Positions 1-64,000 of a stretch of 64,000 nucleotides of DNA are shown here, one piece after another; position 1 is the stretch's first letter, and every line of letters starts with the position of its first letter. The notes beneath the pieces were generated by a model, which worked only from the letters and a program-made list of their open reading frames with translations, did not search any database and was not told the DNA's origin. This DNA is from Isoetes taiwanensis. Its lineage: Eukaryota; Streptophyta; Lycopodiopsida; Isoetales; Isoetaceae. A program made the translations under genes and the position numbers. The stretch is taken from contig JAJEKV010000001.1 in NCBI GenBank assembly GCA_021234155.1, positions 186,001 through 250,000 on the forward strand, written 5' to 3'.

Positions 1-300
1 TGATGCCAGTGTCAAGAGATGCGAAGAAGGGGATTGAGAGGCAAAAATTTGGTTAAGTCCCCAAAAACGTAAGGGAGAAGCAATGGACGGTGAGGATGAG
101 ACGTGAAAGAAAGATCGGATGTGACAGATGGCAAAGGACACCCATTAATGTTCGACGGGCGGGAAAGAAGGAATGGCATTCAATGCCGGCAACTCGGGTG
201 GGATATCATTAAAAGGAATGTGTCGGAAGGTACCATTGCTAGATATGCGCGGGAGAATGATTCTCCTTTTAGAAACAAAATTTTGCATTGCAACCACGCT

Positions 301-354
301 GGCGATTTGTGTGATTGGTCCACGCCGACAAGGAGGTCCTCGGCCATATATAAG
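301..354 (+). promoter_or_regulatory. Putative antisense promoter inside Ty3 copy 1
   Basis: The plus strand carries an ATTGG (inverted CCAAT) at about 314-318 and the TATA box CATATATAAG at 345-354, about 30 bases before an ATG at 382. The same arrangement (two ATTGG boxes, TATA, ATG) is found at the same place in copy 3 (41061-41115) although the bases between have diverged. Conservation of the boxes between diverged copies suggests selection while the family was active. Promoter activity itself is inferred. Confidence 0.45.
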
Positions 355-381
355 ACGAACCGAGAGAAACGAAGGCATCCG

Positions 382-664
382 ATGGCGCCGGATGGCTCTT
401 CTGGTTTGAACGAAGATTGCACCATCCGACCTAACCGCCGAGTGGATCACTTGTAAGATGAACTGTGCGGATCTCTAAGCGCTGCCACAACCGTGGCATT
501 CGGTGATGGATCGGCTGGTGTGTGCCGGGATGGTCGAACATCCCGACCTTGCAAGACCAACGGATGGAGGTGGTTCTCGCCTCGCTGATCCGGAAAGCGT
601 AACCTCTACCATCTCCTCAAGATCACCTCTGCCTCCTAACCCGAGTAGAGGGTTTTTCCTCTTA
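382..664 (+). pseudogene. Antisense ORF of Ty3 copy 1, frameshifted
   Basis: This is the counterpart of the intact 88-codon plus-strand ORF of copy 3 at 41151-41417. Shared stretches include the segment around LNEDCT (LNENCT in copy 3), the WITCKM region after a one-base deletion near 433, and the AEHPD region (VEHPD here). The frame stops early at 454-456 because of that deletion. It runs opposite to gag and pol. The product matches no family I recognise. Antisense ORFs are known in some Tat-lineage plant elements such as Grande, which makes a real gene more plausible than chance. Confidence 0.4.
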
Positions 665-781
665 GGACTTAGTAGATAGGGCTCTGAGCCCGTTTTTGTA
701 TATAGGCAGTGCCTATAGCGAAATAGCCGGCCGCGCTCCACATTTTGTAAAAATTCTCCACTATAATATAATCTACCGCTT

Positions 782-2120
782 CTAGTCACTTTTCTCGGGT
801 GTTTGATTCGAACTGCCTCTCGTGTTGGGATGTTCACTTTGCGGTGCTGAAAATGCTTTGAGACGAAAACCATTAACTAATGTAGGTAATGGAGTGCCAT
901 CTAATTCAGCGAGTTGGAAAACACTTGGTCTAACCACTTGAACAATTTGATAAGGGCCAAGCCAACGAAACTTGAGTTTACCCTAAAATTTTTGTACACG
1001 GAATCATAAAGAAGAACCAAATCTCCTTGTTTGAATGTTTTTTTTCTTCAAACGCTTGTCATGTAAAGATTTTTGCAATCTGTTGTCCATGAAGAACACG
1101 AATATAAGCATCCTGCGAAGTTCATCCAACGTTCTAATTGATAGACCCGCTTCTTTGAGAGCAAAATTGTGGATTATGAGCGAAGCTTGATTGAAACCGA
1201 GTGTTGGAAGAATGAATTCAAAGGGCATGAGAGCTTCCTGACCATAAACCAATTTAAAAGGAGTGTGACCCGTAGCAATCTTGAAACAAGTATTGTAGGC
1301 CCAAAGAACCAGAGGAAGTTTTGTCCGCCAATCTGCGGCGGGAAGCGCCACAAATTTTCTTGAGAATGGTGACCAGAGTTTTGTTGGTGCTTTCGCCAAC
1401 CCATTGCCTTGAGGATAGTAAGGTGTGCTCTTGTGATGATGTATCAAGAGATAATCCGTCGCTCTTTGATAGTATGATTGATGAAATGAACACCACGATC
1501 ACCACCAGCTCCGTGGGGCAGCCAATCGCGTGATGATTTGTTGATAGAGGACTCCGGCCTGTGGCTTGCAGCAGTTGTTGTCCGGAAGTGCACAAGCTTC
1601 CATTTGGTGGCGAGTCGCGAGAACCAGGATGTATCGCACGAAAAGTGTGCCGCGGGAGGGTCTATAGGTCCCACAAAGTCCATTCCCCATTTCTTTGAAG
1701 GAAGTGGCGCGGCGGCGATCGGGCGCCAAGGGAAGAGCGTCGCCACGGGCGCGGGGCGCCCCACCCACTGGCAAGCGCCACACGCGGCGGGCGCATGCGT
1801 GAGCATCTTTGAAGAGCGTGGGCCAATAATACCGGGCAAGAAGAATTTTGCGTGCGTCGTGGTGTCACCATGAAAAATGACCACCACCGGCCCTTTGATG
1901 AGCTTCTCGAACAATGTCCGGAACTTCATGAGGGAGAACACAAAGTCGAAGGATGATGGTGTCCTTACCTTTTTTGTAGAGATGTCCGGCAACCATGGTG
2001 TAGTCACGGACCTCTCTGAGAAATTGATGGCGACGGGATTGTCGCTTTCGGCGTGAGGAGAGAGCCGCCTCATCTTCCCGGTGGAAGAGCACCGTGAGGA
2101 GGTACCGCTGAAAAATCATG
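782..2120 (-). pseudogene. Ty3 copy 1 integrase (broken)
   Basis: Integrase joins the cDNA to host DNA. An H2C2-type zinc-binding region lies around 1760-2060 (motif YTMVAGHLYKKGKDT, then a GGGHF segment and CxxC). The core follows: the segment GMDFVGP holds the first catalytic Asp (about 1665), GVHFINHT marks the second Asp region (about 1475), and YYPQGNGLAK marks the third (about 1400). In copy 3 the last motif reads NGLPES, with the catalytic Glu; here a small deletion replaces it with Lys and shifts frame, so the enzyme is inactive. The C-terminal segment with LDGTPLP-like and VNGF-like residues near 870-960 lacks a chromodomain. The stop aligns with copy 3 at about 782. Confidence 0.85.
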
Positions 2121-2159
2121 GAACCAATGTGGTGTTGCCGTGACTAAAAAAGTTGAGCA

Positions 2160-3400
2160 TCAGGGAAGGCGCCCGAGACTCTGCTGCGTGATCATCCGTG
2201 TGGATGCGTGAAAGATAATCCGAACAACATGAGATTTGCCCATTTTATGAACGATTTCAAAAGGAGCAAATTCTTGAGAAGAAGGACCCAACGAGCAATG
2301 CGACCCGTGGGCGGATTTGTTGATCAAATAGAAGTGCTTGGTGGTCCACAAAGAACTTGATTTGACTGCCCAAAAGGTAATGATCGGAAGCGTTGGACAC
2401 GTAAAAATGAGACCCAAAGCTTCACGCCCGCGGGCAGAATAGTTGCGCCGCTAATTGAGTTTTCGGCCGGCATAGCGATTTGGTTTTTATCAAGCAGCGA
2501 TCATATTCTTGAGAAAGAACAAAATCAATAGCAAACGCCGAACATCGACATGAACGTGAAAGGCTTGTCCCATTGAGGAGGAACAAGTACCGTGCCTCGA
2601 GTAAGCGGCTTCACCGTTGGGCAGCTTCCCTGAATTCCAAGCCCGTGGATTCGTCACCCGCGGAGTTTATGAATGGGATCTGCAATGGCTGCCGTACCCG
2701 TATGAAGGTGGAGTAATAATTGACCTTCCTAGGAAAGAGCGCGTTCTTTGATATTTGCTGGTGCTTGAGCTTTTAGCACACAACCGATTTTGGCGGATCG
2801 GGTGATTCCTCGCCATTTACGAAACATGGCCTAACAGAACACCAGAAGTGACGCAAAAGGTGCATTTCTCAGGATTGAGACTAATGCCGGACTCATCACA
2901 TTTCTGAAAGACGAGTTCCAATTTATCCAAATGGTCAGCCATGGAACTGTAGGCAGAGAAGTCATCTTGAAAAATTTGCAAGAAGGGATTTTCCTTCATG
3001 AAATCATGAAAAACGGAGAGCATGATGCGTTGAAATGTTGAAGGAGAGTTGGATAATCCAAAAGGAACCACCTTGTAGGCAAAAGTGCCCCACGGGGTGG
3101 TGAAAGTGGTCTTGAGTTGATCAGATTCTTTGATGGAGATCTGATTGTAGCCAGAGAAACCATCCATAAAGGAGTACATCTCATGTCCAGCCACTTCTTC
3201 CAGAACTTGGTCTGTGAAGGGAAGTGGAAAATGATCACGCTCCGTGGCCTGATTGAGTTTCCGATAGTCTACACAGACGCGGATCTTACCATTGTGCTTA
3301 AGGGCAATGACGATAGGGCTCACCCATTCAGAATGTTTGACCTCATAGATCAAACCTGCAGCAAGGAGTTTGTCAATTTCCTACTTTGACGCCATCAATG
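2160..3400 (-). pseudogene. Ty3 copy 1 reverse transcriptase and RNase H (broken)
   Basis: The reverse transcriptase part (2817-3353) is one open stretch of 178 codons with CVDYRKLN, the FPLPF motif, SFMDGFSGYNQI, the VVPFGLSNSPSTFQR motif and the catalytic FQDDFSAYS box, then CTFCVTSGVLLGH. The first catalytic Asp is in FMDGFSG. The RNase H part is shifted and lies at 2160-2760: fragments LIFTCP, FFVDHQALLYLINKSAHG (readable in copy 2) and FEIVHKMGKSHVV identify an RNase H of the Ty3 type. Together they copy the RNA into DNA. At least two frameshifts separate the parts. Confidence 0.88.
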
Positions 3401-4199
3401 TAATTAGGGTTGAGCTCAGATCGTCGTTGCTACACCGGGTCGCGGCATCAGATTTGGTAGGAATGGTGAGTTCCCCAAGCTTTTGCTGATTCCCCGGCAT
3501 CTTTGTAACTCCGTGAAAAATGTGTTTGAATTTTTTGAGCAATGCGGACGGCCCTCGCTACGATAAGGAGCCGGAAGGTTTGCAGCAATACAGACAGGTT
3601 GATTGTTGCCAACATCCACAATTTCGACTTCGTGAGTCCAATATGGGGTATGACTTCAAAGATCCCGACAATGTGTGCGTGGAGGTTGTTGAGCATAACC
3701 GATGCGGCACACTTTGCGTGGTAAAAAGAGAGGTTGCTCAGTGTCATCTAGCGGTGGTTGCTTCATGACGCGTACATCATCGAGGAGTTCTTGGAGTGTC
3801 CAGATCACGAAAAGTGATCAACGCTTGGATTCGATTGCAAGGAGCCAGGTAGGGGTCAAGCAAGGCAGCCACGACTGGTCCTGATCAAGAGTCATTTCTC
3901 CCCAAGGATCAAAGATATTCGGGGTAGGATGACCCGCACGCTAGGGGTAGCCCTGAACTTGATAAATATTCGAAGGCGTCTTGAGAATCGATTAATTCGA
4001 GAGAGGGTTCCGCATTGTCAACGGAAATGATCCGCCTGTTTGCAAGTCCATTGTGGCATTGAGATGACCATCTGTGGATGACTAACCGGTCCGTGGGCCC
4101 AAGAATGGATACTCTTTGCCTCAAGGAGAAAGGGTCTTCCCACCAAAGATTTCATAGTCACCGGATCTTCACCAGCCTTTCCAAACTCCAAATTCCATG

Positions 4200-4640
4200 G
4201 GAAAGCGGAGATCACCAATGTTGATGTGTAGAATAGGTGTGACGCCTTTGAGGTCTCGTGATATGGCCATTAGCCAATTTGATGTCATATGGGGCCGCAA
4301 AGAGTTGTGTGATGCCCATTTGTTTCTGAGTTTGTCCGATGAGATTGACCGCACTACCTCCATCGATTTGAACATGGTTGACTTGCCGATTTCCCACCGC
4401 TGTATGGACCATGGGTGTAGAGGTAGCTACGACCCCAACTAAAACAGCTTGGGAGTGGTAACTGGTCCTTGAGAGCGGGACGAAGTTTTTAAAATGGTTG
4501 CCAAGCTTAAAGGAATTTTGATCTTGGCAAGCTCCTCTTGGAGTTCGAGAGGTACATGAGAAAAAGGATCTGGCCGGGTTCCACTGCGGGAGTGCGTGGC
4601 GGGAAGCAAAGAACTTCTTTGAGTAAGTCAACCTCTACCG
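4200..4640 (-). pseudogene. Ty3 copy 1 aspartic protease
   Basis: The segment HVQIDGGSAVNLI carries the catalytic Asp of a retropepsin in a DGG form instead of the usual DTG or DSG, at about 4350-4390. It is followed by the flap-like DIKLANGHI segment. A proline-rich linker to gag lies at 4500-4830. The region between protease and reverse transcriptase (3400-4200) is heavily frameshifted, but it aligns with copies 2 and 3. The protease cuts the Gag-Pol polyprotein. Confidence 0.7.
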
Positions 4641-4829
4641 CAATATTGGGATATGTCCGAGAGCGTGGAGGTTGAGATGTTGAAGGTGGATCGTGGTCTT
4701 TGTTGAGCTCGAGTGGTGGCATGAACATTTGCCAATGTGCGGCCTTCACCGCTTGCATGAGATTCAAAATGCTTTGGCTTAACTTTGGGCATGACATTTG
4801 GCATGAGCTTTTCTAAGTCGTGCAAAGTG

Positions 4830-6650
4830 AACCTTTTTTCGTCCTCATGAGGAAGGGTGTCAACCGCAAGGGCAGGTTATGCGGTCCTTCCGGTCAATAG
4901 TCAAGGACGCGATGCCTTGGTCCGGCGTGAAACTAGACCAACCCAATTTGACTACTGCATTTTGAGGATTAAGTGCCCAAAAAATTTCCTCTTGGGCTTG
5001 TTGGTCCAAATTCGAGGTTGATTTGCCGGAGCTGGTTGATAGCGTGGATGGCTGAGGCGCCTTGGGGGCTTCTTGAGAACTGTCGCGCCTTGTTTGCCAT
5101 TAGCAAGCCGAGTTGGTAAGCCGTGAGGCGGACCGATGTGGTCTGATTTGTGCCGTGAAGCCGACTGAACTTGTGGAAGTTGAGGGCACGCCGTGGTGGT
5201 ATGACCCCATTCTTGATGCTGATAGCAGAATCGAGCTTTAGAAGGATCAAAAGAGGACGCTTGGTTGGATCCCCGTGGTTGGTCCCGCGTCGATAGAGTT
5301 GCGTGGGCCGCACCTCAAGAGGTGGCTGGCCGATAGTGCGCTTTGGGACCGAGGTGTGGTTTGTACTTGATAAACCATTTTGTTGCGAACGGTGTGGGAT
5401 GAGTGCGAGTGCACTCTTCCGTGGCATGATTGCACATGTTGCATCGCTTGCAATGAGGCGGGCCATTGGTGGAGTTGCACTCATTGGCCAAATGGCCTTG
5501 ATATTTGCAAATATGGCACCAGATTTGATCAACCTGTGGATTAGCGTGTTGAGGTTTGAATGTACCGCTTGGGGAACCATGACGGGTGGAATGAACGGAG
5601 CTCTTGAAGAGCCACGCCTGGGAGGAAACATTGACGGAGTGATTGACAGAATGATAGCCCGCCTCCAAAGTTTTTGGACGCAGTATTCATCATGAGTCGA
5701 ATAGCGAGGAAGTCCTTGGAGAAACCAGACCAAAATCCGCTCGTAGGGTACTCCTTGAGCTTATCGAGCGTAATGTGAAGTCGATCCAAAAAAATCCCGC
5801 GGACTCCGGGGGCTCTTGTTGAAGTTCATTGAGTTGCTTGAGATGAAGTTGATCATCATCCGTGGTCCCAGAATGAGACGTAAAAGCAAAGGCGCATTTC
5901 GACCAGTCTTGTTTCCAATGGCTTTTGTTGGACATGAGCCATTGATGAGGAGAGCTACCACGCAAAGGTGGTGGAAAAAGATGTGAAATTTCAGTTGAGG
6001 TTGCGCGTGCCCATTTAGGACAGCTAGAGCCTCAAATTCTTCCATGTGGGCCTGAGCACTTTGGTCTAACGGTTTGCCTTTTCGTGGTTGCCAAAGGTGG
6101 GATAAGTCGGGCCAGAGTCCGGAAAGGTAGATGTGAAAGTGTTTGGGCTGACAGAAATCGTGATAGTGAGGATATTGAGGTTGAGGTGGATTTGGCATTG
6201 TGGCCCGACGGACCCCCCCGGATGAAGGGGTGGATCAGCGGTTGAGAAACCGAAGTAGCCGGAGCATTGGTTTTGAGATCCGTAAGGTTGTAAACAGAAG
6301 AGCAGTGGGAAACGAGGGGAAAGGATATTCCGGCAGGCGCAAGGAGACATGTGGATAAGCGTGCCCACCGGGAGATGATGGTTGGCGGGGGAAGTGGCGA
6401 TGGCCTGAAGAATGATGGATGTAGGCATGTTCGTGGGTATGAAAGTACGGTTGAGAAGGTTGAGCCGATAAGGCTCCCCGATAATGATGAGGGGACCGAG
6501 GTTGTGAGCAATGTTTGCACGCTTTGGGGGGAACTGACGCGATCGACACGAGGGGTGGGTGGCGCGGGATCGAGAGCCCTAGACCAAGATGGCCTCCTCT
6601 ATGTCATAAGCGATCCATACATGTCGCGCATCAGCTTCCCCGACTGATGG
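4830..6650 (-). pseudogene. Ty3 copy 1 gag with two CCHC zinc knuckles
   Basis: Gag forms the particle that packages element RNA. Reading from 6650 down: a His/Pro/Ser-rich N-terminus (6070-6550), a retrotransposon-gag-like core (5690-6200; segments MEEFEALAVLNGHAQ and DDQLHLKQLNEL), then two zinc knuckles at about 5405-5520. The knuckles are CHICKYQGHLANEC and CKRCNMCNHATEEC, both C-x2-C-x4-H-x4-C. A basic, low-complexity tail follows. Tandem knuckles bind nucleic acid in this family. Several frameshifts are present. Copies 2 and 3 carry the same layout. Confidence 0.82.
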
Positions 6651-6760
6651 CGCCCAAGCCAGATGCCGTCTGAGAAAGGAGTTCTTCCGGGCGAAATTGC
6701 GACGCATATGGCGGCATGAAGAAAGTAGGGAGAAAATCATCCCCGGCAGCCGCGTTTAAA

Positions 6761-7330
6761 GGTTTGGGGTCCGGTTCGAACTCCTGGAAGACAGCCCTCG
6801 GAGGACCCGTGGATCTAACAGAGAGTCCGGGGACTATGTCACGGGATTTGCCAAAGAGAAGAAAAAGAAGAGAACAGAACAAATGAAAGAAAGATGATAA
6901 GCTTCCTTGATATCAATGATGAAAATACATGAGCTCTCGCAATAGAGAGAAAACTGAAAGGAGACAAGACTCAAAACTCATCTAAAACTTATGAGCTAAC
7001 TCTACTCATATATATAGTACAATGGCCTTGGGCCCAATATAGACACTCGATCGATCTCTGGCGTCTCACTCGAAGGAGGCCTGATTTGGTGAATGTTGGC
7101 GTGCCTCTTGAAGTGCCTAGAATCACGCTGACGCCGACGCTGGCTGTGACGGGCATTCACTTGTCCGGAGCGGGCGCCTCTTGTTGACCGCCAAAGGCTT
7201 TGATCAAGGGCCTCGCTTAGTCTTCTGGGTGGAGGCTTGGATGTCCGACCCGGGGTTGACCGAGGATCTTTGAGCTTGACCTGGTCCGACGATGCATGAA
7301 TAGTCCCGTACTGGGAGGCACAGACTAACA
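6761..7330 (-). repeat. 5' LTR of Ty3 copy 1
   Basis: The segment matches the LTRs at 25614, 33661, 37029 and 53162. It ends in CTAACA on the plus strand (TGTTAG at its minus-strand start); the other end has GGTTTGGGG in place of TGTTTGGGG. A minus-strand TATA box (ATATATATGAG, plus positions about 7006-7016) is the likely element promoter. No clear primer-binding site complementary to a tRNA 3' end was found next to it. Confidence 0.9.
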
Positions 7331-7342
7331 CTTCATGCAGAG

Positions 7343-7713
7343 TAATTTATACGCCTCGAAAGCACGAAGCGGTATAAATTTATACCGCTACGTAACACTC
7401 AAGGTATAAATTTATACGCCCGAGCACGAAGCGGTATGATAGTTACTGAACGGTATAAATTTATACCGCCGTGCTCGAGGCGATAAATTTATACCACGAA
7501 AGTGTTCTACAACCAGATAAATTTATACCGCCAGCCGAGGCGATAAATTTATACCGCGAAAGTGTTCTCAAGTAATGGTATAAATTTATATTTCACCCGA
7601 GGCGTATAAATTTATACCGCGAAAGTGTTCCGCAATGGTATAAATTTATACCGCTCGTAAGTCGAGGCGCAAAATTTATACCGCCTGCAACAATTTAGGT
7701 ATAAATTTATACG
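7343..7713. repeat. Array of TATAAATTTATA palindromes, left block
   Basis: About eleven copies of a GGTATAAATTTATACC-type palindrome (core TATAAATTTATA) stand 25-45 bases apart, separated by recurring GAGGCG and GCGAAAGTGTT spacers. The array starts immediately after the LTR of Ty3 copy 1. Two further blocks of the same palindrome lie at 8333-8445 and 8691-8858, around a large foldback. Its function is unknown; the arrangement resembles the repeated ends of foldback transposons or clustered binding sites. Confidence 0.85.
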
Positions 7714-8137
7714 TAAGACAACATTTATGGTTTCTATTCTCGTAAAGTGTCGAGAGTCTAAAAAATGTCCTGAACCTTAGTAGTTGAGTAATAATGTTGT
7801 GTTTTAAGGTCAAGTGACACAAATAAAGGGTTAAAATAGCGTGCATTTTAGGTCCTTTAAGCCAGTTTTCTTACAGTTAAAGTGGCCAAAATAGTGGCAA
7901 AAAGCTGTATTTTTGGTGTAAAATGGGTTTTTTTGCCTTTTCAAAGACAAAGATCAAGTTCACACAGAGGCCAATCATCAAAGGCAAATCCAAAGAGAGC
8001 CACAAACATATGAACTCCACCGACGCGGGTAATGCATTACACGTGGGAGCCGTAGAGAGCGCAAACCCACAGAGGCATACCTTTATTTGTGTAATCAAAT
8101 GTGGGGGGGAAAGTTTACCACGATGGATGCAGACGGC

Positions 8138-8629
8138 ACTTAAGGTATTTAAGCTCGCCGACGGAACCTATTTTCTCTATACTCTGCTTTCGCCGAAGCG
8201 CGCGCTTATTATAACCAGCTTATTTTGCTTCTTGAGAAAATGTATAAGCGAATCCATCTGATCATGGCCACGTAAGTCTCTAATCCGCTTATTCTAGTTT
8301 CTCGTCTCTTTTTAACTGTTGAGTCTAAGCTCATACGTATAAATTTATACCGCGAGTGTTACGCAACAAGATAAATTTATACCGCTTGTTGAGAGGCATA
8401 AATTTATACTGCCTGCAACAATTTCGGTATAAATTTATACAGAAGGAGCTTAGACTCAACAGATTAAAAGAGACGAGAAACTAGAATAGTACCGGATAGA
8501 GACTTATGTGGCCATGACCGTGATGGGATTCGCTTTAGCCGCTCGAAGCAAAATGGGGTTATATAAGCCATGAAGAGCTGACCGAAAGCAGCGATATAGA
8601 AAATAGGTCGACCGGCGCGAAGCTTAAGT
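8138..8629. repeat. Foldback: ~190-bp inverted repeat with palindrome-filled loop
   Basis: The left arm 8138-8332 pairs with the right arm 8446-8629. Matching blocks include CACTTAAG with CTTAAGT, CCTATTTTCT with AGAAAATAGG, ATTTTGCTTC with GAAGCAAAAT, CATGGCCAC with GTGGCCATG, AGTTTCTCGTCTCTTTT with its complement, and GTTGAGTCTAAGCTC at the loop edge. The 113-base loop is made of TATAAATTTATA units. A transcript would form a long hairpin. An open frame at 7923-8261 overlaps the left arm and is probably fortuitous. Confidence 0.85.
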
Positions 8630-8690
8630 ACCTCTGTTATGCCGCCCAGATAGCGCCCATAACGCCTCCCATACAAGTGTTCAGAGTTTT

Positions 8691-8858
8691 CGTATAAATT
8701 TATACCGCTTCGTCTATGTTGCCCTCCTCAGATAATTTATACCATCTCCCATAAATTTATACAAATTTCCTCAAAGTTTCCCTTTTCTCTCAGATAAATT
8801 TATACCATCTCTGTATAAATTTAAACCGTCTGCTCTTCTGTCGCATAAATTTATACAG
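8691..8858. repeat. Array of TATAAATTTATA palindromes, right block
   Basis: Five degenerate units of the same palindrome are separated by pyrimidine-rich spacers (CCTC, TCTCTCAG). The block ends about 22 bases before the ATG of the proline-rich ORF at 8880, so it could be its promoter-proximal DNA or simply the right border of the foldback element. Confidence 0.75.
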
Positions 8859-8879
8859 TGTGACGCTAACTTTCTGAAT

Positions 8880-9273
8880 ATGGCTCGAGAGAAAAGAGCT
8901 GCAGAGCCTCCCTCTCCTGCTCGCAGGCTTCCTCCTCCAATGACTTTCACACCTCCTCAACTGACACCAGGAAGTAGCCACGAAAATTCTTCCTCTGATA
9001 TTCAAACCCCCAGCTCTATTGAGTTTACTCCACCACGACCACCTCGGCTTCCACCACCAGGTTCAATTTATTCCACCACACCCCCGCCTCCCGGCGTCGT
9101 TTGCCCCCACCAATGCGTTTTACTCCACCACAGGCTACAGAGCTCAGACTACCTCCTCCAGTTCATTTTAGTACGTCTCCCATAGTCCACCGTAGGCTGC
9201 CTCCCCGGAGGCGAATCGGGGAAATCTTTTCCATGGTCTTTTTCATGCTGGTCTTTATGGTCTTTTTGTGACT
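8880..9273 (+). pseudogene. Proline-rich protein with C-terminal hydrophobic segment, one frameshift
   Basis: The frame opens at ATG 8880 (MAREKRAAEPP). It shows a repeated motif: RRLPPPMTFTPPQ near residue 16, FTPPRPPRLPPPG, then after one lost base near 9095 RRLPPPMRFTPPQ and LRLPPPVHF. The second frame ends with a basic stretch (RRLPPRRRIG) and the hydrophobic run IFSMVFFMLVFMVFL before TGA at 9271. Recurrence of the same motif in both frames shows the frameshift is recent or a sequencing error. The layout suggests a small tail-anchored or single-pass membrane protein of about 130 residues. I do not recognise the family. Confidence 0.45.
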
Positions 9274-12124
9274 TCTATACCTATCTTTCTATATCAATGC
9301 TCTTAACCTGAATTCTATACCTATTTTGTCAAAACACCATAGAAGCCTTTACATGGAATAATTAGAACATCATATGCATGGATGAATTATTAATCAAATC
9401 GAATTATACAAGAGTGGGATTTAATTACTAGTCAAACTTATGAGAATTGACTCAATCTAACATTGCCTCATTGAAGGTCCAACTCAATACTGCACTAGTA
9501 AACGTGTGTGCCCTTCTTTGGGATGATGTCCTGGCATGTGTTTTTCCTCGGCCTTTAACATCCACAGGTGCAATTTCAACAAGAAGTAATGTACTTTATT
9601 TGCTTTTGTAATTATTTTTGTTATTGAAGTTGTCTAATTACAATATCATCAACTAACATTTACTTACATCATCAACTAACATATAACATTTTTATTTGAG
9701 CATATATTTTAAATTCAAAGGTTTGCAAAGCATGCCCAATGCCATAATAGAGATATATTCTATAGATGCATACCCTCTTCCAGAGAGAAAAATGCCAATG
9801 AATCTATTTTAACTCATGGCATTCTTGCTACAAATTGCAAGCAATATTCCTTAATATATAGACAACAACCTTGAAAGCAATTTTGTTTAATATATAGACA
9901 ACACTTAAGCATGCATCAGTCATGCGACTTAGAATACGATAGACGCAATTTGGGTGCTATTTATGATGTTCTTTCAAAGGACAATGTTGGAAATGTAAAA
10001 CATCCAATGCAAAGCCCAAAAAATCATGAATCATAATCAAAGCAATGCAACGAATGTTTTTCCAAAAAAATTGTCTCTAGGACTTGCCAAAGCAATGCCT
10101 TTGCTAAAGTAGTTATCCCATGTCTTTGGCGTTTTTGTTAGTTTTCCACTATCTTATATTCACTACTATACCCCACTATCTTATATTCATTACTATACCG
10201 CACCAGATAATGCAACAACTTGAAGTGTCATACTTGCCTATTCAAACTGCTGGGAAGCTCTTGAAGTTTTGCAAAAACAGACCACAAAGCTTTATTGGTT
10301 TAAAAAAGCTACTCGCATATTTATCATCATAATACACATGGAAGTTCCATATTGATGCATGAACATCAAAAACAAAAAAGTTATGTGATTAACGTTTTAA
10401 TAGAAATACAAAGCATATACTACATATACTACATGGACAATCGCCATCCTCCAAAACACGTATTTTACTTGGCTTCAGGATAAATCATAGACTGACAAAA
10501 TAGCTATTTTGGAACATCCTCATCCAAAAAATGCAACAAAACACTGTTTCTCTCTGGTTAAGGAGCAATCCCATCATTTAAGAGAGAGGCTAGCTCTGGA
10601 GTTCATTAGAACACCTGTGAAAGGATAGTTCTAAATCATGCATTCTCTCTTCTAAAATTACCCCTATCTTGCTCTCCAGCTCCTACAGTGACAAATTTTC
10701 TATCTCAAACATTCGAAAATAATCGTCAAGAAGCTTACATAGATTTCTGTATGAATGTGCATTGAACTGAAAATTCATGTAATTAATCCATTAATGCTCA
10801 ATGAATGCTCATTGAAGCTACTATCCATTATCAGGCAATAAATATTCAATATTGTAGGAATAAGTTGATTAAATAATCTCGAAGTCATGCCAACATCTCA
10901 TGTCTATGTATATATGCAGTTTAAAAAGATCTTACATTTTGCATGGCACAATTCTCCATCTTTCAACATAGCGACGGTTAGATAACCTCATTCTTTGGGG
11001 ATTTGCAAAGCAATACCTGCAATAAATGCATCCGATTACTATTGAATCAAAACATAAAAGACATACTTTTGTAGTTTAAATAATGTGAGAACATGAGACG
11101 TTACCTATAATGCAACTGGTCTCACTTAACAGACCTGGAAAATATGATCGCATAAGGGTTTCCAACTATGCTTACTATCTGCAAGAAAAGCATGGAGCAT
11201 GTGAATAATAACTTACAACTATGTATTACTGAAAAAGGAGGTTAGATCATTCTTACCCCAACTGGTAGTTTCTGAAAGTTTCCAACTGCTCCACTGGATT
11301 CATAAATGAGGAGAACAGCTCCAATGTTTTACTGTATTGGGAAAATATGCACATTCACCTCAATGGAACTATATTTTACTTAACATAGACTGAGCACATT
11401 AAAGAAGACAATCATATCATTGCTATATGATATGCATTGCCTATTATCCCCATAAATGGATTCTGAACAGCAATACAACACAACATTTCTGTGGCACTAA
11501 TGGCTCCTATGTAAATTTAAAAGGGAAATAGGAAATACATGTATTTAAAAAATAGCATGAGCATGCCTACATTGAGTACCCAAGCTCACAGTCTGGCGAT
11601 TAAGGAACCTCTTTCTGTGACCATGTGGACACTATATAAAGAGACCATTACAATTCAAATTTATGCGTCTGTTATTTTTGCAAGAAAAGTAGAGTAGAAA
11701 GAACTGATGTGCAAAATGTAGCCCCTGAGATAAAATTTAACTGGATGCACCTGTTTGTAAGACAACAAATATCAACACTATGAATTAACTGGAAAAGAAA
11801 ATTAGCTGGAATTAACTGGAATAGTAAGAAAAGAGGTTTAGTTTCAAACTTGCCAAATCTCCCTATTCCTAGTAACATTTGATACAAATTTGCAATGCTG
11901 GACCTCGTGCAGATGCAATAGAATAATTCAATGCAGATGCAATACAAACATACTGGGTACTCTGATGTAAGAATCCTCCATAGTCAGGATAATATTTCAA
12001 GTGATTGGAGTGCCAAACATCTGAATGTGAAGCAAACGACGCTTATGGATTGACAAACGGTTTCTTATGGAATGAACTATTGCTGTAAAAGAAAACAATT
12101 TTTTCAGATGGAATCTAACCTCCT
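9274..12124. other. AT-rich non-coding stretch
   Basis: No open frame longer than about 90 codons with protein-like composition is present on either strand, and there is no recognisable element end. Short simple duplications occur (for example at 10141-10198, where CACTATCTTATATTCA recurs). It may be decayed transposon DNA. Confidence 0.5.
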
Positions 12125-12734
12125 AAACGGCGCCGTTTGCAAATGGATCTGGACACCAACCTTATGTTACTATCTGTTCTATTATGATGATACAAGTCCC
12201 AGCTCTGCTAGAGTAGTAGTGCTTAATACCGATAGCTCACCAGTACAGCTCTGCGAGAGTAGTGTTGCTATGCCTTTGAATTCTTCTGCAACCTTACTTC
12301 TTGCGCTAATAATCAGTATGTATTATCAATCTTTATACTAATGAAAAAGAAATCGGTTGAAAGGAATCGGTTGAATGCTCCCAAGGAAAAATGTTCTCAC
12401 CTGAAACGGCGCCGTTTGCCTCAACGTTTGCAAGCCCATTCAACCCACTCACTGCAATGGTAACCTGGATGTCGCCAATGATAACCTGGATGTACATTTA
12501 AATCGAAAAAAACTTGAAATGGAGAATGCTCTGACCTCAAACGGCGCCGTTTCACTCAGATATTTCGTTCAGAATAAAAGCTCAGGAGTCTGTGTTCAGG
12601 TCACAAATTTAGGATATTTCGTTTTCCTGTCATAAACTCAGATAAATGCTGCCGATTCATGAGATAAAACTCAGATTCAAGATAAACTCAGATAGGACCT
12701 GTCTTCATGAGAAAACCTGGAAACGGCGCCGTTT
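12125..12734. repeat. Four copies of the 14-bp palindrome AAACGGCGCCGTTT
   Basis: Perfect copies lie at 12125-12138, 12404-12417, 12539-12552 and 12721-12734. Three of them are preceded by ACCT and followed by TGCCTC or TCACTC, so a longer motif recurs. GC-rich palindromes stand out in this AT-rich context. The pattern suggests a dimeric DNA-binding protein site or the subterminal repeats of an unrecognised element. The open frame at 12072-12341 across the first copy has no recognisable product. Confidence 0.8.
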
Positions 12735-13202
12735 GCCTCTGGCTCTGAAAAAAAACTCAATGTTCAACCAAAGAAAATCAATCTGATCGATTTAGACCAT
12801 CTGCAATTTTCAAAACTATTTGTGACCTTGGCCGATGTATTTGCTGTTCTGGAACCTTTTTGAAACAAAAAGTTATATAAATGGATCGAATTTTTCTTTG
12901 AAAGAAAAAGTAAGGTTTATAAATTTTGGACTAACAAAGCAATCGGGTTTAGGGTCTACTAAATTACAACATGGTGCCATAATCAAATGGAAATAATTAA
13001 ATTAGTGTCATAATTGAATTGCAATATGCAACGTTATTACGAAAATGGTGTCACAATTAAAAGTACACAAATTAACGTCCAAGTTAGTTACAACCATGAA
13101 TATGAAAGCTATCCGTTAGATAACTTGTCTATAAATGTGGAAACTTAATAACATGAAGCTAGAAGTTAATCTTGAATATGTTTAGTAAATAATTTGAAGT
13201 TA

Positions 13203-14127
13203 CCCTCAAACGTCCCATAGAGCTTCAAACTTCGTTAGAGATTTTGCGAAGAAGCTCCTTTTCAAGGCTTCTAGTCGTGTGCTAGAACTATGCTTGCCAT
13301 TCATGAATGGAATATGCATTGTTGATAACAGTATCCTATCTACAGTGTTCAACTATGATATTAATACTTTATGTGTGGTTCAAGTCAAGAATATCAATGA
13401 TCCTTCTTCTTTAAGGAATGTTATTGAGGAAGACTACAAATATAAGAAAGAGAGGAAATTCGTAATCTATGAAGAGTTTGGTGATAATCATGGTCTATGG
13501 TGGCAAAGAGCAATCAAAACCAGTTGTCATAGCTGTTGATTCTCCATCTTCCTCTTTGTTTGATTCTATAAGACCTTGTGGTTGAACTTTCCAAAAAATC
13601 CTTCATTGTACTGGCAAAAGCAAATTGAAGACCTTGTGATTCTATAAGACCTTGTGATTGAACTTTCCAAAAAATCCTTCATTGTACTGGCATCCCCTTT
13701 TCTCACAGGAGTGTTGCGGGCTTGGGATCATGTGTGTGTGCTCTTCCAGCTAGATTATGCCTCAGTTTATCACCACTCTTCTCCTTTCTTGTGGGTTCCT
13801 CTACCCCCTGCGCACTTGCCCTTGGCTGCCACTGTGCATGCTCGGACGCAGGCCCGTTGGAGGCGAGCTGCTGCGCTCACCTTGGAGGATTGGTATTGGG
13901 GTGGTCAGCTAGCTTCGTGGGAGCTCTTTCGAGCTCGCTTTCGCCTGAGGGGCAGTGACCGGGCTATCTGGGAGCACACTGGGAATGAAGCTATCAGTGT
14001 TGTAGACACCAGGGATGCTACCAAGGATGATACATTCGAATTTGCATACAACAACAAAGAGGCTGAGTGCTCTGAAGGGACCATAATGGAGAAACCAAAG
14101 GGATCTACTCGAATCTCTAAGGTTTGA
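13203..14127 (+). other. Unrecognised coding-like fragments
   Basis: Two open stretches look protein-like. 13279-13536 continues upstream without a stop for some codons and includes FNYDINTLCVVQVKNIND and EEFGDNHGLWWQ. 13654-14127 includes LTLEDWYWGGQLASWELFRAR and a charged acidic end (DATKDDTFEFAYNNKEAE). A 76-base direct duplication lies between them. They precede the SWIM fragment at 14841 on the same strand, so they may be decayed parts of one transposase-like gene. No family was recognised. Confidence 0.25.
13561..13692. repeat. Direct duplication, period 76
   Basis: A ~55-base sequence beginning TGATTCTATAAGACCTTGTG occurs at 13561 and again at 13637, almost identical. This is a simple tandem duplication. 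Confidence 0.85.
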
Positions 14128-14840
14128 TAGGATTAATTTGGGAATTAAATTAATAAGAAAATGGATGATGATTTAGAAGCTGATTCTGCCACCGACAGCG
14201 ACACCCAGGCTCTGTAAATCCAGCCTCTGATAGCTGAAGTTGGTGTTGCCTACAGATCCCAGATTGACTATGCCAGTCGTCAGCCGTGTCCTTAAAAACA
14301 GCTTGTTTTCACCGTGGATTCCCTACCCTGGAGTTTTAAAGCAAGAACAAATACAGATCCGATCAACTGGGAATCCGAGAGCAAAAAAAAAGGCAAATTT
14401 TGGAGCTGGAAGCCTGTTTTAAGGAAAAAGCTTGAAATACATTTCGGAGAATCCCATATGTAGTATGTAGCATAATAACAGGGGGTTTTCTTTGTATTTT
14501 TGTACGCTTTTCACTAAGGTTTTCCTATGATTTCGTGATGTATTCAAATGGATGTACTGATTGATTAGCAAGGGCCTAACAACTATAGGTGCACATGGTA
14601 ATGCAGATATGGTTTCCACACCCAATCGTCCCGTTTTGTGGCCTGTATATAAAGGTGTCAAACTTAAGCCTCGCGAGCTCGAGACTTTGGAAAGGGGTGG
14701 CTATAATCTGGAAGGATTGAGTAGAACCACATACACCCATCAAAATGAAGATGTTCAGTATGTTAACAGTCCTTAAAGTCAACACTTTGTCATGAGACAC
14801 GACGATAAGCATGTAAACAAAATGATTAAACTTAATAGAG

Positions 14841-15142
14841 TTGCAAAACCAGAGCAAAGACATGGATGTCTCAATTGTAAGTAATGTGATTGTTCATAAG
14901 AGGCATGTGGAGTTCACTTTGAACAGAAATGGCAATGTGTATATTGTTAGCATCAAGAAAGAGCCTTCATGCACCTGTCTCGATTATCAGAAGAGGGTTG
15001 CCAGGGAACCTTCATTCCATGCAAACATATGTTCTACATCTTCCAGTCAAAGATTCACAGAGATCCCTCCATTGACATGTCGCTTCTCCAGCTAGTGTTT
15101 AGTGACGATCTTTTAGATAGCTTATTGCATTTCTTTTAACTG
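14841..15142 (+). pseudogene. Orphan SWIM zinc-finger fragment
   Basis: The frame reads VEFTLNRNGNVYIV, then EPSCTCLDYQKR. After a one-base shift near 15005 it continues with PCKHMFYIFQSK and a leucine-rich end (LLQLVFSDDLLDSLL) to TAA at 15140. C-x-C followed by C-x-H is the SWIM zinc-binding signature, found in MuDR/FAR1-type transposases and their domesticated relatives, where it binds DNA or protein. No DDE core is visible upstream, so this is probably the C-terminal remnant of a MULE-like or SWIM protein gene. Confidence 0.6.
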
Positions 15143-15678
15143 CAGTAAATCTCATTTCGCATGTCTTTTAACTACATTACAACTCATTCCGCATCAGGGA
15201 ACTAATATTTGTTGGACTTTAATAAATATTACGTGATTGGTAGTTTTACATTGATTGATTTCTTTCATTGTAGTTAAATCTATATATATAGTTATGCCAA
15301 CCACCTTGCAGCTATGAATGTTCTATGCTTTAAATGCTATATGCTCTTACTTATACTCTTATCATAATATAGACAGGAGAAACTTATCAGTTTGGAGTCT
15401 AATTGAGGGAAAAAGACCATAAGACCATTATAAAAAGGACCACAAAAAAATTGCATTCAGGCGAATCACGCCAACTCCATCCATTTCGTTAATTGGTACT
15501 ACAACAAGTGGGAGCAGTCAGCGCCACACAACTCCTGTGTTCTACGACACTTCAGGAGCTAGTCAATTACGTCACCAACCTCGATTACTTTTTCCCAGAG
15601 AGAGGGAAAGCACCTCCCCCAGGACTTGCCCACACCAAACCTCTCAGCATCTACTAGTACACCATCAGGGAATAAATT

Positions 15679-16071
15679 ACTAATCGCATATTTTTTATTA
15701 GCCAGAATGAAACTTGCTCGATATTAATCCCAAAACTTTCTGTGGTTTAGCTAAACACTATACATTTTTCCTCTCATACTTTCTAGCGTTTAGCTAAACT
15801 AACCCAAACATCATCCCAAAAATTTCTATGGTGTGGCAAACAGAAAATATTAAGCCAAATTACTATACTTGTTTTCAATATAATCCACTTATTTTAGTCA
15901 TTTTCTTTGTGAAAACATTTTAAAATAATGCTAACTAGCAAATTCTAGGACTCAAATTAATTCATAATGCTAGAAACTAAACTACTAATCATATATTTCA
16001 TATAAACTAGAATGATGTTTAGCTAAACTAGCCCGAAATTCATTTTAAAAGTTTCTATGGTTTAGCTAAAC
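15679..16071. repeat. Diverged tandem duplication containing GTTTAGCTAAAC palindromes
   Basis: Two copies of a ~270-300-base unit carry ACTAATC-ATAT, then paired palindromes GTTTAGCTAAAC. The palindromes are at 15745-15756 and 15788-15799, and at 16017-16028 and 16060-16071. In both units the pair is exactly 43 bases apart, and CTTTCTAGCG occurs with each. The unit lies just upstream of the DUF7869-like gene. Confidence 0.75.
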
Positions 16072-16259
16072 AATACAAAATTTCACTCTCTTACTTTCTA
16101 GCGCTTGGCTAAAGAGCTTCAGGGTTGGTGCAGTCCCGAAAAAAGTTAAGCTAAAGTTATAATTTTTTTTCCCAATTTTTTCCATTTACTTTAGCCAATT
16201 TTTTTTGAAAATGTGTTAAAAAATCGCCAAACAGCTAAGTTTAGCCCTTAAATTATTCC

Positions 16260-17523
16260 ATGTACACCATCTGTTTCTCCCGTGTCAGACGAAAAAAACA
16301 CCTCATGTTGATCTCTCAGGCGAGGACCTACCAAAGCCACAAGACTATATGTTCGAATTCAAAGCTCCTGCAAGTAAAAATCTTAAGCGAAACTTACACA
16401 AGAAAGCATGTACAACCCAAAGAAGAAAGAAACTTATGGACGAGGCTCACTTGAGGGCAACACATATAAAGCACTGTTGTTCTCGACGTTGTTTGCTTAA
16501 GATTGGACTAAAGGAATTGAGGTTGATTCGTGATAGTTACAGTTCAATGACTCTGTTAGACCAAAGGGGCTACTTAGCCTTCAATATTAGGCCAGATTAT
16601 GGTGAAAGGTTTACTTACACACCTGGTGGCCACACCGTCTGTCAAACAACCTTTAAATTGATTCATGCTTTAGGCGTGACATCTTATTTGCTGAAGAAGA
16701 AAAGGCTTAACAAGAATCCGTGCATTAATGACTCTGCAATTCAGGAGGTATATCCAGAATTCATGCCCTTCAATGTGTTTCCTGGATGGAAGGTTTCTTT
16801 AAGGAGTCATGCGAGAAACTCCCTAACAGCCCTATGTACCACTTGAGTGACAACTTCACGAAATGTGAAGTCTACAGTAATTAGAAGGATATGCGTGTTG
16901 AGGCTGGAGAACGCCATGTTCCGCTACTCTTACTTCAATCGTGCTCGGAAAAAGAGTTTTCTCGGCGTGTCCATTCCTAGAAAGCACCGATGTCCGTTTT
17001 GTGCTACATGCTCAATTAAAAGCTCGAGACAAAATGCAAGGACACTTCACACTAAAAGTAAGCTTCCAAAACGTGTTCTTGCCTAGTTCTACTTAAAAGT
17101 AGGTACTTTCCTAAACATATTTTCATTTCGGATGAATTGAAAGAGAAACCCAACAAGCCTGAGAGAACAACAATCTTTGGAAAGGAGAAAATTGACAAAA
17201 CATAGGAAGAAAAGCAATCGGAACAACCACTCAACTACATATCGGTTGTTATTGATGGAATGGACCGGAAGAAGACCACCCTACCACATTTTGTCAATGT
17301 GCCTAAGGATCTTCTTGAAGAAGATTTCATACACCCGCATGTTGTTGGTGCTATGGTATTTAATGGAAAACTATCTTGCAAGGCATTTTTGAACTATCCA
17401 AACATTCATGCTTGATCCAAATCTCACTATCACAATATTGAATAAGCTTAATGTAGAACATATACCACCGGTTCTATATCTTCATCTAGACAACACGACA
17501 AGAGAAAATAAGAATCAGGCATT
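16260..17523 (+). pseudogene. DUF7869-like gene, 5' part (interrupted by the hAT)
   Basis: Recognisable segments run in order on the plus strand in shifting frames. There is a Cys-containing N-terminal block with HCCSRRCLLKIGLKELRLIR and VCQTTFKLIHALGV (16480-16690). SIPRKHRCPFCATC-like residues follow (16970-17015), then ISVVIDGMDRKKTTLPHF (17240-17290), VVGAMVFNGKLSCKAFLNYP (17340-17400), and LYLHLDNTTRENKNQALFA, ending at the insertion point. The IDGMD and LDNTTRENKN motifs, with VGHTHDQID in the second half at 36370, are those of the DUF7869 family, seen in plant and animal genomes and often transposon-associated. The acidic motifs suggest a nuclease fold, but that is inference. Reading frame changes and stops make this copy non-functional. 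Confidence 0.7.
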
Positions 17524-17544
17524 GTTTGCTTCAGGGATAGGTTC
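17524..17544. repeat. hAT left target duplication and terminal inverted repeat
   Basis: GTTTGCTT at 17524-17531 is followed by the terminal repeat CAGGGATAGGTTC at 17532-17544. The host reading frame before it ends in the NQALFA residues of the DUF7869-like protein. Confidence 0.88.
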
Positions 17545-17639
17545 TGTACGTACGAAATTCAAATTCCTGACGTATAAAGTTAAAAAATACGTATTTTTAA
17601 TAAAATACGTATATAACGTATTTAAAGGTCGCCGGCCGG

Positions 17640-17900
17640 AAAAAAAAAATTCGCGTACGCGAAACCTTCATATTTACGTACGCGAAGATTTTTTCGCGTA
17701 CGGGAAACACGTAGTTTTGCCTTGCAAAATTCAAATCTGAGTTTTCAGACGTCTGGTGCGAAACTTGATTTCGCGTCTGCTGAAAAAATTTTTATGCGTC
17801 GCAATACGGATATTTTCGCGTGGCAAGCAAACCGACGCGGTGTTCAAGCGTTACCGCGGTTTAGCGAGTTTCGTCAGACGCTTTTCGCGTCTGTGAAGTT
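17640..17900. repeat. hAT left subterminal repeat region
   Basis: The motif TTCGCG with TACG or TCTG recurs in both orientations, including the 14-bp palindrome TTCGCGTACGCGAA at 17650-17663. The same TTCGCGTCTG and ACGCGAAA words recur at the right end (35970-36205). Clustered short subterminal motifs are where hAT transposases bind; the match of the two ends supports the element boundaries. Confidence 0.7.
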
Positions 17901-18987
17901 TTTATAAATATGCGGCGCGGGGATTCAGTTTTTGGGCCGCAAAGAAGGTATCTTCTGTGCCCAACCTTCCAATTTGCCCCTCAAAAACATTTTTTTTTAT
18001 TTTTCTTAGTTTTTAGGTTTTTTTTTTTTTGTTGTTTTTATAGGTAGGCCAGGTTAGGTCCTTGATTAGGCCCTCGCTTTGTTGCCCCCATAAGGGGGGG
18101 CATAACGATGGTGAACGCCTTGTTCTGTGGGCTGATCTTGGCCTATTTTAGGGAAAAAAAAAAAAATAATTTAAGACAAATGATAATTTAAGACCAAAAT
18201 AAAAAATAAAAAATAAAAGAAACAAAAAATAAATAAATTTTGTTGCCTTCCCTTAAACGACAACTCTAGTACCAATTAGGTTTAGTGCTTTTTTAGGGTT
18301 TCGTGTTGCCAAGAGCGTAGGCATGCCCCTTGCCTGGTATTGCCGCATTTATTTGCGCCATGCCGAGGGTGGGTGGCACTGCTGAAGTTTAAGGCAACTA
18401 GGGTCTCCCCTTATTAAGAAGTATAACCCTCGCCTGACGCCGTTGTTGGCCTTGGTCACGCGGTGTCGAAAGGTGTGCGTTGTACTCTTATTAAGGGTTA
18501 CGAGAATGTTTTATTAATTCACACCCTAGTTCCTGATGGTGTTGTTGATGAAAGTCCGACACTAATATAGGAACTGGCGTATGTTTTAATAAGCATTCGA
18601 TTGGTCTCGTCTTTTGAAAAAGCGCGACCTGGGACAAGTGCAATGCATTTTAAACTTGCTAGCCTCGCATTTTGGCAGTAGCTGGGCTATAGATCATAAA
18701 TCGTGTTTTGGTCCTTTCATTTGTTACCCTATCCTTGGCCTTGCACATACATACTTATGAACCAATTAAAATTTACTAGTAATAGGATAAAATGTTAGGG
18801 TCTTAGCGTAGGAAGCGTAAAATTAGCGTTTTGTTTTGGTTAAAGTGAGTTGATTTACCCTCATATGCTAAGCACTAAGTTGAAAGTTTTATCTTTGCTT
18901 GACTTATAGGTGTTGCTTTTGTCATTTGCGTATTGTCGTGGAGTCCCATTTTGCTATCTAGCTAGACAATCCCTTAAAACAAGCAGT
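17901..18987 (+). other. Leader or intron region upstream of the kinase gene
   Basis: There is no coding frame. Long T and A runs lie at 17990-18050 and 18155-18240. A candidate 3' splice site (pyrimidine-rich tract and TTATAG) ends at 18909, so a transcribed leader with an intron from about 17957 (AAGAAG/GTATCT) is possible. This is inference from splice-like words only. Confidence 0.3.
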
Positions 18988-20671
18988 ATGACTTCAGAAG
19001 AGAGAGCGGAAGTTAACTCACAACCAAATGTGGCATTAGTGTCTCAGATAGAGCCGCAATCAGTAGAGGCATTGGCGTCTCAAACAGAGGCTACAGAGCT
19101 GCAACCTGAGTCATCTTCTGCAGCACTGCCGCGTAGAAAAAGAAGTAGACCACAACAAGCATGGTCTACTTTGAGACCAGATTTCATGAACTGGTTGTGT
19201 AATCGGCTGTGCAATGCCTCAGCTCAGGATTTGGAATTGATTACCAACAGCGAGGAAGGATGGCTAGACTACCATGCAGGGCTGGTAAAAGATGTCGAGA
19301 GGGCTTTTAAGCTTCGAATGATGGAGCTAGAGCCTGAAAAGAGTGAGCAAGAGAGGTATACATGGATAGTGGGTAATATTAGCCGCACTACCGGCAATAT
19401 GATCACAGAAGTTGCAAATTTGAGTAGTCATCGCTTGAGGCTAGAGCTGAAAGAAAAAGCCAGCACATGGAATGCGGCGTTAAGAAAGGGTGCAAACCAT
19501 AAAAGCCAAACGTCCTGGTGAGACAGATAGGGAGTGGGAAGCTCGTAGAAGAGTAGATGCCAAGACTACTTGGTTTGCCAAAGTAGATTCATCACAAATA
19601 ATAAACAGACAACGAATTGGTTCTGGTTCATATGGCGCAGTGTATAAGTGCAATATTTTAAGGTCTAGTTTTATTAAGGATGAACCTTATTGTGAAAAAC
19701 TTCAACATAATAATTTTCAGCCAAGTACAGAACCCAATAAGTTAGTGGAAGCTATGTTGAAGAACATGAGGGAGTCTGGAATGCAAGTTAGGCATGGGTG
19801 TATAATACGCTGCATTGGTAGCACAACCGGCCTAGAAAGACAAGGCTTAATTTTCCCTTTTTGGAATGGAGGTTCGTTGGCAACCTTCTTTATAAGTCAT
19901 GGGTCCAATGCCTTTGCAGAGCTTGCATTTAAGAAGTTAGGAGCTGTCCCCAGGGTTGAGATGGACTTGAGGCTGTTTGAGAAGCGCATAAAGAAAGAAT
20001 TGTTTGTTGCCTCTAGGGTTGGGGACTTAGCAATATCATTCTGTAGCGGGCTACGAAAACTCCATCAAGAAAGATATTTGCATATGGACTTGCATCCGGG
20101 CAATATATTGCTCCATTTTGATTATGGAAAGGAGAAGGGATGTATTGATCCTCAGGCTATATACATTGGCATTTGTGATTGGGGTGAATCCAGGTTGATC
20201 GGCGAGACAGTGGAGGTAAAACGATGGCATTACAAGGGTTTGGATGGCGAAGGTAAGAAAAGAATTGAGATGGAAAGGGCCACGCATCCATATATGCATG
20301 ATGATCTTTTTTTTGGTAGTGGCTCGAAGACAGTGCTTGCAAGGGTTGACTTTGATTTACACGGGGCAGCGTACATTGTCTACTACTTAGCTGACTTTGC
20401 TAGTAAGCACTCCTACATGGAGTCAAAAGGAAACTTGGAGCAGCAAGGCAAGCATCGGAGAATGTGCGACTATTTGAAACATTGCGTTGAGTCGCCAATG
20501 AGAGACAAAACACAAAAATTTGATATGGCCCAGCTACTTGACACCATGCGGAGCAGTTTTCATTGCTCTCCAATTCCGTGCACGAGGCCACAATTGGAAT
20601 CAGATTGGATTCTTCAACTTGGCCAGGGTGGCGACGATGCATTAGACCAAGCTGGTCCTAGTCACGCCTAG
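18988..20671 (+). CDS. Atypical protein kinase carried by the hAT (one frameshift near 19487)
   Basis: The start ATG at 18988 (MTSEERAEV) is preceded by a possible splice acceptor. Residues 1-170 form a charged N-terminal region with a basic patch (PRRKRSRPQQ) and no recognised domain. After a one-base shift at about 19487 the frame continues to TAG at 20669. The kinase domain shows the glycine loop IGSGSYGAVYKC (about 19615-19650), the hinge-like LIFPFWNGGSL, the catalytic loop YLHMDLHPGNILLHF (HMD for HRD, with Asp and Asn kept), and ICDWGES in place of DFG. The helix-F-like FDLHGAAYIVYYL follows. A clear VAIK lysine is not obvious. Total length is about 560 residues. It would be a cytosolic or nuclear Ser/Thr-type kinase if active. 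The frame is otherwise open, unlike its surroundings, so the frameshift could be a sequencing error. Confidence 0.65.
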
Positions 20672-20939
20672 CGTGCATATTCTATTATTCACACGACCAT
20701 AAATTTACATTCAAACATCCTTGTATTACATAATATTCCAAATAAATTCATTAAACACTTGTTTGATGCTATTTGAGAAATTATTGTCCATGTGTGTAGC
20801 TTAGCTCTTCTTTTCGTGTGTTTTTTGTGTTATTTATTCTGTGTTTTTTTATATGTCGCAGCTAACGAAAATTATAAAGACAAGAAGTCAAAGCATACCT
20901 ATACAAGTCAGCGCACCTATAGAAGTCAGCACTATAATT

Positions 20940-22245
20940 ATGTCTCACGAACAGGATGACGAATCTCCTCCACACAACGTGGATACATCAGAGTAGCCGG
21001 GCCTGGGTCAGCATGATTTTTCGGTACCCTCGAATTTGAGGACCCCCTCTCCTTGGCAGCAAGGCGTGGAGAACAAGCTTGAAATGTCAGCTGCTCGGCA
21101 AATGGAGAGAGCAACAGCACATGCAAGCGAATGAGTATCGCGACGGGCCGAGTTAAGAAGGTCATTCGCGATGGATGAAGTTTCAAAGAGGGATAATTGC
21201 ACCATCACGAGGTGCATAATGTAGCCGGGCGAGGCAGGGGCCAGCTATTGTCCGCATGGAGCGCGGACTCACGACGGCGTAATCACAAATTTGGACAAGA
21301 ATGAGTTTGAAAGAGAGTGGCCTAGTAGGCGGGGTAAGTATAAGGCTCACGAGTGCAAGATTGATGTGGTTCGAGCAAAAGCAGTCGAACGTCATGTCCA
21401 AGTGAAGGGACATTTACCCCACAACGGTGAGTTTAGTAAGAATTTTGTGCAGCAAGTATACTACGAGCTTGTGAAGGAAGTGCCCGTAAATTATGGGAGT
21501 AGAAAATGGAGGCAAGCCAACTTTTGGAGGTGGCAAGGGTAGCCGCGGTTGGAGCCGTGAATGACCTTGTGGATATTCGAGCCCAATTGGAGAATGAGAG
21601 AAGTCGTAACCCTAACACTTTCCGAAGAGAATATTCGCTTGAAGGACCGTGCCGATGGGTATGACAAGATGGCCGCTGAATTAAACGACACTAAACGGCA
21701 ACTAGCGGCATTGAACAGAGAGGCAACGGTCCTCAGGGAAAACAACGATCACTTGCGCAATTTGACCAGATCGTTAGACTCTGACCCTTTTAGGGTGACT
21801 TCGGAGCAGTCGATATCATATCTCCCTCGCGAGTATTTGTATGAGAGCCAGTGGGAAGAGCTAAAGGTTGCTGATTTCAGACATTGCCAATTGTGTGGTG
21901 CTGACACAGGTGGGCTGGTACACTCTAGGGTGTGGGCATCGTATGCACATGCGATGTGTTCTTGATTGGATGTTGCAAAGCCGCTTCTGTCCAATGCAAG
22001 GTGGATGGATTTTTCCTGAGTTATAATATGCCATATTAAATATGCAAGGTCGCATGCCAGCTCTGCCACAACTTGTCGCTCGCAGGAGGGATGGGCAGAT
22101 GCACACATGTGAGAGTTATCGTGAGATGGAATTGTGGAGGGGAGTGGAGGAGCCGCGTGAAGGAGAGGCAGTGCCAGACATTAACCAATTCCTACCACCA
22201 CCTCCAGGGCCGCAGGGTGATTGGGTTGACCCAAATGACCAATGA
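20940..22245 (+). pseudogene. Coiled-coil protein with RING-like zinc finger, hAT cargo
   Basis: From ATG 20940 one frame runs to 21542 with three internal stops (TAG 20994, TGA 21132, TAG 22222-like position 21222). It then shifts by one base near 21504 into MEASQLLEVARVAAVGAV, and again near 21600 into a coiled coil (DKMAAELNDTKRQLAALNR and LRENNDHLRNL, 21670-21770). A zinc-finger segment follows: CQLCGADTGG, then in the next frame GCGHRMHMRCVLDWM and FCPM (21885-21995). The C-x2-C, C-x-H, H-x2-C and CP spacing is RING-like, but the last Cys pair is incomplete. A 48-base GT...AG segment (21998-22045) could be an intron joining FCPMQ to a tail ending PPPPGPQGDWVDPNDQ. It follows the kinase gene on the same strand by about 270 bases. 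If functional it could be a ubiquitin ligase; that is inference. Confidence 0.5.
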
Positions 22246-22285
22246 AAATGAGATATTAAATTTTGAGACAGATTAAATTTTGACG

Positions 22286-22405
22286 TGTATCATTTTGTGA
22301 ATGGATAATAACATTCAGAACCAAAATATTTGGGCCAACAATGCCTGTATCATTTTGTGAATGGATAATAAGGTTCAAAACCAAAATATTTGGGCCAACA
22401 ATGCC
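22286..22405. repeat. Tandem duplication, period 60
   Basis: TGTATCATTTTGTGAATGGA begins at 22286 and again at 22346; both copies run through CCAAAATATTTGGGCCAAC. The copies differ at a few bases only. Confidence 0.88.
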
Positions 22406-22440
22406 TTTGACATTTGGACCTCTTGTGTTTGACGAGTAAA

Positions 22441-22598
22441 GGCATCGAGACTTCCCAATCTCTTTTATCCTAGCTTAGTCTCTTTTGTTTGTCCTGTTTG
22501 ATGTATCTAATTTGCCCCCTAGGATGAGGTTGCTCACTCATTTTAGATGGCGAATTAGATACATCAAGCAGGAAACTCAAAAAGGGAGTACGCCAAGA
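22441..22598. repeat. Hairpin 1 (family B) preceded by a half copy of family A
   Basis: The arm at 22466-22526 (containing CCTGTTTGATGTATCTAATT) pairs with 22536-22598 (AATTAGATACATCAAGCAGG). Bases 22441-22460 are the left-arm sequence of family A (GGCATCGAGACTTCCCAATC) without its partner. Confidence 0.75.
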
Positions 22599-22611
22599 GC
22601 GCGACCCTCTT

Positions 22612-22912
22612 GAATGGTTGTCAGCTCACCAGCCTTATGTTCTCCGCGGCAAACAATATAGACTTCTCGAAATTCTTGTTATCGCCTTTAAAAAGAGCGA
22701 GCTTTGCTCTGACTCTCTTTTGGGTGTCTCTGTGTCAATGTATCTTAGATACTTTGCTAGGTTATATTACACAAAGACGCCCCAAATGGGGGTCGGAGCA
22801 AAAATCGTTCGTTCTAGAGGAGGTTACAAGGCTTTTGAGTACTCTATTTTTATTGTGGCTGCGGATGATATCAGGCTAGTGGTTGCTTGCGATTCCGTGG
22901 GGTCATTAGATG
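22612..22912. repeat. Hairpin 2 (family C)
   Basis: This is a long imperfect inverted repeat with arms of about 140 bases. GCTTTGCTCTGACTC pairs with GGTCGGAGCAAAAA, and TCACCAGCCTTATG pairs with GATATCAGGCTAGTGG. The 101-codon open frame across it is a by-product of the repeat, not a recognised gene. Confidence 0.75.
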
Positions 22913-22924
22913 TTAGTGATTGAT

Positions 22925-23056
22925 GAGTTCAGGCATCGAGACTTCCCAATCTTTCTTTCCCCTCCTTTTTGGGCAATGTAGCTTAGTTTACATGCTAAGT
23001 TCCATTGTCCAAAGAGGGGTGAAAGCAAGGCTTGGGAAGTCTCGATGCTTGCACTC
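22925..23056. repeat. Hairpin 3 (family A)
   Basis: The left arm 22925-22986 (GAGTTCAGGCATCGAGACTT) pairs with the right arm 22995-23056, closing on GCTTAG/CTAAG with an 8-base loop. Near-perfect pairing over about 62 bases is typical of a MITE or of a small-RNA foldback. Confidence 0.85.
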
Positions 23057-23103
23057 AGGAGGTCGATTTGGGAATTCGCGATGCCATGACTCTTGATATT
23101 CAT

Positions 23104-23238
23104 GAGTTCAAGCATCGAGACTTCCCCATTTTTCTTTCCCCCACCTCTTTGGGCAATGTAGCTTAGTTTAAATGCTAAGTTCCATTATCCAGAGAGGCGG
23201 GTGAAAGTAAAGATTGGGACGTCTCGATGCTTGCACTC
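23104..23238. repeat. Hairpin 4 (family A, second copy)
   Basis: This is a second copy of hairpin 3, starting GAGTTCAAGCATCGAGACTT and closing on the same GCTTAG/CTAAG stem. Differences from hairpin 3 are few and some fall at paired positions. Confidence 0.85.
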
Positions 23239-23260
23239 AGGATGGTTACTGTCATCTCTT

Positions 23261-23397
23261 TCATCCTGGCTTAGTCTCTTTTGCTTGTCCTGTTTATTGT
23301 ATCTAAAGTGCCCCCTGGGATGAGATCACTCGCTCATTTTAGGGGGCACTTTAGATATATATAAACAGGAACATCGAAAAGAGAGTAAAAAGCCTGG
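23261..23397. repeat. Hairpin 5 (family B, second copy)
   Basis: The inner stem CTAAAGTGCCCCCT (to 23317) pairs with AGGGGGCACTTTAG (from 23341). The stem continues outward through CCTGTTTAT/ATAAACAGG to CATCCTGGCTT near 23264, which pairs with AGCCTGG at 23391-23397. Confidence 0.85.
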
Positions 23398-23408
23398 AGC
23401 GTGACCCT

Positions 23409-23940
23409 CTTGAATGAATGGTTGTCAACTCACCAGGCTTGATATTGTTCGCGGCAAACAATATAGACTTCTCGAAATTCTTGTTACCTCCTTTAGAAAG
23501 AGCGAGCTTTGCTCTGACTCTCTTTTGTAGTCTCTCTATGTCAATGTAGCTTAGTTACTTTGCTAGGTTATATTACACAAAGAGACTCAAAATGGGAGCC
23601 AGAGCAAAAATCGTTCGTTTTAGAGGTGCAAGTTCTCTTATGCAAGTTGCTATGACGTCAGAAGCGGTAGCGTACCCTAATTTCAAGCCAAAGTGGTGCC
23701 TGGGCATTGTCCATCTATATAGCGGTTGTTAGGCACCAAATCATGGAACATCCTAACTCTTGCTATTGATGGAGAACCTTGAGCATCACTATGACTTGAA
23801 ATTAGAGGACGCGTCCCCTTCGACGTCGTGGTGGATTGTATAAGGACAGGTAACAAGGTTTTTGAGTACTCTATTATTGTGGCCGCGGATAATACAAGCC
23901 TGGTGGTTGCTTGCTATTCTGTGGGTTTATTAGAGATTCT
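23409..23940. repeat. Hairpin 6 (family C, second copy) with hairpin 7 inserted in its right arm
   Basis: It matches hairpin 2 base for base over long runs (GGCAAACAATATAGACTTCT, GGTTATATTACACAAAGA). A 221-base insertion at 23627-23847 splits its right arm; that insertion is itself an imperfect inverted repeat (arms 23651-23733 and 23748-23831, with GACGTC at both outer ends). Confidence 0.75.
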
Positions 23941-24156
23941 ATGGATAGGTAAGGCATAACTCCGGCACGCCAAATCGGCATTTGAATGCCATCAGGACCT
24001 ATAATTTGTACCTCCATTCCTTTGGGTGGCACCTGCCATGTAAACCTATTTGGTATTCAGAGCATGTGCAACCCAAAGGAATAGAGTACAGATTATAGGT
24101 CCTGATGGCATTCAAATCCCAATTTGGCGTACCGGAGTTATGCCTTACCTATCCAT
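23941..24156. repeat. Hairpin 8: ~91-bp arms
   Basis: The arms 23941-24032 and 24066-24156 are close to perfect complements over about 91 bases, starting ATGGATAGGTAAGGCATAAC and ending at TTTGGGTGGCAC/GTGCAACCCAAA, with a 33-base loop. Families A to C do not resemble it. It lies immediately 3' of the array and upstream of the end of the transposase. Confidence 0.9.
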
Positions 24157-24387
24157 TGGGTGGGATGATGTGGAACATGTATCTTGTGACCCCTCTTCAA
24201 TATCAGACTCATCTCATCATACATAGAAAGAACCATCATACATGAAAGAACCATCAAAACATATAGAAGACAAAAACTTATAACAAAAAACTTTACTTTT
24301 TATTAATAGTGTCAGGGACGGTTACAATAGTTTAAAGATCCTCATGAATGGTTACAATAGACTGAAGATACTCATCACATCATCTTT

Positions 24388-25613
24388 CTATGCAGCACCT
24401 TCCTCATCAGTTTCATCATTCGGAGTTCCATCCTCTTCTGCCTGGTGACCTAGGTTCAACCTCCGATGACCCTTTCCTTTGGTGCAACGTCTTTGAGACA
24501 TGTTTCTTCTAGCACGTTCTTTGTTTGTCAAGGTAAAGCACGAAGGAGAGTCTGATGGATCACGTAGGCCAGTCAAATTCTCAACTAGATTGCTCGGACC
24601 TGGCCTATCTGTGTCGGACGCCTCGGTATCTTCGCTGTCGGCTGACTCGTCTGAGAATATGGCTTGGCCTATATCATCTTCGTCGTCAACGAAATGGGTG
24701 CGTTGAATGTCCTCATCAACATGGTTTGCAGCATTTATTGCAAGCATCTTGTCCTCACCGCCTCTTCGCCCCTCTTCCACTTCGAATCGCATCCATGAAA
24801 GGAAACCCAGAGCTTATCGATTGAGATGTACCACCGCTGCGATTCAATAGCCGCCAATTGGAGAAGTTGTATACAAGTTTGTCTGCCTTCTTATGTAGCA
24901 AGCGATTGCGGGTGACACTGTGTATATACTTATAGGCACTCCAATTCCTCTCACTTGCACTATTGGAGGATACCAAGGAGAGGATAGTCATTGCAAGGGC
25001 CTATAACGTATCAGTAACCTGTCCATGGGCTTGCCACCATGCATAAGATTCTATATTTGGTTCCTTTTTATGACTCTCCATTGCATCGTGAAGCTCCTCA
25101 TCCGCCCACCGGCCCACTCGTGTTCTCAGATTGCTTAACTCCAAATGAAGGTCTTATAGTCCGAGCTGTTCGGATAATACATTTTTGCAACCTTCTTCAA
25201 CTTAACCCATCACTTCTTTATCCAGATGCTGGTCCATATCGTGGGTTGTGTGGGTCTAAGGCATGTGCGCACCATGAAGATCATTGTAGGACTTCTTCCA
25301 TCGCTCATTGAAGCATCTCGAGCAAAGTCTTTGCACGCTTAGCATTGTCAAATGGTGCATTGGGGCCATCACGTTCTAGAAAGGATTGAATAGAGTGCCA
25401 ACACCTCCAGACTTCGAAGAATCAAGGGTTTTGATGGCATGACAAACAGGTTGCATGCACCTCACAACATTTTTTTTCACCTTTCCAAAATGTCTCCCGC
25501 CCAAGCATTTCTCGGCTGGGCAAATGCTTGTTGTCGGTGTTTGGCGGAATTTTTCCCTTTCTGCCTCTTTTCCCATTCAAAAAACTCCGTATGATTGAAG
25601 GTTGAGATAATCC
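24388..25613 (-). pseudogene. hAT transposase, C-terminal part
   Basis: On the minus strand, segments AMESHKKEPNIESYAWWQAHG and ALAMTILSLVSSNSASERNW (24920-25010) are followed by IHSVTRNRLLHKKADKLVYN. This is the hAT dimerisation domain with its SERNWS and RNRL signatures. A frameshift leads into an acidic tail (DDEDDIGQAIFSDESADSED) ending in DETDEEGAA at 24388. Upstream segments such as KVAKMYYPNSSDYKTF are readable in shifting frames up to the point where Ty3 copy 2 is inserted. The N-terminal half lies at 34217-35385. Confidence 0.85.
25609..25613. repeat. Target site duplication AATCC of Ty3 copy 2 (partner 34217-34221)
   Basis: AATCC occurs directly outside each LTR end. Five-base duplications are standard for Ty3/gypsy integrase. 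The perfect match shows that the two LTRs belong to one insertion. Confidence 0.9.
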
Positions 25614-26168
25614 TGTTTGGGGTCTGGGTTCGGGAACTCCTAGAAGACAGCCCTCTGTGAGGACCCGTGGATCTAACAGGAGAATCCGGGGGACTATGTC
25701 ACGCGGGATTTGCAAGAAGAGAACAAGAAGAAGAAAACAGAACAAAGAGAACAATGAGAGGAAAATGATAAGCTTCCTTGATATCAATGATGAACATACA
25801 TGAGCTCTCGCGAATCGAGAGAAGACCAAAAGAGACAAGACTCAAAACTCATCTAGCCTTCATGCGCTAGCTCTACTCATATATATAGTACAATGGCCTT
25901 TGGCCCAATATAGACACTCTGACTGATCTCGGTGCTGACTCCTGAAAGGAGGCCTGATTTGCGTGAATGCTAGCGGTGCCTCTTGAGGTGCTCGATCACG
26001 TTGACCGGGCGGTGATGGCCCGGCCACTTGTCCGGCGCCCCCTTTGGGCTGCCGCTTGGTCTTCTCATGGGGCCTTTGATGATCAACCCGGGTTGATTTG
26101 GGGATCCTTGTTCTTGACCTGGTCCGTCAGAGGCATGAATAGTCCTGTACCAGAGGCATGGACTAACA
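25614..26168 (-). repeat. 3' LTR of Ty3 copy 2
   Basis: It begins TGTTTGGGG and ends CTAACA on the plus strand. It is close to its partner at 33661 in AT-rich parts; differences cluster in CG-rich parts. A minus-strand TATATATGAG box lies near 25875-25890. Confidence 0.93.
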
Positions 26169-26182
26169 CTCCCCCACCAAAC
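26169..26182 (-). promoter_or_regulatory. Polypurine tract of Ty3 copy 2
   Basis: The minus strand reads GTTTGGTGGGGGAG directly before the 3' LTR, the position from which plus-strand DNA synthesis is primed. The same tract adjoins the 3' LTR of copy 3. Confidence 0.8.
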
Positions 26183-26249
26183 GACACTCGTGGTGAAGAA
26201 AAGGAGGAAGTGTTTCGAGGGCTGAAAGCCATCCGGTTCAAAGTGATCC

Positions 26250-28325
26250 TCACACGGAGTGAGGTCGGGCACCATTATGGTAATCGCCAATGAGATCCCG
26301 GCGTATTTGGAGAGCAGAGGAGTATTTAGCCCAAGCGGCGTGATCGGGCGCCAATGAGAAAATGAGAGCGCACCATGTCTTCAAGGGCGCATGGACGCCT
26401 AAGAAACAAACCGGCATTCCATGAGTAGGCAAAAACGAGACCGAAGGCACCGGTTAATCGCATTAGGATTGCAAAGTGAAAGATGGGATGTTTGCCGATT
26501 CAAGGAGCCGAGCAGGATGCATTTGAGAGCAGCACGTAAAACCAGCTTGAAGGTGGATCAAGGATCCGGTGAGGTGGCGGCGATTCTCGCAAGAAGGTGT
26601 CAAGACCATGAAGAGCATCGCCAGGCGTTGCCAACCACGCCATTGGCGGCGTAGATCCAATTGATGGTATTATCAAGGGTGGCACCATCCTCCCAATTGA
26701 GCGGCGAACAAAAATCGGGATCCCACCGAGATCCGTCGAGGTGGAGTCCGGCCAAAGATGGCCATCCATGACCTTGGTCCAAAAGGGAGATGCCAATCAG
26801 ATGTCGGGGAACCCGGGGGCGTGGAGGGACACCCAGGGAAGCATAGGGAGAGGGAACCATGCCCGTGGGCATGGGTTGCTTGGCCCGAGCCCCGCTCCCG
26901 AATTCATCGACAAGGGCCGGATCAAGAGCCTTGCACCAATGATCCCGCATGAGGCAGAGAGTTGAGAGTTGATGAGGGCTATCCCGGCCGTGGGGACCGC
27001 CTTGCTATCCGAAAAGCACGTAATTGATTGTAACCTTCGAGGTGCCGCATATAAACTTGTGCATAGGGAAGATCCCCGAATGTCCCGTGATACTTCCTTA
27101 TCCGCTGCAAAAAAGACTTCCGCTTGCCGAGAGGTAAATGATGTGCAAGCTCGCATGTACTCTTGATGAAGAGCGTGTGTCCGAGCATGATCAGCCGAAT
27201 AGGGGTTGTTATCCCCAAGCAACCATTGAAGGGTGGGGTCACCCCGAAAGTTCTGTTGTGGCCCATCCCAAATGATAGAAATCATGAAAAATGTAAGCCA
27301 TGGGCTGAACAACTCAAGGTGATGAAATCCGGATCTTCAGAAAGGAATGAGATCAAAGACCAAAAGGGCACAAAGATAAACCTTTGTCTTCAATAGAGTT
27401 CGCCAAATCCAAGAAAATCTGGGTCGCGGCGCTAGGAACATCCACGGACCATCAGCCCCATGCCACTTCGGAAGAAAGAGGTGGCGGCAGCAACCACATA
27501 ATCCGAGATAACAGAAGGAACTGAAAAATCAACAAAGTGCAGGTTGCTAACGATGGTAACATAGCCAAGCCAAGTTTGGTCCGAGCCTCATCAGGCCGGA
27601 CTAAATAGCGTGTTGTAGCCGTTGTTCGAGGTCACGGATCCCGTGGTCCTTTTCTAACGGCGTATGGATCGGGTCACGGACCCGCTTCTCGAAAGTGTTG
27701 ACCTATGAGGTGGATTGCCCAGAGCATTGAGTCGGGCACGGCAATCTCGGCCATCAAGAATTTTTTCTGTTTCTGAACCTCTCGTAGTTGATCTTGGAGA
27801 GATGTGAGCTGAGAGGTTAAAGAGGCAATTTGAGCCGCCACGCCGCAAGGGTTTTGAACTTGAGTGTCAGAATTGTCACAAAGCTCCGAGTACAAGGCAT
27901 CGAGCTTAGCAATATCTTTGTCCTTCTCACCCGTGAGGGTATCTTTGGACTTGTTTTGCTCCAATAAGTCCTGAATTGTGGTTTGGAGCTGAGCCCTTGA
28001 TCTGCAAGTAGGTTTGTCTGATCCTGTGCACTTTTGAGATCTATACGGGCCTGTAAGAGAGCCCCGTGCTTTTCTTGAAGTTGGGCTTCCAAAGTTTGAA
28101 CTTGTGCAGTTGCAGCTTGAAGGTCACAAAGAACCACATCTGAGGCCTCCAGGTCGCTTTGAACCCCATTCGAAAAGAGCTTCTTGGGATTCTTGTAACT
28201 TGAGAACATCGCCGTGAGCATCCCCGCCGATATCGATACAAAAAGCCGACGAGGGTGCTGTGGTGGTGGAGCATGCGGTTGCCTTGTTTGCGATGTTTGT
28301 GAGACATGGTGTGAACTGGAATGCC
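26250..28325 (-). pseudogene. Third ORF of Ty3 copy 2, N-terminally deleted
   Basis: From 28325 down it contains the linker SHKHRKQG region, a coiled coil (DLQAATAQVQTLEAQLQEKH and AALLQARIDLKSAQDQTNLL-like residues, 27817-28221; LTSLQDQLREVQKQKKFL, 27674-27830), and a C-terminal part. The C-terminal part shares YASLGVP, FWTKV, DPDF and NWEDGATLD segments with copy 3. Many frameshifts are present. The function is unknown; see the copy 3 entry at 38017. Confidence 0.65.
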
Positions 28326-29000
28326 TTGAGGATAGTAAGGTGTGCTCTTGTGATGATATATCGAGATAATCCGTCGCTTCTTAATGGTATGATTGATAAA
28401 ATGGACACCACGATCACCGACCAGCCCGTGGAGTAGCCAAATCGCTGTGATAATTTGTTGATAAAGGACCCCGGGCGTGGTTTGCCGCAAAGCTGTTGTC
28501 CGGAAGTAAGCTTCCGCCCATTTGGTAGCATAGTCAAGAGAACTGGGAATGTAGCGGCACGGGTGTGCTGCCGCAGAGGATTGATGGGTCCCACAAAATC
28601 CATCCCCCATTTGCTGAAGGAAGTGGCGCGGGCGACCGGCGCCAAGGGAAGAGCGCCACGGGCGTGGGCCGCCCCACACGCCGCAAGCATCACACGCGCG
28701 GGCGTGGAGCGCCTTTTGAAGAGCGTGGACCAAAAATAACCAGCAAGAAGGATTTTGGCGTGCCGTGGTGTCACCCCCCGAAAAATGACCACCACCTAGC
28801 CCTTGATGAGCTTCTGACAATATCCGGGACTTCATGAGGTAGAACACAAATGCGGAAAGGATTGTATCCTTACCCTTTTTGTAAAGATGTCCCGCAACCA
28901 TGGTGTAGTCACGGACCTCGTGGAGAAAACCGGTGTCGACGGATTGTCGCTTGGCGAGAGAGCGTGTCATCCTCCGCTGGAAGTGCGCCTGTGAGGAGAT
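28326..29000 (-). pseudogene. Ty3 copy 2 integrase, truncated
   Basis: The zinc-binding start (YTMVAGHLYKKGKDTIL, 28860-28910) and core motifs WGMDFVGPI (about 28590) and GDRGVHFINHTI (about 28400-28430) are present. The frame breaks off after HHKSTPYYPQG, where it joins third-ORF sequence. The catalytic Glu and the C-terminal domain are therefore absent. Confidence 0.82.
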
Positions 29001-29059
29001 ACTGCTGAAAGTCGTGGTACCAATGTGGTGTTGCCGTGACCAAAAAAAGTTGAGCGTCG

Positions 29060-30320
29060 GGAAAGGCGTCTGAGACTCCAAAGGAGGGATCATCCGTGGA
29101 TGCGTGAAAGATAATCTGGGACAACATGAGATTTGCCTCGCCTTGTGAACAATTTCAAAAGGTGCAAATTCTGCGTATGAGGACCCAACGAGCAATGCGC
29201 CCATGGGCGGATTTGTTGATCAAATAAAGAAGTGCTTGGTGGTCAACAAAGAATTTGATCTGACTGCCCAAAAGATAGTGACGGAAGCGTTGGACACAGA
29301 AAATTAGACCCAAAGCTTCACGCTCTGTGGCAGAGTAGTTGCGCTCAGCAGAATTGAGTTTTCTGGGCGGCGTGTCGGGTTTGGTTTGTCGATTAATGCG
29401 CATCATATTCTTGAGAAAGAACGGCCCAATAGCAAACGCCGGTGACATCGACATGAACATGAAAGGGCTTGTCCCATTGAGGAGGAACAAGAACCGGGCC
29501 CGAGTGAGCAAAAGCTTCAACTGTTGAAAGCGACTTCCGCCTGGAATTCCAAGCCCGTGGATTCATTACCGTGAGTTTATGAATGGGATCCGCAATGGTC
29601 GCTAGTCCAGAATGAAGGTGGAGTAATAATTGACCTTACCCAGAAAGAGCGTGTCTCCTTGATATTGGCCGGTGCTTGAGCCTTGAGCACACAATCGATT
29701 TTGGCGTGATCCGTGGTGATACCGCTTTCGGACAACGTGTCCTAACAACACACCCGGGTGACACAAAGGTGCATTTCTCCGGATTGAGACTAATGCCTAC
29801 TCATCACATTTCTCGAAAAGACGAAGTTCCAATTTATCCAAATGGTCACCAATGGAACTCAGAGGCGAGAAGTCATCTTGAAAAAATTTGGTAAGAAGGG
29901 ATTTTCCTTCATAAAATCATGAAAAACTGAGAGCATGATGCTGGAAACGTGGATGGAGAGTTTGATAAGCCAAAAGGAACCACCTTGTAGGCAAAAGTGC
30001 CCCATAGGGTGGTGAAAGTAGTCTTGAGTTGATCGATTCTTTGATGGAGATCCGATTGTAGCCGTAAAACCATCCATGAAGGAGTACATCTCATGTCCAA
30101 AGAACCTCTTCCAAACTTGGTCCGTGAAGGAAGTGGAAAATGATCACGCCCGCGGCTCCGATTGAGTTTTCGGTAGTCCACGCAAAACGCCGGATCTTAC
30201 CATTGTGTTTGAGGGCAATGACGATGGGGCTCACCCATTCGTAATGTTTGACCTCATAGATCAAACCTCGCAGCAAGGAGTTTGTCAATTTCGCCTTGAC
30301 GCCGATCACGGTAATTATGG
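29060..30320 (-). pseudogene. Ty3 copy 2 RNase H and reverse transcriptase
   Basis: The RNase H frame 29155-29520 is long and open, with YSATEREALGLIFCVQRFRH, LGSQIKFFVDHQALLYLINK and SAHGRIARW. The reverse transcriptase at 29700-30310 is frameshifted but shows LIYEVKHYEWVSPIVIALKH, DYRKLN, TFAYKVVPFGLSNSPST and MLSVFHDFMKENPFL. The catalytic DD region is out of frame. Confidence 0.85.
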
Positions 30321-31179
30321 TTGAGCCGCATCGTCGCTGCTAAAACCGACCGCATCCGATTTGGTAGGAATGGTGAGTTCCCCAAGGTTTTGTTGATTCC
30401 CCAAAGATCTCCTCAGCTCCGTGCCAAAATGTGTTTGAACTTTTTGAAGAGTGTGACGGCCCCTGCACGATAGGGGGTCAAGATTTGCGCCAGAAGGCGA
30501 CATGCCGATTGTTGCCTACGTGACACTATCTCGACTTTCAGAGTCCAATGTGGAGTATCACTTCGCGGTCCCGACAATGTGCGCGTGGAGGTTGGAGCAT
30601 AACAGATGCGTGGCACTCTGCGTGGTGAAAAGAGAGGTTGCCGAGTTTCATCAAGCGCAGGTTGCTTCATGACAAAGATGTACATCGGGGGTAAGCCGCA
30701 GGAGATTCTACATCCGAAAAGTGATCAACCCGCTGGATTCGATTGCAAAGAGCCGTAGGGGTCGAGCAAAGCCGCCCACACTCGGTCCTGATCAAGAGTC
30801 ATTTCTCCCCAAGGATCAGATATTCGGGTAGGATGACAGAGGTAGACCTGGCGGTGGAGCCCGAACTTGATAGATATTCCGGGCTTCCTCGTAATCGTGT
30901 CGGAGAGAGCGCTTCAAAGATTGTCGAATCAAAATGATCTTACCAGCTTCCAAGTCCATAGTGGCATTAAGGTGATCATCCGTGATGACTAACCGATCCG
31001 CGGGCCCAAGAATGGATACTCTTGGCCCCGGAGAAAAAAGGTCCGTCGACCAACATTTCATAATCACCGGATCTTCCCCTTAGCTTTCCAAACTCCAAAT
31101 TCCAAAGGGAATCGGAGGTCACCAATGTTGATGTGAAGAAGAGGCGTGACGCCTTGAGGTCTCGTGATATGGCCATTAG

Positions 31180-31480
31180 CCAATTTGATGTCATATGGGG
31201 CACGATAGAGTTCTTTGATGCCCATTTATTTGCGGAGTTTATCCGCTATGAGATTAACCGCGCTACCTCCGCCAATTTGAACATGGTTGACTTGTTTGAT
31301 TGCCCACCGTGGCATGGACCGTGGGTGTAGAGGTAGCAAAAGCCCCAACCAAGACAATGGGAGTGGTAACCGGTCCTTGAGAGCGTGATAGAGTTTCAAA
31401 TTGTTGCCAAACTTAAAGGAATTTTGATTTTGGCCAGCTCCTCTTGGAGTTCCAAAGGCACATGAGAAAAAGGATCTGGC
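31180..31480 (-). pseudogene. Ty3 copy 2 protease with catalytic Asp replaced
   Basis: The active-site segment reads VQIGGGSAVNLI, where copies 1 and 3 have VQIDGGSAVNLI. The Asp codon at 31271-31273 is GGC (Gly) on the minus strand. A retropepsin cannot work without this residue. Confidence 0.75.
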
Positions 31481-31499
31481 CGGATCCACGGGTGCCGGA

Positions 31500-33600
31500 G
31501 GCGTGGTAATGAAGCGAAGAACGCCTTTTGAGTAGGTCAACCTCGCAAAATATTGGGATATGTCCGAGAGCGTGGAGGTTGAGATGTGGAAGGTGTATCT
31601 TGTCTTTGTTGAGCTCGTGGTGGCATGAACGTTCGCCAACGCGCCCTTATGCAAATTTTGCATGAGATTCAAAAAATGCTTTGGCGAACTTTAGGCATGA
31701 CATTTGGCATGAGTTTCTCCAAGTCGCAAAAGTGAACCTTTTGTCTTCCTCATGAGGAATGGTGTCAACCGCAGCGCGGTTCGCGCCATTAGGAATAATG
31801 ATTAAGGGACGCGATGCCCCGGTCCGGGCGGAAACCAAACCAACCCAATTTGATGGCCGGACCGAGGATTAAGAGCCCTAAAAATTTCTTCCCCGCGGCT
31901 TGTTGATCCATCCGAGATTGATTGGCGTGAGCTGGTTGATAACGCGATTGCCGAGGCGCCAGGGTGGCTTCTTAAGAACAGACGCGCCTTGTTTGCCATT
32001 AGCAATCCGTGAGTTGGTAAGCCGTGAGGCTGACCGATGTGGTCCGATTGGTGCCGTGAAGCCGCACCAACTTGCGGAAGTTGAGGACACGCCGCGGGTG
32101 GTATGACCCCATTCTTGGACGCGATAACATCGAGCTTTAGAAGGATCAAAAGGAGGACGGGTTGGGTCCTCGCTGTTGCCCTCGCTGCTGATAGAGTTGA
32201 TTGGGTTGCGCCTCGCAGCGGGTTGCCGCCGATAGTGCGATTGTTGCCGCGCGTGTTGTTTGCACTTGATAAACCAAATTTGTTGCGAAAGGTGTTGGAT
32301 GAGTGCGAAAGTGCACTCTTCCGGGGCATGATTGCACATGTTGCATCTTTTACAATGAGGCGGGCCATTGGTCGAAGTTGCACTCATTTGCCAAGTGGCC
32401 TTGGTATTTGCGCATATGGCACCGATCCGATCACTACCGGATTGGCGCAGTTGAGGCCGGGATGCCAGCCTATGGAACCATGACGGGTGGAATGAAAGGG
32501 AGCTCTTGAAGAGCCACGCCACGGAGGAAACATTGATCGAAAGTGATTGACAAGGTCGATAGCCCCGCTCCAAAGTCTTCTGGACGCAGTATTCACCATG
32601 AGTCCGATAGCTGGAGGAAGTCCTTGGAGAAACCGCACCAAGATCCGCTCGTTGGGTACTCCTTGAGTTTGCCGAGCGCACGTGAAGGCGACCGCAAAAT
32701 CCCGCATCTGGGGCTCTTGTTGAAGGTTATTGAGTTGCTTGAGATGAAGTTGATCATCATCCGTGGTCCCATAGTGAGAAAGAAAAGCAGCCTCTCATTT
32801 CTGACCAATCTTGTTTCCAAAGGGCTTTTGTTGGACATGAGCCATTGATGAGGAGAGCCACGCAGAAGGTGGTGGAAAAAGATGTGGAATTTCAGTTGAG
32901 GTTGCGCATGACCATTCGTGACAGCCGAGCCTCAAATTCTTCCATGTGGGCCTCGAGCACTTTGGTCTAAAGATTTGCGTTTAGTGTTGCCAAAGGTGGG
33001 ATAAGTCGGTTTAAGGGTCCGGAAGGTAGAGGTGAAAGTGCTTGGCAGACAGAACAAAGTAGTGATTATAATGAGGTGGAGTTGAAGGTGGTATAGTGCC
33101 CCGGCGGACCCCTCGGCGAAGGGGTGATCAAGTTGAGGTAATCAAGGTGCCTCGAGCATTGGTTTTGAGGTCGGTAAGGTTGTAAACAGGAAGAGTGGTG
33201 GGAAATGTAGGGAAAGGAAATTCCCCGGTAGGCTTAAAAGAGACATGTGGATATCCCCGCCACCCGGGAGATGATGGTTGTGAAGGAAGAGGCGTATGGC
33301 CCGAAGAGTGATGAATGTAGGCATGGTCGGGGGTATGAAAGCAGTAAGGTTGAGAAGGTTGAGCTTGATAGGGCTCCCCGAGCAGTGATGAGGTGATCGA
33401 GGTCGGGAGCAATGTTTGCACGCTTTGGGGCGGGAACTCTGACGAGACAGACACGAGGGGTGGGTGGCGCCGATCGAGCCCGGTGACCGTAATGTGGCCG
33501 CCTCAATGTCGTGTAGCATCCCATACATGTCGCTGCAACAACCCCTTCGGCGATGATGTCGCCCCAAGCGAGATGCCGCTCGAGAAAGGAGTTCTTCCGG
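31500..33600 (-). pseudogene. Ty3 copy 2 gag
   Basis: The layout is as in copy 1. A His/Pro-rich N-terminus lies at 33128-33567, the gag core around 32593-32960, and zinc knuckle remnants at 32290-32440 (CKRCNMCNHAPEEC is intact; the first knuckle is degraded). A Gln/Arg-rich tail follows. It is broken by several frameshifts. Confidence 0.78.
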
Positions 33601-33660
33601 GCGAAGTTTCCTGACGCATTACGCGACAAAGAAATGAGGATCGAATCAGACCCGCGATGT

Positions 33661-34216
33661 TGTTTGGGGTCCGGTTCGAACTCCCCGAAGACACTCCTGG
33701 AGGACCCGTGGATCTAACAGAGAATTCGGGAAACTATGTCACGCTGGGATTTGCAAGAAGAGAACAAGAAGAAGAAAACAGAACAAAGAGAACAATGAGA
33801 GGAAAATGATAAGCTTCCTTGATATCAATGATGAACATACATGAGCTCTCGCAATCGAGAGAAGACTGAAAAGAGACAAGACTCAAAACTCATCTAGCCT
33901 TCATGTGCTAGCTCTACTCATATATATAGTACAATGGCCTTTGGCCCAATATAGACACTGACTGATCTCGGTGCCGACTCCCGGAAGGAGGCCCGATTTG
34001 CAGGAATGCCGGGCGGTGCCTCTTGAGGTGCTCAGGATCACATGGACGCTGGGGCGTGTGATGGCCCGCCACTTGTCCGAGCCTCCTTTTGGGCAGCTCG
34101 CTTGGTCTTCATGCGGGGCCTTTGATGACTGACCCGTGGTTGACTGTGGATCCTTGTTCTTGACCTGGTCCGTCGTATGCATGAATAGTCCTGTACCAGG
34201 AGGCACAGGACTAACA
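33661..34216 (-). repeat. 5' LTR of Ty3 copy 2
   Basis: It begins TGTTTGGGG at 33661 and ends CTAACA at 34216 on the plus strand. A minus-strand TATA box lies at 33919-33929. It is the partner of 25614-26168. Confidence 0.93.
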
Positions 34217-35385
34217 AATCCAATCATTTATACTTTAAGCACTCTTCAAGACAATTGGAACCAAATCGGGTTTGCCTGTGGATTCATGAGTGCTAGGGTC
34301 TTCGACGCAATGACTTGTAAATGGCATAAATTGCCGGCTTCTTTGTGATGAATTTTACAAGCCGACGACTTTCGAATGGGATCTTTGAACCACGCGTGTC
34401 GTGGAGAACCAATCCTTGAGCAATACGCTCAGGCAATGGCATTGGCAGCTAGTAGCGTGCAACCCGAAATTCGAGACTCCAATAATTCACCCGCTAGCTT
34501 GCAATTAGACGTTATCCATTACAACCTGAAATATTCTCTTCGGTCCAAAACTTTCTATCACGGCTTTGTTTTCTTTGAAAAATCCAATCCCCACGGTCAC
34601 TTGGTCGGTTTTTGGTTTCTACTTGTTTTCAAAATACTTCACCCCCTGGATACACGGTCATGAAGTTTATAAGATGGTCCTTGTTTACATTGCTCCAACC
34701 ATCAGTCACTAGTGAAGCTGGCCTGGCTTCAGTCACACGACACAACTTCATCTCTACACTCTCGACCATTTTTCCGTGTATTTCATCAACCATTTTATTG
34801 TTGGCATGCTTGTATGAAGGCCACCTAAAAGCCGGCCCTGCTTTGGCAACTTCTTGGAAGGCTTCTTTCATTGCTTTGCGCTCCAAAATATGTGGAGACC
34901 ACCCGGCATATAAAAATGCATGCCTCTACAACCTTCAATTGCGTCTTCTTCAGTTGCTCTGATGTTAAGCAATGGTCAACCCTTTGTTGCTTCGTCTGTC
35001 TCTCCACTATTTCAATTGTCTCTATCATTCTCTGCTCTCCCGTGCTTATACCTATTGACCCTAGTCCACCCTCTGATTAGTATGCTGTCCCAACTCCAAC
35101 AGGGGGGGTGGTATAGTTATCTTCGTCTTCTCCTGCCCGGCACTGCTGTTGAGTATCCGTAACTCGTCTTTTTCTCGTATTATTCTTCGTTTTGCGTATC
35201 ACATCTAGTCAAGACAATCTTTCAATGGCATCCTTTCGCAAGTCAGCAGATGCAGTACAAGTCGCGACACCGACGTCTCGTTCACGTAAGATGTGAGCTC
35301 GAATTCTTGTTGCAGAACCATTTACCGATGAGTATCCACAAAACACACATTCCCACTCATGTACGCCAAACTCTTTCACAAAATC
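34217..35385 (-). pseudogene. hAT transposase, N-terminal part (BED finger and DUF659)
   Basis: From high to low coordinates, a BED-type zinc finger comes first (35212-35385: FGVHEWECVFCGYSSVNGS, then RIRAHIL and a distal TC). A linker follows (KQQRVDHCLTSEQLKKTQLK, 34900-35010), then DUF659 (34629-34886: FQEVAKAGPAFRWPSYKHAN and SLVTDGWSNVNKDHLINFMT). An ESFGPKRIFQVVMDN segment near 34510-34550 carries the catalytic-type Asp-Asn. A stop after the BED block (35209) may be a splice junction. Ty3 copy 2 cuts the gene at 34217; the dimerisation domain continues at 25613. Confidence 0.82.
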
Positions 35386-35969
35386 TCATTCCGGGCCTCT
35401 TCTCCGACCGCAACTCGAACTCTTAACGACCATGTGGATGGGTGCAGGTCCCGCGGGCCACAAGCACGCACGCCAGCAGCCCTCGCACCTCTAGAGGTGG
35501 ATGCATGGTCACTGCCCACGCACCCAGCAGGTAGATGCGCGACCAAGAGCCATTGCTCGGACCTCACGACAATGTCTCGGTAATCCAATCCTTGATTACA
35601 CGAACTAAAGGAAGACGTATATATGCAAAGGAGCAAGCTCACAATGCATATGTTACGTCGACGTTCCGTACGAGAATTAAGGGGGGTTGGATGGGACCCT
35701 ATAGGATATTCTATGGAAGCAGATGCGAACCCAAGGCTGGAAACCACTGGGACGGAGTAAACTCACATTCCAATATCCAACGTCGCTCGGTTTCGATTTA
35801 AAAAACGACACCTCAAAGGCAAATTGTTTCCCAAGGAGTATTTTGACTCAACCTCGGCAATCAACGCTTGAGGTGAATTCTAGGGCTAATCACGTTTTTC
35901 TTAATAGTGCCACAAAACAAAGCCAAAACAGAGGCGCAAATATTTTTTTGCTTAGTAAATTGGGAAAAA

Positions 35970-36205
35970 AAAAATCGAAGATTTTTTGCGTCTGCCAAAA
36001 CTAAGAACTGCGTCTGTGAACACTAAGAACCGCGTCGACGCGAATTTAAATTTTCGCGACGCGAAAAACAACTAGAACGCCGTCTGCTGAAAAAAATCTT
36101 CGCGTCTGCACGCCAAAATTGCTTCACACGCGATTTCAAAGGTTCGCGTCTGCGAAAAGTTTCGCCGTCGCGGTTTAGTTGTTTTCGCTGTCACGCGAAA
36201 AATTT
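35970..36205. repeat. hAT right subterminal repeat region
   Basis: GCGTCTG, TTCGCGTCTG and CGCGAAAA words recur many times in both orientations, mirroring 17640-17900 at the left end. Confidence 0.7.
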
Positions 36206-36304
36206 CGATGCCGGAATTGTTTTTGCCGATTTTTTACGTTTTATACGGCAAATTTGTGTCGTATCATACAATTCATACGTATTTTGCATAAAACGTGCAG
36301 TATT

Positions 36305-36324
36305 GAACCTATCCCGGTTTGCTT
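36305..36324. repeat. hAT right terminal inverted repeat and target duplication
   Basis: GAACCTATCCCG (36305-36316) is followed by GTTTGCTT (36317-36324). One A present in the left repeat is missing here. Confidence 0.88.
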
Positions 36325-37028
36325 ACCAGTTATGCTAGTTGAGAAACAAATCTTCAAGAAGGTGAAGATTGGTTTCCTGCTTGTTGGTCATACACACGAT
36401 CAAATTGATCGATGTTCAAGAGGGTTCTCTAAACGCCTTGCTCGAAAAAAAAAAGCTCTCACCCTACCAAAGAATGATTGAGGTTATCCAAGATTCCTAC
36501 AATCCTCGGCCCGCACATCGAAAGTTATTAGAAGAAACTTATGATTTTAAGGAATGGTTTTTTCGGAGATCAACGGGTCATCATGCTATTGAGCCCTTGA
36601 GAAACATTACATTTCAAAGATCGATCAAAATTCCCACTTGTAGATGGCAAGGCCATCTTACAAGGAAAGAAATATGCCACATCCTTGCAGTGGCAGCCGT
36701 CAGTTGGTATTCAATTCATTCGCACCATCCCCAATACTAGTTCTATGCTCTCTGCAGAGCAAATGCCTCTAAAAAGCTTGAAAGAAATCACAAAGAGTAA
36801 AAAGGAGGGAAGAGCATTTGACTCAAACAAATCATTGGATTATATTGAGACAAGTATTCAGTCATGCTCTAACCACTTTGGGGAGGCAGATGCTTTATGG
36901 TGGCCTCCCGCTTTTTCTCGAACGGACATGTTGCAAGCTTCATTATAAGGTCGAAGACCAGTTACATTCAACTGGCCATCTAGGCAAACTCTCCCTGTGC
37001 AAGTTGAGAATCAAGAGGAACATGTAGA
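36325..37028 (+). pseudogene. DUF7869-like gene, middle part (between hAT and Ty3 copy 3)
   Basis: The frame resumes with LVEKQIFKKVKIGFLLVGHT and HDQID, the histidine/aspartate signature that follows the DNTTRENKN motif. It continues with MIEVIQDSYNPRPAHRKLLE, ETYDFKEWF, WQPSVGIQFIRTIPNTSSM and WWPPAFSRTDMLQ. After a further stop it reads RRPVTFNWPSRQTLPVQVEN up to the LTR at 37029. Directly joined to the 17523 end, the two halves read as one protein apart from one base, which confirms the hAT as an insertion. Confidence 0.7.
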
Positions 37029-37637
37029 TGTTTGGGGTCTGGGTTCGGGAACTCCTGCAAGACAGCCCTCTGTGAGGACCCTTGGATCAAACAGGAGAAT
37101 GCGGTAGCTGTGTCACGCGGGATTTGCAAAAGAAACAAAGGAAAAGGAGAGGAGAGAGAACAAAAGAAAACAATAAGATCAAAATGATGAGAACAAAACT
37201 CTTTGATATCAATGATGATACATGAGCTCTAGCAATTGAGAGGAAGCAGAAGTGAGATAAGACCAAAAACTCATCTCTAGCCCGTGAAGGCTAGCTCTAC
37301 TCATATATATAGTACAATGGCCTTTGGCCCAATATAGACACTCTGTCAGATCTCGGTGTCGACTCCTGGAAGGAGGCCTGATTCGCAGGAATGCTGGCGG
37401 TGCCTCTTGAGGTGCCTAAAATCACGCTGACGCTGACGCTGGCGGTGACGGCCCATCACTTGTCTGCTCTTGACCTCTTCGTGCCCGTGGCCTTCTGCGT
37501 GGGGATCGCGGCAGGCCTTCTCACTGGCCTTCTCAGGGCCTTTGACGACCGACTTGTGCTTGATCTGGTGGGTCCTTGGCCTTGACCTGGTCCGTCGTGT
37601 GCATGAATAGTCCCGTACGGGATCGCATGGACTAACA
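37029..37637 (-). repeat. 3' LTR of Ty3 copy 3
   Basis: TGTTTGGGG at the left and CTAACA at 37637. The polypurine tract GTTTGGTGGGGAGAG (minus strand, 37638-37652) adjoins it. Confidence 0.92.
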
Positions 37638-38016
37638 CTCTCCCCACCAAACGACACCGGGTTGAAGAAAAGGGGAACTATTTCATGGCGGAAACCCAAG
37701 TGATTCAAATTCATCCTCCGCAGTATGAGGGCCCGGGGCCATTATGATAGTTGCCAATGAGATCTTGGCGTGCACAGGAGAGCTTTCGGGAGTGTGGAGA
37801 CCGATGGTCGGATGGCGTCAATGAGAAATCCCCCGGAAATGTACCATGTCTTCAAGGGCGCGTGTGTGCTTCAGCAGGGTACAAACCGGCATTCCATGAG
37901 AAGGCAACCGAGTCCGGGCGCACCGATGCCGCATTCGGGTTGAAATAAAAGATAGGGCGCTGTCGATTTAGAGAGCTGATTAGAAGACACTTCAAAGCAG
38001 CACAGAAGCCTGCCTG

Positions 38017-40767
38017 TCAATGAACTGAGGGATCCGGGGAGGTGGCAGCATTTGTCAAAAAGATATCAAGACCGTGGACTGCATGACTTGGCGTCTGACA
38101 TCCACGCTCATTGGGGATGTAGATCCAATTTTCTGTGTGATCCAAGGTGGCACCATTCTCCCAATTGGAGCGTCTGACAAAACGTGGATCCCAGCGGAGA
38201 TCCGTCGAGATCTGAGGAGGAGTCCACCCAGCATGGCCTTCCAAAACCTTGGTCCAAAAGGGAAGACGTTTGTCTGATGTAAGAAACCTTGGGTGTGCAG
38301 GTACACCTAAGGAAGCATATGGAGAGTGAGCCATGCCCGTGGGCGTGGGCTGCTGAGGCTGCTCCCTGAATTCACGAACAAGGTCTTGATCAAGAGCACG
38401 GCACCACTGGTCCCAATAGCAGAGAGCTGAGTATAGACAGGAGGATTAACCCAACCCGTGGGTATGGTCTTGCTTTCCAGAAGGGCACGCAGTTGATTGT
38501 AGCCTTCTATAAGTGCTGCATATAAATTTGTGCAAACTGAAGATCCTCAGGATGCGCTAAATTCTTCTGCACCTATTCCAGTGTTTCTGCTTGCCACAGA
38601 GGTAAGTGATGAGCAAGCTCAGGCATGTACTCTGTTCCAAGAGTGTGACACCGATCATGATCCTGCAAATACGGGTTGGTGTCCAATAACAACCAGTGAG
38701 CATGGGAATTGCCTTGAAAAATTTGATGTGCCTCATCTCTGAATTTGTCTTGTGAATCAGCCAGATAAAAATCATGAAAAATATAGGCCATCGGCTGAAC
38801 AACTCGGAAGATGACCAAATCAGGATCCTCACAGTTGATTTGATCAAAGACTAAGAGGGCACAGAGTAAACCTTTGTCTTCGATAGAAAGGTCCGGCCAA
38901 ATCCTTAGAAAATCCGCACTACGTAGTTGGTGTGCATTAACCTGGCCGTCTGCCGCATACCACTTCAGAAGAAAAAGGTGGCGTCGGGCAACCACATAAT
39001 CCAGATAACTGGAAGGAGTAGAAAAATCCACAGGAATGCAGCTACCAATATCAATATAGCCCTCTTGTTTATTTTGGGCTTCTTCGGCTGATTGAACAGC
39101 TTGCTGGAGTTGATGTTCTAGGTCACGGATCTGATTATCCTTTTCGAGCAGGAGACGTGATTGATCACGGAACCGTCTGTGAGGAAGCGTGCCATGTGAA
39201 GAGGATTGCCCAGGAGTATGCAGTTGTAGCGTGGCAATCTCTGTGTCATCAATTAATTTTGCTTCGTTAGCTTCGTAGTCGAAGTCCGAAGAGATGTGAC
39301 CTGATTTTGCAGCGTGGTCAGTTGACCTTGGAGAGAGGGGAGCTGCTCGTTTCGCTCCTTGAGCTCGTGAAGTTGAGCATTGTAATGCGAGAGAGCTCGA
39401 TTAATGCGAGTGTGAAGATCTGCCAAGGAGTTTATCCTTGTCTTTGACCTGTTCGAGCAACTATTGAATTGTGGATTGTAACTGAGCCTGTTGATCAGCA
39501 AGTAGGCTTGTCTGATCTTGTGCATTCTTGAGATCTTCAAGGGCCTGTAAAAGAGCCTCGTGCTTCTGTTGAAGTTTTTCTTCCAGGGATTGAACTTGCG
39601 TGGCGGTAGCTTGGAGATCCCTGTGAACTGCTTTCGTGGCCTCCATGTAGGTTTGAACACCATTCATGAAGACTCACAACAGCTTGGACATCTTGCTGGT
39701 ATTGATACAGGGCTTGGCGAGAAGGTGGAGGTGCGGGGCCCTGTTGGTGATGGGTCTGTGACGTCTGAGAAACATGATGAGAAGTGGAGGGCGTGGCTTC
39801 CGTGGATGAAGAGGAAACAGGAATAGGTTTGTCTTGATTTTGAGCATGACCAGGAGAAAGAGGAGGGCGTGAAGTCTCAGCATGTTGGTTTTTTGGAAGG
39901 GAATGGAAGGTTTGGTGAGTGGATGCCTGAGAAGTAGAGGGGGACCCTGGTCGGGTGACAGGTATATAATGACAGATGATGGCCTGGAGGTGAGCACCCA
40001 CAGCAGTGTCAAAGCCAGAAGAAGGTGCGGCACGGATGCAATCAATTTCATGGAGAAGTCGGAGGAACAAAATTTGTGGCCAATCAATACGGCCATAATG
40101 ACAATGTTATAAAACGGTTTATTGATATGAGTATGCTTGATGGAATATCCATAGAATTTTCGCCACAGAAACTTTACAAAAGTATCGTGGGTCTTTGCAA
40201 TGTTTGTGAGTCGATGCATGTTGGCTTGATAAGGAGCTACGCCATACTGAGTGACATCCTGGTCCTGTAAGGCAGCCCAAGATAAAGAAGGTCTGGTAAG
40301 AGGAATTTGGAATACCTGAGAAAGCAGAACCGGAGTAAGCAAAATGGTGGTCTGATCGACCGTGGTGGCGTATCCTTCCGGGCTGTTGATCATATGTGCG
40401 AAAAAACCGCCGCCAGTTCTCGGATTTGGTGCGTGGAGGTCCCTGTTGGGAGAATTCATAAAGCCCATGGCGTTCCGCCACTGCACGACTTGGACCTGCT
40501 AGGGCATCGCGGAAGGTGGGTGTTGAGAAAGTTACCGACTCAAAAAGAGTCGGATCCCATGGAGCAGAGGCTTGAAGTTGAGGGAATTTTGGTGGAGCAG
40601 CCATGGCGAAGAGCGTCTGAAAGTAACTGGAAGAGCGGATGTGAGAAGCCGGAGGGCTGGAGAGCGTAAGACGGGAAAACGAAGATAGACGCCGAAAAGG
40701 TTTTAGGGCGGACAAGGTGTGGCGAAGGGGCGTGAGTAGAATGAACAACAACCATTGATGGTGCCAT
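38017..40767 (-). pseudogene. Third ORF of Ty3 copy 3, sense strand, downstream of integrase
   Basis: The probable ATG is at 40765-40767 (MAPSMVVVHSTH). Regions in order: an N-terminal globular part (40050-40600, with FFAHMINSPEGYATTVDQTT, VFQIPLTRPSLSW, YQANMHRLTNIAKTHDTFVK and FYNIVIMAVLIGHKF); a Ser/Thr/Pro/Gln linker (39730-39990); and a coiled coil (39250-39670, LQATATQVQSLEEKLQQKHE and ALLQALEDLKNAQDQ). A C-terminal part follows (38017-39031, ARRHLFLLKWYAADG, VVQPMAYIFHDFYLAD, FWTKVLEGHAGW, SNWENGATLDHTENWIY). About 900 codons in total, broken by a few shifts. Athila elements carry an env-like ORF in this position, but I see no signal peptide or fusion-type segment. The N-terminal part vaguely recalls plant-transposon-protein domains; function unknown. 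Confidence 0.6.
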
Positions 40768-41060
40768 GTGGCGATAGATGCGAAGAAGTCGATTGAGAGG
40801 CAAAAATTTGGCTAAGTCCCCAAGCAGTTAAGGGAGAAACGATGAACGGTGGAGATGAGACGTGAATGAACAAGCGGAGGTGACAGCTGGCGAAGGTACA
40901 AACATTAATGACCGACGGGCGTGAAAGGAAGGAATGTCATTTAATGTCAGCAACTTCGAAATGGGATATCATAAAAAGGAAGTGTCGGAAGGTACCATGG
41001 CTAGATATCTTTGGAGAAAAGATTCGATTTAGAAAAGAGCCTTGCATTGCAAACCACGTT

Positions 41061-41115
41061 GGCGATTGGCTGATTGGTCCATGTCGGCGGGGTGCCGGTC
41101 CGGTTGGCTATAAAA
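41061..41115 (+). promoter_or_regulatory. Putative antisense promoter of Ty3 copy 3
   Basis: Two ATTGG boxes (within GCGATTGGCTGATTGG, 41061-41078) stand about 30 bases before the TATA box CTATAAAA at 41108-41115. The ATG of the antisense ORF is at 41151. The corresponding boxes in copy 1 are at 301-354. Confidence 0.5.
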
Positions 41116-41150
41116 CGCAAGGTCGGTGAAGCCGACACCCCGCCACGATC

Positions 41151-41417
41151 ATGAGCATGGCAGCTCTGAACGAAAACTGCACTATGCCGACGAACTACCA
41201 GGAGTGGATTACCTGTAAGATGCATGATCTTGACCTCTGGAAATGCTGTAACCGTGGTATTCCTATGGACGGGTGGTGCAGTGGGATGGCTGAGCATCCC
41301 GACCCGCTGACGAATGCCATGGAGGTGGTGTTGCATCTGCGCTGGGATCCTGAGCAAAACCTCTACCACATCCTCTGCATAACCTTTGCTCCAAACCCGG
41401 AGTGGGGGTGGTTTTAA
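41151..41417 (+). CDS. Antisense ORF of the Ty3 family, 88 codons
   Basis: This complete ORF runs against the element (MSMAALNENCT to WGWF). It is Trp- and Cys-rich, with WITCKMHDLDLWKCCNRG and MEVVLHLRWDPEQNLYHIL. It lies between integrase and the third ORF. Copy 1 keeps the same sequence with a frameshift and the same upstream boxes. The opposite strand is also open here (41001-41471), so a chance ORF is possible, but the promoter-like boxes favour the plus strand. No family was recognised. Confidence 0.45.
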   Translation: MSMAALNENCTMPTNYQEWITCKMHDLDLWKCCNRGIPMDGWCSGMAEHPDPLTNAMEVVLHLRWDPEQNLYHILCITFAPNPEWGWF

Positions 41418-41537
41418 CTTAGGATTTTGTAAATAGGGCTCTGCCCATTTTGTAAATAGGGCTCTGCTCATAGCGGATGTATATGGGCAATGCCCACTTT
41501 TGTTTTTCGCCTCTACTATAAATATAAATATGCCGCT

Positions 41538-42880
41538 CTAGTCACTATCTGTGGAGTCAGAATTTTGTTGTGCATCATGTGTATGACTGTTTGTATCTTC
41601 TGTATGAAATTGTTTTAGGCGAAAGCCATTAACCAGTGTAGGTAATGGAGTGCCATCTAATTCTGCCAGCTTGAAAACGCTGGGTTGTACAACTTGAACG
41701 ATTTGATAAGGACCAAGCCATCTGAACTTTAACTTCCCTGGAAAATTTTTGTAACGAGAATCATAAAGCAAAACCAAATCACCTGCTCTAAAACTTTTGG
41801 TCTTCAGATGTTTGTCATGCAAAGATTTCCGCAACTGTTGGCCATGAAGAACCCGAATATAAGCATCTCTCCTAAGTTCATCCAATTGTTCAAGCTGGTA
41901 AACTCGTTCTTGAAGAGCGGCAGGTGGATTACAGGTGGTAGCAAGTTGGAAACGAAGTGTCGGAAGAACATATTCAAAGGGCATCAAGGCTTCTTGTCCA
42001 TAAACCAATTTAAAAGGAGTGTGACCAGCAGCAATCTTGAAACAGCAGTTGTAAGCCCAAAGAACGATGACGTAACTTTTCGGTGCCAATCCGTGCGAGA
42101 GGCATCACAGTTTTCTTGAGAATAGTGATGAGAGTCTTGTTGGTGCTTTCTGGCAAACCATTCCCTTGAGGATAGTAAGGTGTGCTTTTTAAGCGATGAT
42201 GGATCAGCAGATAATCCGTTAGCCCTTTGATGGTGTGATTGACAAAATGAACACCTCAATCACCGACCCGGTTCCGTGGGGGGATGTTTCCAAAAAAACT
42301 ATGATGTGCGATAGAGAACCTTAGGTCGTGCTTTGCGGCCGTGTTATCCGGAAGAGCACAAGCCTCAGCCCATTTGGTAGCGTGTCGGTGATGACCAGAA
42401 TGTAGCGGGCACGGGGTGTGCCAGCGGGAGGATCGATGGGCCCCACAAAGTCCATTCCCATTTGCCGAAGGGGAAGTGGCGTGGCGGCCGGCGTCCAGCG
42501 GGAGTGCGTCACGGGCGCCGGCGACCCACACCCGAGCAGACATCACACGCGGCGGCGTGAGCGTGGGCATCCTTGAAGAGCGTGGAGCGGAAATAGCTGC
42601 GAGAAGTATTTTTGCGTCTTGGGTGTCACCGCGTGAAAATGACCACCACCAAGCCCTTCATGGGCTTGTCGAACGATATCGCACTTCATGAGGAAGAACA
42701 CAACGTTGGAGGACCACATCTTTGTCGCGTTTGTCACAGGATGGCCCACAACCATGGTATAGTCCGCGAACCTCACGCGGAGAAACCGGCAACGCGTGAT
42801 TGAAGCTTTCGAGAGAGCGTGGGATCTTCGGAGGGAAGAGCACCAGAGAAGATACTCTTTGGAAGTTATGAAACCAATGG
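41538..42880 (-). pseudogene. Ty3 copy 3 integrase
   Basis: The zinc-binding start is at 42640-42790 (CDIVRQAHEGLGGGHF); the core has MGMDFVGPIDPP (about 42440). The YYPQGNGLPES segment (about 42155-42185) keeps the catalytic Glu that copy 1 has lost. The C-terminal 183-codon stretch 41538-42089 is open: VLWAYNCCFKIAAGHTPFKL, LVYGQEALMPFEYVLPTLRF, then an SH3-like KLKFRWLGPYQIVQVVQP and LVNGFRLKQFH, ending in an acidic Ser-rich tail. No chromodomain. Confidence 0.88.
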
Positions 42881-42920
42881 GCGCGGGTCGACCAAAAAAT
42901 GTACCGTCGTAGGAAAGGCA

Positions 42921-44200
42921 TCACGAAACACCCGCGGGAGGGATCATCCGTGTGGATGCGGGAGAGATAATCTGGTACAACATGAATTTGCCAGCCTTAT
43001 GAACGATTTCAAAAAGGAGCCAATTCTTTACAACAAAAGGACCCAACGAGCAATCCCGCCTGCAGGGGCTGGACTTGTTGATCAAATAAAGAAGTGCCTG
43101 ATGATCAACAAAGAATTTGATCCGACCGCCTAACAAATAATGATCGGAAGCATTGGACACAAAAAAATTAAGCCCAATGCCTCCCTCTCTGGCGTAGTAA
43201 GTTCGCTCAGCCGCCAGATTGAGTTTTCTCACTGGCGGCATAACGATTCGGGTTTATCTATGTGCGCGTCAAATGCTTGTGAGAGGACAGCACCAATAGC
43301 AAATGCGAGACATCGACATGAACATGAAAAAGGCTTGTCCCATAGAGGAGGAACAAGCATGGGGGCTGAAAGTAAGCAAAATCTTCAACTGTTGGAAAGC
43401 AATTCGTGCACGGGAATTCCAAGCCCAAGTGGATTCATCACCCGTGAGTTTATGAATGGGATCAAGAATGGCTGCAAGTCCGAGAATGAAGGTGGAATAA
43501 TAATTTACCTTGCCGGGGAAAGATCGTGTCTTCTTGATATTAGATGGTGCTTGAGCTTTAAGCACACAACTAATTTTAGCAGATCCGTGGTGATACCTCG
43601 CTTTCTTCACCACATGTCCCAAACGGAACACCGAGGTGACGCTGAAAGGTGCATTTCGTGATTGAGACTAATGCGGACTCATCACATTTCTGAAAGACGA
43701 GCTCTAATTTATCCGGTGGTCATCCATGGAATCAGAGGGCGAAAAGTCATCTTGAAAAATCTCGAGAAAGTGTTTCTCCTTCATATAATCATGAAAAACT
43801 GAGATCGTGATGCGTTGAAACGTTGATGGAGAGTTTGATAACCCAAAAGGAACCACCTTGTATGCAAAAGTGCCCCACGGGTGGTGAAGGTAGTCTTTAG
43901 TTGATCAGCTTCTTTGATTGAAATTTGATTGTAGCCCCTGAAAACCATCTATGAAGGAGTACATTTCATGACCAAAGAACCTCTTCCAACCCTCGTCTGC
44001 GTGAAGGGAAGTGGGAAGTGATCACGCTCCGTGGCTGATTGAGTTTTATGATAGTCCACGCAAATGCGGATCTTACCGTTGTGTTTGAGAGCAATGGCGA
44101 TGGGGCTCACCCATTCGTAATGTTTGACCTCATAGATCAAACCTGCAACTAGAAGTTTATCAATCTCAGCCTTGACTCGATCACGGTAATTTGGGTTGAG
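42921..44200 (-). pseudogene. Ty3 copy 3 RNase H and reverse transcriptase
   Basis: RNase H at 42921-43340 (YYAREGGIGLNFF, IKFFVDHQALLYLINKSS). A linker at 43269-43631 has SFPGKVNYYSTFILGLAAIL and DPIHKLTGDESTW. The reverse transcriptase lies at 43650-44190 (LIYEVKHYEWVSPIAIALKH, RDHFPLPF at the right; the YxDD region near 43740 is frameshifted). The same order and motifs occur in copies 1 and 2. Confidence 0.85.
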
Positions 44201-45104
44201 CCAAGATCGCCGTTGCTAGACAGAACGTGCATCTGATTTGGTAGGAATGGTGAGTTCCCCCAAGTTTTTGTTGATACCCTCAAGATCTTTATAGCTCCAT
44301 GCAAAAATGTGTTTGAATTTTTGAAAAGCATGATGGCGCTCGCTTCGCGATAGGTGGTCGAGATTGGCGTACCGGGCGGACCGGTTTGATTGTTGCCAAC
44401 GTCCATCGCTCCACGCCAGTGAGTCTGAATGTGTGGAATGACTTCCGTGTCTTGAACAACATGAGCGTGAGGTTGGAACATGATGGGATGAACGCACGAT
44501 TCAAGTGGTGAAAAAAAGTGGTTCTTCGAGCATCATCAAGCACGGGTTGCTTCATGGCGACATGTACATCCACTATGTCGGAGGAAGTTACGTATCTGAA
44601 AAAATGATCGATCGTTGGATCTGCGATTACAAGGAGCCGGTAGGGGTCGAAAGCAAAAAGCCACCTACCTGACACGGACGTCGAGAGTCATCTCGCCCAT
44701 GGATCGGCATATTCGTGGTAGGATGACGAGGCGCACTTCACTGGGGAGCCCGTACATGATAGATGTTTTGAGCTTCACGACCCGTATCCGAGAGAGGGTT
44801 TAAATGTTCGACCGAGATGATCTTGCCGGTTCCAAATCCATGGTGGCATTGAGATGACCATCTGAATGACGAGCCGGTCCGCGGGCCCAATAATGAATAC
44901 TTTTTGCCCCGACGGAGAAAAGATCGCCTACCAACATTTCATAATCACCGATCTTCACCGCTTTCCAAACACCAAATTCGAGAGGGAATCTGAGTTCTCC
45001 TATATTGATGTGAAGAAGGGGTGTGACGCCTTAAGGGTGCGTGATATGGCCATTGGCCAACTTGATATCATAAGGGGCACGGTAAAGTTGTTTGATGCCC
45101 AATT
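44201..45104 (-). pseudogene. Ty3 copy 3 protease C-terminal part and protease-RT linker
   Basis: The minus strand reads IKLANGH-type flap sequence and LHINIGELRFPLEFGVWK-like residues that match copies 1 and 2 (for example 4169-4375). It stops at 45104 where the CACTA element begins; the active-site half lies at 50707-50960. Confidence 0.65.
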
Positions 45105-45122
45105 CACTACAAGAGAATAAGC
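45102..45122. repeat. CACTA left end with ATT duplication
   Basis: ATT (45102-45104) is followed by CACTACAAGAGAATAAGC (45105-45122). The inverted partner is at 50686-50703, followed by ATT at 50704-50706. Confidence 0.92.
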
Positions 45123-45239
45123 AATCTAAGTCACTAGTTTCATCATTTATTTGTTTAAAATTGCACTTTTAAATTTTTTAGATTTTGATACAATAACTGA
45201 CGGTAGCTGTTGATGAAATCGCGTCATCTATATCGTCAC

Positions 45240-45500
45240 TTGTAGCATCACCAATAACAACAGTTGTAGTATCATATTTTACAGCATTGTAGTGGCATAA
45301 TAATATCATTTGTAACATCATCTATAGCTGCAATTATAATTTCATGCATTTTGTCTTTATCGTGCTATAATAATGTCAGCTATAGTAGGATCATATGTAT
45401 TGCTATAATTAAATCATTCATAATGTCACCACGAGCGCTATAATAGTGTCAGTTATGGCCTCACTTGTATTGCTATAATTAAATGATTCATAATGTCAAT
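45240..45500. repeat. CACTA left subterminal repeats
   Basis: A ~68-base unit, GCTATAATAATGTCAGCTAT followed by TATTGCTATAATTAAATCAT, is repeated at 45364 and 45435. Shorter words such as TAATGTCA and GTATCAT recur in both directions. Similar words (GATACTATAG, GTCATTA) fill 50200-50640 at the right end. In En/Spm such repeats are transposase-binding sites. Confidence 0.7.
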
Positions 45501-48500
45501 ATGTGCATCATCCTTTATATCATCCTTTTTAACATGGTTAGTATTAGATATAGCATCATTAACAATGCCACACATAGTGCCATGTGGAGGTTACGATTGT
45601 ATCATTATTAACATCAAGTATATTATCACGTATTATTACAAATTAGACCGTAATTATATCAAATATGATTCCACGTTTTCCACCACCTATAAGATCATCT
45701 ATAAGCCCGTGCGATTTAATTCAATAGTTCAATTACCTAATACATCAGATGCTCCTATCAATGGTTTAGTTGTACAAAATATATACAAAAATAATACAAA
45801 TTATGTACAAAGTTGGTACAAAGGCAACCCCCCAAAGGCAATATTATGAGCATTTGGTATACAAATATCGCATAAGGAAAAGGGCCATCAATAAATTCAA
45901 AGAATGCAATATACATTTTTCTAAGATAAAAAAAGGCAAAGAATGCAACATACATAAAAAGCATTTCCTAATTGCTTCATTGTTACTGCCCAGAATGTAA
46001 TGGCCATTAAATGTCTTCCTGTTGCATTAATGTTCATGTAATCAAAATACCAATTACAAATTTTTGCCATGCCAACGTGTGATGCAATTTTGAAGTTGAA
46101 ATATGTCTCTCCAAATATCCTGCCTAAATATCCTCGGCTTTGTCAAATACCCCCGCAAAAATCGAGGCAAATATAGTGATATTAGGGGGTATGCATAGCC
46201 ACCAACGTTTATCCCGATCTGCCATGTAGAAAATCCAAATGTAATCCTCGTTGCCCAATAAAACCATGAGTGCTGTTGAAGAGGTTTGAAAATGAGAACA
46301 ACAACAACTGGTCTCGTTAGAACTAGTTATTGATTTGCTTCAGCTCAAGTCCAGTCTCCTGCACTAGATGTACCTTTTCATCCTCATACAGGAGGAAACT
46401 AGCATAAGTTATATTTAGTGCTCGTCCATGTTAAAGTAAATGTTCAAAAGTTTGAGCACTGCCTTTTGATGCTTACTGTTGAATATGGCCATTTAGCATG
46501 AGCATGCCACCAGGCTGTCAAAACAGAGATTGTGTCTCCAAGTAGCTTGTTAGTGCGCCTTTACTGGAGGATCTCTTCTCTCACATCTACTATCCTTGTT
46601 CTGTATTCCTTCATTATTCCATGCAAAATTATATTACTATTAGTATTTTATGGTCACTTAAATTGAAACAAGCTTCTGAACTTCAAACCAGAATTACCTG
46701 CTTCAATTCGAGCTTGGCCTCTTCTCTAAGGTGTTGTTTCAGTTTCAGTCATTATTCTGCCAATAATCATTTTCTGTTTGATCTTCCTCATCATCTGACA
46801 TGGTTGAACTAGTGTTGCGTTCTCCTGGTGTTATCCCTGTACGCAGGCAGCTTAATTGTAAAGCTTGTTGGCTACCAATTGATGTTACCATAAGCAGTAT
46901 CCATGATTTATGATTAACTAGGATTTCTGTTTATTATTTTACAAATCCATTTTACCCAAAGTTCACATGAAGAAAAGAACGAGTCTAATCTTCAAAGCAA
47001 AAAAGTATGTCTATCATGTAAAATAATTACAGAAATAATCTTACCAGTCAAGCTTAGAAGATGATCTCACAAATAACTGCTTCCTTAGAGCCATACGGCG
47101 TGAGCAATCGGAAGCATACCGCAACGGAAAGAAAGGAAGGATTTCGGAATCTATATATGGATCACCGCTGACAAATAGCAAAGCAAATGGATTCGCACTG
47201 GGGGCGGGTACCAAAGGGAGTGCATCAACGGATGCAATCTAGACGCCCCCGCCTTTCCCCACCTTTGATAATCTCGATGTGCACGACCATAGCAAGAAGG
47301 AAAGAACCCTAAAGAGCAAGCTGCCATATTTTGCTTCTCAAGCAACAAGCCTGTAAGAAGCCAGACCATGTAATAGCAGTTTGGGGCAAGGGGCTGATTT
47401 ATGTTAGCCATAAAACTTGTGTAATCGAACATCAGGACTAGCATTAACCTTTCTTGGGATCGTGTAGGTAGAGTATATGCGATGAAAACCTTATATCTGG
47501 CTCTTTTTCCATTTCAGAACGGAAACCTATTCGTGTGCAAGAACTGGCTGCTTTAAATCTGCAACAAAATAATCGAAACCACTGGTCACAGTCTTACTCA
47601 TGGCCATATCTCTGAACACACAGAGAACTCTTACCCCCGTTGCATAAGCTCAAATCTTCATTTTAAAGATATGAAAATCGTTGACTGTTACCTTGAGCAG
47701 GATTCAAAGGCAAGGACATCATTCTGCAATGCCTCCTCCAGCAAAAATCATAGTTCATCTCCAGCTTCTGTCTTATATTCGAAAATGTTAAATCCAGGTT
47801 CATATCTGCATGTTTCGGCCCTACCCATATATCCGGTCATGCAAGGGAACATCCTGTTCATATGAATAACCCTTTTCGCAGCACAAAATCTGTCATACCC
47901 AGGTGCAAATCATACCCCTGGGGTAACTATAGATTGGCATTCAGTCTTTTCTTTGGCCAGGCATAATGCTCAAGAATTTCCGCTGCTAGTAGTAGCAAAT
48001 TTGGAATGTTTTTCATTTCCGGTTCTTCCATATCGGATGCGACCAAAGAGGCCGCTCGGGCGCCAATGCCAAAAGGTTTATGCCAAAATATCACAGCAAA
48101 ATTTGCCCAACATTTTTGCATAACCCGATATTTGCATTGCAAGCCGTCAACAATGATATTTCCTATTATTTTGCCACAAAATTATTGGTCTAGGCATTAT
48201 AGACATGCAAGAAATTCCCAGCGCCCTATGCACAATTGGGAGTTAAATCCAAATACAACCATTGGTGCAAAAACCATGTAGAGAGGAAATATCTTCAAAT
48301 ATCTTTAGGTCTTTACATTATCTAGGAATATGTTCAATGCATATGGTTGGGAATTGAACTCAAAGATATGTACCCTTGGATCCTCGTCTAAAACTATGCC
48401 CCATATACGCAGTCTTGTGTTACACCTATTTATAAGAGCTTCCATCCCTTAATACAACTTGGGATTAACCTAGGTATAGAATCAGTATTTGCCAACATGG

Positions 48501-49583
48501 AACTAATGCTTAAGAGGGCATAGGCAAACCAAAATATATATAGCCTATCCTAAATGTTTAATCGTTCCATCAATGGTTTAAATACCATATTGAAAAATGG
48601 TGAGCAGCCAATAAGCGGGTGCTCGCCAGCAATGGCCGAAAGCCATTGAGTTCAGGCAGCATGTTTGCCCGTTTGGATTCTAGAGAGTTGCCAGAGGGCT
48701 AAAGCATAAGAGAATGACCTGTTTGAGAGGAGAAGAAAACAAATCTAAAAGACAAATTACATAAAATTTTGGCGGCCTGAGCGCTCCAGGAAGAGGGAAG
48801 GATAATCCAATAAAGTCACCAATGAAGCCGTGAAAGCTACAAATTGGTTGAGAAGCTTGGACATACTAAAATCAGTGCTAATTGTGGTAAACATAGTCTG
48901 GGTAGAAAAAGTACCTGGTTTTTGTTTGTTTTGTCCTTTCTACTCTTTGCTGGCAAGGACTTGCTCATCGAAGATCAATGCTTTCGCCTCCTGTTCCATT
49001 CTTGGCTTTCCTAATTCGATTTGTGTGTACACAGTTTCATTTCCAAACATTAATTTGCAAAAGCTCGATCCAAACCTGGAAAAGCATAACCTAAATCTTT
49101 TATTTTCTCCTCCTCCTAGCTAGAATCCGCAGGATAAAAACCCCTTTCTTTTCTTGAGCTTTTCCTTTTTTGACCCTTATGTTTTAGCTATGCTCCTGTA
49201 GCATTTGTAGATTTTGATCATTGCCAAATGTGAGGTTGTAGTTGATTCCATGACTTTTATCCCTGAGTCACCATTAGAACATGATTAAAAAAAAAAAAAA
49301 AAAACCTTCCAGGTACAAATTGCTCTAATTTGAAACTTGCATCTGCAAATTACGCAAGCTTTAGATGAAACGCAGCAAAAAACTATCTGGTTTGGCGTGC
49401 TTGTTCTTAGAGCTTCACAATGCACAAATTGGAAAAAACCATCAGATTTGGAGCCATAAATTGAAAAGAACCATTGGATTAAAATTAGAGGATTCAAAGG
49501 GTACTTCAATCAGCAGTATGGGGGCATCGGGTTAGTTTAACGGGTAGGCGAGGGCAGCTAGAGAAGGGAAGAAGCAGTGCATA
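45501..49583. other. CACTA interior, non-coding
   Basis: No recognisable gene. A GC-richer block at 47040-47470 and another at 47880-48290 stand out from the AT-rich DNA. Their open frames (47151-47444 and 47927-48142, minus strand) are short and unrecognised; they may be captured host fragments. Confidence 0.4.
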
Positions 49584-49994
49584 ATGAGACAACATCCATC
49601 AAGCTTTTATGAGGTTAATTCTACTAAATTTTTAAGACAAATGGATGAGCCATTTCTTTATCCTAGACAACAGATTTTCTTCCATAAAAAGCAGAGTCAT
49701 ACTACTTGGTGCATCGTGGTTCATGCAACACCTGGATCTCGTCCCATGATCGATCCTTCTACTTTGCATGTGGACTTGGCATCTTCTGAGACTGATCCAA
49801 AACTTTTACTTAAGAGAATTGATGTTACGCAAGATGACATCATTCAGATGATAGATGATTTGAGTGAAGATTGCAGCAATTTGGTTGAAACTCTAGTTTG
49901 TCTACTAACAAAGTCAAAAAATAATAATATCTTATATTATGGTGTTGATGAAAATGAAGAGATTGGTAACGAGACCGCACCTTTACATATCTAA
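49584..49994 (+). pseudogene. CACTA transposase remnant (DUF4216-like)
   Basis: The 136-codon frame contains MDEPFLYPRQQIFFHKKQSH and TTWCIVVHATPGSRPMIDP, matching the pattern of the DUF4216 region of plant CACTA TNP2 proteins (an FILA.Q..QVFYV-type strand, then W.VVV..P). It is followed by an acidic helix-rich tail. No DDE core or zinc finger is upstream, so only the C-terminal end of a transposase gene survives. Confidence 0.55.
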
Positions 49995-50685
49995 CTTGGT
50001 GATGATGAACTAGAGGATATTGCACATGATATAAGATATGAAGTGGCACTTTGGAAGTTTGCCCTAATAGACTCTTTTTTATTCTTGTTCTATTAATATC
50101 ATTTTGTGTATTTTTTTTATGGGAGTTTGTAGAATTTTTTTCTTTCTTGTTCTAATAATATCATGTTGTGTACTTTGTCTATGGGGTTTGAAGAAGGTAA
50201 TGCCATTAAAAATGATATTACAATTGCCATAAACATTAACACTTGTATTATCATTATCAAAATTACAATAAGTATTGATAGTACGAGTGATGTAAGTCGT
50301 GATATTATCCATGATACTATTATCAACACGTATAGCGTCATATGCTAGCACTGATATAACATCGTCAATATGTGATACTATAGATGAAGCTATGGGTGAT
50401 AATGTGACTGGCATAAGCTATGACACTTACATTGTCATTAACACTATTGGAGTACTAAATGATGGTAAAGTTGATGCAATATGTGATATTATTCATGACG
50501 CTATTAGTAACACATATATTGTCATTAATTAGTACTGATATAACTGTTGACCAAATTTATGACGATGTGAATGATGCTATAAGTAATAAAATCTCGTCAT
50601 TGGTAGCGTCACTATACCTTGAATATCATTATTTATATCACTTAATACTTTTTGAAATTCCAGTGATATTAAAGTGATGAAAAAT

Positions 50686-50706
50686 GGCTATCCTCTTGTA
50701 GTGATT
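50686..50706. repeat. CACTA right end with ATT duplication
   Basis: The complement of CACTACAAGAGGATAGCC occupies 50686-50703 and is followed by ATT at 50704-50706. Confidence 0.92.
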
Positions 50707-50960
50707 GCTTTCTAAGCTTATCAGTAATGAGATTGACAGCACTTCCACCATCAATCTGGACATGATTGACTTGTTGATTGTCCACCGTGGCATGCACCAT
50801 GGGTGTAGAGGTAGCCACAGCCCAACCAGAACCGTGGGAAGTGGCAACTGGTCCTTGAGAGCAGGACACAATTTCAAAATTGTTGCTAAACTCAATGGAA
50901 TCTTGATTTTTGCAAGCTCTTCCTGGAGTTCCAAGGGAACATGAGAAAATGGATCACCGG
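50707..50960 (-). pseudogene. Ty3 copy 3 protease, active-site part
   Basis: The segment VNHVQIDGGSAVNLITDKLR carries the catalytic Asp (about 50750). It precedes, on the minus strand, the CACTA insertion that separates it from the flap half at 44201-45104. Confidence 0.75.
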
Positions 50961-53150
50961 GATCCAAGGGAGCGGTGAGACGGTGGTAATGAAGCAAAGA
51001 ACTTTTGAGAAGCTCCACCCTCGCCAGAATGTTAGGATATTGGCCGAGAGCGTGGAGTGTGAGATGATCTGAGGTGCATCTTGACGCCGAGCTCGCGGGT
51101 GGTGGCGGTACATTAGCCGTTGTTCGGCCCTTCAAAGAGCCACCGCATGAGGTTGAGGATACTTTGTCCGACTTTGGCATGACATGAGGCATGAGTTTAT
51201 CCAGATCTGGGGCAAAATGAACTGCTTTGGCCTCAAAGATGAGGGATCGCGGTCAACCGCAGTGCTGTGGTGCGATCATGAGGAAGGATGGTCAAGGGCG
51301 GACGCCCGTCCGGGCGCGGAAAACCAAACCAACCCAATTTGACGTTGAACTGGAGGATTGAGAGCCCGGTAAATTTCTTCCCGAGCTTGTTGATCCATTC
51401 GAGGAGTGGACAAAGGAGCTGGTTGATACCTTTGATTGTTGTGGCACACGGGTGGTTTTCTAAGAACAGACGAGGGCCTTGTTTGCCATTAGCAATCCAA
51501 AGTTGATAGGCCGTGAGGCGATCGACGCGGGTTTGATTCGTGGCACGGAAGTTGGACTTGAACTTGAGGAAGTTGAGGGCACGCCGCGGGTGGTATGACC
51601 CTATTCCAAACAATGATAGCACCGAGCTTTAGCAGGATCAAAAGGAGGACGGTTGCTTTAATGTCCCCGTACCGAGATTGTTGATACTCATGGAGGAGGT
51701 TGTGCTTGAAATTGCCGAGGTTGATATGACGACGCCCAAGGTCGGAGGCGTGGTCCGGACTTGATAACCATCTTTTGCCTAAGGGTGTAGGATGAGCACG
51801 AAGTGCATTCTTCCGTGGGCATGATTGCACATGTTGCGCCGCTTAAATGAGGAGGGCCATTGGTGGAGTTGCACCTCATTGGCCAAATGGCCTTGATATT
51901 TGCAGATGTGGCACCAAATTTGATCGCGCTGATTGAGTGTTGAGGCTGAACCGGGCAAATTGAGGTACCATGACAGAGGAATGAAGGGTAGCTCCGGAGG
52001 GTCACGGGGAGGAAACATTAACCTAATGATTGACAAGTTCATGGCCTGCTCCAAAGTCTTGGGGCGCAGGGTATTCACCATGAGACGAATAGCCTGAGGA
52101 AGTCCCCGGAGAAACTAGACGAGGATCCGGGCTTTGGCGGTACCTTTGAAGTTTGCCGAGGAGGATGTGAAGACGACCGCAAAATCCCGGCCGACTCCGG
52201 CTGGGGCTCTGAAGATCATTGAGTTGCTTGAGAAGAAGTTGATCATCATCTGTGGTGCCATAATGAGAAAGGAAAGCTTCATTTCGTCGGCTTTTTGTTT
52301 CCAATGGCTTTTGTTTGCCATGAGCCATTGATGAGGGATCCACGCAAAATGGGTGGAAAAGATATGGAACTTCAATTGAGGTTGAGCGTGACCATTTAGG
52401 ACAACCGAGCCTCAAATTCTTCCATATGAGCTTGAGCACTTTGGTCTAATGGTTTTCCTTTAGTGCCGCCAAAAGGTTGGATAGGTCAACTTGAGAGTCC
52501 TAAAAAGCAGATTGGGAATGGCCTTGTGCATAGAGAGGCGTGTATAAGGAGGAACATAATGGGGCGTAACTTCCATGGATTCCGGGGGGGTGGCAAAGGA
52601 GCGTAAAGACCCCAAGATGTGCAAATGGAGGTTCCTGTGGTGGAGGACCTTGGGGTCCATGGTCATGAGGTTTGAGATCAGTAAGAGTGTAAACTGGAAG
52701 TGTTTGTTGAAAAGAAGGGGAGGTCTGAACCTGGGGAGGGCCGAAAGAGACATGGGGATAACCCATTCCTCCGTGGGGAGATGATGGTTGTGAAGGCAGA
52801 GGAGTATGGCCGAGGAGATATGAATGTAGGCACTCTCCGGAGTGTGAAAATAAGCCGAGGTTGCTTGAAACAGTGTATGATGAGGTGGACCGAGGTTGGG
52901 AAACAATGTTTATACGCCGGAGGAGAGCCGGGGACGAGAGTGAACACGAGGAGTAGGTGGCTCGATTGAGCTCGTGGAGCGAATATGGCCTCCCCTCAAT
53001 ATCATAACTGTGGTCATACATATCTCGAGCAACTTCATGACGCTGATGGCGCCCAAGCTTAGACGCCGCCCGGATAAGAAGCTCATCCGGAGGAAAGCAC
53101 GAAAGGCATATGATTGAAGAAAGATGGAAAAGGAAATCAGACCCAAAGTA
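50961..53150 (-). pseudogene. Ty3 copy 3 gag
   Basis: The N-terminal Pro/His-rich part is at 52500-53050 and the core at 52023-52440 (GTTDDDQLLLKQLNDL). The knuckle region at 51779-52010 has an intact first knuckle (IWCHICKYQGHLANE) and a damaged second. The tail extends to about 50990. A frame change occurs at each junction. Confidence 0.78.
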
Positions 53151-53161
53151 GCCAAGGCAGG

Positions 53162-53759
53162 TGTTTGGGGTTTGGGTTCTGGAACTCCTGCAAGACAAAC
53201 CCTCAGTGGAGGACCCGTGATCAAACAGAGAATCCCAGAGTCTGTGTCACGCGGGATTTGCAAAAGAAACAAAGGAAAAGGAGAAGAGAGAGAACAAAAG
53301 AAAACAATAAGATCAAAATGATGAGAACAAAACTCTTTGATATCAATGATGACATGAGCTCTAGCAATCGAGAGGAAACAGAAGTGAGATAAGACCAAAA
53401 ACTCATCTCTAGCTCGTGAAGGCTAGCTCTACTCATATATATAGTACATGGCCTTTGGCCCAATATAGACACTCTGGTGTGATCACCAAATTGTCGACTC
53501 ACGAAGGAGGCCCCTGATTCCAGGAATCTTGGGGTGCCTCTTGAGGTGCTGAAACCACGCCCGGCCGCGGTGACGGCCCATCACTTGTCCGCTCTTGACC
53601 TCTTTCGTGCCCGTGGCCTTCGTGGGTGGGCTGCGGCTTGGCCTTCGCTGGGCCTTCGCCGGGCCTTTGACGACCCGACCAGGCTTTGACCGGGTCCTTG
53701 GCCTTGACACGGTCCGGTCGTGTTATGAATAGTCCTGCACGGGAGACGACAGACTAACA
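53162..53759 (-). repeat. 5' LTR of Ty3 copy 3
   Basis: TGTTTGGGG at 53162 and CTAACA ending 53759; minus-strand TATA box near 53435-53447. It is the partner of 37029-37637, with long identical runs such as the stretch around GATCAAAATGATGAGAACAA. Confidence 0.92.
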
Positions 53760-54420
53760 ATGAGAGATAATGGCTAGCTCGGATGAAGATGACAGAGTCA
53801 TGCGTACACCGGCCCTGGATGCACGGCACAACAAGTTGCTCGAGTCTCGGTTCATCGAGAGATTCGTAAAGGAATGCTCATAGCTGTCCCACCGATAATG
53901 ATGAATCCTGAAGCCATTCGGCTAGCTAAAGTACCGGAGGTAACAAGAGAGAATGGAATTTCCACTCAATTAAAAAAGTGCAATCGATGAGAACAAATGC
54001 CGCCAATGCTTTTAGTGGGAGTTATACTTTGGAGATGGTAAAACAGAGTGGAAAAGAGAGCAAAGTCCAAAGCAAACACCGCTGTCATAGATCTAGCTCA
54101 AGTAAAGGTTCTTGCATATATGACTTTGTTCGATCGGCCGCTAATAAGTTACGTATGGTCACTCAAACTTTAATAAGGTCGGCATGTGGATTAGACAAAC
54201 AACCTAGAAAGGTGGCCAAAAGATGATGATGAAGACTCACTTGTAGACAGAGAGGAAGAAGATCGTTCGAGTACATCCAGTTTTGAGAGTGAAGCTGAGG
54301 ATGAAGGCTCAAGTGATCAGGGATTAAATGAGCTGAGGATGAGATGCATCATGATATTGCTGCAAAATGTAAGTTTGTCCGATGACTCGAACATGTAAAA
54401 AATAGAAAGTGCAGGTGATG
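53760..54420 (+). pseudogene. Probable 3' end of the DUF7869-like gene
   Basis: After the LTR the plus strand resumes with SSDEDDRVMRTPALDARHN and KLLESRFIERFVKE, then other frames give EIRKGMLIAVPPIMMNPEAI. A Ser/Lys-rich basic part follows (53978-54226), then an acidic end (DDDEDSLVDREEEDRSSTSS and SEAEDEGSSDQG) before a stop near 54398. Position, strand and the acidic character fit the tail of the interrupted host gene, but no conserved motif proves it. Confidence 0.4.
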
Positions 54421-57300
54421 AGTGTTTGTCAAAATGTCCTATATTTTTGACAATTTTGTTCATAATTTTGTACAATTTTCACAACCTTGAATATATCATT
54501 TCTTTGTCAATCTACTACCCTTGCTATTTTTTTTATTGCCCCTTTTTTGCTACACTTTATATAACTATTTTTTGTTCTAAATTAGGAGGATGAAAATTAC
54601 TATTTAAAATTTTTGCATGGAAGTCATGTTCAATCAACCCCTCAAAAAGGGTACCTAAATTACCTAAATTGTCACACCTGTCACAAAAAACCTTAAAAAT
54701 GGACTTTTTAAAGGGAATTTTAGGGAATCTTTCAAAGATTCCTTTTGAAGTGCGTTTGGAGCAAATAAGTGCGTTTCATTTTAAACTTTGTTTATGGCGA
54801 TGGTTTTGTGGTTCCTTTGTTCTACCCTTGCGGTTCCTCTATTCTTGAGGAGCTGCATTCCCTACAAAAGCAAAGATCTGCACCAACAACTCCCAGGAGG
54901 ACAAGTACCCCGTGCTCTCCTTTCGGTAATTCTTCCCTGCATTCTCCTTTTGGTCAAGACCGAGAACGCCAACTCATGGACTTCATCAGCTATTGGAAGC
55001 TAGTTTTTTTTTACAGAGTTCCCTGTTTATAGTTTTAGAGAACCAGAACCAGCTTTTGCTCATAGATTCAACTAGTGCATTTTTATTCTCACATATTGAA
55101 AACTTATTTTGGTTTGTTTTTTCGGATTATCTGTTCAAACACAGTAGAAAATATGCCTGGACCTATAAGTAGAGAAAGCCTTAATATTGGGAAACATCTT
55201 AGCAAGCTTGGGTCCATTAAGCAGGCGCATTTGAAAAAAAGTGGGCCACTTTTGACCACTACTGACTGAGGAATAGCAACACAAGTAGGAAGAGATACAC
55301 AATTTCAAGGACCATTAACAATAGAATGGGCAAGATGCATACCCAATCCATTAGCAATAGCAATCATAAAATCAGACACTTGCAGTTCTAGTGGAAAATT
55401 CAAGCCAACAAGGCATGCGCAATGCACCAGACTTACTTGGCAAGAATCCACGACAATAAACCTGATATATGCCTTACAGGTCCAGGCATATTGTCTCTAC
55501 CTCCCCAACTGCTCCTATTCCATGTCACATAGTATCCACTTCACTTGAATGTCGTGTTGTATCATCTTCTTCCTCATCTGTCTCTACACTAGTTAATCCG
55601 CCAAGATACTGTAGCCCTCGGCCTTCTTTCTTTAGCTATTTCTCGCACTATCGCCTTCTTCTATTGCATTTCTGTCTCAGTCTATATCACTAGATCCTCT
55701 TAATGAGCATCAACACTCTTGTCTTCAGGATATTGCTCAAAAGCAAGAATTAGGTTTCCAAAATGTTGTTTGGGGGTGGTGTTACCTAAGATTTTGGATG
55801 GTTTTTGGATGTATTTGTATGGGAAATTGTTATATTGCTGACTCAGTAATTAGGTTTTGTTGTTCCAATGGTCGATTGGGGTTGATTGGGTTTGTTCTGG
55901 AAGCTGCAATTTTTAGAAGGCCAGTGGTGGCGATGGCCTCGCGTCCACGTGGAGCGGATGGAGCAGAGGCAAAGTTATTCTGGTAGGGTTCAGGGGCAAA
56001 CGACGTCTTCAAATCGATTCTTAGAGCCGCGAATCCGCAGCAAAGTAAATATGGAGTTAAACCGGGCAGATTCAAAAAGGCATGGGGCATGTATGCGTAA
56101 TCCGACAGGGCATGATGGAGAATCGAGCCGCCATGGCATCCGCGTTCTTGTTGTTGTGAAGGGGAGATTTTGGATTTTTCCTTCTGCCATAGCCAAAAGC
56201 ACCTTCGGTTTCCGCCATAGGCAAGAAATATGATTTCGTTTTGTATTTCTTTGTGTGGCAGTGAGAGTTCCTGGCATAATGACGTCTTCAATCCAATTTC
56301 CTTGCCCTGATTATTCCCTTTTTTTGAAGCCCTATTCTTTCTTGTGCTTGTATTTCGCTTGAACAGGTGTTGTCTGGTTTGGCACAAATGGTGTTTCATT
56401 CTGAGGTTTTTTGGAACTGCCTTTTGGGCAGGGGGTTCAAATCCCCATGCTTCCTCCTATGCTGCAGCAGCCCATGGTTCAAATCTCCATGCTAAATTTT
56501 AATGGAATAGTGAAGTTCCTCTTCTTGCTTGTTATTAAGCTGTGGTATCTCTGTTTCTGTGGTATTTCTGTGACGTTCCTATTAAGATGTTCTTTGTCTT
56601 TTCGTTCTTGTGGGCAGCATGACAGTTGATGCATGGAAGCCTATTCTTTAACAGCAATGGAAATATTGAGGATTGCGAGAGAGAGAGGAAAAAATGACGT
56701 GCGCCATTTTTCTTTTGATTTGTTTGTCCTTTTCCCGGATTTTTTCAGTTCAAACCTCTTTCTTGCCAATTCTCCCTTGAAATTCACCAATTTCTGCTTG
56801 ATCTGGCTTGAATTTGAGAGTGATCTGCTAGCTGCCCCTGTAGAGGGCCAGCTTTATCAAATTCTTCGTGCTTTGAGCTATTGATGGACACCAAAATCTT
56901 CACAATTATCAAACATGGCTCAAGATTTAATTGGTGGTTTTCTTTTCGTGCTCATCTTCGTAACTATGGAATTCTTTTGATAATTAACACCTTCTTCCCG
57001 CATTCTCTATTTCGCAAGAGTATACATTTGTCCCGAAATTTTTGAATTTGAAACAGAGATGCTTAATTCATGGCTGGAGGAATTCATAGGTGACAACAAG
57101 ACTTCAAAGAATGTGAATTTTCGTAGAGTTAATTGTGATTGGGCGATGAAAAGATCATCGAAGGTTTATTCGTAGAATTAGGAAACCGAATTAATTGGTC
57201 TTTGAATGGTTTTCTTCGCAAAGCTTTCACAAATTGGATTTGCATGGCTTATGGTTTGGCAATCCGACCTCTTTTTAGTTAATTTTGATTCTATCTAATC
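54421..57300. other. AT-rich region without recognisable genes
   Basis: Several short open frames exist. The one at 54769-55032 has a Ser/Pro-rich stretch (KQRSAPTTPRRTSTPCSPFG) that looks exon-like but matches nothing I know. 55469-55700 is pyrimidine-rich. No element ends are seen. Confidence 0.45.
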
Positions 57301-57567
57301 GGCGTGCTCTATCCCCTCGCTTTCTTCCTTTTTCCCCTTCCGGGCTCTCATCTCCGTCCGCGCCCTTTTGTTGTTTCAACTCGTGCTTTTACCAATGGCC
57401 TTAATTTCCTCCGTAAACCCCTAAAAATTTATCCTTTCTTCACTCTTTCGCTAAATTTCCTCCATGAACGATCTGCCGCTCTTCAAAGCTTGATTTCCTT
57501 TCAAGAGAAGCCGCAAGAAACGATCCCGCTTCGAAACTTTGCCAATTTGCCGACTTCTACTCCTCAA

Positions 57568-59789
57568 ATGGATCCAATCTCTCATGAAGTGCCCTTTTCG
57601 ATAATCTTTCTCACGATCCCGATCGCGGGGCACTATCCACCCCATTGATCCAAATACCGCATCCCGCGACCATATGGGGTAAATCAGAATTCGACAGAGT
57701 TATGCAACCGATGAACATCCGGATGATGTACTAAAGAGAACTAGACCTCCTTATCTTCAAAAAAGCAAAATGAGACTCTACGGTGGTATTTCTCTTAATC
57801 TTCCCCATTGTTCATTCTAGAGTTGATGCTTTATCCAATTCAAATTGGCCATAATCAAGGTCCAAAAATGTGGGATTAAGCTTGACAAACTCGGGCTTTT
57901 CTTCTTAACCTAAATAAAGGTATTATTATCCAAGCCGCATCGGCTTAATTTCCCTTACATTATGCTTGAGTGTGGGAACGCGAGAACAACTAAATTCTTT
58001 TCTCAACTATGGTCCCCCTCGACCTTTGAAACCACTCACCGTCCTTTTCTCAAATGGCATCCAAAACTTGATATTGAACAAATGAACAATCTCAGATTGC
58101 CTCAACCTCGCTTTTGGACTTAATCCTATATATTGGGATGAAGAATGTTTCAAACTCCTATTTAACACCATTGGCACCTATATCTCCATTGAATACTCTC
58201 CATCTAAACCTCCACGTGCCTTTGTGCAGCTTGACCTTTCCAAAGACATCCCTATCTCCATTCCTTTTATAGATGCCTTTGGAGTAGAGTCTTCCTTAGC
58301 TCTTAGATGGTCCGGATTGCACCCCAATGCCAAAAATGTTTACAAAGACATTTCGCACTCAATCAGAAGTCTTTCACAAACTTCACTTCAAACCAAGAGA
58401 GATAATGTGATTGAAGGGGAGAAAAATAGCGTGCTCTACTCAACTTTGCCCTGTGTGATATCTCTAAGGAACACTCTGATAGTGAGGGAGTGATCCAAAC
58501 AAATGTATCCAAGGAGCTGGACACATTTCACAAATTGCCCTCGAGAATGATAATTTCAAATGGACCAAAGTCAATGGCAGCTACAAAAGGATTCGGAAAT
58601 GTAGAAAAGAAGGAGCAGATTAAAGCCAAGGAAAAAAATTTGAGGACAACTCCTTTAGGTATAAGAAGAACACCGTATAACAATTGAGAGCCAAACTCTT
58701 GGTTAAAGGTACTGCTCCGTAAAAAGTTAATCATGCTTCCCATGACTTATGTTTGACTCCCACCAATATCATCAAGGATGCTAGAAGACAAGAAAAGGGC
58801 CATTGTTACAATCTTATGGACTTTCCAATCAAAAAATGTCAAGAAGATCGGATCATTAACTATAAAATCTCGTGATATAGCTAAATGTAAAATGAATTCT
58901 ACCGGAAAGAATTCACGCACTTTCTTCGCTACTTCAGCAAGCCTAACTCAACAAAAAACATTACTCCTATCAGCCTCATTGTCAATCGACTTGGTACTTT
59001 CCAAATCTGTTTGCCATACCAAGGAAATCAACTATGATGGAAACAATCTGCAACAAGGGAGTGGAATCAACATCAAGATAAGCCGCTTATAGGTCACAAA
59101 ACGCTTTTCAGGTATTATCTGACCCAGATATTAATTTAGATCCTGATTTATGTAAGAGCAAAGTATGTTATCCCTCTACTGCTCTTTCTGCACCACAATC
59201 AACCCAGGTTTTCTCACCCCCTAAACAGTCTTCCCCTATCTCTCCAGTTCTGCCTTCTCTGCCATCTCTTATTGATTTGGATTATCCCATTATAAATGTG
59301 CCTCCTCACCCTCCAAAATATCCAAAGTGGGTTGCAGATCAGCTAGCTTCACTGCAAATGGCTCCTGACTCAGAAGATAAGGATCAATCACAGGAAAATT
59401 TGGATTCCTGTGACTATGTCCCTGAGACTCCACAAGGTGCAGAAGAGGAGGAGCAACATGAAAAGTCCAGGCAAGTTAATCTTCCTGCTCCTCTAAATAA
59501 TCTTGAAATTAATTCTATGTTTCAGTTTTATCCTGGTGGTTATTCTGATAATAGTGATCATAGTGATAATAGTGAGGGTGAGGATAACCTAATTGATAAA
59601 GAGAATTGGGGGAAGGAAGAGTATCTTCTTGAAAATTCTGTCAAACCATCTGTCCCTGACAAAGATCATCCAGCTAGTAAATCTAGAAAGAAGGCTAGGG
59701 ACAACAAAGGAAAGTCTATGTCAGGGTTGAACAAAACTCCTGCTCAAAATACTAGGAGCAAAAAGAAATCAAAATCTTATAGATTTTGA
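57568..59789 (+). pseudogene. LINE ORF1 (DUF4283-like)
   Basis: The likely start is ATG 57568 (MDPISHEVPFS). The DUF4283-like part lies at 58010-58400: KWHPKLDIEQMNNLRLP, then GLNPIYWDEECFKLLFNTIG and TYISIEYSPSKPPRAFVQLD. In plant LINEs this domain binds nucleic acid. Downstream frames are shifted. The last part (59277-59789) is open, with an acidic Ser/Asp-rich segment (GGYSDNSDHSDNSEGEDN) and a basic end (SRKKARDNKGK, RSKKKSKSYRF). A CCHC knuckle could not be located with certainty. Confidence 0.68.
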
Positions 59790-59824
59790 CTTTTCCCTCT
59801 TCCTTTCTTATTTTCCTTCTAGAT

Positions 59825-60807
59825 ATGAAGATTTTATCTTGGAATCTTAGAGGAATTAAAGGCCCTCTTAAGAGAAGAAGAGCCATTGCTCAAATCAGGC
59901 TATATAAAGCTGATATTATTCTTCTTCAGGAGATTAAGCTTCCCTCCTTTGAAGCTAGCAACTTGGGTGATTGGATATATCCAAATTCCTCCTCTATTTG
60001 GATTGATTCTGTGGGGGCGAGTGGTGGCCTTGCTATCATTTGGAGGGCTGATCTTAATCATGTCTCTTGCTACAATGGCCCTTCCAGATCATGGCAAGTT
60101 ACTTTTCTGTTTCCAATTCTGTCTTTGGTATTGTTAACATCTATGCTCCAACTAATCCAAATGATAGAGAACCTGTTTGGAAAGAGATCAACTCTTGGCT
60201 AGCCTCTCAAAATTTGGACAACTGGATTATTGCTGGGGACTTTAATAACACTCCTTCCTGGGACCTGAAGTTAGGGAACAAAATTAATATGACTAGATCT
60301 GAGAGACAAGCCTGGGATTCCCTTATTTCTGATAATGGCCTGATTTATATTCCCTCCTCGACTGCCAACTATACTTGGTCAAATAAGCAAAAAGATAGAG
60401 CTAGAGTCTATTGTACTTTGGACAGATTCTATGTCTCTAATCCCTCCACCTCCTTCTGGGATAACAGTTATGTCTCTAGTGATGAGGGTACTTCTATCTC
60501 TGATCATCAACCTCAGTTTCTTCATACTTCTCATGTCATTAGGATCCAAAGACAGGGAAGTACCCCTTTTAAGTTCAATACATCTCTCCTGAATAATGAG
60601 AATTTCTGCTCTCAGTTTCGTGCTTTTTACGAGGATCTCTCTGTTAGAAATATAAGTATGCATCAGGGCAATCAGTTCTATTCTAAAATCAAAGCTATCA
60701 AATCTTGGATTAAGAAATGGTCCAAAGATAGGCATCTTCAGGGTGAAATGGAAAAAAACCAGCTTCTTATGCTAATGAAAGAAATCAGATCTTTACTTCA
60801 AAGATGA
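59825..60807 (+). pseudogene. LINE ORF2, endonuclease domain
   Basis: ORF2 starts at ATG 59825 (MKILSWNLRGIKGPLKRRRA), 36 bases after ORF1. Endonuclease/exonuclease/phosphatase motifs: SWNLRG, ILLQEIK, then after a frameshift near 60100 NIYAPTNPNDRE, IAGDFNN, YTWSNK, LDRFYVS and ISDHQP. These are the metal- and DNA-binding residues of L1 endonucleases, which nick the target DNA. Two in-frame stops (TGA 60805 and TAA nearby at 60814) separate it from the RT part in the same frame. Confidence 0.85.
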
Positions 60808-60924
60808 TCCAACTAATCTAAACCTCAAGTAGGAGAGGAAGTTCTTGAAAGAAAGATCAGAAATATTGAGGAGATAGAAGCTAAAGGGTCAGCCATCAGA
60901 TGTAAAATCAAATACTCCAACCAA

Positions 60925-62187
60925 ATGGATTCTGGCAGCTCAAAGTTCTTTTTCAGGGTAGCTAAAAGTAGGGTGCTCAGAAATTCTATAACAGAAGTAG
61001 AGGATGATAGTGGGGAAAAATACTCTTCTCACTCTGAAATTTCTTCTTTCTTTAGAGACAAATATATGGATATTTTTATGAGCAAACCTATTCCTGATAT
61101 GGCCAAGGCAACTGACTTCAAAAATCTGGTCAATGATATCCTCCCTGAAGCTCCTGAAGTTATGAATGCTGCTATATGTGATCCTCCTTCCCAGAATGAG
61201 ATCCTAACTACCCTTTCCTCTCTCAGTAAAGGGAAATCCCCTGGTCCTGATGGGTTGCCACCTGAATTTTATGTTAAGTTCTGGGATATCCTCAAAGATG
61301 ACATTACTTCCATGGTTCATGACTTCTGGAATAATGATTGTCTTCAGACTTCTATTGCCAGTGGATTCATAGCTTTGATCCCAAAAGTTGATCATCCAAA
61401 TAAATTTCAAGATTGGAGACCTATCTCTCTCACTAATACTTCCTATAAGCTTTGTGCCAAGATTATTGCTCTCAGAATTAACAGCTACCTTCAAAGGAAC
61501 ATCAGTCCCAATCAGTCAGCTTTTCTGCCCAAGAGATACATTCTGGATAATTATGTGGCAGCCATGGAGGGATTACACTGGAACAAAACTTCAAACCAGA
61601 ACTGCATCTTACTTAAACTGGATTTCAAGAGAGCCTTTGACTCGGTCAGATGGGATTTTCTTGAATTTGCCATGGTCAAGCTTGGGTTTCATCCTAAGCT
61701 CATCAAGCTCATCCTTGGGCTTAATCTTAGATCCAAATCAGCTGTGCTTATTAATGGTGTGCCCTCTGGTTTTTTCTCTTTATCCTGTGGAGTTAGACAG
61801 GGATGTCCTCTTGCTCCTTACCTCTTCCTAGTTGCAGCTGAACTGCTTACCAGAGTCATTACTCACTATCAGGAAAATGGCTTCATTAAAGGACTCAAGC
61901 TCCCCAACTCGGATGAATATCTTACCATGCTTCAATATGCTGATGATACTTTTTCTTTCCTTGAAGCTGATTTGCCTAATATTGACTGCTTCCTTAAAGT
62001 CATTTATCAATTCTCAGCTGCCTCTGGTATTTATCTGAATGTCAATAAGAGCTTAATTATTGGTGATCTTCCTCATCAGCAGATCCTGGGTATTAATGTT
62101 CTTCCTGGGGGTCAAGCCACTAAGCTTTTAGGGATGCCTCTATCTATAAATCAGAGCTTGAAAGGGTGGGGATCCTATTCTTCGTGA
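60925..62187 (+). pseudogene. LINE ORF2, reverse transcriptase domain
   Basis: A 420-codon open stretch with KGKSPGPDGLPPEFY, FIALIPKVDHPNKFQDWRPI, ILLKLDFKRAFDSVRWDFL (first catalytic Asp), GVRQGCPLAPYLFLVAAELL and MLQYADDTFSF (catalytic pair, 61931-61960), then LLGMPLS. It is complete through the thumb-like region, and the frame shifts after 62187. The enzyme primes on nicked target DNA. Confidence 0.92.
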
Positions 62188-62563
62188 GAATTAAGAAAAA
62201 GTCAATAATTACGTAAATTATCTCTCTCTAGCAGTAGAACCATCATTGCTAACTTCGGTTCTTGCGAGCTCTCATGTCTACTTTTCCACCGCTTCTAATT
62301 GCCCCTAAGTGTATTTATCTTGAGCTCCAAAAATTATAAGAAACTTTATTTGGAATGGCAACACCGGGTCAATTGGAACTCTATCTCGCAAGACTAAAAT
62401 AACAGTGGTCTTGGTCAGAAGGACCTTTTTTCTTCAAGCTCAATCTCTTGCGGGTAAATTTGTTTGGAGAGCCATCTATGGGAGCCGATCCTCCTGCTCA
62501 TAAGTTCATCGATTAATTGGATCAATCTTAGTCACCCTTCCGGTCATCCATCCGCTTCATCAT

Positions 62564-63616
62564 TTGTTACCAAACTCAGCCTTTACTCAATTGAAAACTG
62601 CTCCTAATATCTCTCCTTTGATGAAGAATCTGATTATGGCTTGGAATTCTATTTCTCCCCACTATCAGTTTATCTCATCCGATCATTTGCACTCTGATAT
62701 GCCTATTTTCTGGAATCCTATCTTTCTCAATCATAATTCCAATGTTCTGGCAATCAAACATCCTAGGATCTGCAAGAAATGGCATGATGCTGGTCTTTAT
62801 TACATTAGGGATCTTTTTAATGGATGTAGGCTGATTTCTTGGACTGCTCTCAAAAATATCATCAAAGGTACATCTTCTGACAGGAAAGTATATCTCCTTA
62901 TCAAGCCTTATTTGGCAAATCTCTCTCCTAACTCAGGGAAAGGCGACTGGTCCCTCAATGGTAAGTTTGACTATAAAGTGAGAGATATTTATAAGTGCCT
63001 TTCCCATGATCCTACTAATATTAAGGCTATGACCAAATGGGGTATCAATTTTACTCAGCTAAGAGAGCTCTTCAAGAATGTATGGGACTCTTACTGCCCT
63101 CCAAAAATTTCCTACTGTATATGGCTTATTGCTAATGGCAGTTTAAGTAACTTACAATCCATTTCCAAGAAATATCCTAATGTTATGCCAGACTGCCCTT
63201 TAGGTTGCAATGAGATTGAAGATATGTGTCACATTTTCAGTTGCACTAAGTTGAATAGTTTCTGGAATTGGATTGCTGGAAAATTTGGGTTTCACTATGA
63301 TGGAAATTTGCTTTCCTTGATTCAAAACGGTGACACTTTTAAAAACACTGTTATTTTCATTGCCCTTTGGAATATTTGGAAGGCTAGGAATCGTGTTTTA
63401 TATGGGAAGAATAGACCTTCAGTTTTCTGGATCAAAATGAACTTCCAATTTGATTTTGAAACTATTGCTACTGCTCATAAGAATAAGGTTGGAACTAACC
63501 ATGACAGGAAATGGGAGCTTCATGGAGCTTACAGGGGATTTTATAATTTATTTGCTTCCAATCTAAATATTGTAGATTCTAATGTTTTGTTTTCTGATGA
63601 AACTAGAATATCTTAA
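62564..63616 (+). pseudogene. LINE ORF2, C-terminal part with zf-RVT domain
   Basis: The 350-codon open stretch contains the KHPRICKKWHDAGLYYIRDL segment, GDWSLNGKFDYKVRDIYKCL, WDSYCPPKISYCIWLIANGS and the zinc-binding CPLGCNEIEDMCHIFSC, then ALWNIWKARNRVLYGK. This is the zf-RVT domain that follows RT in plant L1 ORF2. The frame differs from the RT part; 62188-62563 links them with at least one shift. Confidence 0.85.
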
Positions 63617-64000
63617 CTTCCCTCAAGGTGGGGATGGAGCAAGAAAATTCGATGATAGCTTCCATTCAGCCAAAGACCCGGTGGATTCAAATATGAAGAA
63701 TGATATTGCAACATCTATGGAGTCGCTCCTTATGAAAAGGGGACGCATGAGATATCCAAGGAAAGTGAGGATCTTTGGGCATCTATCTTCTCAGAGGGAA
63801 GTGGTTCAGATCCATTGCCTTTGGGCCTTCTTGGCCAATCATCACTTTCTTCTCACTGAAAGGCAGTTGACAAGATACAGGTCCATGTACTACAATCACA
63901 AACTTATTGCTGATCTGTATGGCTCCTTGCTGATATTATTGGAGGACAAGGACAAATTCAGGCTCTTCTACTCAAATAATTGGGGCCCAAATCAATACCT
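63597..64000 (+). CDS. Open frame continuing past the LINE ORF2 stop, partial
   Basis: A frame from ATG 63597 overlaps the end of the previous stretch and stays open to the edge (at least 134 codons). Segments include LNFPQGGDGARKFDDSF, KRGRMRYPRKVRIFGHLSSQ, VVQIHCLWAFLANHHFLLTE and ADLYGSLLILLEDKDKFRLF. Most likely it is the true C-terminus of ORF2 after a one-base shift, since the SDE residues lead into it. It does not look like RNase H. A separate gene is the alternative. Confidence 0.5.
   Translation, partial: MKLEYLNFPQGGDGARKFDDSFHSAKDPVDSNMKNDIATSMESLLMKRGRMRYPRKVRIFGHLSSQREVVQIHCLWAFLANHHFLLTERQLTRYRSMYYNHKLIADLYGSLLILLEDKDKFRLFYSNNWGPNQY

Follow-up and report, generated by a model that had tools for sequence, protein, structure and literature searches.

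A large hAT transposon family of Isoetes taiwanensis with a kinase gene, a RING-finger gene and a hairpin array

We analysed 64,000 nucleotides of the Isoetes taiwanensis genome (hereafter the window; assembly GCA_021234155.1, contig JAJEKV010000001.1, forward-strand positions 186,001 to 250,000) and found one hAT element that contains, along with its transposase, genes for a kinase and a RING-finger protein and several hairpins. It is probable, from comparison with copies elsewhere in the genome, that this element belongs to a large hAT family with a resident kinase and RING module, a hairpin array and a transposase on the opposite strand, the kinase and RING protein serving as accessory factors. 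The original prediction of a cargo-bearing hAT element is supported overall, by the same gene order in two other full-size copies and by the low dN/dS of the kinase between clades.

Results

The element in the window

As it lies in the window, the element spans positions 17532-36316 (18,785 bp), to which a nested LTR retrotransposon (25614-34216, minus strand) contributes 8.6 kb; without it the element measures 10,177 bp, in agreement with the predicted size of about 10 kb. The left terminal inverted repeat is CAGGGATAGGTTC (17532-17544, plus strand), and the right one, CGGGATAGGTTC on the minus strand (36305-36316), has one base fewer. CAGGG-type short terminal inverted repeats are typical of the hAT superfamily. 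Adjoining the repeats on the inside are CG-rich subterminal zones with TTCGCG/CGCGAA motifs (17545-17950 and 35960-36304), and immediately beyond each end is the duplicated 8-bp target site, GTTTGCTT (17524-17531 and 36317-36324). The element interrupts a DUF7869 gene, with Pfam positions 36-76 matched in the left flank and 88-128 in the right, and the two matches each exceed the curated cut-off; when the flanks are joined, one frameshift is seen near the junction. The terminal repeats, the perfect duplication and the split gene together confirm the ends that had been proposed. Chance pairing of the ends was rejected given that other copies have the same ends with 8-bp duplications of their own, and a second pair of ends in the window (39818/61096) was rejected because the flanking 8-mers differ.

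The transposase gene is on the minus strand and is interrupted by the retrotransposon, which is foreign to the hAT element and has its own LTRs (25614-26168 and 33661-34216, K2P 0.12) and target-site duplication (AATCC, at 25609-25613 and 34217-34221). The 3' part (24391-25613), broken by stops and frameshifts, includes the dimerisation domain (PF05699, 21.6 bits against a cut-off of 21.4). The 5' part (34217-35409) is also broken, and comprises a DUF659-like piece and a piece that looks BED-like by eye. Of the BED/DUF659/dimerisation transposase originally proposed, the dimerisation domain stands, DUF659 stays below its cut-off (19.0 and 16.2 bits against 34.7), and no Pfam BED match was found in the transposase piece scanned. 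The family member in the window is old and broken.

Both cargo genes are on the plus strand, as had been predicted. The kinase domain is encoded by an open reading frame of 393 codons with no internal stop (19490-20671), which matches Pfam PF00069 above the cut-off (E 1e-10). The N-terminal part of the gene (18988-19518, from the ATG at 18988) is out of frame with the domain, because a short stretch that is present in other copies is missing here. The claim of a kinase frame far better preserved than its surroundings holds for the 393-codon stretch only. A segment farther upstream (18409-18605, plus strand) is also found, at 76-82% identity, upstream of the kinases of a Helitron group (L050-L052, see below). 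The RING-finger gene (20940-22242) is a disrupted remnant in the window and is open in two other copies (C1075 and L041), whose proteins score 23.7 and 21.6 bits with PF00097, for which the cut-off is 21; the remaining RING profiles fall below their own cut-offs. We refer to it as a variant RING because the last Cys ligand was not seen by eye, and the ubiquitin-ligase activity suggested for its product is putative.

Other copies of the family

Exact copies of the terminal repeat number 1184 + 1185 in the 1.66-Gb genome, as compared with 15 + 9 for the reversed pattern. Two further full-size copies, C22 (duplication CAAAGGAT) and C157 (duplication CTTGGGTG), have the 13-bp terminal repeat at both ends, and all four components (kinase, RING gene, hairpins, transposase) are arranged in them as in the window, which is what the original prediction had asked of other copies. 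The three full-size copies measured are 10.2-10.4 kb long. The kinase frame is broken in both C22 (full of stops) and C157 (frameshifted). In C1075, both cargo frames are open (kinase 621 codons, RING 448 codons). The kinase also occurs inside C1065, C907 (at 33.45 Mb) and C923, one of which is missing most of the RING gene and hairpins. In all six cases (the window, C22, C157, C1065, the C907 copy and C923) the 8-bp duplication matches at 8/8 bases; C1010 has the right end and no matching 8-bp duplication. A candidate pair of ends in C80 was rejected, as the two fetched ends face outwards. Mobility of the family is indicated indirectly by such copies at different places, each with its own duplication.

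The association holds beyond the full-size copies. We scored 105 kinase loci from 1476 first-look candidates (a host locus outside elements may be among the rest), and for 36 of these a transposase match is listed within 30 kb, where 0.57 would be expected by chance; in 34 of the 36, the transposase is downstream and on the opposite strand. RING-gene homology of at least 100 bp lies within 1.5 kb downstream of the kinase in 23 of 30 fetched loci. The left terminal repeat was absent within 2.4-3.0 kb upstream of the kinase in seven of 14 loci tested, three of the seven being of the Helitron group. Copies with the same ends and no cargo, which had been named as grounds for refutation, are numerous; those fetched are end-only short forms or spans filled with other repeats, along with a shortened copy (C23) that retains the transposase, so they count against the prediction only weakly.

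The hairpin array

Between the RING gene and the transposase, on the plus strand, are hairpins of four types: beta1 (22483-22582), gamma1 (22710-22806), alpha1 (22924-23057), alpha2 (23100-23242), beta2 (23280-23380), gamma2 (23516-23612), and a long hairpin, delta (23941-24156), with 71-nt arms and a nested hairpin inside. In folding of seven stretches, five (alpha1, alpha2, beta1, beta2 and gamma1) gave z values of -7.6 to -13.9, a partial piece of delta gave -4.1 and one off-register stretch +0.55. The predicted array of long foldbacks is real; five hairpins fold strongly, and hairpins stand in the same order relative to the genes in C22 and C157. Among the 40 best matches to the alpha hairpin, nine have a listed kinase within 30 kb (0.15 expected by chance) and 16 a listed transposase (0.22 expected), in the order of the window; 22 have neither listed nearby.

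It had also been suggested that the array is a small-RNA locus, which as a unit under its own selection would account for the strong foldbacks, for the presence of all four types in the window, C22, C157, C1010 and C1049, and for alpha arms that are nearly invariant across 16 units. However, the linkers between hairpins are 92-93% identical between the window and C1075, the same as the hairpins themselves, with a sharp edge near 22.4 kb, and because linkers are as conserved as hairpins, exchange of the whole block is indicated. For this reason, we dropped selection on the hairpins as such, which had seemed to be suggested by an alpha1 stretch that is 94-95% identical between clades. Moreover, of 16 Rfam matches with E up to 1 in positions 17400-25613, none reaches its gathering score, and the stretches fetched from C13 and C908 yielded no hairpins. 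We consider a small-RNA locus unlikely, and the suggested role goes unsupported.

Selection on the kinase

Protein kinases are recognized by a glycine loop, a catalytic Lys, an HxDxxxxN motif and a DFG-like motif; in the four copies compared, the corresponding glycine loop, YCVK, HMDLHPGN and DWG are invariant. The comparison of dN/dS between copies, proposed in the original prediction, gives about 0.1 between the two kinase clades (0.086-0.127 for whole kinases of clade A vs. clade B, among the listed pairs for which it could be computed), a rough value because dS exceeds 2 and is saturated. For the window vs. C157, dN/dS is 0.084 in the kinase domain, as compared with 1.2 and 1.7 for the remaining frames, and 0.25 in the N-terminal part alone. 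These comparisons indicate that the kinase was long kept under purifying selection across element copies and, given this long maintenance, the element may need it.

Alternatively, this could be ordinary gene capture, in which a host kinase and RING gene became passengers (as in Pack-type elements) of no use to the element, their conservation being inherited from the host gene. This would fit the finding that only 19 of the 105 scored loci (our own count) have a near-complete, stop-free kinase match, and that the end sequence is far commoner than full-size spans among the 100 places listed. It would also fit the values between the window kinase and its close relatives (dN/dS 0.29-0.53), the highest of which, for C22, hardly differs from those of the other frames (0.61 and 0.75). 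Set against capture are the kinase-RING order, kept in two clades at synonymous saturation and dN/dS near 0.1, and the long open kinase frames that occur in both clades A and B. In addition, the 7998 candidates scored included no relative of the RING protein with an E value of 1 or lower. On this evidence, we regard passenger capture as improbable.

A Helitron with the same kinase

The kinase is not confined to hAT ends. A Helitron (C941) has a 604-codon kinase frame and a 1417-codon Rep/helicase frame, both open and on one strand, the latter a single ORF that matches Helitron_like_N (99.8 bits) and PIF1 helicase (167.3 bits). Rep lies downstream of the kinase in L051 and L052; no Rep homology was found next to L049 or downstream of L050, and the Helitron label that L049 has in the kinase tree is thus unsupported. 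Helitrons begin with 5' TC and end with a 3' hairpin and CTRR. L051 and L052 share homology that continues for about 240 bp beyond the Rep frame; in L052 it stops close to a palindrome. Whole-kinase dN/dS is 0.16-0.17 within the Helitron group and 0.12-0.16 between hAT clade A and this group.

One could propose that the kinase was originally the Helitron's, was spread by it, and was acquired by the hAT family from there, as the two open frames of C941 and the constraint on the Helitron-group kinase might suggest. In the kinase tree, however, which includes 34 of 36 compared copies (L040 and L044, with fewer than 430 codons, were left out), L050-L052 group together (100/100) and fall on the same side as hAT clade A, opposite hAT clade B and the outgroup, a placement that depends on a root of one distant sequence, P0002. 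A Helitron origin thus seems quite improbable to us. Finally, we give next to no credence to the idea that there is no single element, the kinase and RING gene being separate insertions or neighbours trapped between unrelated ends, for despite the short right end and the nested retrotransposon in the window it is contradicted by the further copies, with C22 and C157 arranged alike at other places, as well as by the perfect duplications and the interrupted DUF7869 gene.

Discussion

We return to a hAT family with resident accessory genes. The kinase, with its own N-terminal region, followed by the RING protein would constitute a two-gene module on one strand, and because this module and the transposase are on opposite strands, two transcription units would converge on the hairpins. 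The likeliest place for the hairpins to act would be the 3' ends of the two transcripts that meet there, where they could form barriers or supply double-stranded RNA. The transposase presumably moves the full element, as well as the short forms in trans. Selection on the kinase would act through the element, with the kinase and RING protein as putative helpers; a host factor by which the element is silenced or restrained might, for example, be phosphorylated or targeted for degradation. The Helitron may have benefited from acquiring the same kinase gene.

A transposase is usually regarded as all that a eukaryotic DNA transposon needs. A wider reading, which we put forward tentatively and with the balance of probability somewhat against it, is that a selfish accessory kinase, partnered by the RING protein in the hAT family, increases the fitness of transposons and has been taken up by two unrelated transposon classes in one genome, a hAT family and a Helitron, such that transposons would exchange a gene for anti-host or self-regulating signalling in the way that phages and plasmids exchange counter-defence genes. 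A hAT kinase constrained past synonymous saturation, with a RING gene adjoining it, and a Helitron with the same kinase would mean that signalling genes can be carried by transposons to the transposons' own advantage. The host step altered by the kinase (silencing, DNA repair or transposase control) then becomes testable.

The family resembles plant hAT elements of the Ac/Ds type in its 8-bp duplications, CAGGG ends, dimerisation domain and end-sharing short forms. hAT elements are usually under 5 kb, whereas this one is about 10.2 kb, and a hairpin array and two genes other than the transposase reside in it. Helitrons with captured genes are known, and C941 is like these in having a kinase beside its Rep/helicase frame; it differs in that the kinase is open over its full length, constrained, and common to a hAT family of the same genome. 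The VANDAL elements of Arabidopsis are Mutator-like, and in this they differ from the family described here. As transposons encoding an accessory protein, VANC, with anti-silencing function (PMC10398659, PMC5735166), they are a possible parallel, and the opening parts of the abstracts mention neither a kinase nor a RING protein; by analogy, the hAT cargo might have an anti-silencing role. Another cargo-bearing hAT element is ToxhAT, from fungi pathogenic on wheat, which is reported to be 14 kb long and to carry an effector gene from one species to another (PMC12506042, PMC9594970); it is from another kingdom and its cargo is an effector, unlike the kinase and RING gene present here in many copies within one genome.

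Searches for relatives found none in phage records and no close one in viral contigs. P0001 is a remote relative (25% identity), and P0002 (from ENA), whose structure model was left out of fold searches (mean pLDDT 45), is a full-length relative with 42% identity over 530 aa.

Bounds and size of the element

The hAT element at 17532-36316 is real, as the original prediction held: its ends, the flanking duplication and the split flank gene are all seen. The 8-mer GTTTGCTT directly adjoins it at both sides, and its insertion divides a DUF7869 gene, with profile positions 36-76 in the left flank and 88-128 in the right flank. The left end is one base longer than the right end, and TTCGCG/CGCGAA motifs occur in CG-rich subterminal zones just inside both. 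A minus-strand LTR retrotransposon (25614-34216; TSD AATCC) is nested within the transposase gene, and its LTRs differ by a K2P distance of 0.12 (545 aligned sites). The predicted size of ~10 kb is correct because the hAT element without this retrotransposon measures 10,177 bp. One LTR retrotransposon family accounts for three copies in the window (1-7332, 25614-34216 and 37029-53744), the last split by other DNA at about 45104-50709. A related lone hAT end, CAGGAATAGGTTT, lies at 61084-61096, with no partner and no matching duplication.

Recurrence of the cargo

The predicted cargo arrangement recurs in two other full-size copies (named here by contig), C22 (10,393 bp) and C157 (10,326 bp), which carry the kinase, RING gene, hairpins and transposase in the same order and orientation as the window copy, each between its own perfect 8-bp duplication. 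The kinase frame is broken in both (many stops in C22, one frameshift in C157). The kinase is also present, with perfect duplications, at C1065, C907:33.45 Mb and C923, where the stretch from RING gene to right end was partly read: at the first two, RING sequence follows the kinase and a listed transposase lies further on, and at C923 a deletion joins the RING-gene start straight to the transposase. The left end is present at seven of 14 kinase loci tested (5/10, including one with one mismatch, then 2/4). At C1010 a right end was found with a flank that does not match the left flank, and the sequence fetched for C1049 stops short of the right end. The element is a unit with its own ends, duplications and repeated cargo.

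Linkage was assessed from a kinase search (105 of 1476 candidates scored, giving 110 matches) and a transposase search (150 of 894 scored). A listed transposase lies within 30 kb of 36 of the 105 scored kinase loci, where 0.57 would be expected; it is downstream and on the opposite strand at 34 of the 36 (29 of them at 3.0-6.3 kb), the two departures being C13 and C1018:39.24 Mb. RING-gene homology of at least 100 bp is present within the 1.5 kb after the kinase in 23 of 30 fetched loci, and none of that length was found there in the other seven (L033, L044, L045 and L049-L052). The alpha-hairpin search scored 40 of 1062 candidates, and among the 40 best rows, some of which neighbor each other, nine have a listed kinase within 30 kb, 16 a listed transposase and 18 either, in the window's order. 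The other 22 may belong to elements absent from the short lists, or may be hairpins located elsewhere.

Short and atypical spans

The assembly (1,658,258,908 bases, 1110 contigs), probably that of a land plant judging by genes identified visually, contains 1184 forward and 1185 reverse exact copies of the 13-bp end, compared with 15 and nine of the reversed pattern used as a control. Span contents were taken from fetched examples among the first 100 listed end places. Spans of 121-709 bp (seven) and 2.5 kb (one) have only the ends in common with the window element, and a 5.3-kb span on C23 keeps the transposase without the kinase domain, most of the RING gene or the hairpins. The spans on C152 (14.4 kb) and C1 (25.2 kb) match at the ends only and are filled with other repeats. 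Duplications of the fetched short or odd spans match at 8/8 bases, except C124, C23 and C1 (7/8), and no pair of ends was found in the sequence fetched for C80. The transposase would presumably mobilize both full and short forms. C1:501387-526618 (7/8) and C152:43783-58161 (8/8) contain retroelement-like ORFs and long pyrimidine tracts besides other repeats.

Cargo proteins and selection on the kinase

Elements fall into two deep clades by kinase, A and B. In C1075 (clade B) both cargo frames are open, at 621 and 448 codons; PF00069 recognizes the kinase (33.3 bits, cut-off 31.7), and PF00097 recognizes the second protein (23.7 bits, cut-off 21) as well as the clade A RING frame of locus L041 (21.6 bits). 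We term the second protein a variant RING because visual inspection does not reveal its last zinc ligand. Kinase motifs are identical across four copies; the window copy has YCEK in place of YCVK. A distant full-length kinase relative, P0002 (ENA source, 580 aa), shows 42% identity over 530 aa, N-terminal region included; a search for relatives of the RING protein found none with E of 1 or below in 7998 scored candidates.

The comparison of kinase dN/dS between copies that had been proposed gives 0.086-0.127 for the clade A/clade B pairs listed (dS 2.1-3.0, dN 0.23-0.31); saturation left the ratio not computable for one such pair and for every pair of the Helitron locus L051 with clade B. Between the window copy and C157 the kinase domain gives 0.084, against 1.2 and 1.7 in its two other frames, and the N-terminal part gives 0.25. 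The kinase is under constraint, and has thus long been maintained while aboard the element. Many copies, that in the window included, are nonetheless decaying: the window copy gives 0.29-0.53 against close relatives, its kinase-domain frame against C22 (0.53) is hardly apart from the other frames (0.61, 0.75), and a near-complete, stop-free match is found at 19 of 105 scored loci.

The kinase and RING protein may act for the benefit of the element, with silencing, repair or transposase control as candidate targets. A cargo-carrying hAT element is described from fungi (ToxhAT), and VANDAL elements are described as encoding accessory proteins (VANC). No kinase-bearing hAT was recognized in titles and abstract starts among the matches listed (for two of the searches, 20 of 96 and 10 of 33), in a literature coverage that mostly excludes subscription journals.

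The kinase in a Helitron

The same kinase occurs in a second transposon class. On C941 (L051, L074; from C941:1562631), two open frames lie on one strand: a 604-codon kinase frame and, after it, a 1417-codon frame matching Helitron_like_N (99.8 bits) and PIF1 helicase (167.3 bits). In the parts read, C1058 (L052, L080), with a frameshifted kinase, shows a 93% match to C941 over a stretch reaching from the kinase into Rep, and a further match where the Rep frame ends. Homology between the window and C941 covers an upstream segment (18409-18605) and the kinase gene, stopping shortly past its stop codon; the RING gene, hairpins and transposase are not common to the two. In a tree of 34 kinase copies and P0002, in which the branches of C22 and P0002 are long, L050-L052 cluster together (100/100); hAT clade A is on their side of the tree, and clade B and P0002 are on the opposite side. 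Given this placement relative to the single outgroup row, the simpler reading would be movement from hAT to Helitron.

Hairpin array and probable module exchange

The cargo genes and the transposase gene run toward each other, and the hairpins sit at their meeting point. All four types (alpha, beta, gamma and delta) were found in the window copy, C22, C157, C1010 and C1049, and some in the partly read C1075, C1031 and L046; none were found in the partly read stretches of C13 and C908. No hairpins occur in the C941 Helitron, C23, C1, C2, C80 and C152, and shorter forms resemble the window only near the ends.

From about 22.4 kb, the window and C1075 are 88-96% identical (linkers 91-93%), the exception being 42 bp of divergent sequence between the two alpha units; to the left, identity is 67% in the RING gene and 49% in the spacer before the block. 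Identity of the block to C22, of the same kinase clade, is lower (45-90%). This pattern fits exchange of a right-hand module between element clades, rather than selection on the hairpins only. Comparison with C1075 and C157 indicates that deep element clades came to share the block (22406-24156) far more recently than the kinase and RING genes. At C1010 (L070), the delta unit has expanded to about four tandem copies (joined stretch, about 6354-7056), and tandem alpha units occur elsewhere (e.g., C952, C919).
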